Below the pieces are notes generated by a model that saw nothing but the letters and a program-made list of their open reading frames with translations, searched no databases and was not told the origin of the DNA. Shown one piece after another: positions 1 to 64,000 of a stretch of DNA of 64,000 nucleotides (positions within the stretch are counted from its first letter, which is position 1; each line of letters opens with the position of its first letter). This stretch comes from Mesodorylaimus sp. YZB2_4 (Eukaryota; Nematoda; Enoplea; Dorylaimida; Dorylaimidae), in NCBI GenBank assembly GCA_030248295.1, contig JASANH010000479.1:310001-374000 (forward strand), given 5' to 3'. The position numbers and the translations under genes are program-made.

Positions 1-275
1 TATGACATGCCATGCCATGCCATGATATGCTGCAGCAGTGCAGTACGTATTGAGCTGGCTCACATGCTTGCTCTCTGCAGTTGCATGCTGATGTTGGCTT
101 GTAGCTTCATGAATACTGCCCCCCCCCCCCCCAGTCAGGTGCCTGCCAGACGAAGGAATACACGCCACCACTTGCTGACAGCGCCTGACTAGTAAATCCA
201 GTCTCCGTTTCTTTTCCTGCCCTCTTGACTCTATTTTACTAAAATCGACGGAAGAAAGGACTGTACATAAGTATA
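1..275. other. Upstream region of first ENPP gene
   Basis: No gene is seen. The first 25 bases are a short tandem of a five-base CATGC unit. A run of about 13 C lies near 119-132. The last 40 bases before the ATG at 276 could hold the promoter or leader, but no clear core element is visible. Confidence 0.4.
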
Positions 276-3016
276 GTGATGGCGGCCAGTGCGCTGCGTC
301 TAATTCTTTTTTTCGTCTCCTCGTCTTTGTCGTCGTCTGCAGAGCACCCAATATATCCGACCCTCATCATATCATTCGATGCATTTCGATACGACTTTAC
401 TTATCGGATTCGAGAACTTGTCGAAGGAAAGAGTGGAAATATTTCAAATTTCTGGCGTCTTATTCGAAATGGTGCATTTGCTGAAAACGGGATTAACACA
501 ACATTCACAACTTTGACCTTCCCCGTTCACTATGGTATTGCGACTGGACTCTACGAGGAAAGTCACGGGGTGGTGGGCAACACTGTGTACGACCCTGTCC
601 TGAATCGTTCGGCCACCCTGGGACTGGCCAACCCTGGCAATATCAGTTGGGTATACGGGGGAGAACCGATCTGGAAAACGTTACAGCAACAAACACCGAA
701 CCACAGCAGGGACCGCGTGTTCGGTTGTCTGCAGTGGATTGGATGCGAGATGGCAGACCTGAAACGATTCGTGCCCTACGATAATACGAGCCGCCTGGAG
801 GATCTGTTCGATCAGGCCGTGGAGTGGATCCGAACTGGATCACTGCTGGTTATGCTCTACTATCCCGACCCAGACAGAACGAGCCACGTGTTCGGACCTG
901 ACTCAAAGGAAATGAACGAAACCTTGCTCGTGTTGGACGACAAAGTAGGCTATCTGTTGAAGAAGTTAGAAGACAAGAAAATGCTTGATAAGCTGAACCT
1001 GATACTTATGGCTGACCACGGGGCTATCGCAGTCAAGAAACCCGCACTGAACGAGGCTCAGTTACCGGCTGATATGTTCGATATTCGAAGCCGTGGACAG
1101 CCAATTTGGCTGGTAGAGCCCAGACCAGGTACAGGAACAATGCTGTCTGATGCAGCTATGTGAACTGCGCGGCCGCGAATGCAGTGGTTCGGCGTTCGTC
1201 CCGCTGGCGGGGTCAATCTTTGGCTGCCGAGGTCGGTTTGTAAGCCCTCGCTGACTCTGGCTAGGCCTTGGGTAACTCTCCCAGTGCAGTCGAGAAGCTC
1301 TGAGTGGATAGACGGAAGCCAGGTCTCGTGGTCGAGCACTAACAGGGTTCACTCAAACACCCCGCCATTCGAGGAGTCCGGTGCTCACTGCGAGTGAAGG
1401 ATGCACTCGTGTGGAGGTGGTCCCAGTGGAGACACAGCGAGGGGAGGTTCTGTGTGTTTCTCCCCCAAGCCCATCTTAGGTTTGACTGCTCGCCCGCTAG
1501 AGGCAAAAAATCAGGCTTCGCTCAAGTGGACGAAGTAGAAAACAATAAAATTCTTGTGCACTGCAGGTCGATCCGAGGACACTATCGCCTACTTCAAAAG
1601 CATCCCGCACTTGATGGTGATCGAAAAGCAGAAGACGCCTGAACGATGGCACTATCGATACAGCGATCGGATAATGCCACTGATCGTGCTGGCCGAGCCG
1701 GGCTACACGTTGGTCAAAGCGGGTACGTGGCACTGGACTGTCTCGCCATAACTGCATTACAGGCCTGCCCTTTAGGCCAGAAAGGTTCCAATGGATTTGA
1801 CAACGCTTTGCCGGAAATGCGGCCAACCTTTGTTGGTCATGGTCCAGCCTTCATTCCGAGGACGGCAGTGCCCGAATCTGTCAGCATCGTCGATGTGTAT
1901 TTGCTAGTGTGCAGATTTCTGGGCTTGAAACCAGCACCTAACAATGGGACGGAGTACTGGTTCGGAGAGCTCGTTAGGCTGGCTTATTTAGTCGATATTC
2001 CGGAGGTGGGCCCAGCAAAGGATCAGACGACACCACGGCCTCGAAAGAATCCTATTCGTCACCGGGTCCCTCTAATCGGTAAGTGCAATAGGCGTGGACG
2101 TTATCCGCGCCCATCAAGTGCAGGTTCTTGGCCAGTCCGCCTCTCCTGAGTCAGGGCGATAGACAAGAGACACGAGATTAACGATAGAGCGAGAACGAAG
2201 TCGAGTGGCCCGTCTGGCAGCAGACCAAACCGGGTTGTTGAGGACTGATCTTGAGTTTCTGGTTTGAATTGCTCTGCGAGCACAGTACCAGGTTCGTCAG
2301 GTCTCTTCGACGGCCGAATTTAAAGTATACGGTCCTTGGCTACAAATAAACTCGACACGAGGTGTCGTGGACTTCGTGGGATCGTTTCGGGCTTGAACCA
2401 CCTCTGGTCAGCCCGATAGCCTGGGGCGAGCCAAGAATTTTACTGCTGTCACGAACAGGATTTCATAAGTCGAGGGGACACCCGACGAGTCTGGGTATCG
2501 AGGCGTGTCTTCTCAGGCTACTGCAGCATTAGGGCGCATTAGGGCGTTGCAAGTAGTAGTGCCTGCCTAGTGCATAATATTCATATATATAGGGCTATAC
2601 GTATTAGAGACATGTTTCACCATTTCGTCAAATGCACTGCAGAGAGCAGGGGGCAGACATTGAGTCATTAGCTCGACCGCGATTCGAACGTTTGCTGAAA
2701 GCGGGAAAGGCAGGTCCCCCTCGCCAGTAGACCACAGACCAGGGAAATAGGGGAGACACTGCTCTGATCAGCCTTCCTTTTAGCTATGGCCGTCTGCGTG
2801 GCAATCTCACTTTTCGTTCTCATGGTCATTCTATGCTACGTTTGTTTCAAAAATTTCCTCGGATCCCGCAGCAGTACGTGGCCTGAACGGATTGACCTGC
2901 TGTCACGAAACAAGCACGGATACCAGGAGGTGGCTGGCAAGAACGAGCCTGTGGTGCAGAAGCCAGAAGACGGGGGACGGCAAGGAACGAGGATCATAGT
3001 CAATGGACCCAATTGA
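276..3016 (+). CDS. ENPP4/5-like ectonucleotide phosphodiesterase, probable pseudoenzyme (ENPP-A)
   Basis: Four exons: 276-1128, 1567-1722, 1776-2078, 2784-3016 (514 aa); all junctions are phase 1 and match the neighbouring paralog. A signal peptide (about residues 1-22) is followed by the type I phosphodiesterase domain and a C-terminal membrane segment with a short cytoplasmic tail, as in ENPP4/5. Known family features kept: first metal Asp (SFDAFRYDF, D35), nucleophile Thr (TLTF, T81), Asn 21 residues later (N102), PDPDRTSH and ADHG ligands. Odd: the family HGYDN motif reads NGFDN, so the zinc-binding His is Asn, and FPNHY reads FPVHY. I infer weak or no hydrolase activity, perhaps a binding role. 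The product should face outward at the plasma membrane. ENPP-B (4560-7000) is a tandem copy. Confidence 0.85.
1186..1450. repeat. Dispersed repeat R2, copy a (ENPP-A intron 1)
   Basis: About 250 bp in the first ENPP-A intron, diverged but alignable by eye to 60690-60930. Shared words include GAGTGGANAGACGGAAGCCA (1301-1321 here), CCCGCCAT and a following GAGGA...CAGT/CACT block. No coding frame or terminal repeats were seen. Family unknown. Confidence 0.5.
2079..2783. other. ENPP-A intron 3 with a tRNA-like segment
   Basis: A 705-base intron. Around 2660-2745 the minus strand carries a box-B-like GTTCGAATC preceded by GTGGTCTACTGGCGAGGG, which resembles a decayed tRNA-derived SINE head. Nothing else is recognised. 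Confidence 0.35.
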
Positions 3017-3795
3017 CCAGTGTGCTCTTGAGAAGGGTCAGAATGTCTGTGATGCGAGTGGTCCTTACAGAGATGCTCAGGCAGCTATGCGATCTTAGAA
3101 ATGTATCGATGGGTATGTAGCAAGCAAGATATTCAGTATGTACCTGAGACTGGGTCTGCCAGCTATGCTCGCACACCCAGTACACCAGTTCAACAGGGTG
3201 GGCAAAGGCACGTACAGTACAATCTCACATGGCACTTAGGGGGTTACTAGGGCCCCGGACCTGCACCCGGGAGTGTCACCCGTCAGTGTAATGTTTCAGC
3301 CGAACCAGACCGAATAACTTGGTTGCTGCTTAAAGTTTTTGGCGCAAGTCTTTTCACTGGTAGAACCTAGCAGTCTGGCTAGCGGCAGTTCTATACTAGT
3401 GTACTGACTGACGATGAGCCGTCTTACAATCCTCGTGAGACTTCACCAATGCTGATAAATTGTCGTTGTGAAGAAAAGGACCCTACTCTGTAAAACTGGC
3501 TCATCACCGGCATGTTACCGTCAAACCAGGAATAAATCGGCAGGCATCCAGGAAGAGACGGATACGGCGGGACTGGACGAGCATTAAATATGCACCACTC
3601 TTGCACTCTGCATCCCAGAAGCACCTATTCGAGAGTGCGTATGGTGATACATCGATTAGAGGGTTCGAGGTATTTTGCATGCCAATCCACCATGATATCA
3701 ATAAGAATGACTTTGCATAAAGCACAACGCCTTCGATCTGCTTCTCCTGGAAGAGCTGCGGATGGGGTCCCGCCCCAGAATGGCCGTATGTTCTC
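3017..3795. other. Intergenic, 3' flank of ENPP-A
   Basis: No gene is supported. ORFs here are short and overlapping in both strands with no family motif. This stretch should contain the ENPP-A 3' UTR, although no canonical AATAAA was noticed close to the stop at 3016. Confidence 0.35.
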
Positions 3796-4289
3796 TAGCG
3801 TTCGTTCGGGATCCCGATCCCGATCCTGATAAAAAATGGTCGGCATTGAATGTTGTGGAGATGTGTGAAGAAGGGAAAAGGGAGAGGAAGGGATCGGGAA
3901 GGGGGTGTTCCCGAACGGTAAGCTGAAAAAACTATGGTGGATGATTGAACTGGTAAAGAGGAAGGAAGGGATTTGTTTGCTAATACCCCCCCCGGAGGCC
4001 AGGCGAGGGGAGAGAAAACGACCCCCCGGAACCCCCCCCCCGCCCCCTGGTGACTAATTCTAGGTCTTTTTGCTTGCCTGATTTTGAATGCCATGATGAA
4101 TACTGCGCAAAAAAGTTTTTAGCTCTATATTTGCTGGCTACTTGGGGCGGGTTGTAGGTTACCTACATCGAAGTAAAAGTGAAAAAATAACACTCTAAAA
4201 ATCCCGATCCCGGTCCCGATCCCGGCCGGGATTGAGCGAGTCCTGATCCCGGTCCCGATCCCGAAAAAAGGGATCCCGAACGAACGCCA
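3796..4289. mobile_element. Non-autonomous hAT-like MITE (494 bp) with 8-bp target duplication
   Basis: The ends are inverted copies: left TAGCGTTCGTTCGGGATCCC at 3796, right GGGATCCCGAACGAACGCCA ending 4289. ATGTTCTC flanks both sides (3788-3795 and 4290-4297), an 8-bp target duplication as made by hAT transposases. The subterminal DNA is a degenerate array of CCCGAT/GATCCC units; the middle has poly-C and poly-G runs. No transposase frame is present, so it would depend on an element elsewhere. Confidence 0.75.
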
Positions 4290-4559
4290 ATGTTCTCGTC
4301 AGTAGGAGCTTTTCCCTCGTTTAATTATTTTATAATGAACGTAAAAAGAAACTAATAAAAATTAGTCGTTGACTGTGTAGACCGTAACTTTCTTTAAAAA
4401 TCCACCCTAATAAACGTACCTGCAAATCATTGATAGATATTGTCTGCTACACGGCGGTAATTCACTTCTCCACGAATCCAACTGTCCCCGGACAAATGTT
4501 TTTGCATCCTCAAATAAGTGTATCCTAAAACGTTTGTATAAAGTTCCTGAATTCCCTCA

Positions 4560-7000
4560 ATGGCGCCTTGTTTGAAGTCACTCCTCATTTTCTGCTTTCT
4601 ACCCTCGCTTTGCCCAGGTCACAACAGCGGCCTAGATCGGCAAACCCTTTTGATATCGTTGGATGGGTTTCGATGGGATTTCGTGGACAGAATTCACAAA
4701 CTCCGGGGCGACCAATCGAATATTGGCAAGCTTATTGGATCAGGAGCGTACGCACCGCAAGGAATCACGAGCTCGTTCGTCACCATGACCTTTCCGAATC
4801 ACTACACTTTGGCGACAGGACTGTATCAGGAAAGTCACGGCATTGTCTCGAATATTATTCACGATCCGATTACAAATCAAACCATCGATTTGAAAACTTC
4901 TCATGATCCATCGATTTATGAAGGCGAACCGATTTGGGAGACTGTCAAGAAACATTTCCACACGCGCGAAAGTGGTGGTGCAGTTGCGTGCTCGATGTGG
5001 GTGGCCTGCCAGTTCGGACAATTGGGCGATAAATATTTCGTCAAATATAATGAAAATATCACATTGGATCAAAGGTTTGATCAAGCTGTCGATTGGTTAT
5101 CAGACGAATCAATGAAACTAGTTCTGACTTATTATCACGACCCTGATCGAACAGGGCACAATTACGGGCCAGAGTCGAAGGAAATGAATCAAATATTGAT
5201 CGATATCGATTTGGCTGTGGGAAATTTGATCAAAAATATGCAGGACAAGGGAATGTTCGATGAAGTGAATGTGATTATCACCGGCGATCATGGCATGATG
5301 GAGAGGAAGGTCCCTGCGGCCGTACTACCTGCAGAGGATACTTTGCCCAAGGACATGTTCGACGTGTGGAGTCAGACATCAGTCTTTTGGCTGGTGGAAC
5401 CCAAACCTGGTAAGTGGGAACGGGGGGGAGGGGACTCCGAGATCCTGTACAGTTCTGGCATTCCACCAAATATCACCTCGGGCTGAAGACTTTACGCTAG
5501 GGCGCAGGGAGGGGTTCGATTCCCGCTTAGGTCGAAACTTTTAAATTCTTCTTTTCGCTTTTAAGTTCATATCTCCGTTGACAAGAGTGATTATGGCATA
5601 ATGTTGCAATTGCAGGTCATTATAAAGATACATTAGCGTTTTTCAAAAAATTTGCTCATTTAAATGTGACCGAAAAAGGAAACATTCCGGACAAGTGGCA
5701 CTACAAGAATAATCCTCGGGTCCCTTCGATTGTGATCATGGCTGAACCCGGTTATGCTCTCAGTTATGGTAAGTTCCTTTTACAATGTCGATGCGGGTAG
5801 ACGATAATTTGAATTTTTGAATTTTTTCCCGCCATATTTCGAATTTGAATTTATCTGACAAAATGGTTCACACCATTAAAGTAGCTTTACTTCGGCACAG
5901 TTCACGCTCGATAAGGGTTCTGTAAGCAATAATTCATTTATTTTCTCTGAACCAATCATTTTCAGGGTTGGATCGGGACATGCATGGGGAACACTTTTCC
6001 TTGAGGATCGTGGCATGGCCCTTTACAGCTTACTAACCGACAAGGCCCAGATTTCGGCTCTACACCCCGTCCCTGTCTCATTACTTGCTTGATAAATCCA
6101 TGTGGTATTGGGATATTGGTCAGCTGAAAGTGTGTGGTTTACCCTCTCCACCTTAGTAACGTTAGTACCCTCGATGAAAAATTCAAATTTGGGAAATTTA
6201 GCGGAAAAATTTTCATAAGTTTCGTTATAGCAATGTTGGGCAATCACGGCTACGACAATGCCCTCAAGGAAATGCGACCCACATTCATCGCTCACGGGCC
6301 AGCATTTGTGGCCAACTCAGTTGCTCCGATGGACATGGGCACGGTGGACGTGTACCTGCTGCTGTGTACAATACTGGACGTAACGCCAGCTCCAAACAAC
6401 GGCAGTGCCGAGTACTTTGCAAGCTTCGTGCAACCAGCTTATCTCATTGGGACTAAAGATTTCGTGCATCGTTTGCCTTTCGTCAGTAAGTGGAGGGGAG
6501 TTTGGCCTGTGGTATAGGTAGTGTATCTCGTTGCCTTGACTGACCGCTCCAGACGAGGCAGAAACCCGTTGGGTTGATGTCTCAGGCTCCTGCGACCACT
6601 GTAGGTGGCCCGTCTGGAGGTTTTCTGAGACCATGAAATACCAGTGGGTAGGTACGGGTTCGATTCCCGCTCAGGGCTCATGATTTTCATCGCGTTATCT
6701 ATTTCTCATTCCTCATTGCTGACCAATACTGGCTAGCAGTGGATCACCCACCGTCTTTCAGGCCTGATCGTCAGCATATCAGTCATCATTTTCGTCCTGA
6801 CAATGTTATTGTGCCACCGTGCTCGTGTGGCAGCGCACAAGAATAAGTTGGGCAGGTTACGAATGGAGAACAATGGGTACATGTACAAGCCATTGCCGCT
6901 CGAGAATGTCGGCCCACTGCTGACCACCTCGGTCGATTTGGATTTGGAGGACAGCGACGAATTTGAGGACACTCGCGACCTCGGGAGTAGAAAGCAGTGA
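4560..7000 (+). CDS. ENPP4/5-like ectonucleotide phosphodiesterase, intact active site (ENPP-B)
   Basis: Exons 4560-5409, 5616-5768, 6231-6485 and 6762-7000 give 498 aa; intron positions and phases equal those of ENPP-A. It begins with a hydrophobic signal peptide. All family landmarks are present: SLDGFRWDF (metal Asp), TMTFPNHY (nucleophile Thr), HGIVSN (Asn), DPDRTGH (Asp and His), GDHG (Asp-His) and GNHGYDN (third zinc His). The last exon encodes a membrane helix and an acidic cytoplasmic tail. Family role: extracellular hydrolysis of nucleotide or related phosphodiester bonds at two zinc ions; the substrate cannot be told from sequence. It starts 1.5 kb after ENPP-A on the same strand, so a tandem duplication is the likely origin. 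Intron 2 (5769-6230) needs the acceptor at 6230. Confidence 0.88.
5485..5535 (+). repeat. tRNA-like box B in ENPP-B intron 1
   Basis: Contains GGGTTCGATTCCCGC, a near-perfect RNA polymerase III box B, but no full tRNA fold. Probably the remnant of a tRNA-derived SINE. A similar GGGTTCGATTCCCGCTC sits at 6657-6674 in intron 3. Confidence 0.4.
6520..6690 (+). repeat. Possible SINE remnant in ENPP-B intron 3
   Basis: The segment ends in a box-B-like GGGTTCGATTCCCGCTC at 6657-6674. Inside it AGACGAGGCAGAAACC (6551) and GGCCCGTCTGGAGGTTT (6607) form a partial inverted repeat. No complete tRNA fold is visible, so this is a weak call. Confidence 0.35.
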
Positions 7001-9941
7001 TCAAGGTGGCCTTGCTGGTGTCCTACGGGTGGTGCAGTGTTGTGCATGTCGAACAACGATGTCCCTGGCTGGTCTAGTATAGCAAAATAGTAATATATTT
7101 TTGTAATTTTATGAAAATGGCTGCTTTTCGGTGATTGGTACGGTTGAATGATAAGCTGTGGAAAAAAACTTTATTTACATTTTATGATTTTTGCGTTACA
7201 TTTTCGGCTGGCTGGTCTCGTTTATAGTCAAGAAATGCTTTATTGTTTGAATTTCCCGCGGTCTGTGAATCGGTTATCTACAACATTGCGCGGTGTGCGG
7301 CTGGCACTGCTCCCGTTGCTTGTGTGGCGAGAGGTCTGGCGATCTTTACAGGAGCACTTGCCACACAAGCACAGCCGGTAGCTGGGTGGGATCGCAAACA
7401 AACAATCTGTTTTTCGGGCCTTTTTATTACGCTGGTTTGTAATCGAATACGTCCCCGTTTCGAGTGATGTTTTCTGGTGTCAGTCGAAGAATGGCCTTAT
7501 CGACACGTTTTTCAGGATCGCTTTGGTTCGAATGTGAGAACAATACCTACCTGCGTTGGCTTACGTTGTAAATTATATTCGATTTTTGCTGGTGGGTGCT
7601 AAAGTATTTGTGGACGGCGGATGAAAGAAATATTGCCTTTATGTTCAGACCAACTGAACTGGAGCTGGACTCGGAGTAATCTGAGGTCAGGTGTTTGGCG
7701 GCGTGTAAGTGAGACTTTTTGGCGTAGGCGGTCGATATTTGTTTTTAGGATATAATAGTGCTTGGGGTAAACTGACTGCCGTTCTGGCTCCTCGGCTCGT
7801 CGATGTTGGGGTTTCTTGTCCGACGACATCATTTTTCATCGTCTATGGACTCGTACCGTTCACGGATATAGTGGTAGAGGGCGCGGTTGTTTTCGCGGAA
7901 GTCATTTCTGCGTTCAGTGCTCGTTGTGATGGGGAGTCAGCTCGAGGGATAGTCCAGAAATGAGAGGAAACCGTCCCTGGGTTGAATTTTTTTTCGGTTC
8001 GAAGGACTTTTTAAGGAATCTTTCCGTTTTTACGTTCATTTATTATCGGCGCGCGTGCGAGACGAGTTCCATCAACGTCAGGCTGGCTTCTGCCTTGGTC
8101 TTCGAGATCGATTTTCTCTGGGCCGTTAACGGGGATGCCTGTTTGATGGTGGCTGGAAGGAGCGCCATCCCACGGCCACGGCCTTCATCGTCGTGGCAAC
8201 CGTCGACGGACCTTCTTCCTCGACCCGTTCTAATAGTGCAGTCGTTGGCAGACGCCTGACGTCACCTGTCGATGCCATGCCATGACGGTTGTTTACAAGT
8301 TTCGCAGTCGAACGGGCAGCCGAGGGCAAATTGAATAGCGCCCGTTTTCGACTCGTATCTACTTGTCGACACTCTCCCTACGTTCGTACCCCATCGGTCG
8401 TTCCTCCGAGGTTACGCGCCGAATTCTTGCGTCAACGTTGACAATGTTGACGTATGGAATGTTGGCTGGCTTAAAACTCACAACTTTGCGCCTTTACGAC
8501 CGAGTTTTGTGACCAACGTGACTCGGTTTTTGTTATTTGTATGTTTACCTGGCTGTTGTTTTCATTCGAGCCAGGTCACTCGAGGTTTTTTCCCGAAACT
8601 GGGGCTATGCTTTGTAGGAAATCCTTTCCCTTTTTCGGTATGCACGATTCGGACAGCTCGGAAATTGCAGAGGCTCGAAGACTGGGCTCTCGATGGTTGG
8701 CTCTAATTGTCAGCGACGGCTTCGAGTTGCTGCAAATAGCTGGTCGCCCGTGTAAATATATTCGAGTGAAATCGATTTCAAGAGAACCTTTTTTCGCTTA
8801 TTTCTACTTCAGACAGCTGTGGCGGACTTTTTGCCTCTCGTGCAATGTATTCGGTAAAGCGACGGATTATCGGCATTTTGCAAACGAGTCGTCTTAGTTT
8901 GTATTTGATCTTTTCTGTTAAATAACTACATAGTTTACAAAATAGCCAAAATTTTTATAAAATATTTTGTAACAAGTTCCGAAAATTGTAGCGGATTTTA
9001 ATTTAGTTAATGGCTGGATATTTTCTCCATCATTCGATCGTGTTTTTATTCTGCAAGATGGGTTTTTTCCGTAGCGCGTCTCCTTTTCCAGACATCTCGT
9101 CATTACCATTTTTTTCTGCATAAGGGGAAACATGGGATGGTGACCTCTTCGATTAGTCCTTTATGCAGTCATGCTCCGAATGTTTCCTGTTGTATTATCG
9201 GCTGCCTACGTGGAAGGTTAGGCCAGAGACTAGATATATTTACAGTCAAAACAAGAGCGCCACGTCGTGGACTGGCTGTCTGTACGTATGCAGTAGATTC
9301 GAAAACATCGGCCAGTGACGACTTGATGGAGCGCGATGTTTTGAACGTTCCTCTTGGCCAACCGATTATATAATTTTAGACAATGAGTTTTATGGAAAAC
9401 CGAATTTTGTGAATGAATGATGTATGTTTGGTGCCCGTAAAACACGCTTTTACTTTTACGAATAGCGGCACCCGAAACTGATAAACTCCAGTTTTTCAAC
9501 TTTTGATTTCGAATTAGGTCATGGACGCATTTTTGTCGCGTTCACGTAGCTAGATACTGTAGCTAAAAATTTTGACTTGGATCGCTTTTATCCATTTTTT
9601 TGTAAATTTTCAGCTTTTTCTTTAAAGATTTGTTGTGGTTAATCAGGTATGTAATTTTTAGGTGCGTAAATTATTTGACGACGCGGCTTTGGTTAGATTT
9701 GGTATGCGTAATGAGCAATGGATTTTTTGAAGAGTGAAAATCCATGAATTTAGTCGAGTTAACTTTATGTCGGTCGAGGGAATCGAATCGATGCGGGAGA
9801 ATCAATTTTGAATTATCGTTATTAATTTTTGGATTAAGAAATTGTGGATGTGACGATTGCGATATTCAATATTTTTAAACAAAATAACGAAGGAGAAAGG
9901 GAGATCGGAGAAAAAAGCGAAAAATCGTTTTCGAAGAGAAA
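7001..9941. other. Intergenic region upstream of the insulin receptor gene
   Basis: About 2.9 kb with no recognisable gene. It should hold the ENPP-B 3' UTR at the left and the receptor promoter and leader at the right. A full palindromic CRE-type site TGACGTCA is at 8257-8264. ORFs in this stretch are short, lack motifs and overlap antisense ones. Confidence 0.45.
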
Positions 9942-19401
<9,460 letters not shown>

Positions 19402-20518
19402 CGAGTGTGTTATTACGAGTAGGGTGTAGATTGTGCATGGAGTATTATACGTTCTCATTTGTTCCCTCATCTGCACATCCGCCCGTTTCGATTTGGAATG
19501 GAAACGAAGACACGCACGGCCACCGTCTGAGACGTGTACGCCCGAACGGCGGGTATGTTAACTCAGGAAAACATTCCTTGCATATGGTGGGCTGGAAAAT
19601 ACCTATTTTCTTCAATGTTTTTATTGATAGTGCGAGGGAGAAATTTCAGTTTTTTGTTTGAAGCATGTGTAACAAAAAGGAAGCGAGAAATTAGGCAAAA
19701 GAATACTCGATTTGTTTTATGGAAGGCAGCTTGGTATGCAAGATGAGATGAGCAAGCAGAGTCCTAAAGGCCACCTACTCGTAGATCAGAGATGGCGCTC
19801 GGGCCTTTGCTTCGAGTGAAAATGAAAATTTCATTCGTGTCTACACTTCTGTGCGCTGTGATCAAACTTGGTTTTTCTGCTCGGCGGTGTGTTTTTATTT
19901 GAATTATGGAATTAGGTTTTTTTGCTTGTCTCGTTTTGTTCAGTTTTAGTGAGGAGCACAGTTTTTCATCCTTGCTAAAAGTGATTAGCTGTTCCCATTT
20001 TTACAAAATATTGTTGATACGGATCAATTATTGTGGGTATTCAATTGGTCGGCTGCCTTGCTTCGGTTTTGTCTTTATGAACGGAATGTAAGCAAATGTA
20101 CATTTTAAGTGGGCTAGTAAAGATAGCCGTAAAATATTGGACGGTATTTTTACGCACTTTTGGAAAAAATATAAAGCAATTATTAGATAATTGTAAATTG
20201 ACAACAGATAACTTCAACGAGCACATCACCTAGCTGCCATGAGGACTAGCGATTCCATCTGAGCCATGCACTGTCACTCACCGTCCAGACATAGCACGTG
20301 CATAAATGGGATAGATACAAAAATACGAAGCGGCCCAAAGTGTACAATACCCAACTTTGAACAGTGTGTAAAGCAAAGCAATGACCATAAGCTCACGTAC
20401 GCGCCTATAATCCACGTCAGCTATGTCCTAGTCGTAAAAGACCATTTGCAAAAATAAAAAGTAAAACTCGCAAGGATCTAACAACCCGCCGCTTGAGAAT
20501 TGTTGGCGAGGGGAGCAG
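19402..20518. other. Region between convergent InR and CaaX genes
   Basis: No gene. It should contain the 3' UTRs of both converging genes. An AATAAA reading rightward occurs at about 20452-20458 just before the CaaX stop. Confidence 0.4.
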
Positions 20519-23500
20519 TTATTGAATGCAACAACAACCGCATTTTTTCTGTTTGCCTTCGATATGGACTACTTCCAAATGACCGGGTTTGGCCGAGGTC
20601 ACTTGCTTATGCTGAACCTCCCATTGAGCGTTGCTCCTCGCCTGCGCATCGCTAGCCAAGGAAGACAGTGCTGGGGCCACGTTCTGCCCCCGAACACCAT
20701 TCGTCGACGTTTCCAAGTGACCAGCAGATTTGGCGGGCGATGTGGGAGGGGAGGAGAGTGGCAACGATCCGTCCACCAAGTCCCCGGGACCACTCGGGAA
20801 TGGACGATGCTTGTAGGTCTCTACAATTGGCTCCACTTCGTGGCTTAGCAGACCATCGGGTCGAAACGGATTCTCCACTTCCATCCTGAAAATACATCAG
20901 TCCAAGACCTGTGGTCGGGTGGGGGGGGGAGGGGTAGGAATTGCAGCCCCTCCTGAATGGTCAGACAAAACTAGGTGTCCTCTGCAGTCTGCCTGTGCCT
21001 CTCTAATATATTGTCAAGAGGCAACCGATTGAGCTATCTCCACTAATGGCCGCAGTGAATACTCAGATTTTGAAATTTACAGCAAGAAATGAAATTTTTA
21101 CCGTGCTATTCAAATTAATAAAATGGCGGGTAGGTCTGCATATGCAAATCAGCCAGTATCAGGGCATTAGCCAAGATCTTTGGCCATACTCTTGCACGTG
21201 CATTGTGCGGAGCAGGTAGGAGCATCCTGTACGACGGGCGAGGCCTCGAAGACAAGTAATCGCACTGAAACATTTTACCGCCGTTTTTAATTTTGAAGTG
21301 TTAATGACTTTCAAATCTACTGAGCGAGCCAGGCTGAAAATCTGCCTGCAATCTCGCTTGTATGTACCGTAATATTATGTTCTTTGTGCAAGAAACCCAG
21401 TTTTCCTTAAAAAGTTCAAATAAAACTGGCGGGAATGTTTTGCAAATCAGTTTATCACCCATACAAGGAAGCGCTCTACGGACCACCCTTCCCACAGCCA
21501 GCCAGGTGCGTCATCCAACGTGCCTCCACCCAACGAGGTCAGCTTACTTTCTCAAACTTGGCAATGGTGGTGAAATGATTTGGACTCGGCGTTCGGCCGC
21601 CAATGCAGCACTGTCGCCACTCGTATCCAAGGCCGCAGGAGTAGGAATAGTGCACGGTGCTTGAGACTGCACACTCGTCACTTTCACTTTGCTCGGCGAT
21701 GATTCTATCACGTCCGCCAGCGCGTGGTCCGCCCTGAAAATGAACAAAGCCAATACTCGACCTCCTCACCCAACACCCACCCCACAACAACCAACTCTAA
21801 ACAAGACCCCTTCATCGACACCTTTCCCAATTCCCAGGTTCGATCCGTCAGCCCGACTCGAATAACCAGACAAGACCATATGCAAACACAGCTCGGCCCG
21901 ATTTGCATGCACTAACACAATTAGACACGCTGCCATCCCCCAACGATCGATCCAAGGCATGGCAACCCAACCATGCCAAGATCCCATATTAAAAACGTCA
22001 TCACACAAAAAACGAAACAACACGGACTCCCAAATGGCCCCTTCCTCCCTCCTATCACCACCGCCCATCTTATACCGTCCCCTTCGACAGTTGCCCGTAT
22101 CAATTCGGTCGGACAACATTAGATGCCTAGATTTCACAAACCAAGAAACGACACGGCATCCGTCTTCTCCTCGCGCTGATTAACCGCCAGCCAGTTCCGC
22201 CATCTAAGCCCCGTTAAACGAGGATATGTCTCGTCCACGGCCCCCCCGGCCACCATCCATACTAAAAACAGACCAAGAGGCGAATCGATAAAAGGCAAGT
22301 CGGGCTTATTGGGTACGTACATAATTAAATCAGACCTCGACTAACGAACAACACACCAAATGCCCCCCTCAAAACAAGTCTTTCACCCCGACTCGTAAAT
22401 GAATAACTCTTTCACTTTTCCTCATCGCACTGTGAGTCACTCCTAAGGTCTTCCAATTATGAGCACAGGCAAACCCTCCGGGCTTAGTCGACTCAACGGG
22501 TGTCCACACTAAATTCAGACGAAAGATTCAGAGATTAAACCGAAATAGGGTTTTTTAAAAACTAAAATCCCACTTTTTAATTTAGCGAGAAATCTATTAT
22601 TTTCTCAGCAAAAATGCAAATCTCACAAATGGCGGGAAACATTGTCAATTATCCTGATGCCGGATCTTGGCGATTCTAACTTCCACCATCTGGAAACAAT
22701 TCTTAAATCGTCCGCTCACCTTGGCATCGTTCAGTTAAACACACTCTAACAATTCCTTCCAGCCAGCATCCGCAAAGACCAATTACTGCTTTGTGACTTG
22801 GAAAACTAATTTCCAAGCCTTCAACAATTCCCCCCGTCCTTGTCATAAAAGTTTATATCCAACTTGTGCCAACTTTTACACAACGTCAACCGAACTGACA
22901 TAAGCTGGCAGAGAACAGGTGCCCGTACGAGTCAACAGGAAGGGCAGGAAAAGTTTGAAATGGCGGCGGCCAGTTTTTGTTAGTACACTGGACTAGTAGG
23001 TTCTTGGACGGGCTGGCATTCTCATTCACTACAAAACCTAATAAACGAGTAAGCCAGGCATGTTCTACCAAATACTCCTAGCCCGCCTAAAACCATTATT
23101 CACACGCCTACGCTATCCGAGACTGGACGAGCAGCATCGGCTGCCGGGACCCGAAGGACAGCTTCTTCCATACATGACACACTGACTACATCTAAGCCCG
23201 AAAATCAATTATACCAAAACCATTCTACGGCCACTCTCAATCTTACCCAGAATAGCCTTCTTCCACTGTCGGGACACTCTCGTATATAAACGTCCGCACA
23301 ACACTTCCTTTGCTATCACCGAACGAGACTCTGCAAAAAATATTGTTGCCCGCTTATAATGACAATATATTTCAAAATCCCTGATTGTAATTCTAAAATA
23401 AAAGATGGCCGCGAAAAATCGATATCTGCCTAGGCTGGTGTTGTCGCGCATTGACTGACCAGCACTGGTACTTGGTCACTAGCATTGGCCCGTCCCTAGC

Positions 23501-24482
23501 CCCCATTCATTTCGTCACCAACCAACAATGTTGGACAATATGCGAAATTGGGATTTGAGAAAAGGCGTTCGAATCGAATGAATAATACTCATAAACACGC
23601 AACACGCACGAATGGAGCGAATTCAAAAGCGCCTGTTCTAGGCTTGTTAATAAGAAAAGCAGCGCAGACGGTCCAACTCGAACGGTCATTGGCGAGGTCT
23701 GTTGGGACAACAGCAGCGAAAGCCGTCTCCGCCGTCGACATCTCAGTATTGGTCGATAAATAGCGTCAGCGTAAACAACAGGCCTACCATTCATCACCAG
23801 TGTGCACGGCAGCCGAGGCTCGTTTTCCGTTCCTACTCCACTCGACAAGCCCTCGTCAAGAGAATGTCTTATGAAAGACTAGCCACTTCGATTCTTCCAT
23901 CCACCATACTGGCCTCGTCTCACTACAATCACAATGTTAGCTTCTCGCCATCTGCACGCCGAGAATATTGCGAGGACTGGAAGAAGGGGAAACGCAAAGA
24001 CGATCATGGAACACAGCTTGGCATCCACTAGCTTGGGTTGTACAGTCCAGGGTGACGACTGACTTTTCTTGCTCCTACATCTTCAACAGGAACAATTACT
24101 ACGTCCAAACGAACTAGTTGTTTATCTCCTGTGGTCAGCACCGAGTGCAGTCGAGTGGTCAACTCGAAAAATCGGCCGCTGACTTAATAAAATCGTATAT
24201 AACCTATATTCAAAGACAGATGGCACTGAGTGACCATTTTGGCAAGAATGAGTGCCCGACGGGAAAAGGGACACTTGGCCAAAGGTTAGTTGGCAATACT
24301 GCCCCGCCGGAAAGATAAATTGCTGGTTACCTTTTGAAAGACGACGAGGAGGATTTGGTGACACGACGGGCAGGACTATTCTCTGACGAAGAGGCACATG
24401 CGGTGTCGTGTTTCTCGTAATTTTGATAATCGTGCGAGGCAATAATGGACTTGATGTGTTGGTCGTCGTCGGCTGTCGTCAT
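20519..24482 (-). CDS. Unrecognised protein with C-terminal CaaX lipidation motif
   Basis: Minus-strand exons 24331-24482, 21548-21733 and 20519-20885 join in matching phase (2/2) to give 234 aa. The protein is low-complexity and Ser/Pro/Ala-rich. Residues around 113-137 (ENPFRPDGLLSHEVEPIVET) look most constrained. It ends KQKKCGCCCIQ: basic residues, a Cys cluster and a CaaX box whose last residue Gln favours farnesylation, with nearby Cys available for palmitoylation. I infer an anchor at the inner face of a membrane. Paralemmin-like proteins share this tail type but I see no firm homology. The ATG at 24482 begins MTTADDDQHIK; an upstream exon cannot be excluded. Introns are long (660 and 2600 bases) for this window. 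Confidence 0.65.
21734..24330. other. Long intron of the CaaX gene
   Basis: 2.6 kb, AT-richer than neighbouring DNA. Several short ORFs show no family motif and conflict in frame. No mobile element identified; an extra small exon cannot be excluded. Confidence 0.4.
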
Positions 24483-25521
24483 GGTCCCTCGTGTAAAAGA
24501 CTACCACTGGCCGTTACTCGCCCCGCGCAACCGTCAACACATGTCGAATATGGAGTCCAACTATGACGGGCGTCCGGTCATCGCTCCGATTAGCCACTAC
24601 ATTCGGTCCAACTGAAATGAGTAGGAGTCCATGAAAAGGTACCTAGTGAAAAGACACAATGAAATATAAGCGGGCACCATATTGTCATGAATGTCAACTC
24701 TCGCGTTGCAAAACAGGTCTCGCCGAACCATCCCCCCACGTTACGTAAGGACGGGGTGTCTAACACGGATGCAGTGTATGCTAGCTAGTTCATCGAATAT
24801 ACATACTACATAAATAGGTTCTAAACAAAATAAAAAACGCCTTCGAAAGAGACGTGATTTGCACAATGCTGTCTGGTAGTCTTTGAAAAGTAAGAAAAGG
24901 AGGTCACGGAAATCTCAAGGATGAAGAAGGCCAGCCAGGGTCGTTTCGAAGACAAAATCGCATCGCACTCACTGTGCCTGTTAGCAGAACAGAAGTCCCT
25001 GTTTTGTGTTTAGCACCTGCAATATGGCCTGCAGGTACGCCAAGAAAACGACTTGGAAAAGAAAGCAAATCCGAAGATGGGTCTGTACACAATAAAAAGG
25101 AACAGATCGGGACGGGCCAGGCATAGGCCACAGTGATGACCTTCGTTTAAACACATCTTTCGACACTTACCTCCCCAACGATTTCCTTATCCCCCTCGTT
25201 CGCTGGCAGTAAACGAGTTACTGGCATCAAATTTGATCTGGTCTAAATCACCGTCAGCCGAGGTCCAAGAGGATGGCCGTCTGGGCCCTAGCCTCCTCCT
25301 GAAACCGCAGCCGCAGTCCACGATCGCTCCAAAACCTCCATCTCACAGAGCGTGCTCCTTCCCGCCTTAAGTAGACATCTTGAGGTAAGTAGTGTCTGCT
25401 GTCTGCTAGAGGCCGGAACTAAGTCTTTGCTTTGGAAAATTTGGAAAAAGCTCTTGTTGATCAATTTGATGATTTCAACTTGAATTTTGGAGAACATTTT
25501 GATCTGAAAGAAGTGGAAAAC
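24483..25521. other. Divergent upstream region of CaaX gene and TAF5
   Basis: About 1 kb between two divergent starts. A possible minus-strand donor (reverse of ACTTACC, ~25167) and a plus-strand donor GTAAGT (25385) suggest untranslated leader exons. I looked here for the TAF5 N-terminal LisH/NTD2 exons and found none. Confidence 0.4.
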
Positions 25522-27935
25522 ATGGCGGCAAAAGAATCCAGCTCCGAGCCAGCCACGCCATCAGCAATTTCGGACAGTAAGTTTGTTTTAGCCGTGAGTT
25601 TTGAATATTATTCAGACTCTTATATTGTATTGTAAAGTAAAAGAGTGCCCATAAATTTTATGTGTGAAACTCTGATTTTAGTTAACAAAACAAAGATATA
25701 TTACGGTATTTTCAAAGAACAGCAATCGCTGTTACCAATGGTTGAAGATGACGATGACGATGGAGATGACGAGGCCGGCGGCGATGCTGAGAGCAAGAAA
25801 AAGAAAAAGAACAAAAGTAAAACGTCGTCGTTAAAGAAAATGAAAGCTGATCCTCATGCACCACCCGCAAATAGGATACCTTTGCCCGAAATGTAAGTGC
25901 CTGCCAGTCTTTGAGATTTTCCATTTGTTGAATAGCCTTTCCCTTTTTAGATCTGATTCTTACAAAGCAGATCGTCAAAACGCCCTGAAAGAGATCATGA
26001 AACGTGTCAAATTGTGTCCACCAGATAAGCTTCCCTCGATCTGTCAATACTCTCTTTTAAACGCGCATAGCGGGTAAGCAAATGTCCGTGATTTTACTCC
26101 CATCATATCGTACTGTCGTCCGTTTTATTTCAGCGCGTGTTGTTGCGACATCACCGAGGATTCGTCGACGTTGGCTGTTGGTTATGGCAGTTCCTTAGTT
26201 CAAACTTGGAGTTTGACTTCGGAAAAGTTGAAACCGTTGAGGAAAGCTAGCGAATTGGAGGACGTCGATAAGGATAGCGACGATGTCATGGAACAAATGC
26301 TGGATGAAAGCGCGGGCTCGACCAACGTCTCTTTTCATGGACATTCTGGTCCCGTTTATGGATGCAGCTTCAGTCCGGACAAAAGAATGTTACTGACGTG
26401 TTCCGAAGATTCGACGGGTAAGTTAGTGTGATATAATGGTCGAGCATGGGCAAGGTCTGAACTTTAAGTGGGTGATTTCCAAATTGACAAATTTTCCCGC
26501 AATTTTTTTCAAATTCGACTCGAAGGGAAACTTTCTTGCTAAAAAAAAAGAAGAAAAAGCATTCGATAACAGGGCCTGCTGCCAGTCATAAATTTTTGCC
26601 AATTTTTGTGAATATATTGTCTTAGGGATATGGGGCTTGATTGTCCCTACCCTTTCGCCCATACTGCACATGATCTCATCCCAGTACAATCTGCTAAAAC
26701 CACCTTTTCAGTGCGACTATGGAGCATGTACACGTGGTCGAGTTTAGCCATTTATCGACTCGGCGGATTTCCTTTTTGGGATGTGAAGTTTGGGTAATCT
26801 TTTATTTTCCTGCTGCTATTGATAATCACTATTGTGTGCCTCCGTTTAGTCCCTTTGGCTACTACTTCGCGACAGCAGGTGGCGATAAGACGGCCTTGTT
26901 CTGGGCGTTGGATAAGCCTCATCCGTTACGCATTTTTATTGGTCACGAGTCAGACGTCAACGTAAGACTTATAGGCTTCAGTTCTGGCCGTCTCTTGTTG
27001 ACAATTTTCTTGCTAATTTAATTTTGCAGACAGTAGCCTTTCATCCGAACTCGAATTACGTAGCGACAGGCTCGGATGACTGTACTGTTCGCATGTGGGA
27101 TGTGGCGAGTGGGCAATGCGTGCGACATTTCACAGAGCATAAGGTATGCATAAGCTCTTGTTGGTTCTTGCCTGTTTAGGGAGCATATTAAGCAACGTGG
27201 GCCGGGGTCATGAAATTGTATGAGCTCTTCGAGGTCTTCGTGCACTCATGAATGCCAGGAAGCCTGAAAAGTGATTAGCTCATTTCATTTCTCTTCGCCA
27301 GGGTGGAATCCATTCGTTACAGTTTTCTGGCGACGGCCGCCTATTGGCTTCGGGGAGTAAGCAGCTGGCTGATCGGCTTTTCGCTAATTAACTTATGAGA
27401 CTGGTTTTCGGTTTCGTTCAGGCTCCGATGGGCACGTGATGCTCTGGAGTGTTGGGCAAGGCAGACTGATGATCGACTCGGCATCGCACGAGTCTACCGT
27501 GCATTCGATAGCGTTCAGCCGAGAAGGCGCGGTCATGGCAACCGGCGGTATGGATAATAAGGTCAAGGTGCATTATATGTCACCCATCATGGCCGGGGGT
27601 GCCGAAGTGGACGATCATCACTCTAACGCCCCGCCTAAGTAAGTCCTCGTCACGTAATGTGATAATGAATGGTGGGGCTAATGCCAGCGACCTGGGACTC
27701 GAGGCCATTACTGTTTTGGTAACTGGGAGTCAGGCTCGGCAGACGTTACGCCTGCGGGAGGCGGCTCAGATCGTAGATCCGTCCTGATGGCCGATAGAAG
27801 ATGACTTACCGTTTTAGGCAGTCGGTGGTGGGCAGCATGGACATGGGCGACTACTTCACGAAGTCCACGCCCATTCTTCATTTGCACTTCACTAGAAGGA
27901 ACGTTCTCCTGTCGGTCGGTGCCTACGGCCAGTGA
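25522..27935 (+). CDS. TAF5: TAF5, WD40 half (TFIID/SAGA subunit), N-terminal domain not found
   Basis: Exons 25522-25576, 25682-25892, 25951-26073, 26134-26417, 26712-26793, 26850-26961, 27030-27143, 27302-27356, 27422-27638, 27818-27935 (456 aa). The KTKIYYGIFKE segment, an acidic and Lys-rich linker, PPANRIPLPE and LPSICQYSLLNA are typical of TAF5 just before the propeller. Then follow WD repeats (GHSGPVYGCSFSPD; FHPNSNYVATGSDDCTVRMWD; SSDGHVMLWS) and the TAF5-type end (FTKSTPILHLHFTRRNVLL). In TFIID the propeller packs with TAF6/TAF9. Odd: animal TAF5 has about 300 more N-terminal residues (LisH and NTD2); the frame is open upstream only to 25423. I chose the ATG at 25522 for its context (AACATGGCGG). 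Either upstream exons are hidden, or this is a short form. Confidence 0.85.
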
Positions 27936-30277
27936 AGCGCTTGTGTCGTACCTTGTATTGTGACTATGTTAGTTCTGGGTGGTCTTGGTTGTGGCAGAAG
28001 AATGAACGAGCCTCTCGCTGGTGCTTTCTGGCGAGGTCTTAGCCGTCACTCGTAATTTGCATCGAGTTCGCCTTGACCGTGCGCGCGTGGTGACAAGAGC
28101 GTGACACCTCGCTGGTTTTTGCTATTCCGCCTCTCTGTCCGAAGAGCATGCTCGAGTAGACACGTCTTTATCAGGAAGGAAACTGACTCGGGCACATTTC
28201 CAGCACTGATTTCCTGCCGTCAACACTGGGCACCCAGCAGGTGCAGTGAGTGGGTATCGATTGGTGAGGGCTAATGCGTGTGATGTCATGTTCGGTGGCC
28301 ACGTGTTCTCGGGGCGGGCTCGGCTGGCTGGCTGCGTAGTAGGAGTGATGAGTTGAGCGTAATTGGGAGGCAAAGGGATAAAGGGTTATTAAGAGTCGGT
28401 CGGGTTTACGGCATGGATGCTAATGAAGATGGCGAGCGCGTCAGATGGCTGCCATGGACTCATTATCTGAGTCTGCTACTGACGCATTCCAAACTCGTTA
28501 GTATTCTTTTCTCGACGTGGCATCTTCAACAACCAATCACGCACCGAGCACATTACGCCGACTCGGCTGACGTCTCATCTTCGTTGTCGGCTTTTGTTCA
28601 AAAGGAAGCTGTTTGAGAGGACCTTGGCCGTGGCTTCTTGTTCACGCGGCTCTTTTCATGCGCTTCGGGAAGCCCCGCGGCGTTCTGGCATTATAGCCCG
28701 AGCCGACTGACGTGAGCGGCGGGCAGACCTTGATCTCGGTTATCCATTCGCTCAGCGCCCCTCACTGCCCTGCTGGCTCGGCGTGCGAGTAGGCCAGGTG
28801 GATGGTGGCTTAGCACGGCCACCAGCAGTCGTGCTCGGGGCTGGACTGGGTCCCAGTTGGATGGGGTTCGAACATGCATGGGTTCAGTGGGAGCCAAAGG
28901 TCAAGCGAGAGAGCTGGTTGTCTCCACGAGCCAGCTGCGCCTCGCCTTGACGTCATAGAAGAGTGCTCTGTGCCCAGCCCGTTCGACCTGTCGCTTTTCA
29001 CATGTTCCTTCTCACGCACCGTGCGCCGTGTGTTGGGCCGCCGTGTTCTGGTAGCGGCCATTACTATTCATTAAACACTTCCACCTGTCCGCCCGGAATG
29101 ATAGAGGGCTTCATTCATGGCCCCATCACCAGGGGTTATGATGACGTCAGTGGCCATGCCCGCTGCCATTGTCCGAGGCAGACACTCGAGCCTCATTGTG
29201 CCCGTCCTGTTGGCATGCACCTCGGCTAGTAATCCGAGCCGCTTATAACTGCTTTAACGGATCGAAGCCAGGTGCTAGGGCTAGCTGCTTTGTAGTGCAC
29301 CGGGGAAATGTGTAATCTGGACAAGTAAGTTCTTGATTCTCTGGCGCGGACGTCAGTGACATCGGAGAGGATGGGTCTCCTTTATCACTCGAAACTATGC
29401 AAACCAAATTATTGCTTTCATAAAATATGTGATTAGGGGCGCGAGGCGAGTCAGTGAGGACAAGGTGGCGGGGGCATTGGCTACCACCACTCGGCCCATT
29501 GTCCACACTCGCCTCTGACGCACGTCCGCCCTTTGTCCGAGAATAATGGACGGCGTGGCTTGATTAGCACTTGACACATCCGCCCAGGGAATGTTTGTAG
29601 ACTCGGTCAGCTCAGCTTTGATTATGCGCCTTCGGCCAAGCTGCATTCGAATACTCTAATGGCCGTGACGTTAGCTGAAAAAGTCTCGTGCCGAGCCCCC
29701 TCGGGGGTTTCTGATTTCATGGACTCGTTGGATCGCCTGACTGAACTCGTGAAATGCAAAGTTGTTTTTGTGTTTGAAGGGTTAACGGGGGAGTTTGGAG
29801 AAGCGGGGGGTCGCCTGGTGTTCCCCTCTGTCCCCGTGCCCGAGTTGGGTCGCACGGTTGGCCCGTGATCACTTCCTCGGGCTTGGAGAGGTGGCTGCTG
29901 CAACACGTACTTCCTGATTGGTCGAAGTTGGTGCGTGATCGTTGGACTTTTCGCGCGTTGTTGATGGCAGCTCGCAGTTTACCTTCTGGTGGGCTCTAGG
30001 TGTCCAGCCCGTCAGAGTACCTAGTCCAGAATTACCTGGCGCGGGTGAAGCTTACATGAAGAAGGTATCGCCTCCGATCGGTTGTTTCTGAGCCTGACGA
30101 TGACTGCTAGTGCCACTGAGGTGTGGGGGGCCGCGTGCCGATTCGAGCGGCCTGTGCGGATGGGTGCCGATTGCGGACGTGATAATGACTACCCTCACCT
30201 TGATGGCCCCCATTGTCCGTCCACGTAGGACAATGCGATTGCTTGCTCATTCACCGCCTTTTTCTTTCAGACTAATC
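27936..30277. other. GC-rich region upstream of the C2H2 gene
   Basis: 2.3 kb without a supported coding exon. Two perfect TGACGTCA palindromes lie at 28948-28955 and 29142-29149, with several half sites around. A TTTCTTTCAG acceptor ends at 30270, eight bases before the ATG of the zinc-finger gene, so leader exon(s) probably lie here. Confidence 0.45.
28948..29149. promoter_or_regulatory. Pair of CRE/ATF-type palindromes
   Basis: TGACGTCA occurs exactly at 28948-28955 and again at 29142-29149, 194 bases apart, about 1.1 kb before the zinc-finger ATG. Known family of binders: CREB/ATF bZIP factors. Function is inferred from the motif only. Confidence 0.3.
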
Positions 30278-32701
30278 ATGATGGACGAGTCGAGAGTGCC
30301 AGTCCCTGCGCCAGTTCCTTCCTCGTCGGCCGGGGACTCATCCAAATTCGATGCCCGCTCGCATTCTATTGTTATCAATATCCCCTCGCAGACGTCGTCG
30401 CCCCGCAGCCCTCGTCTCCGTCCCCCCAGCCCGTTGACCCCCGAGGCCATGCGTCGTATCCATTTGTTGAATGTGCAGGAACCGCACTTGGCCGTGGACC
30501 CGTCCAAGCTGTCGCCCATCTCGCCCTCGCCCTCCATTACCTCGTCGACGACCAGCGACCTGGGCAGCAGCCCTCGAAGTAGTATCAGCATTACGACACC
30601 CTCCTTCCACTGGTCCACCTACCGGGACAGCAAAAAGTCCAGCTCCGACTTCACTGATGTCGACTCAGACCTGTGCAAGGATCTGCTCAGTCCTAGCATC
30701 ACATTGAGTCCAGCCCCGTTCTCGCCATTCAGCGACCACCCGGCCAGCGCCCTGTCTGACCCGTCGTCGAGCTCGTCGCGGCAAAGATTCCATTTCTCGT
30801 TCGACCCCAAGTCGCCCTCCTTCTTGCCACTGACCCCAAGTCGCAGCGGTCACTTCTTGCTGCCCCCGCCGCCCACGTTCGGCTTTCAACGGGAGCGAAG
30901 TCGATCGGACGGCGATGGCCCACTGCTCGAGGCGACCGACGATGACCAGTTGCCATCGGACAGTACAAGCGGGGATAAGCTGACTGGCAGTGGAGAGACC
31001 ATTTTCCTGGCACCCCACAAGGTCGAGGGCAAGAAGCAAGTGTTCAAGAAGAGGCTGCTGAGAAAGTATGAGGATGAGAAAGTGGGCTCCGAAGCCAATT
31101 CAGAGGCGAGTGCTTTTTCGATGGACGACGATCAGGTAAGGTGGCGCCACAGATTGGGTCAGGGCGTGTCCCGGCACGGCTCCGTTTAGGAAGTGGATAC
31201 CAAGCCGTCGGCACCCAAGAGTTGTCGTTCCACACTGGAACTGTGTGGATCGAAGTCTATCAACCTACCCCTCGTCCAGCAGGCGTCCTTGGCACCTCCC
31301 GCATCGCAAGCCCTGTCCAGGTGCCTGTCGTCCATGTCCGATTACGGGCGGAAGATGTGGACAGAGTCCGCCAGCGCATCCTCGATCCCTCAGTCCGCCT
31401 CCTCATCGCTGACCACGCCCGTCGAGTCGGTCAGGTTACCATTGCTCAGGTTGGACGAGGGCACCCCTCCAACAACGTCCTCGACCGACTTCGATTTCTG
31501 GCTGAGAAGACAGCTGCTGGCCGTCAATCCGATCTGGTATCCGCCCCCCTCCACAGTCATACCAAACGCTCCCGCCATTTATTCGAGGAGAGGTGAGTTG
31601 GAGGGGCAGGTGAGCCGAGCGGGTGTCACTTCCTCAGTGCAGCTGGCATTGCATGCCTGTAATCAGGTCTTCCGTGTCTTTCAGAGAGACCGGCCATCGG
31701 GCCCCTCTTTGGTCCATTCTTTCCGTCCGTGGCCCATCTCCAAGCACCTGCTCCTCAACACCCTTTCCACCGCCCGTCGCCCATTTACCCATCGCACGTG
31801 TTCCGTGCACCATTCCGATACCCGCCGCCAGTGCACGCCGCGCCCATCGCCTCGATGGCCCTCTCGTTCAGTCGTCGCAGTCGATCCGAGTCGGACGTGT
31901 CCTACGAATGCCAGCACTGCGGGCAGTCGTTCGGGCTGCGTGACAGATTGGCCAAGCACATGGCCAGCAGACACAAGGAACAGGGCGCTGGTGCTGGCAA
32001 CGCTGATCCCAACGCTAGCAAAAACCACAAGTGCACAGTGTGCCAGAAGTACTTCGGCCGATCGGATATGCTGACCAGACACATGAGACTGCACACGTAA
32101 GTCGGTCTGGGTCCCCTAACTCGCGTCATACACCCTCCATCTGTTTAGGGGCATAAGACCGTACATCTGTCACACGTGCGGCCAAGTGTTCTCTCGCAGC
32201 GACCATTTGTCCACCCACCAACGAACGCACACTGGTAAGCCTCCCCTGCCGCTCCTGTGCGCCCTGCTCACTGACTTGCTTGCAGGCGAGAAACCGTACC
32301 AGTGCCCGCTGTGCCCCTACGCGGCGAGTCGTCGGGACATGATCACCAGGTAGGCCCGTCCCTGCTCGCCCGCGTGCCCTGCAATCCTATGTGTGCCCAT
32401 GTTCAGACACATGCGAACCCACTCTCGACTGGCCACGTCCGAGGACCCGTCTACCAGCGGACTGGGCAATGTGTCGGCCATCGAGAAGGCCCTGAACAAG
32501 ACTGTTCTCGGCGACGGCGCTCGGTCCGACGAGTTCGCCAAGCTCGACGTGACCAAACGCAGCCCCGAGTCGGACAGCGATCGCGGCAGTGGCGACAGCT
32601 CGGGTAGCACCAACACGGTGCTGTGCATGGAGGAGGTGGAGGCCAGGGGAAGGGTCAAGGAGGAGTTGGACCAGTCATCGGACGAGACTGACGGCCGGTG
32701 A
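30278..32701 (+). CDS. C2H2 zinc-finger transcription factor (four fingers)
   Basis: Exons 30278-31135, 31190-31592, 31685-32096, 32149-32234, 32286-32349, 32407-32701 (705 aa). The first ~500 residues are Ser/Pro-rich with SPRSP-like repeats, typical of an unstructured regulatory region. Four fingers follow: CQHCGQSF...[36 protein letters not shown] and [17 protein letters not shown], the last three with TGI/TGEKPY-type linkers. The RSDHL-x-x-H helix resembles EGR/KLF/WT1 fingers, so a G-rich site is plausible, but I do not recognise the exact ortholog. The tail is acidic and Ser-rich. Finger exons are cut by introns of 50-60 bases. The ATG at 30278 follows a clear acceptor; a second Met is next to it. 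Confidence 0.85.
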
Positions 32702-33557
32702 TACTGACCAGGTTAGGTATCGATTTAACTTGCTGCGGCGCAGGTACTCAGTGCGGGTCATTTGGCAGGTGTAGTCCCGGTCTTGAACATTGCTCTATCC
32801 ACTTTTGGTGCATCGTACGGGACCAGTGTATTGCTCGTTGTGGTAGTGGCACGTGTACTGTATACAATTTGAGAGTGCTGTCTGCACCAGGCACGCGATA
32901 AGGGTCTCGGGTGGTCTCCGTTAGTACCTGCAAGTAGCCTATAAGTGCGTGGGAAATTACATGACTTCAGGCCCGCGATGAAAGGTCAATTGGGAAGTGG
33001 AGAGGCTATTCCTAGACTCCGTTCCGGATCAATTTGCGTGTGCGAATCAGTGACCGGCTTAGCACTTCTTGCACTGGACTTCCTGGGCACACAAGAAAGT
33101 TTGTCCGATGATGCCATTCCAACGTAATTAGTCTTAATTGGTGTGTCACGTTCTACGCAAAGGCTACGATAAGCAGGTACTCGTTACGCTAATGAGTAAT
33201 TACCTTGTCCCAGTTTGTGAAAGCGTGCACGAGGGCAGACCATTTCCTGCGGCTGAAGAGTTGCCAAATTAGTGTCTATGATTAAACAGGATGTGTCTAT
33301 CTATTTTTGATTCGCCTTGTTGATTCTTAATAGCATGGGAATTAGGTAATTAGACTGATAGATTGCAGGAAATTCCCCCATCACTTCATGTTTGTCCAAT
33401 TAATCGTATTATCGCCTACCGCTCGTGCCTCGATTTCCCGCAGTAGCACAGGGCTCGTGTCACATATGATTCTGTTCGCAAGGTACCTCGCCTATGACAC
33501 ATGAGTCGGAGCCAGTCACACATGGTCACTGATCAAACCCATCTCGTACATTCCACG
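32702..33557. other. Region between convergent C2H2 and PSTK genes
   Basis: 856 bases with no coding support. Expected to hold both 3' UTRs. AT-rich blocks with TTAATT motifs lie at 33120-33420. Confidence 0.4.
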
Positions 33558-35972
33558 TTACTGGCCGGTCACATGGTCCTCGAGATAGTCCGCGAATAAC
33601 ATCCGCATCGAGTCCACATCCTGTTGTGCCACGGCACCAAGGTCCAAACATCCCGCTTTCATCTTCTCCAAAACTTCTCGTTTCACCTCGCCTAGAATCT
33701 CGTGACTATAATTTTTATGACCTGGAATAAGAAGGCAGCAAATTAACATTTAAATAAGATCAGGTAATCATTAGCCGGGTACGACTTTGGCGAAGAGCTA
33801 GCTGGCCTGTGCCCTAATAAGTAGACTCGTGCCCAGGCAACGCGTCATTGTCCATAAGCTTACCCGAGCTATTCCATTTGCAATATTCATTTACGACACG
33901 TCGCAGCATGAGATCAGCCTGGTGCAACAAGCTCTCCTTGGTCATTTGTCTTTGTCGTTCCTGAAACAAAAGATGAGGCGTATGTTCACACACCAACAAT
34001 GGCATCCGGCACAAAGGCGGCCCTACAGTCTTGTTCATTAGAGCAGCCATTGTCTGCTTGGGACTTGTCCAGGTGGCGAGTGTTGCAGACGCATAGCAGC
34101 CCGTGGGACATCTGTCACTGATCCAAGAGCACCCGTGGAGATGGGAGAGACCCAAGTGTGGGAAAAATATTTCCAGGACTGAAACATCAAACCAGCTGGT
34201 CTGATGCCTCCCACCCGGTTACACTGGCTATTGCGATTATAGCACACAGTACATGTGGCCCCTCATTTGCATAAGACTGCCCTTTTGCACTTGACCAATA
34301 TCGTGCAGTCACCACCGCACACCGCGCCTGATTGCCAGTGTCAACCCAACAGTTGGACAAGCTAGAAGGTAAATAAAGACAACTTCAGTGGGAGTCTCGT
34401 CTGTCTTGACCCCCCCCCCCGTTAGAGTGCTCGGGACTTGGGCAAGTGCAAAGGTGCCTTGGAACGTGATAAACCATTTCCTGCCCCACAGAGCATCGAA
34501 CCAAGGAGACCCCTGTACGAAACCATATTAGACGCAATGCAATACGGCACTCGTATGGTGCACAGGCCATGACAAGAGTGACTCTGACCAAAGCCAGTCT
34601 CACTCACATCATGGCTGGGGACTCAGTGTCACTTCAATTTGAATTAGGGACAGCTGGAATAGGAACCAAGCAGTACAGCTTGAATAGAAAGGAAGCGCAA
34701 CACTATTGCTGGGAGTGTGTGAAATACAGTTTCAGATACATATTACGCACGTACCCTCTCGTTCACATCGATCACGGTCAATGGCGGAGCTGGGTGTCGG
34801 CTGAGTTCTTGTAACTGGTCCATAATTCTGAAATAGCCGAGCCATGACCTGAAATGTCTCTGAAATAAATAAGCTACAGTACCTTTTGAGAGCATGCGAG
34901 TCCGTGACTAGATCGCGCTGATCGATGACCACGGTCGACTTTTCCCACGAGTGCTCATCAGGTGATGGAGGTTGCAAGCGCGAGTTCATCCGCTCGATCA
35001 CGTGCGAGGACACTCGCTGCGAGTCGGCTCGGTGCTGATTCTGGCTGAGGGCCGTCTCCAATGAGCATGGCACGTAGACTTGGGCGTAGGCCATATCACC
35101 TGCAGAGAACACAGCTGGTAAAGGGGTGTACCTGGGTACGGGGTACACTGCAGGGGATACCCTGACTTGAACACTGGCCGCCCAATGGGCCAGGAAGTCA
35201 TATAGGTGGTCCCGATTGGAGAGGATTCTGGCGGCTCTACAGTGCTGCATGCATGACAGCAGATCAGGGAACTTGGCTTGTGAGAGAGGACACCCTTGGC
35301 CAGATGGAGTGCACTTTAGCTTACGCCCATCATTCCAGACACACAATAAATGGATGGGCACGCATGCACACAGCTGTCACTCCCAGCCTCGCCTTGTCGA
35401 ATATCGGAATGAGGAGGTACTCACACTCTCGAGCCAGCTGCAAGTAGGCATATCGCATACTCCTGTAGTACATGTTATCGTCCACCATCACCCACACTCC
35501 TCGTCTCCGTCCCGGTGCACTATCGATTGATCGGTCCTGAAGCGCCTGTTTGATCCACGCCGCCACATCATCGTACACGACCCTACGTTCGTTCTTCCAA
35601 CTCATACCAGGCTGAAATCCACAGCTGTCACTTTACGCGGCTTAAGACTCATTCAAATGACGGTCTGCGCGCCCCTCATGCAAGCCTTGTTAGCTCAGTC
35701 GGTAGAGCGTGGGACTCTTAATCCCAATGTCGTGGGTTCGAGCCCCACACAGGGCGACACATTTTGAAAACGAAGCATCACCTCAGCTCAGCATTTAATC
35801 TTACCTGATTCCACGAATCCCTGTCGTTCAAAATTTCATCATAGCACACATGCCTAGATATAATTGATTCATTTTTCGCCATTTCATTCGTCAATGCACG
35901 ACAAAGTGTCGTTTTGCCCGCACCCGGTAAGCCAACAGTGACCACAATAATTCCATTACTCTGCATCGCCAT
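33558..35972 (-). CDS. PSTK: L-seryl-tRNA(Sec) kinase
   Basis: Exons on the minus strand: 35805-35972, 35425-35611, 34883-35099, 34755-34827, 33864-33960, 33558-33721 (301 aa). It starts with VTVGLPGAGKTT, a P-loop for ATP, followed by CYDEIL; the middle has VMVDDNMYYRSMRYAYLQLAREC, very close to animal PSTK (DDNFYYQSMRYE...QLAR), then a Cys-Ser-Leu-Glu-Thr segment and a C-terminal helical part. Known reaction: ATP-dependent phosphorylation of Ser-tRNA(Sec), the step before SepSecS makes selenocysteyl-tRNA. Its presence implies a selenoprotein pathway. An in-frame Met also exists at 36014, but TTTGCAG lies directly before the chosen ATG, hinting at a leader intron there. A tRNA-Lys gene lies antisense in intron 1. 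Confidence 0.88.
35684..35756 (+). tRNA. tRNA-Lys (anticodon CUU)
   Basis: 73 bases that fold fully: acceptor GCCTTGT pairs with ACAGGGC (one G-T), D-arm TAGCTCAGTCGGTAGAGC, anticodon loop CTCTTAA with CTT, T-arm GTGGG-TTCGAGC-CCCAC, discriminator G. Box A and box B match the consensus. It lies inside PSTK intron 1 on the opposite strand. CCA is not encoded, as expected in eukaryotes. Confidence 0.95.
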
Positions 35973-36014
35973 GACCTGCAAAGAGCGGACTAGGGGACCC
36001 GACCACATTTCCAT

Positions 36015-37013
36015 CGGTTAGATCTATTGCATGGCATAGCGGGCAACCAATAGACCATTTCACACATATCGTACAACGCAAAATTTGAATTTCCCGCTGC
36101 AAGCCGTTTATGACAGTTTTACATGATCAAAAGCTCCTCGCGTCACACTTCGTGTGCGCGTCCCGCTCTCGAAAGCTTTTTAAACAGAATAGCAACAACC
36201 TCTGGCAACTTTTTGAAAATAAAATGAATCCAAGCCATAAGTGAGGAAAACTGACAACAGAAAAATTTCTGCCAATATAACTAGCGTACAGGCTTTGAGA
36301 TGTGGGATTTTACATATATATGTAAAAATGTCATAGGTGGCTTAAAGCGGGAAATTTAAATCTGGAAATGCCCGAAGCCTATGAAATGGTCTCAGTATAC
36401 CCTCAAATACCCGCAGTACCCACCAGTCCAACATCGCTGACTTCGTCTGCGGGGGGGGGGGTCGGGGGTCGGCGATATGGCGGCCCATTTTGGTTGCTTG
36501 TAAAAATTGAATTTTTCAAATTTAAATTTTTTCCGCGAAAATTTAAAGTTAGTTTGGGCCTTCCAAGGCAAAACATTGAGTTTTTTTTACTATAAAAAAT
36601 GAAATTTTTCTTCTGGGGGTGGGGGTCAAACGAAGCAAAGGTACCTGCACAACCTCGCCGAGCGGGGCAGGAGGTCTTCGCCATGTAAAAAAATTCTCTT
36701 CTGCCAAAAATAGTAGGGGGGGGGGTCAATCACAGTAAAGGTCACACCCTTTCCTGGCGGGACAGGGGGGTCTAAAAAATAATAAGGGTCCCACCTTTAC
36801 AAAATTTTTTAGGGGGGGGGGGGGGGTCTACACTTTGGATACCCAGTCAGCGATGTTGCCAGTCCAAGGATACATAGGAGGAATACAAGGACTGGACGTT
36901 TCTACAGTATGACACAACATGCATACACCATGACCCGTAAGAAGACTGGCTTCGACCCATCGCATGTCCAAGACACAAACACACGCAATCCATTTTACTG
37001 TCTCAGCACACCC
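36015..37013. other. Region between PSTK and RPP30, containing a MITE
   Basis: Holds the PSTK promoter side and the RPP30 3' side. E2F-like TTTCCCGC occurs at about 36088. The bulk is the element at 36429-36858; no gene is supported. Confidence 0.4.
36429..36858. mobile_element. 430-bp MITE with 14-bp inverted ends and G-run internal repeats
   Basis: Left end CAACATCGCTGACT (36429) and right end AGTCAGCGATGTTG (to 36858) are perfect inverted copies, flanked by the direct repeat CCAGTC (36423-36428 and 36859-36864). Inside, a degenerate unit recurs that starts with a run of 9-17 G followed by GTC and often carries AGTAAAGGT or GCAAAGGT. No coding frame. The superfamily is not clear from the ends. 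Confidence 0.65.
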
Positions 37014-37958
37014 TCATTCGGGAGTCTGGCCCGAGCCAGTCCTCCTCCTCTTCGCATCAGCTGTCTCCAACTCGACTCGAAATTCGGGTATCTTGGTCAA
37101 TTTGTGCAGCAGTGCCCTGTCCCCCATTTGCTCAACGTCCTGCACAGCCACCACTCCTTTCAAAGTCTTCCTCTTGGCCTCGGCTCGCAGTAGCAGTCGT
37201 CTGGCATTGGTGCCCACGGCTCGTCGCCCATCGTCCGCATTCTTCACGCCGAAAAGCAATGCCATATTGGCCGCGTCGTAGGGCGCACGAAGTTCGATGG
37301 CTCGGCTCGATCTGCTACACAATACCAACCCATCCGTCTTCCGTCCACAGGCTCGAACCAAATCGCGTCCATTGCAGAATGCATCTCGTCGTTTCGAACT
37401 GTCCGATAGGGCGGAGGCGTATGTAATTTCGAATGCCATCCCTTTCTCGATGGCCATCTGCACCAATCGTCCCTTCGAGACCCAGGGTGCACGCTCGCCC
37501 ATGTCCATCGTGACCATATCGATTTCTGTTTTGTTAATGATCGTGCTGAAAATAGATTCCGTTTTAGGATATATCGCCACAATATCGTATTCTTGAATCG
37601 TCGTATTCTTCAGCACGTGATGCACAATATCCGGGTCTTCCATCGTCAATGTTAAACGTGTGTATTGTCGAAATTGCGGCTTGCCCGATGCTTGTCGCGT
37701 GGAAAAATCCAAAAATCGATGGTCCACTTTGAATGGAGCGGGAATAGATTTCATTTTTTCTTGTTGTTTTTTCCGTTTCTTGCCTTTTCCAACCGATTCG
37801 TTCGCATCATCGCTCAATCTCAGACTGACATCTCCGATATCGATGTTGATCGCCACAATATCGTAGCCCAATTCGACGGCCAGTTTCACCAGTTCCGTTG
37901 TCGTTTTTTGATCATTAGGATCGTGTAGGATATTGAGATCGATGAATAGATCCGACAT
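37014..37958 (-). CDS. RPP30: Ribonuclease P/MRP subunit p30
   Basis: A single uninterrupted frame of 314 aa starting MSDLFIDLNILHDPND. Family features: an N-terminal TIM-barrel-like RNase_P_p30 domain with AVELGYDIVAIN, YTRLTLTMEDPD, EYDIVAIYPKTE, IDMVTMD and GRDLVRACGRKTDGLVLCS. The product is a protein subunit of the nuclear RNase P/MRP complexes that trim tRNA 5' ends and process rRNA. Length is close to the usual ~270-320. An upstream in-frame Met at 38036 exists, but family proteins begin at the chosen Met. Odd: it has no introns while its neighbours are densely split, so a retrocopy that replaced the parent, or intron loss, is possible. The frame is fully intact. Confidence 0.92.
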   Translation of the reverse strand: MSDLFIDLNILHDPNDQKTTTELVKLAVELGYDIVAINIDIGDVSLRLSDDANESVGKGKKRKKQQEKMKSIPAPFKVDHRFLDFSTRQASGKPQFRQYTRLTLTMEDPDIVHHVLKNTTIQEYDIVAIYPKTESIFSTIINKTEIDMVTMDMGERAPWVSKGRLVQMAIEKGMAFEITYASALSDSSKRRDAFCNGRDLVRACGRKTDGLVLCSRSSRAIELRAPYDAANMALLFGVKNADDGRRAVGTNARRLLLRAEAKRKTLKGVVAVQDVEQMGDRALLHKLTKIPEFRVELETADAKRRRTGSGQTPE

Positions 37959-38123
37959 ATCTGAAAGCAATGCCCTTAATGGCCGATATGGCCTTAGAAT
38001 CAAGAATAGACGGCCCTGTGGTAAGGCATAAGACAAAAAAACGATAAGAAATTCAAAAATTTAAAATAGTTTACTTGAAAATAAGCAAAAAAGAAATATA
38101 CGATGTCACAAATAATCTTTAAA

Positions 38124-41100
38124 TTACCGAGCACGAACGAATTTCAGGACGTACAATCGCTCTAATCCGTGTTTCCTTTCCAGCACAACACTGCCACGTA
38201 ATCGATCATCGAACACCAGCAGGTTATCGATTCTATTCGAAGCTATGGCCACGAGATAGAAGACACCGTTGGGAGTCAGTAATCTGAAATTGAAAATGAG
38301 AGAAGACACATTCGACATGGAACAGAGGCACTCACGATGAAATATCGGGCAATAATCTGCGAAGAACCGCCGTGCCATCCACGTCACCACCGCACCAGGA
38401 TAAGGCTAAGACGCCGACTTGGTCCACTTCGTCGAAACCATCGGTTGGAACGTAGGGAGGGTTGAAAACGAGGAGATCGACCGAGCCTGAAAACAAAGAC
38501 ACACAGTCAAACATCCTCGGGAATTGAACTCTCACAGTGACGGTTAGGTTTCGAGGAAATTATCGAATCGTGGAATTTTTTATTCGATTTGTTGGTCATC
38601 AAGATAAAGAATGGATTAGAAACACGTTCGATTCTTCGTCAACCCTACTTTTAGATCTGCAGGCACAGACCAGCCAACCAGACGCACAATGCTAAAGGAC
38701 GATTTTCGCCGGCTAATAACTAACGAACGTTTCGACAAAAATTTCTGATTTTTCGCACACGTTGCAAAATAGGCCGGGTCTACAATCTTGCCAATTTTTA
38801 TCAAAATCCGTCCAGGCGTCGTCGAGTTCCAGAATACGCGATTTCTTGTTCAGTGGGGAGAAGACGAGGGGAGGAGACAACATCAGTCTGGAGCAACAAC
38901 CAGAGGTCGTGTCGTACAGTTGTAAATTTTAGTTTTTCTGAAAGCTTGAGCCTCCGGAATCTGCCTTTTGATATTCATTTTTTGAAAGCATCAATTTCTG
39001 AAAAGTCATTCCCAAAAAGTCCCTTTTTTGGCCTTTTTCATCCGTCGCTCGTCAGCTACTGGACGGATTTCGATAAAAATTGACACGATAGCGGACCTGA
39101 CCTATCTTGCGAAGCTTGCAAAACAACAAAGTTTTTGCTTAATCCGTTCTTGAGTTATCGATTATTGAAAATATTTCGTTCAGAGTTGAGCGTCTCCTCC
39201 CGCTGCAAGGGCAGTTGGACATGACGTGAAAGAGGGTCCTTACAACTGAGCCGATATAGCTCAGTTGGTAGGAAATTTGTTTCACTACGAGGTACGCGGA
39301 TCGACTCCATCACTTGACTTAATTTTTTGCTTTGTTTTTTTTCGCATGACAGAGGCACCTTACAGTGAACAAAGAACATGGTGGTGATCTTTAAATGTGT
39401 TTTCAAGTAGGGGATTAGCTATCGGATATGATAGGCGCATAAAAGAAGTAATGTTTTTTCCTGGTGTCTATATATTGCGGAGGGAGTAAAAAGTTCGTAC
39501 CCTGAGTACCTTCCGCATGAGCTGCAGCAGTGAAATTTTTAATTTACACTGCCACACATCCCACTAAAACCCCTGCAAGAAATTGCTCAGGCTGCTATCG
39601 ATGAATAGTGATTCAAACAAACTGATCATCCACCATACAGTCCAGACCTGGCACCCAGCGATTACTACCTATTCGAAAAACCCAAAAAAAGTTTATTGCG
39701 GGGAAAGATTTTTGAGTGATGAGGAAGTGAAATCAGCGACTGAGCGTTTTTTGAGGGGTGTGAGTAATCATTCTTTTTAGCCGATATTCACGCGTTGCAC
39801 GAACGTTTAAACAAGTGCATTGGTCTCAGGAGATCTTATGTCGTAAAAGAATAATCATGGCATTTATGGCATTGTTCAATATGTGGTTAGGCTAGGAACT
39901 TTTTGAACTACCCTCGTATCTACATATTTTTTAAAAAAAGGCATGCATTCGATCCTGTTAGGCGGCGTACGAATAATCTTAGGCGCGCGGCTGCAAGTTC
40001 CGTTTGGGGTTTATGCTTTTCAGAGGTTTGGATGAAGATGCATGACAGTCAGTCACCTTATTTCTCAGTTGATCTATGCATGGGCACGCAGTGTTTTGGT
40101 CGAAACTAGTTTGTAACAAAAACGAAAAACGGTCTTATTATTTCCAAAAAAGTCTGTTATGACAGACTCAAAACTTTTAGACCAGCCAATGCACAGAGTG
40201 GATAACCAGGGCTTAGGATGGCTGGTCTCCTCGGCCGCACGATGACAAGGTCATCTCATGCTGCTTAATGCACACAGTGTGTAATAACTAACACACAGAT
40301 GCTTGTCGATGTCAGCACCAAAGCCACATAGTCTGTGTCCTGCTGCTGTTTGGACAAACTCCCTAAAGGATACCAGCTGTTTCACACGATGGCAACCTGA
40401 ATACGCTAAAGCTCTAGCGCTGCTGTAACCAGCGCACCCAGGCGGCGGGAGATAGTCGAGACCGAAGTCTCTAAGCAAAAAACTCCGTCTGGAGGTAGGC
40501 AAGTCTCGCGACTATACCTGCTCTAGAAACATCAACCGAAGAGGTTGACGTCCCAGCCAGGGGAGCGTATCGATTACTCCCGACCGCCAGGCGTGCTGGT
40601 CACATTCCTCCCATCGTTGGAAAAATGGCGTCCCCGCCATTCTCCAACTGGGAGAACCAACACCCCAGTGGTGGTGCCTTATCAGCGCTAGGTGTTCCAC
40701 CCACCGTCGCGCTAAGGCGCACCAAACGCTCGCCGAACCTTCTCCTCCCGCGTAGGTAATAGCGGAGTAGGTTTCGCCCGCTGGCCCCTGGTGCCTCAGT
40801 GGAGGCAACCCAGACCGAAGTCTGGTAGGGAGTACACCTGCAGGGAACCCTCGGGCCACAGCAAGCGCAGGCGCGCCAGTCCGGCATTCACCACAACCAC
40901 CCGGGCCAGCACACTAGTCCATAATGGGCTTACATCCGAAGAAGGCTTTTTGGTTCGTGACGCCAGTGTAACCAGCGCACCCAGGCGGCGGGAGATAGTC
41001 GAGACCGAAGTCTCTATGCAAAAAACTCCGACTGGAGGTGGCCAAGTCTCGCGACTATACCTGCTCTAGAAACACCAACCGAAGAGGTTGACGTCCCAGC

Positions 41101-42326
41101 CAGGGGAGCGTATCGATTACTCCCAACCGCCAGGCGTGCTGGTCACACTGCGAGTAACGTTGAACAGCTTATCGTGAGATCCTAAGCCTTGAGTAACACT
41201 CTCAACAGTCATTCCACTTTCCAACTTTATGTGGTCATGTTTCACCACATCAGGAATGGCACACTTGATGATGGGGGAACACATTACACAAAATGATTTG
41301 CGTAGCCGGGGGTTGAACACTCGCTAGTAGTGCGCATTCAACCCGTGAGGCAGACACTTTTAGCCAACTATGTTGACCACGAACTGGATCTTTCAATGAC
41401 ATTGCTCGTTGCTTTCAAATCTGCTCGTTGCTCACGATTAGTCGTGGAGATGATATTCATGCAAAAAAAGCAGCTTGAGCACGTTTCCTAACCGACCGTG
41501 GTTGGGATTTGCAGTGACCGAGTAGACCAGCCATCCTAAGCCCTGGTTATCCACTGCGTGCGTTAGCTGGTCTAAAAGTTTTGAGTCTGTCATAACAGAC
41601 TTTTTGGGAAATAACTATTTCCACGAAAAGGCCTTCTGCAGTTGCCCTGTCGCTTCGGGACTGAGATTAGGGATTAGACTTAGTTACGCTATCCGGGTAT
41701 GGACATGGTATTGAGCGGGATTTTTCTCCATAGGACCGGGATGGCTGCACGAGCTGGCTCATTTTATCGAGACCATTGGTTTGAACATCTGGAAGGTTGA
41801 GGGGCAAGGGAGTGACCGGGATCTGGAAACTACCTCAAAGGCCAAAATATCGTAAAATTTCAACTCATCGTCAGTCCTACCTCGAAATCGATCCGACAAA
41901 CATTTTAGAAGATCCCCGACGACCACATGCACACTTGCACTGTTCAATGCCGCATTACGATGAGTGACCTCTGCAGCACAAGGATTGATATCCACTGCAA
42001 AAACGGCACATCGATTGTGACAATATTTTGCTAGCGTACAAGCCACGATTCCACAGCCGCATCCGATTTCGACACAGATTGACGGATTCAGATCCTCAAA
42101 ACCAAAGCTTGTGAACAAATCAACGTTTCAAAGCAGTCATGAAAAACTGATACACCCTGGAACTGTTCCAGTTTTGGCAATACTAGCTCTTACCTACTTG
42201 GATCTCCGTCCATTCGGCTGCCAATGCATCCAATAAAATATGCGTATCTTCGGCAGGCTCGTAAACGAATTTCTTATCAGCGCTCGTCAATTCGTATGAA
42301 GCAGGTTCGAATGACTGATTTGCCAT
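38124..42326 (-). CDS. N6AMT1: HemK-type glutamine/lysine methyltransferase N6AMT1 (eRF1 modifier)
   Basis: Exons on the minus strand: 42198-42326, 41881-42094, 38336-38486, 38124-38283 (217 aa, usual length ~214). The N-terminus has VYEPAEDTHILLDAL; the SAM-binding motif I is CVEIGCGCGIV, the acidic ribose-binding residue is in AVDINPCAA, and the catalytic motif NPPYVPT is intact. The C-terminus (TPNGVFYLVAIASN...VLKF) fits the family. Known role: with TRMT112 it methylates the GGQ Gln of translation factor eRF1. Intron 1 uses an acceptor ending TTTTGAG, somewhat weak. Intron 2 is 3.4 kb and packed with mobile DNA. The start faces MCM4 across about 490 bases. Confidence 0.9.
39245..39312 (+). 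repeat. tRNA-like pseudogene or SINE head
   Basis: TATAGCTCAGTTGGTAGG is a good box A, but the box B reads GGATCGACTCC and the acceptor and anticodon stems do not close. Lies in N6AMT1 intron 2. Confidence 0.45.
39478..39918 (+). pseudogene. Decayed, internally deleted mariner element
   Basis: Around 39636-39780 the reading PYSPDLAPSDYYLF matches the C-terminal catalytic stretch of mariner transposases (third Asp of the DD34D triad). After KIFE the frame stops and shifts to SDEEVKSATERFLRGV, the usual following segment. Rough inverted ends (GGAGGGAGTAAAAAGTTC left, GAACTTTTTGAACTACCCTC right) bound ~440 bp, far below the ~1.3 kb of a full mariner. Not functional. Confidence 0.65.
40425..40604 (+). 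repeat. R1 structured repeat, copy a
   Basis: 180 bp, nearly identical to 40968-41147. It contains a chain of short hairpins: GAGAC-CGAA-GTCTC, CTCC-GTCT-GGAG, AGTC-TCGC-GACT, TCAACC-GAAGA-GGTTGA and GGGAG...CTCCC. The two ends (ACCAGC...GGCGG and CCGCC...GCTGGT) can also pair with each other. Non-coding. Confidence 0.7.
40968..41147 (+). repeat. R1 structured repeat, copy b
   Basis: Direct repeat of copy a with a handful of substitutions, several of them in predicted loops (CTCC-GACT-GGAG here). All hairpin stems of copy a are kept. Confidence 0.7.
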
Positions 42327-42812
42327 TTTCTTTTTGAATTCTCGTTTTCGTGTTCTTCTTCGTCATTATCTGGCTAATCGTAAGCAGCGGGTATAGTAAG
42401 CCGCCAAAGCGGTAAAATAAAGTATTGGATCAAATTTTTAGATAAGTACAACGCTTGATTAGCGAGTGCTATATGAGTCATTTAAGCAAATAATCAAGAA
42501 TTTATAATGTATTTAAAGCACCAAGATAATTTATATTTGTGTATAATTGCTTTAACATTTTCTTACAACTGAAATTTAGTTTTACGCAGTGGAAACCGCT
42601 TGTTGCTCCTTGTGGCTTTCCCGCCTTTTCTAGCGTGCGGTGCACTTTTTGCTCTTAATTATTTATTTATTCTGTTATCTTTTCCGTTTCCATCTTTTTC
42701 TTTCAGTTGGCCGCAAATTTATTAGGGCTCAAGAATCAGGTAAAACCTTGTGGTAACTACCGGCATACCCGGTTTGATTTTCACTGTTCCCTTCTAGAAC
42801 ATTTCCGCGACA
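42327..42812. promoter_or_regulatory. Bidirectional N6AMT1/MCM4 promoter region
   Basis: 486 bases separate the two divergent ATGs. An exact E2F consensus TTTCCCGC lies at 42617-42624, fitting the known S-phase control of MCM genes. A likely leader intron of MCM4 runs from GTAAAACC (about 42739) to TTCTAG (about 42797). Confidence 0.5.
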
Positions 42813-47147
<4,335 letters not shown>

Positions 47148-47275
47148 AGCACAAAATCGCAAGTATTTCGATAAGACTTACTGTTTTTACTTTTTCACTT
47201 ACTATGCCCCATTGTACGTTGGCGATGGTTACACGCGTGTACGACTCACTTTTTCTGTCGTGACCCATTCTGAGC

Positions 47276-47281
47276 AATAAA
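47276..47281 (+). terminator. Polyadenylation signal of MCM4
   Basis: AATAAA 129 bases after the MCM4 stop codon, followed by a T-rich CTCTTTC stretch. Confidence 0.55.
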
Positions 47282-47623
47282 CTCTTTCAGATCTGATGCT
47301 ATTTAGATCGCGGGGTAGTTTGAACTTGCTTGCGTGATGTTCAGGTACAACGGCCGTATGCCTTCTTACGACATGACGGACTGGAGAACTAGCTTGAATG
47401 GGTGGGGAGAATCATTGTACTGTAAAGTCGAATGGGGCTGGACGGGTTGCTTGGGCGCCCGCGCTGTCATTGTTTCAAGGGCCAAGTGGATTACGCACCG
47501 ATCGTTGGATTAGGTTTCCATGGTTTCGTATAATTTTGTTCGTCGAGAAAGAGTGAGAGAATCGGCTCGTTCCGCCATAGTCCAAGCAGCTGTTCCGCGA
47601 GGATTTCTTGGCTAGTCAAGGAG

Positions 47624-48864
47624 ATGTTGGGTTCTGCGACTTCAGGTACGAGAAAAGAATTCCGAAAGATTCGCTCATGCGTTTCTTTGAAACACAACTT
47701 CCTTTTAGGGTATGTTGCCGATTTACCAGTTCGTTTGAACAAAAAATTTTATCCGTTGCCGCCGCAGCAATACGGGTTTCGTGATCGAATTATTGACTCA
47801 TCGCTGCGATTCCCTTCAGATGTGCTTTCTGAACAGGTATGGTTAGTTTGGAACTGGGGATGCGGGCTTCGTGATGTAAAATTTATGTTCCAGTTGACTT
47901 AATCTGATCATGAGGTCAGTTTGGGCATCTGTGAGACCTTGATTCCGTTTTCATGACTTCTAGAGGGACTAGAATGTCTGGGAGTCCTAGGAGTCCAATA
48001 GGAGCCAACAAGGAGTTCAATACGGAGTCCTCCGTATAAAATGCTTCAGTGCGGGGGGAATAGCCTTTATTGTTTTTGTTTGGTTGAGCCCTAAATCTAA
48101 GCTGTTTTTTGAAAATGATTAGGCACTTCTAAATATTTGAAGGCTTCACATTTTATCGTAGGATATGGTTAGATATCTCGCCAAAATTTGACTTTCGCGC
48201 AAAATGGTGGCACCCACAATCATATTTTTTGGTGTTGACCCCTTTTAGAAACACCTACACTCGGCCTCCTGGCGGATGTTGTCCGCACTTTTTCAGAGAA
48301 TACACTCATCACTCGCTCACAGAGGGAGTGCCCAGAGAGTATCTTACGCCGAATTCCCTGTTTTAGTACGATTTTTCGACGGAAAAGAAAGCGTTACAAG
48401 ATTTCCAATCGAATCTTGATCGATACGCGGTTGGTGGTGCCAAATTAGAATCGTCTCAGTCGGATATTTACTCATCAATCGAAAGCGAATCATCTGGGCC
48501 CGACTCGACATCGTCCTCGTGCTCGTCAATACCGGCTAGTGAGGAGACGCCTTACGAATCACCTGCATCAGTATCTTACCCAATCGATAGCGTGTCCAAT
48601 ATGGCGCCTTTACGACCCGTAAGTGCCACATTATCGTATCGCTCATCGGCCGCCACTCACGGCATACTTCAACCCGTTATTGCCAAAGCACCCGCAATGC
48701 AGCCAGTCGATAGGCCCAATGAACAAACCAGGCCAGTATTGCGATTGGAAGATTTCGAGAATGTCGGCGGAAGTCCTTTCGACATGGTCGAATTGAAATG
48801 CCTGAACGATATTGAAGAACTTCGACGATTATGGACGCATCCCGCATCGAACGGGTGCATCTAG
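47624..48864 (+). CDS. UMA-domain / UBAP1-like ESCRT-I-associated protein (tentative)
   Basis: Exons 47624-47645, 47709-47836 and 48367-48864 give 215 aa with matching phases. Near the N-terminus YVADLPVRLNKKFYPLP resembles the UMA box of MVB12/UBAP1 proteins (a short hydrophobic-Pro-Phe-x-Leu/Asn pattern). A Ser/Pro-rich middle follows, then a conserved-looking end DFENVGGSPFDMVELKCLND and EELRRLW. UBAP1-type proteins form part of ESCRT-I and sort ubiquitylated receptors into multivesicular bodies. This call rests on short motifs; a lineage-specific protein is possible. The 47624 ATG gives only seven residues before the first intron, so the true start could lie further upstream. It lies 0.5 kb after MCM4. 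Confidence 0.5.
47837..48366. other. Second intron of the UMA-like gene
   Basis: 530 bases. Includes a short tandem-like GGAGTCCTAGGAGTCCAATA block at 47980-48030. No coding content. Confidence 0.4.
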
Positions 48865-49757
48865 CTGCTGTCAAACCTTGGTGCGTGCATTGGTTGTGCG
48901 AATAGTCCTAAGCGACCTGGTCTTACTATTCACCACATAAGGGCATGGTTTTACCACGGAGACCTTGAATGCGAGTCTTATTCACCTTTCCAAAGATGGA
49001 AGTTTTTCCTGGTGCGATCAGATACTCTGCTACTAATGTGATTTTATTCCACCTGAGCGAGGTGATGTAGCGCGGGCGGCTAGTTTTCCTGTGTTTATAA
49101 CCTGGTTTAGTTTCATTTTATAGCTGCTATAAATTCGTTAACTGACAACTTTTCCAGCCATCTTCTTCCGATACAAGGCATCGCTGTACAAAAGTGTGAC
49201 GTCATATTTGAAAAACATAAACCACTCGACATGACTGGCGTCTACTTTCGTCGAATAATGAACATAATTTCTGTACAAAGGCACACAATCGACACAACAC
49301 GCGTGCTTCTGAAAGAGCGAGCAGAATAAGATAGTACACGAACAATCCATCTAGACTACTGTGCCCCCCCACAACACGCAAAGCAACGACAAGCAGAGAG
49401 TGAGTAGATGGAACAGGTGAAGAGTGCCGTCATGCGTGCCTCTACCCGGGTCTCCATCAGCAGTCCCTCTCTCTACTACTGCCGAGAGTCGCCCTGTTCG
49501 AAACAAAGGCACGCCAACAAGCAAGCCATTCCAGAAATAAGAACAAGTGCATCACTAAGCGTCAGGTACGCATAAAAAACTAAACCCACACTCCATCAAC
49601 AATGATCCCCCCTCCATAGAGTGGCCTAAAACTGTCACACATAACATTCATATGACACAGCACCAATGAGCACAGACGGGAGAGGCAACGACCAATAAGA
49701 CTCCTCCCATTCTCATATTCAACAATACTTGCCCAGCCTGCAAGGTACGAAGCCTGA
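48865..49757. other. Region between convergent UMA-like and SCP genes
   Basis: 893 bases with no supported gene; expected 3' UTRs of both genes. Short ORFs on either strand carry no motif. Confidence 0.4.
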
Positions 49758-52700
49758 TTACCGGACTTGCAACTGCAATCGTTCCGTGATGGCCGAATTG
49801 CTGATCGCGCTCACACTCGACGTATTCGATGTCGACTCCGAATTGGCACTATTGTTTAATATAACCACGCCTTGAGTCGATGGTGGCGGCGTCGCGACTG
49901 GTTCGTTCGAATTACTTAACAACGAATATATGTTCTCCACTTTGGCCAACCGCTCCAAGAAAGGTACCAGATCGAGCAGTTCCGTGTCGTTCATATCATC
50001 GAACCACGACTGCACGGGGATCGCGTTGTCCGGATGAAACGCGTACGAAGCGGGCGAATTGTCAATTATGACCACTTTCTTCAAATCTCGCCCGAGCCGA
50101 TTCAAATCCTGAAACACAAAATGCATCATGTATATGTGCTGGCACCATCACATGTATGGGCATCCAGGGGAGGTGTAGACCACTAAAAACCTGAAAACGA
50201 TCTCCGGAAGTTACCCTACCCTGAAGATTATCAATAGGAAGTCCTAATCTAATTCCAATAAAAACAGCCTACTTTTTTGTACATACACAAGTATTTCTCA
50301 AAGAATTTAAATTAGAAAAAAGCGGGAAGATGACCCACAACATTTCGACGTTCCCTAAACACGCATCACCCATCTCATCCTTCCATGCCCGTCCTTTCGA
50401 CAAGTCTAAAACCGTCCACACCCCTCTGACACAACCCAGCACCCAAACACAATACACACCTTCACATAATTTCCTTTATGAAATACACAGGCCTCTCGAA
50501 ATAGTCTCGCTCGAAAAACGCCCCACCTGTCCAACAAGTCCGCCACGGGATCTGCATACTATAAAAAACCAACATCATTATTCAACATGCGACACATCCA
50601 AAAAACCAACCAACCTTCGCTAAACTGGCGGTGAACAAAATACACTCGTATAAACCGCTAATTCTTTGAAGAAATTCATCCACGTACGGCCGTTTTAGTA
50701 CATACACCTGAAATAGAAAACTCTCTCGCGTCCACTCTATCGCTCCCCACACTGGCTTGGACACTATCCAACTCACCTGACACACACCTACACTTGGTCA
50801 TCATTACCTGACACCTATCCAGGATAACAGAGCCTCAGAGACCACCCGTTGCTCTCCCAAGGGCACCACATCTAGACTTACTTGATGTATGACAGAATCG
50901 ATTTCTACCGGAATTACGAAATCCGGATTCTTCACAGGCTGAAAGGAAACGATCACTTGACATCAGCAATCCATTCGTCACGCCGACTTGTTTACCTTAA
51001 ATGAACTATGCACCAACGTCTCGTCCAAATCGATAATAAGACACTTCTTATTATAATCACACGGCCGGACTGGAGGCAGAAGCAATCTTTCCGATAACTG
51101 AAACAAACGTCACTCTGGCTTCCATCGCACACGACAAACATTTCTAACCACATTACCTTGGGCGAGTAATGACCAGCTTGTTGCTCAGCGCTTAGAACTA
51201 CAGCAGGCTCGGCCGCCTTTGTGCGCCAACAGCACAATAAACTGCGAACGAAACGTCGTGCTCTCGGTTTCTTAATTATCACAGTTGGCTTCGTATGCTC
51301 TGAAAAAAAAACAGGAAAACTCTTGGTCAAGAGAACATAGAATCAGAAAACCAATCTCCTCTTTCGCATACGCACCCACTACATTTGACTTTTGCCCAGA
51401 TTCTGCGCTCGGCTCAACAAAAAACTCGATCCTTTTCGCGACCTAATCAAACGCAGAGGCTAGTTTTTTCCTGCGATTCATGCGGCACCTATCAGTTTTC
51501 CCATGGACGTATTCTTCAGCTATCTGTGCATACACATCCTCGGGACACAACTTGACACCACATAGTCTCGGCGTGTGCTGCGTAATATGCCAACACTGAC
51601 AATGGTGTTGCACTCGAAAGCAAATCCAACTCACGTGCGGGCTGACACGAGGCCGACGACACGGCGCCAAACAAAGGATTCGCCAAAGACGTGATAGGTA
51701 AAGCTGATAAGCCTGCATTCCACGATGTTGGCGACGTGGAAAATAGAAACCACATGGGTTTCGAATCATCGCATACAAAATCCGAATATTTGGCCATCGG
51801 AGGCAGGATCATAGGAAATACTCCTTGCAAAGCCATTCACACCTTTCTGCACTCGATTCCAAATGCAATGCTTCTTCTTTCCGCACCACGAGATAATCAA
51901 TGCGCAGAATATTCAACAAGATTCCGCCAAGAAAATGAGGTCCGACACTTCAACTGGAATATATCGAAGAACGCATTAGGAATGTCATCAAAGTCAAAAT
52001 GCAATCGTTACCGCATCAACGACCGTCCTCGTCAACAGGGTCATTCGCCAAGAATCAGGGCCATATATCGTATTAACGCGGATAAGAAAAACTAGACACT
52101 GGACCCACTGACACGATTCGAACCGCTCTCAATACTACGTTACTGGTAGAAGTCGGTACCACTTTGTCCAATTAAATACTATTCAATAATACTTTACGAC
52201 AAACGCATAGGCAAAACCGATTGTCAACGAATCAAAGTGATGAAATGTGAAAGACGTTCAAGATCCTGCCCAAAAACAATACGTGCAGACGGACGCAAAG
52301 GCGTGTTATCTACTCTCGATCAAATTTGGACTAACTCCAAACACACACACGTGCAGTTGACTGATAAAACGGTTTTACAATGAGGAATCTTGTTTTCTAC
52401 TCAAATTTACCGCCGTAAAACACGTAGGACAAAAACAATCGCGACAATACGTTCTCGACAACGAAACAACAATCCATTATAAACTGATAAACCTGAGTTT
52501 CCTGCTTGCAATTCATTGACCTTGACTCTAATTCGTCAAACCTACGCCCGAAGTGACTTGAATAGAAAGAAATCCAAGGGGGTAATGGTGAATTATTCAA
52601 TCAATCCCATTCCAGTGGGAACAAGATCAGACTAGCAGATTCCAACCCTATCAACCCATTTCGACGGACATATGAAGGATCGTTCACATTTTCTAACCAG

Positions 52701-53085
52701 CAACCAGAGTGGCTCCCGTTATGCCATCCCAAGGAACTGATCTCGAACAAAATATGTCGATCACTTTTCGCGAAAGAACTTTTCTGTCAAAAAAAGCTAG
52801 TTTCTATCCATGCCCTTTCCCGGGATCCATTACAGAGTATTATATTGGCAATGCACCGTGTCACGTGCCATTATTCGCTCCCGCCGAGTCGTTTTCACTA
52901 TTATTCAAGCAAAGAACGTATATAACTCACGCCTTATCTCATGATCTTCGCCTCCGCACACTTGCCCCATTGCCAATAAAGGGACAAGTAAAAAAAGAAA
53001 AAATGCACTTACCTTCGGGAGTAAACTTTTCCAATGATTGAATCTCGTCATTTTTCGTGACCTGGGTTATAATTGATTGAGCCAT
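49758..53085 (-). CDS. CTDSPL: Small C-terminal domain phosphatase (SCP/CTDSPL family)
   Basis: Exons on the minus strand: 53013-53085, 51157-51299, 50996-51097, 50882-50938, 50615-50707, 50460-50558, 49758-50108 (305 aa). The N-terminus [14 protein letters not shown] matches the SCP-type start; a basic-Cys patch ([10 protein letters not shown]) may be acylated. The catalytic FCP1 homology domain has [14 protein letters not shown] (nucleophile Asp and general acid Asp), [26 protein letters not shown] and [17 protein letters not shown] with [13 protein letters not shown]. Known role: Mg-dependent removal of Ser5 phosphate from the RNA polymerase II tail, and control of SMAD and REST. Animal SCPs end near YSLL; here about 55 extra Ser/Asn/Thr-rich residues follow. 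The first intron is 1.86 kb. Confidence 0.93.
51300..53012. other. SCP gene intron 1
   Basis: 1.7 kb, AT-rich, without recognised repeats. Typical place for regulatory DNA of this family; nothing specific seen. Confidence 0.4.
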
Positions 53086-54527
53086 ATCGTAAGAATATCC
53101 CGCATGCCGATTCGAACAACTAATGCACTTGTCAAAATCGGCAACGGCAAAATTGTGCGACTAGGAAATGTTCCTTTCTGTTATCGCAATCTATTGTCCT
53201 ACGCCGTCACCAACCTAAAACAATAATCTGGTCATAAGATTATCAAACAGATTAGACCTCATTTAAGTCAGAATCAACCTAAACTAGCGCATTCTCTCAT
53301 GATAAAACAGGCATTCCTTCGGGACGATATTATTAGGCACGCGCAGAATGTCAAGGACCGTTAGAGAATGAAAAATGACCACGTTTCGCGCAAACATATC
53401 AAATAAGAGCACGTACGCGGGTACAGAGTTCATGAGAGGCTACACAAACCGAGGAAGCTATCACGATCCAGCCAAGACACCCATATTTAGGGAAACAATC
53501 ATCCTATCAGCGTCATGCCAACAAGAAACCAGCTGTCAGTCATTCCGGACATGACAGCTCTTTGAAATCCCCAGAGATTAGTAAAATTTATAACCCCTAC
53601 GCGAATTTTTCGTCGACTCCTTTGTTTCAAAATTGGTGCGCTAACAGGCACATTTGCAGCACAAATGACCATAAACACGTCTGTTTCTTTCACGTAACCG
53701 GCCTACGTACAATGTACAAGTACAAGGCATCGCCCCAAGCAAGGGCTAATTATGGTAAACTGGTTAATCCTGCTTCAGGGGCGTGTTACTCAGAGACAGG
53801 TCATGTCCGCGTGTGTTTGGCTAATGGCCAAAAATGCAGCTTTTTAGCTAAATTGAATCATATACCCTACTTTAAAATTTGGTTAAAAATCAAAATTTAG
53901 CTTACAAGCTAGTTTAATAATAAAAATTAAATCTTACTCTTCCTTGTGCTAACCAAAGAGCCCGACAAGGAGGCGAGCTCGTAATAAGGCGTTGTCTGGA
54001 ACTAATAAGCCCGAGTACTGGTCGCCGTGATGATATGTTCAGACATTGCCTGCGCAAACGCTCGAGTTTGTGACCGACGCTAATGATAAGGTGACCAAGT
54101 CGCGATCGACCGAAGACAGAAAAGGTCGCGAGAATGGAGTAGACCGACGGTCGTACGCCAGTCTAGCCAAAGACGCCGAGCTTGCTTCGCTCCGGCCGGA
54201 ACAAACCACCCGCAACATTCGCTCGCTTGCTCGTTTGCTGCTTATGGCAAAACGACTTACACAGATTTCACACGAGTATTTCACCCCACCTCAATTATTC
54301 GTCTACATTCTCAATATCAGATGTGTATCAAAAGAAAGAGATTTCTTTCTCAATTTTTAAACATTTGCTGTTCATATTGAAAGAACTACTAAGCTAACTT
54401 CCTAAAAACAAAGCAAGCAATTAATTAAGCTGGTGAGAAATACTGCTGAAGTTCCCTAGCTGGATTGATCCGTTTGATTTTGGTTTTGGTTTGGTATCGT
54501 ATGTTTTCAAATATATAGGTGATTATC
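53086..54527. other. Divergent region between SCP and CTNNBL1
   Basis: 1.44 kb separating divergent starts, so promoters of both are expected here. No tRNA, repeat or motif-bearing frame identified. Confidence 0.4.
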
Positions 54528-56382
54528 ATGTCATCAATTAATGTGGACGATATTCTGGCTTCAAAGGTAAAGTAACAGTATGTCGGTGTCAATTTTGCAA
54601 ACTGTGTTTGTTATATACCGTACCTCTGCTTTTTTCATGCCAGTGCCCTATTTTTGTTAAATTTGGATTATTAAATCGTTTTGTCAAATTTCAGAGTCGT
54701 GACGACCGCAAACGACCATCATCTTCCCGTACTTCCGATGAAAATGATCCGAAATCTCTTAACGGTGCGTCTTCGGTATTTAAACGATCGAAACAGAATA
54801 CCTCGGTCGACGAACCCCCTCCAACCAGCATCAGCCTTCCCGACGTGGAATCGGATGGAGTCGAGCAAATGGATGAGAACGCTGTTAAACGCTTAATCAC
54901 AAATTTCGAGAAACGATCCTTGAGAAATACAGAAATGCGTATCAAATTTCCTGATCAACCGGAGAAATTTATGGAATCGGAAATCGAACTGAATGTGGGC
55001 ATTCAAGAAATGCACGCAATCGCCACTGTGCCGCATTTGTATTTCATGCTCACATCAACTGATACCGTCAAAACGTTGTTGCAGTTATTATTGCACGAAA
55101 ATACGGACATATCTTGCGCCGTTGTCGATTTATTGCAAGTAAGTTGCTGCGCTTCGAATGTAAATACTATGGCGGCCTATCAGAAATTTTTACATTTTTT
55201 AAGGAGTTAACCGACGTCGACACTCTCCATGAAAGCGAGGAAGGGGCAAACGCCCTTATTGACAGTTTGTTAGCGGGTCAAATCATAGCCGTCTTAGTTC
55301 AAAACATGGTTCGCTTAGATGAATCGAGTCGAGACGAAGCGGACGGAGTGTACAACACGTTCGCTGTGGTCGAAAATATGATCGATTTCCGACCAGAAAT
55401 TTGTCAATTGGCCGTTGATCAAGGCCTTTTATCGTGGATTTTGAAACGACTTCGGACAAAATCGCCCTACGACGCTAATCGATTCTATTGCAGCGAAATT
55501 TTAGCCGTTTTTCTGCAAAGTAACGACGACTGCAAACGAGTGACAGGCGAACAAGATGGAATCGATATTCTTTTGCAACAATTGGCAGTCTTTAAGCGTC
55601 ATAATCCAAACAGCAACGACGAAGTAGAATATATGGAGAACCTATTCAATTGTCTCTGCGCCGCTTTGTTATTCGCTCCGAATCGAGCTAAATTTCTGGA
55701 AGGCGAAGGACTTCAGTTGATGAATCTAATGCTTCGTGAAAAAAAGATGTCCAGAGAAAGCGCTTTGAAAGTTTTGAATTACTCAACGACTGGTCCGGAA
55801 GGCAAGGCTAATTGCGACAAGTTCGTTGAAATTCTTGGCTTGCGCACTTTATTTCCATTATTCATGAAAACGCCAACAAAAAACAAAAGGAAGGGCCACA
55901 GCGCCGAAGAACACGAGGAACACGTGTGTTCAGTGGTGGCTTCGTTATTGAAGAACTGCGGGGATGAACAACGGCAAAGAATTTTCAATAAGTTCGTCGA
56001 GAATGATTTCGAAAAGGTGGAACGCGTGGTTGAATTGCATTACAAATATAGGGAGAAGGTGGAAAAATTTGAGAAGGAATTTATGCGACGACGCGCGTCG
56101 GACGAAGAATTGGACGAGGAGGAATTATATTTGGAAAAATTAGATGCTGGTTTATTCACTTTACAATTGGTCGATTACATTTTGGCCGAAGTGTACGTGA
56201 ATGGGACGAGTGCAGTTGTGGAACGATTGAAGAAAATATTGGCAATGAAAGGAGGCTCCATGAAGAAAGTGAAAGAAGTTCTGGTGGAGCTCGCCGAGAA
56301 TTTGGGTCAGGGTGATGAGACGAGATCGACGGGCGATGGTGGACATCGAGATAGGATTGTGCATTTGATTCAAAAACTTTAG
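54528..56382 (+). CDS. CTNNBL1: Beta-catenin-like protein 1 (spliceosome-associated)
   Basis: Only three exons, 54528-54566, 54695-55138 and 55204-56382 (553 aa; human 563). A basic, Arg/Lys-rich N-terminus (RDDRKRP) serves as a nuclear signal; then NEKRSLRN-like and FPDQPEKFMESEIELN mark the family, followed by armadillo-type helices through the rest. Conserved blocks include LLLHENTDISCAVVDLLQELTDVD (split by intron 2), LLAGQIIAVLVQNM, FYCSEILAVFLQ and NRAKFLEGEGLQLMNLMLRE. In animals it binds CDC5L/PRP19 complex and AID. Intron number is low compared with the receptor and MCM4 genes. AATAAA follows at 56409-56414, and the next gene starts 122 bases later. Confidence 0.95.
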
Positions 56383-56408
56383 ATTAGAAAAGAAATTGTA
56401 TCTTTATG

Positions 56409-56414
56409 AATAAA
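56409..56414 (+). terminator. Polyadenylation signal of CTNNBL1
   Basis: AATAAA 27 bases after the CTNNBL1 stop. Confidence 0.6.
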
Positions 56415-56535
56415 GGGTCTTTATAAAGTTGTGTTGAATTGGTTTAAGTTTGATTATTTTCGATGTATTTTTCGCGATTTGACCATGGATTTGATGAAGT
56501 GATGTTGATGTTGTTTGTGGCAGGGAGTAACAAGA

Positions 56536-59500
56536 ATGGCGATTCGTTGTCCTTTTCCAATCGATAATCTGATGACGCCCGCATTTTGCGTAGATCGGAG
56601 TCGGATAAGCCGAAATTGTGAGCGAATGTTGAAGGTTGCCCGCGAGTTGGGTGTCCAACTGCGCCCTCACATGAAGACGCACAAGACCATGTGAGTGTGG
56701 ATTTGACTGCAGTGTCGAACCCCTTTTGTTAAACATATTCTTGGTTTCAGAGAAGGAGGTGTTCTGATGACGGGCGGCACAAAAAGGGGGATCGTGGTCT
56801 CGACTTTGGCCGAAGCAGAGTTCTATGCCGAGGCTGGATTCGATGACATTCTATACGGGTACCCGTTGACACCAGAGAAGATACCCAGGTGAGTGCGCAC
56901 GAGCACTGGGCAGCTGGGGCATCCCATCAGGGTGATGTTTCAGCTGCGGACCAGGTGGGAAGACTTGGTGCAGGTTTGGCAAAGCCCACTATCCTGGTAT
57001 ACGTCGAGGCCCGTATGTGCCTGGACGTATACCAGGATCCTTTTGATGTTGCAAGTGTTGCCTACTGCCTGGAACGTGCTAGAATGAAGTGGTGATGGCC
57101 ATTTGTGTATGCATGGGGCAGTATGTATTACTGGAGGGAATGACCAGTGGAGCATTTGCACCCTTAGAAAACCCAGGCTAACTAAGAAAATCTTCCGACC
57201 TGTTCCATGGGCTGAAACATCACCCTAACGGGTGGCGCTCCAAGCTGCCAGATCTGTGCAGAGGATCGGCTCCCGATCGAGCCTCTACGCTAACAATAAG
57301 TCTGTGTAAGGTGCTGACATGCCCTACTCAAACGCTTATGCGGGTTGTGCGTGACCCCATTGGTATGTACTGGCTGCCCCAACAGTTGTTTAGAGCATGG
57401 TATCTCCTGACCTGCCGCAAAGTTGGACTTGGCATATTTTCAGTCGACAGTATGCGCGCACCTTGTGCTTCCTAGCCCCTCTCATGCCAAACTGCATGGC
57501 CACTGTGCGCGAGTGAGTGTCAACCAACGCTCTAGTACCGTGCTGTACGTGCTACCGGCTAGCTACTTACCAAGTATACATAGCCCTCCTAACGGTAATG
57601 TAACCAGCGTTCCTGGCGGTCGGGTGATCAATACTCTCCCATGGCTGGAAGACGTCAACTTCTCCAGTTGATGTTTCTAGGGCAGGTATAGCCGCGAGAC
57701 TAGCCCACCTCCAGTTGGAGGTTTCGTCCCAGAGACTTTGGTCTCCCACTTCTCCAGCCGCCTGGGTTCGCTGACTACAGTAAGCTTGATGCCTCAAAGA
57801 CAGCGCACACACTTGCGTGAACGTTTTCTGAGTTTTACTTTACACTCTCATCTGCAGTAGGTCACGTGATATGCGCATATACTGCATTCGTACCTGGTTC
57901 ACAGTACTGCACGCTAGGGCACTGTTTCAGATGCTTGCAATTGTCGAGCGGGCTTGATCAGTTCCACGTCTTCACCGACAACCATGTCACAATCACCGCC
58001 CTGGCCAACTGCCACAATCCCAAGGGCTGGTCTGTCTTTGTGAAGGTGGACTGCGGCAATGGACGAGGTAGGTGGGACTGCATGGTGCGGCTAGCAGGGC
58101 ATTGGTTGTGCACGGTGGCGACCGTTCTGGTGAGTGGACGGAACATGCGGTGCAGAAGGGATCAAGACAAGAAGTACTTGCATGCCTTCATCAACGAGTC
58201 CAAGTGTTTCCTCTGCTGTCGTCAACCAGCCTGGGACTGTGACCAAGTAGAAGGGGAGGAGAAATCAAGGCTGTGCTAGCCATCTGTCAAAACTCAAGTC
58301 ATGCTGCTCATGACTGACTCACTGGGTCTGATAAAATCGTATTTCGCTCATAATCCAAGCAGGAAAAGAGGCGAAGGAAAGGTCTGAAAACTGACATGCG
58401 GGCTCTAAAATTGTTGAATTGCCCACTCGTCGTCAGAGCAGAAGCCACCATGCCTCTTATTCCTCAAAACCCCCAAAAATTAAAGAGCAGTACTTCACTA
58501 GAAGCAATTTAAATTTCGCGCCAAAAATATCGTGACTATTCGCGGCCCGTGCCCTTTATTGAGTTTATCTGAGGACTAGCTCACTTGAGTGCACGACCTT
58601 TCAGGTTAGGACGAAAGTGAGCAATGTCCTGTGAGAAGCTGTGGTCCTACCAAATTTGGCAATGTGTGTAGATTGATCCCAAAGGCAGGGTCTGATGGAT
58701 CTTCGTCCTCTGTATAATTTGCAACACCAAGTGCGCATCCGTGTCTTACCGTTAGCTGGAGTCCACTGGGAGGACGTATCACTCGGCGTCTCCTTGGTCA
58801 AGATGATTGTGGCGCACGATAACTTACGTTTTGCTGGTCTCTATGTCCACTGCGGAGATTCGTATAAAGCTGGTTCGGATGGGGTCACCAAGGTGACCGA
58901 TGTGGCAAAAAGAACCATTGAAAGATTGCATTCCTTTGCTAATGGGTAAGAAGGCCCGAGTTCGATTCCCAGCCAGGGTAACATTTTTGGGAACCTTATT
59001 TTCCTTTTTTAGGATCAAAGCGATGTGTGGTATCGAGTGTTCTCGCGTTGGTATTGGATCCACTCCGGCGTGCAGTAAGCCTATTGTGGAAATGAAAGGT
59101 GTATCGGAAATACATCCAGGAAACTATGTTTTCTATGGTGAGGACATGGAAGCTTTGACTGGCCATTCCATCCTGTGCCAATCTGTCCCCATCAGATGCG
59201 CAGCAATTCACGTTGGCCAGCTGCACACTGGACGACATCGCATGCACTTTGGCCACCCGGGTGATCGGTCATTACCCTCGTCGCAACCAAATGCTCATCG
59301 ACTGCGGGTTCGCCGCCTTGACCAAACAAGGCATGGGCCAATTGCCCAGCGGCTGCGCAATTTTTCGAGACGACGCCAATTTGAAGCAAGTTGTATTTTC
59401 TGTTGCAACCAAGCCTGGCAGGCTTATCGTTAGGAGAGAGTTTTTGTACCCCCCCCCCCCCCCCGACTTTGGGTGTCCACCCAAAGTCGGGGGGGGGGGG

Positions 59501-62500
59501 AGGGGAAGGGGGGGCCAAAAACTCCGACTGGAGCAGGCAAGTCTTGCGACTACCTACGGCTGAAACATCAACCCGAGAGGTTGACGTCTTCCAGCCAGGG
59601 GAGAGTACTCTCCCCCACTCGTCATAGCCATGGCGAGGGTTACATTGTCTAGAGACCTCGAGCAACCTAGCGTTCAATGGGGTCATAGTCCTGATTGCCC
59701 TATCCCAACATCAGCCCTGATTTAGATGGGTGGATGGGACTCCCAAACAGCCGAACCTCATTCTGACAATGCCTTTGCTAGCAGGTAAGAAGGGCCGATC
59801 ATGTGGTCTGGAAAAGTAGCATAAACAGATCGTGCTAAGTGTAAATCAAGGATAACATCCGTGTTTAGGGGTGCGATGACAATGGCAATGACATCAGGAT
59901 CAAGGCAGCGTACGGTGATCTTGGTTGATCTGCATATAACAATGTGTATCAGACCAGCTTTGAGCAGTCCCGGATGGGGTCGATGAGACCTCACATCACA
60001 GAGCCTTGTCATAACTGCTAGACTCATATATCTAAACTGCTAGTCCCGGCCTGAACCAACGTCAGTGTAATCAAGACTGGCCGGCGTAGGGGAGAATATG
60101 GCTAACGGGATAAAAACTCCGAGTGGAGCAAGGCGAGTCTGCGACTAATTATTGATCTCCCAACGAGGGGGGGGGGGGGGACCTGGACGAAGTTTCATGG
60201 TGCTAACTTGTAAGTGACCCTTTATTGTAGATTGCTGGACATGACTCAAGAAATAGGCAAGGTGACAACTGTCGACGGTCAGGCACTGGCTTGGAAAAAG
60301 TACCCGATCGGCTCAATGCTATTTATGTATCCCTGGCATGTAAGTAGGGGCGGGTCAGAGTCCTTCCACTTTGATCTGTGTACTTAGTGTATGGGCCCCA
60401 CAGAACTGTCCCTCCGCAAGTATTGCACAAAATAGGAGACACGAGTCATCGCAATCTCGTGTGAAAAGTCTGTCCCGAAGGTCCCGTGAAGACACCAATT
60501 GAATCGACCAGTCTGTCGAAATCGATTAATACCTCGGATCCTATTATGCAGCTCCAAGGGCCATTGAAAATCTGCATTATTCGCAAAGAATCCAAGGGCC
60601 ATTGCAAAGAATTCTTTTTAATTGTCTTGGATTCTTTGCATTCTGCATTCTTTGCAGTTTTCTCGTCATGTACTGGCGCTGCTAGATGAAATGCGAGGGG
60701 CTGAATGCTCGCGAGGGTCCCGCATGAGACGTAAAGCAAGCGCCGTGGGTGACTCAGTCGGTACCGTCAGGGTGCTCCGAGTGGAGAGACGGAAGCCAAA
60801 CGAGGAGGCGGTCTCGGCTGTCGAACACCGACATGGTGGAAAGCCCACCCGCCATCGTCCGAGGAAGCCAGTGTGCAGTTCAGGATTCCCTTGTGTGCAT
60901 GTACTCCCCGTGGGGATGTGCAGAGGGAGCCTGCTGTGAGACCTGCTGGTCACCTCACGGCCTCGCTTATTATATATATATGAGTTGTGGCCCGCAATAT
61001 GCAAAACGGGTTAGAAGTCGCATGGGTTTACAAAACTTAAGAAAAATGAGATTAAAAACAGACTCGTGCCGTGCTCAAAAATACGACTTAATGAAAAAAT
61101 CTTTGTAGATTTCTCAATTGGGTTTTCTTTATTTCTATATTTTGCATCTGGGAAGGATTTTACAGCGGCAGAAGAGGAACTGAGCTACCTTGTGACGAGG
61201 GAACTGTCCAGTGTGATGATGAATTCGATAGGCAAATGTAGAATTGTCGCAGAAAACGCATTCTAGAAATTTGTCAACAAAATTCAAATCTTACTTCAGA
61301 CAGTCTTCTTGCGGCACTATTAACATGTCTGTGAAAGTGTAGCTGCGTGCAACTGTATCACGAAGTTTATAATTGAATTACTGACAATTTTGCCCGGTTG
61401 GAATTCGCGACACACGAGGCATATGTGATACGAATTTGCCGTGTCTAAGTTTATGCGTGTGCGGCTGTCGCGGCTAATTAGATTGCTGCCTAAGCTTTCA
61501 CCCGCCCACCAACTCCAACTGCATCCTTTGCATGTTGCTACACTGCGAGACTGGCGTCTCCTTGGTCTCTTGTGCTTGTCTGACTCAAACTTCCAATGCA
61601 CAGTTGGAAGTCAGTGCCCTTGGCTGTGTTGCAGGGCTTTAGTTGTCCGCTCTTGGTTCTCTGATGTTTGTAATAATCTATTGCTGGCAGGATGAGATTC
61701 CATAGCTAAGAAAAAGGCGGGTTTCTGTTTTCAAAATAAATGTATACATTGACTGAAAATTACAATGCCTCCTTGTAATCTTACCTAGCAAGTGCCCTGA
61801 TTGATTTAAAATTAGATATCCTTATTTTTCTCAGCTGTGTAACATCGTGTCGGGGCATGTCATGTCATACTTTATCCCAATCCAAGCACTGTACAGCGCA
61901 CTCGAGGGCTAAGAAACACGTCGACAATAATTTTTGCCCTGGCGGGAGTCGAACCCCGTCGAACCGGGGTCGTCGCCTAGCGGGTTAAGGCGTCTGCCTC
62001 TCACGCTGTGTGCTTACTTACAGGGGAGGGTTCGACTCCCGCCTCGGTACAAAATAATTGTCAAACATGTGTTCCTTAGCCCTCGAGTGCGCTGTACAGT
62101 GCTTGGCTATGGATAAAGTATGATGTGACATGACAACCCTCTGCTGTAAGTGCGCGCCCAGCGTGAGAGGCAGACGCCTTAGCCACTAGGCCACGACCCG
62201 GGCTTGTGTCACCAGTAGCTTATTATGAACCTGACGACGATATTTTCTCAATCGCAGAATACTGTCGATGCGAACTCGAAGAAACCAAAGCCCCGCAGCA
62301 TAGCCAAAGGATCTGCCGTTGGAAGTCTGAAATGGAAATTTTAGTCACACAATCCCTTAAAAAAAGACCATGGGAACGCATTGCGAGACATTTGTTTAGT
62401 TAGAACACAAGGAGGCGGTGTGACAACGGCTACACGCGTAAATTTGAACCATGAGTGGGACTCGAACCCGGGCTTCTGAGATTGCGAGTTCAGTGCGCTA

Positions 62501-62684
62501 TCGTATATCTGGCACGTGTGGTGTGGCGTCGGGCTGTGTGTACCTCCCTGGCCAACCAACTCTGAACCCTGTTTCTCGCATTCTCTGATTTCAGTCCTGT
62601 GCAACAGCAGCATTGCATCCAGTTTACTACATCGTCGAAGGAGACAACGTCGTCGATACGTGGCGTCCGTGTCGTGGATGGTGA
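56536..62684 (+). CDS. D-serine dehydratase (DSD1-like, PLP and zinc dependent)
   Basis: Exons 56536-56690, 56751-56888, 57931-58067, 58756-58945, 59013-59137, 59196-59385, 60231-60339, 62595-62684 give 377 aa. The alanine-racemase-like barrel has the PLP lysine in [10 protein letters not shown] (K47), [21 protein letters not shown] and GSTPACS; the D-serine dehydratase-like C-domain has [16 protein letters not shown] and ends [11 protein letters not shown]. Zinc ligands His and Cys lie in PWHSC, split between the last two exons. Known reaction: D-Ser (or D-threo-3-hydroxyaspartate) to pyruvate plus ammonia; D-Thr aldolase relatives share the fold. Intron 6 starts GC (AA|GCAAGT). Four introns are swollen with repeats to 0.7-2.3 kb, yet the frame is intact, so I judge the gene functional. 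It starts 154 bases after CTNNBL1. Confidence 0.9.
56889..57930. other. DSD intron 2, hosting an R1 copy
   Basis: 1.04 kb. A short tandem of a CCTGGTATACGT-type unit occurs at 56992-57040, and R1 copy c lies at 57600-57780 in reverse. Confidence 0.5.
57600..57780 (-). repeat. R1 structured repeat, copy c
   Basis: Inverted relative to copies a and b and more diverged. Read on the minus strand the stems persist: GAGAC-CAAA-GTCTC, CCTCC-AACT-GGAGG, AGTC-TCGC-GGCT and TCAACT-GGAGA-AGTTGA. The last stem carries a C:G to T:A paired change compared with TCAACC/GGTTGA in copies a, b and d. Confidence 0.65.
58946..59012 (+). other. 67-nt DSD intron containing a tRNA-like T-arm
   Basis: This short intron holds GAGTTCGATTCCCAGCC, a box-B-like word, within 35 bases of its donor. 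It may be the scar of a SINE end, or convergence. Confidence 0.4.
59449..59500. repeat. Perfect hairpin between poly-C and poly-G runs
   Basis: Sixteen C, then GACTTTGGGTG, a TC centre, CACCCAAAGTC and twelve G. Arms of about 23 bases are fully complementary. It lies in DSD intron 6 directly before R1 copy d. Confidence 0.85.
59514..59645 (+). repeat. R1 structured repeat, copy d (5' truncated)
   Basis: Keeps CTCC-GACT-GGAG, AGTC-TTGC-GACT, TCAACC-CGAGA-GGTTGA and a perfect GGGGAGAG-TA-CTCTCCCC; the first stem and the 5' end are missing. Confidence 0.6.
60110..60162 (+). repeat. R1 structured repeat, copy e (fragment)
   Basis: Only the middle is left: CTCC-GAGT-GGAG and AGTC-TGC-GACT, then a poly-G run at about 60167-60180. 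Confidence 0.5.
60690..60930. repeat. Dispersed repeat R2, copy b
   Basis: Alignable by eye to 1186-1450: GAGTGGAGAGACGGAAGCCA (60779-60798), CCCGCCAT and CCAGTGTGCAGTTCAGGAT correspond in order and spacing. Confidence 0.5.
61857..62204. repeat. Cluster of tRNA-Glu-like SINE copies forming a palindrome
   Basis: One full copy on + (61965-62132): head CGCCTAGCGGGTTAAGGCG, anticodon-like loop CTCTCAC (CUC, Glu type), box B GGTTCGACTCC, then a ~90-base tail with CCTCGAGTGCGCTGTACAG. A second, inverted tail-only copy precedes it (61857-61957), and an inverted head-only copy follows (62137-62204). The anticodon stem is imperfect, so it is a retroposon and not a tRNA gene. Confidence 0.65.
62452..62520 (-). 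repeat. Second tRNA-like SINE head in DSD intron 7
   Basis: Read on the minus strand it has GATAGCGCACTGAACTCG and box B GGGTTCGAGTCCC at tRNA spacing. The acceptor stem does not close. Confidence 0.45.
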
Positions 62685-62699
62685 TGCTGACAGTCATGG

Positions 62700-62881
62700 T
62701 TAGGGGTTAAAGATGATTTGGTTTCGATTATTGACGCGAATAGGTTGTCGTTGGTGACGGACGCGTGCCTGGCGATAGTCGTATGCGTAACGAAACTAGC
62801 GTTTATATATAGATACTCTTTCGAACCGACCGTACACTATGACAGTAAAACGAAAAGAAACCCCGTTCCTATGTCCTAACA
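62700..62881 (-). mobile_element. Probable 3' LTR of a BEL/Pao element
   Basis: Downstream of the integrase stop (reading leftward) the minus strand begins TGTTAGGACATAGG at about 62881, a plausible LTR start. It carries a TATA-like TATATATAAAC at about 62801-62811. The other LTR lies outside the window, so the ends cannot be fixed. Confidence 0.4.
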
Positions 62882-62931
62882 TGATACCTGGCTTAGCGGG
62901 TGTAAAGTGTCATCTATCGTCCTTCTTTACA

Positions 62932-64000
62932 TCACTCGCGGTTGCTCTCCAATCCGCGACACTCCCCACTGACGATTTCTAAGGGGTATAATTGACCTAT
63001 TGCGCGTTTGATTTCTTGTCCATTGGCCAGCTTGATGATGGCGACACGAATGCTTCCATCAGTTGATGTTATGACACCTTTGATGATGCCAGTGCGCCAA
63101 CGATGTCGCGGGTCTTCTGACTTAATTTGCACGATTTCTCCGATTTGCGGTGCGGATGCTGACTTGAGCCTTCCTTGTTTGAGTTGAACCCTCTGGCGTT
63201 CTCGCAGAGATGTCAAGTATTCGGTTTGCCACACTCGAACGAATGCATTGTATATGTTGCGTAGACGTGTCCAGTATTCTTTGATGGCCTGTTCGTTTAA
63301 GGTGGCCACGCTTTCTCCACGAGGGGATTCTCCTGGATGTGTAAAATGAGCTGGCGTTATTACCGTTTCTCCGATTTCAGATCCCACATGCACGAGTGGG
63401 CGATCATTGATTACAGCTTCTATTTCGGCTGTAAGCACCTGCAGCTGTCGCGAGTTTAGTAGTGCATTTCCGACTGTCTTGAGCAGCGCTCGCTTAACCA
63501 TTCCCACAAGTCGCTCGTAGAAACCACCCATCCAGGGGGCCCGTTCAGGTATACGTTTCCATTGAATTCCATGGTCAGCAGCGAACCTCTGTACGTGCTT
63601 TGCGGTGAATTGACCAGCGTTGTCCGACCAGACCACTTTTGGCTTTTGTCGGCGTGCGATATAGATGCGGAAAACGTTGAGAAAGTCGTCAGCGCCTAAG
63701 CCCTCAACGACCTCGAGATGGACTGCCCTTGTTGCGGTGCATGTAAATAGGCAGATCCAACGCTTTGCGAGTTTGTTCTTCCCAATTGTAACTGTGAGTG
63801 GACCAAGGTAGTCGACGCCAATCGACCCGAACGGGGTGAAGACATTGACTCGTTCACGCGGTAAGCTTGGAGATTCTGGCGCAGTAAATGGACCTCCATC
63901 GAGCTTTTTGCACTGAGTGCAGCGACGAATGACATTGAACACAACCTGCCGTCCGGCGGTGACCCAAAAGCGTTGGCGAAGATGAGCGAGCGTCTGTGCC
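62932..64000 (-). CDS. BEL/Pao retrotransposon polyprotein, integrase end (partial)
   Basis: An open frame enters from the right edge and stops at 62932. It starts in the HHCC zinc region (LAHLRQRFW...IRRCTQCKK), continues through the catalytic core with Asp in VDYLGPLTV, Asp in VVWSDNAGQF and Glu in WMGGFYERLVGMVKRAL, and ends with the Pao-type tail (GEIVQIKSEDPRHRWRTG...GQLYPLEI). All three catalytic residues and the frame look intact, which suggests a fairly young insertion. Its 3' end lies within 250 bases of the DSD stop, in the opposite direction. Gag, protease and reverse transcriptase would lie beyond 64000. Confidence 0.88.
   Translation of the reverse strand, partial: AQTLAHLRQRFWVTAGRQVVFNVIRRCTQCKKLDGGPFTAPESPSLPRERVNVFTPFGSIGVDYLGPLTVTIGKNKLAKRWICLFTCTATRAVHLEVVEGLGADDFLNVFRIYIARRQKPKVVWSDNAGQFTAKHVQRFAADHGIQWKRIPERAPWMGGFYERLVGMVKRALLKTVGNALLNSRQLQVLTAEIEAVINDRPLVHVGSEIGETVITPAHFTHPGESPRGESVATLNEQAIKEYWTRLRNIYNAFVRVWQTEYLTSLRERQRVQLKQGRLKSASAPQIGEIVQIKSEDPRHRWRTGIIKGVITSTDGSIRVAIIKLANGQEIKRAIGQLYPLEIVSGECRGLESNRE

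Follow-up and report, generated by a model that had tools for sequence, protein, structure and literature searches.

The window, a 64,000-nt stretch of nematode DNA, holds five copies (a to e) of a repeat, R1, that reads as a chain of small hairpins, which raises the question of what kind of element R1 is and whether its fold matters as RNA. An earlier note had taken R1 for a self-contained, undescribed element. It is indeed dispersed, non-coding and similar beyond chance: copies a and b match at 93% over 196 nt, a and c, inverted, at 81% over 130 nt, and a gapped pattern for the intact repeat was found at 458 genomic sites versus none for the reversed pattern. However, a and b bound a single 724-bp unit (40424-41147, Table 1) as its direct terminal repeats, and we are confident in reading R1 as the LTR of a TRIM, a miniature LTR retrotransposon that is non-autonomous and non-coding and is represented in the genome by two main subfamilies. 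As the LTR of a TRIM, R1 is part of a longer transposon, which goes halfway to one of the two outcomes that the earlier note had listed as speaking against its reading, membership in a known longer transposon. That a and b bound one element with a 4-bp duplication had been overlooked there.

Read on the minus strand, the unit consists of an LTR, a primer-binding site (PBS) for tRNA-Ser(CGA), a non-coding interior, a polypurine tract (PPT) and an LTR. Copy a has TG...CA ends and is preceded on this sense strand by the PPT, the motif of which is GGGAGGAA; a similar tract lies ahead of the 3′ LTR in other composites. No ORF of at least 150 aa overlaps 40424-41147, and the whole unit was inserted into a terminal-inverted-repeat element. 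The features by which a TRIM is recognised were thus found together: direct LTRs with TG...CA ends, a constant duplication outside the pair, a PBS and a PPT, in a non-coding element with a total length under about 1 kb. The positions of the PBS and PPT place the RNA on the strand opposite to the one considered previously, so that the probable transcript strand is minus for copies a and b and plus for copy c. This sense strand had not been recognised in the earlier note.

Table 1. Features of the R1 TRIM and further R1 copies, in window coordinates.
Feature	Position	Strand	Remarks
Host terminal-inverted-repeat element, 97-bp TIRs	40138..41614	.	inverted pair, 94% complementary
Target-site duplication CTGC, left	40420..40423	.	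identical to 41148-41151; GCAG/GCAG on sense strand
R1 copy a, 3′ LTR of TRIM	40424..40604	- (sense = minus)	direct repeat of 40967-41147
Polypurine tract GATGGGAGGAA	40605..40615	-	adjoins 3′ LTR
Non-coding interior, 362 bp	40605..40966	-	no ORF of at least 150 aa overlapping
Primer-binding site TGGCGTCACGAAC	40953..40965	-	13 nt complementary to CCA-tailed 3′ end of tRNA-Ser(CGA)
R1 copy b, 5′ LTR of TRIM	40967..41147	-	96.7% identity to copy a
Target-site duplication CTGC, right	41148..41151	.	identical to 40420-40423
R1 copy c, subfamily A-related solo LTR (old)	57599..57779	+	181 nt
R1 copy d, truncated subfamily D LTR	59512..59644	-	93% over 101 nt to D-type LTR L052
R1 copy e, old LTR fragment	60066..60165	-	stems checked by letter; poly-G run at end

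Four tRNA-Ser(CGA) genes, ending in ...TTCGTGACG, were detected in the genome by pattern, and ARAGORN called all four. The LTR end followed by the TGGCGTCACG PBS occurs at 122 genomic sites and the reversed control at none, with complementarity to the tRNA extending over 13 nt in subfamily A and over 10 contiguous nt in the examined D copies. Across 21 PBS sites in 20 regions, the motif GGTTGATG was present no more than 210 bp upstream at 13 sites, and a PPT downstream at nine.

Genome searches with copies a and d yielded 1,730 and 2,444 candidates, respectively, 40 of which were scored in each case, with D-type loci among those obtained with copy d. The LTRs of the two main subfamilies, 181 and 196 nt long, have a common core. 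Among the loci examined we counted 20 composites after removing duplicates by inner sequence, and regarded as well preserved the 12 with LTR-LTR identity above 75%. As delimited, the 20 composites span 565-752 bp and the well-preserved ones 565-724 bp, with interiors of 186-362 bp in the latter. Bearing in mind that the flank match itself was used in finding the LTR ends of composites and solo LTRs, the outer 4-bp flanks were identical in all 12 well-preserved composites, and an exact 4-bp duplication borders 26 of 34 distinct solo LTRs, copy c included (27 of 35 table rows, L061 being entered twice). The chance level for such a match was 16 of 1,190 cross-pairs, and flank matches of 3, 5 or 6 bp were seen in none of the 35 rows. 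The LTR pairs of five well-preserved composites are 100% identical, which shows that the TRIM was recently active. The folded core was kept in both subfamilies (91 of 112 core columns identical in a comparison of a single A with a single D copy) while the interiors diverged, their identity of 46% lying just over that of 100 shuffles (mean 43.0, maximum 45.7).

The same order of stems had been claimed for all five copies in the window, and a letter check bore this out for three. Both a and b are 181 nt long and contain GAGAC/GTCTC, CTCC/GGAG and AGTC/GACT, followed by TCAACC/GGTTGA in a and CCAACC/GGTTGA in b; copy c, 81% identical to a and flanked by GTAA at 57595-57598 and 57780-57783, has GAGAC/GTCTC, CTCC/GGAG, AGTC/GGCT and TCAACT/AGTTGA. 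Copy d, cut by a poly-G palindrome, retains three of the four stems, and fragment e two. Used as query, copy e gave nine matches including itself, the best of the others at 82% over 76 nt.

The end repeats of the element are predicted to fold unusually strongly, as had been proposed, with z-scores on the sense strand of -7.65 for copy a and -7.88 for L052, versus -6.65 and -5.62 on the opposite strand; the sense fold is the more stable one in 55 of 59 LTRs. Helices H3 and H4, together with the terminal helix, form the robust portion of the predicted fold, to which H5 and some of H6 do not belong. Pairing probabilities are 0.20 (sense) versus 0.49 (antisense) for H5 and 0.34 versus 0.58 for H6. 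The complementary ends described for full copies do pair in the predicted folds of a and c, with a mean probability of 0.89 over the outer 7 bp of the LTR ends. Where the loops were found among the 59 LTRs, that of H4 reads GCGA 35 times and GCAA 21 times out of 58, and that of H6 reads UUCG 45 times and UUUG five times out of 51. Read on the other strand, the G-U pairs at columns 39-57, 36-60 and 6-22 become A-C. To hold the whole-LTR fold in one piece, an RNA would have to be a read-through or circular transcript.

A change on both sides of a stem in copy c had been put forward as a sign of compensation. The letters TCAACT/AGTTGA are as described, but they carry little weight, since the change amounts to two transitions, C>T and G>A, and copy c is an old solo LTR. 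The resulting T-A pair was seen in two of 91 copies, the single-step C-A and T-G in five and four. The accompanying AGTC/GGCT wobble fails on the probable transcript strand, where the G-U of the other strand becomes a C-A mismatch. R1 also shows that apparent compensation may be misleading when it is seen in a fossil copy. Between the subfamilies, helix 6 has C-G/C-G in D versus G-C/A-U in A, and when 35 pairs were tested against a null based on a tree, these two had E-values of 0.004 and 0.02; no column pair passed correction over all 8,001 in the same test. Two pairs changed on both sides in the comparison that gave the helix 6 difference, no excess over shuffles (500 of 500), and RNAalifold, run on the first MAFFT alignment, returned 15 pairs with a covariation term of -0.08 and helix 6 absent.

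Covariation among genomic copies, a check of which had been proposed earlier, was also assessed by counting double pair-keeping events on a sequence-only alignment with 200 controls. The counts remained within the controls for 58 copies (2 versus 0.4 expected, control maximum 3) and for 78 distinct copies (3 versus 1.0, maximum 5), and exceeded the control maximum for 94 copies including the weakest matches (12 versus 4.8, maximum 10). In old copies, changes to G-U (40) and to A-C (33) were about equally frequent, and ranged over 22-64 and 24-56 in the four other sets. Covariation is supported, in the sequences compared, for one hairpin between subfamilies; over all copies the picture is mixed and varies with the alignment and with the inclusion of weak matches. 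Selection on a folded RNA, as the earlier note had suggested, is plausible in view of the stability, the conserved core and the helix 6 swap.

Several other readings of R1 were weighed. It could be a palindromic DNA transposon (MITE) that moves alone as DNA, the complementary ends being its TIRs; the LTR ends do pair, and solo copies have 4-bp duplications. This reading is hardly tenable, and we rejected it because in 12 of 12 well-preserved composites the duplication brackets the two direct repeats as a pair, and because a PBS matching a tRNA of this genome and a PPT occupy the two inner borders of an interior enclosed by direct repeats. A plain SINE had been discounted already, rightly so given 4-bp duplications flush with the TG...CA ends and the absence of a tRNA head in 11 loci. 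Within the TRIM reading, transcription might be driven by the LTR core as a so far unrecognised gene for a small RNA or as a Pol III unit, as in the TRIMp3 type. Neither TATA[AT]A nor AATAAA occurs in 46 distinct LTRs, a run of at least five T directly after the H5 stem (46 of the 56 LTRs where H5 was found) might serve as a Pol III terminator, the best A-box-like matches reach 10-11 of 12 positions in sense and 9-12 in antisense, scored with no control, and animal Helenus likewise combines 4-bp duplications with a 3′-tRNA PBS (PMC10886601). Yet the best B-box match covers 7-9 of 11 positions in sense and 7-8 in antisense, and ARAGORN found no tRNA in 11 loci, on which ground a tRNA-derived LTR was rejected as well. 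At gathering score, Rfam reported one tRNA elsewhere in the window and nothing in R1; by E-value it gave one match in 40000-41700 (E 2.2) and seven in seven loci (E 0.26-8.9), none at its gathering score. We regard this reading as unlikely.

That the fold is a self-cleaving ribozyme of a new type, with a circular genomic RNA, we hold to be very unlikely. Plant retrozymes share with R1 the paired LTRs, the PBS and PPT, an interior that does not code and duplications of 4 bp (PMC4918200), and a fold covering the whole LTR would be continuous in such a circle; strong folds, however, do not require catalysis, and neither a hammerhead nor another Rfam ribozyme was matched at threshold, in line with the earlier statement that no hammerhead core is present. 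A GAAAC-hairpin-GTC on the plus strand lacks, in our own reading, the CUGANGA arm of a hammerhead. A more serious contender, if short of an even chance, is a TRIM LTR with a fold not selected as RNA, its palindromes serving integrase or other proteins on DNA or persisting by descent: the terminal complementarity sits at the integrase ends, few pairs vary, H5 and H6 are better on the antisense strand, the G-U and A-C changes balance, and the covariation of the best 58 and 78 copies lies inside the controls. Against it stand the sense-strand loops of UUCG and GNRA type, the G-U pairs lost on the other strand, the helix 6 swap and the excess of double events in the set of 94.

As a TRIM, R1 would be transcribed, packaged and then reverse-transcribed with a tRNA-Ser primer, using proteins supplied by an autonomous LTR element, the integrase of which would insert the product; LTR-LTR recombination would leave the solo copies. 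Judging from the predicted fold, it is about an even bet that the conserved hairpin core functions at the RNA level once transcribed; its likeliest role would then be that of a compact leader aiding packaging, dimerisation or priming. Structured R-U5 leaders do such jobs in retroviruses. Rather unlikely, in our view, is that the core represents a functional RNA not recognised before and distinct from tRNA, 5S and hammerhead, which closes through the LTR ends and acts from circular or read-through RNA, for instance in the manner of a novel self-cleaving or Pol III-type module; if so, this would be a TRIM lineage with an LTR built around a structured RNA. As to the partner, no scored integrase match (150 of 526 candidates) lay close downstream, on the same strand, of the listed PBS sites, which were compared by eye (100 of 122 in one listing, 16 of 16 in another). 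Two PBS sites with no PPT seen (L082 and L083) were inspected by eye for what lies downstream: LINE-like ORFs were visible at one of them, while the other offered nothing recognisable. An integrase of BEL/Pao type, a type whose distribution points to an animal, is present in the genome; a search for SL1 RNA gave no hit, and neither did its controls. At L101 a different LTR with a perfect 16-nt tRNA-Ser PBS runs into a truncated R1 LTR, a junction suggestive of template switching, and C231 has the same LTR and PBS.

An apparent mystery RNA thus becomes a defined mobile element with a strand, boundaries and signals usable in RNA tests, and a good system for asking which RNA signals let a non-coding element borrow the machinery of another. 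The earlier statement that no known family was recognised holds for Rfam, but the element is of a known kind; judged by title or start of abstract, none of the papers listed in the literature searches describes a TRIM whose LTR forms several hairpins, with Repbase and the bulk of subscription papers lying outside those searches. The following comparisons rest on the parts of the cited papers available to us. PbTRIM of the red harvester ant (elements of 480-781 bp, LTRs of 152-184 bp) is like R1 an animal TRIM with 4-bp target duplications, a PBS and solo LTRs, but its LTR has a TATAAA box, unlike the 46 R1 LTRs, and no LTR fold is mentioned in that part of the text (PMC3532108). Taeniid cestode ta-TRIM shares the non-coding interior and solo LTRs of an animal TRIM and has similar duplications, of 4-5 bp, but, in the text available, no mention of an LTR fold is made (PMC4558846), whereas the R1 LTR is predicted to fold strongly. 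Helenus, Ajax and Cassandra (TRIMp3) have, like R1, short LTRs holding RNA-like sequence; animal Helenus has 4-bp duplications, and some bivalve Helenus also use tRNA-Ser (PMC10886601). The Helenus LTR contains a tRNA-like sequence, of which ARAGORN (11 loci) and Rfam found none in R1; that of Cassandra contains 5S rRNA sequence and that of Ajax a short 5S promoter piece, whereas R1 has no Rfam 5S match at threshold, although a piece as short as that of Ajax could escape detection. Plant retrozymes resemble R1 in being non-coding, with two LTRs of structured RNA (predicted in R1), a PBS, a PPT, 4-bp duplications and solo LTRs, and differ in the hammerhead of their LTRs, of which none was found in R1, in the use of tRNA-Met rather than tRNA-Ser, and in LTRs about twice as long as those of R1 (PMC4918200).

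R1, which the earlier note had taken for a free-standing element, proved to be the long terminal repeat (LTR) of a 724-bp non-coding unit. Copies a and b are spaced by 543 bp from start to start, and the same spacing recurred at six further places among the best 40 of 1,730 candidate matches to copy a. At the paired loci the inner flanks were constant and the outer flanks variable. Read on the minus strand, the unit in the window runs LTR, C, TGGCGTCACGAAC..., GATGGGAGGAA, LTR. Judged from sequence, the unit is laid out as an LTR retrotransposon, and we identify it as a TRIM (a non-autonomous miniature LTR retrotransposon) with R1 as its LTR, that is, as a mobile element without proteins of its own.

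Positions of R1 copies and other features (window coordinates unless a contig, C, is named; for R1 copies the strand is the sense strand, deduced from the primer-binding site and polypurine tract)
Feature	Position	Strand	Description
R1 copy a	40424-40604	minus	LTR, direct orientation with b
R1 copy b	40967-41147	minus	LTR, direct orientation with a
Outer flanks of a/b pair	40420-40423 and 41148-41151		CTGC, 4 bp
R1 copy c	57599-57779	plus	solo LTR, 4-bp duplication GTAA
Terminal-inverted-repeat element	40138-41614		97-bp TIRs, 94% complementary; the TRIM sits inside
Poly-C/poly-G tract	59447-59513		palindrome around GACTTTGGGTG/ACCCAAAGTC
Poly-C/poly-G tract	60166-60180		
57-nt repeat pair	1265-1321 and 60742-60798		75% identity, GTGGAKAGACGGAAGCCA common to both
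Inverted repeats	61856-62184		tRNA-like head (GTGGCCTAGTGGCTAAGGCGTCTG...)
BEL/Pao-type integrase	62932-63942	minus	rve and DUF5641; LTR element decayed or cut by the window
LTR of another family and junction to R1, locus L101	C21:384975-385384 (L101 1-410)		TATAAA, perfect 16-nt tRNA-Ser primer-binding site, then a truncated R1 LTR
LTR on C231	C231:57548-57769		same LTR and primer-binding site as in L101

Target duplications agreed with this anatomy where copies were well preserved. A script found 20 composites in the loci examined, those sharing one inner sequence having been dropped (L031, for example, is absent for that reason). Exact 4-bp outer flanks were present in all 12 composites with LTR-LTR identity above 75% and in one of the remaining eight, which are decayed, truncated or wrongly delimited. 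Of 60 LTR rows, 35 had neither primer-binding site (PBS) nor polypurine tract (PPT) alongside and formed the solo set; here 26 of 34 distinct LTRs (27 of 35 rows, L061 occurring twice) had an exact 4-bp duplication, vs 16 of 1,190 cross-pairs. Both analyses relied in part on flank match to place the ends and decide which copies to include, so the decayed cases are weak evidence. Some insertions are recent, since the LTR pair is identical in five of the 12 well-preserved composites; the two LTRs of the window unit are 96.7% identical.

The motif after the 5′ LTR complements the 3′ end of tRNA-Ser(CGA), for which a pattern search gave four genes, called by ARAGORN and all ending TTCGTGACG. Subfamily A matches it over 13 nt, and the copies of subfamily D examined over 10 contiguous nt. 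The LTR end followed by TGGCGTCACG occurs at 122 genomic places (reversed control, 0). At 21 PBS sites in 20 regions examined, the motif of hairpin H3, GGTTGATG, lay at most 210 bp upstream in 13, and a PPT ahead of a second LTR start lay downstream in nine; several others retain the R1 tail only, and L101 carries a different LTR. There a truncated R1 LTR directly follows the LTR and PBS of another family, a junction that looks like template switching and suggests that exchange of LTR pieces does occur.

A gapped pattern for intact LTRs had 458 genomic matches (control, 0), and lengths, by eye among the 100 listed, were mostly near 181 or 196; the initial candidates, 1,730 for copy a and 2,444 for copy d, are not copy numbers. 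Subfamily A (181 nt) includes a and b, and c is related to it as an old copy; D (196 nt) includes d. Between L037 (A) and L087 (D), 91 of 112 core columns are shared, whereas the 5′ part agrees at 16 of 33 columns and the 3′ part at 37 of 58. The interiors of the two copies are 46% identical, slightly above 100 shuffles (mean 43.0, maximum 45.7), chiefly, by eye, at the PBS and PPT ends. Either selection holding the core in active lineages or exchange of LTR pieces could account for the likeness of the cores.

All five copies described in the earlier note are real, a, b and c being the only complete ones: d lacks the first of the four stems and e has two of them, and copy b reads CCAACC where TCAACC had been given. 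Copies d and e break off at the poly-C/poly-G tracts, which could reflect errors of assembly or expansion of G runs. The compensatory change in copy c (TCAACT/AGTTGA) is present, but is made up of two transitions, and the copy is a solo LTR; T-A occurs at that pair in 2 of 91 copies. The chain of hairpins is in part a set of local motifs that do not belong to the best global fold. On the sense strand copy a folded at -95.2 kcal/mol (z -7.65; antisense z -6.65) and L052 at -104.6 kcal/mol (z -7.88; antisense z -5.62); copy c, scored on the antisense strand alone, had z -3.14. The sense strand was the more stable in 55 of 59 LTRs. In ensembles of 46 distinct LTRs, H3 (0.97, n 42), the GNRA hairpin H4 (0.91, n 40) and the terminal 7 bp (0.89, n 46) were robust on this strand and H5 was not (0.20, n 37). 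H6 reached 0.73 in D (n 12), but at 0.14 (n 23) scarcely forms in A. H1 had a probability of 0.08, the D register tested differing from that of the best L052 fold.

We infer, at about even odds, that the folded core acts in RNA, and rank first a leader role in packaging, dimerisation or priming, ahead of a Pol III-like module and, third, a ribozyme; a core without RNA function is a serious alternative. At 35 pairs in 21 LTR cores, pairing holds in 96.9% of cells, vs 36-49% when slid. Both-sided change occurred at two pairs, both in helix 6 and splitting A from D; the covariation score and the count of cells changed in this way (20) exceeded all 500 shuffles, but the number of both-sided pairs (2) did not. 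Under a custom tree-based null modelled on R-scape, with 40 simulations and a structure-fitted alignment of 96 LTRs, the helix 6 pairs had E 0.004 and 0.02 among 35 pairs; of all 8,001 column pairs, none survived full correction. Double pair-keeping events numbered 36 vs 2.6 expected (maximum 8) on that alignment, and 29 vs 2.2 (maximum 6) and 9 vs 0.8 (maximum 4) on further structure-fitted ones. Sequence-only alignments gave 12 vs 4.8 (maximum 10; 94 copies), 3 vs 1.0 (maximum 5; 78 copies) and 2 vs 0.4 (maximum 3; 58 copies), so the signal leans on structure-fitted alignment and weak matches. Neither of the two lists of events printed from sequence-only alignments includes the helix 6 change between subfamilies, which misalignment probably explains. 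Variation is scarce at most R1 pairs.

As to the strand under selection, columns 39-57 are G-U in 21 of 21 cores, 36-60 are G-U in 17 and A-U in 4, and 6-22 are A-U in 10, G-U in 10 and other in 1; these pairs hold on the sense strand, where the opposite strand would give A-C. Against this, the outer H4 of subfamily A contains, by inspection, a sense-strand C-A, and old copies have changed without clear strand bias (G-U 40, A-C 33). The antisense strand favours H5 (0.49) and H6 (0.58), which is evidence against the inferred sense strand for these two. Among 46 distinct LTRs we found neither TATA[AT]A nor AATAAA. Of the LTRs in which the respective motif was found, 46 of 56 have T5 or longer after H5, and 50 of 58 have ATCGAT around the H1 loop; neither is proof of function.

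Other repeats were also seen. The inverted repeats near the window's end are probably tRNA-derived SINEs in both orientations, and the 57-nt pair is apparently another dispersed family. The BEL/Pao-type integrase makes an animal host probable; a search for SL1 RNA had no match. Elsewhere in the genome, integrase matches lie on the minus strand about 0.4-1 kb from the starts of contigs C76, C78, C92, C111, C128, C174, C192 and C538, and on the plus strand at high coordinates of C119, C123, C132 and C435, in open frames of up to about 2,900 codons. The assembly may have broken within one long LTR element, or the elements may face chromosome ends.

The R1 element has every TRIM feature examined save a named partner, and resembles PbTRIM in size and duplication length (PMC3532108). 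The features that define Helenus, Cassandra and retrozymes were absent from R1 in Rfam and ARAGORN searches. With the former present and the latter absent, the R1 element belongs to the known TRIM kind, and its point of interest is an unusually structured LTR within it.
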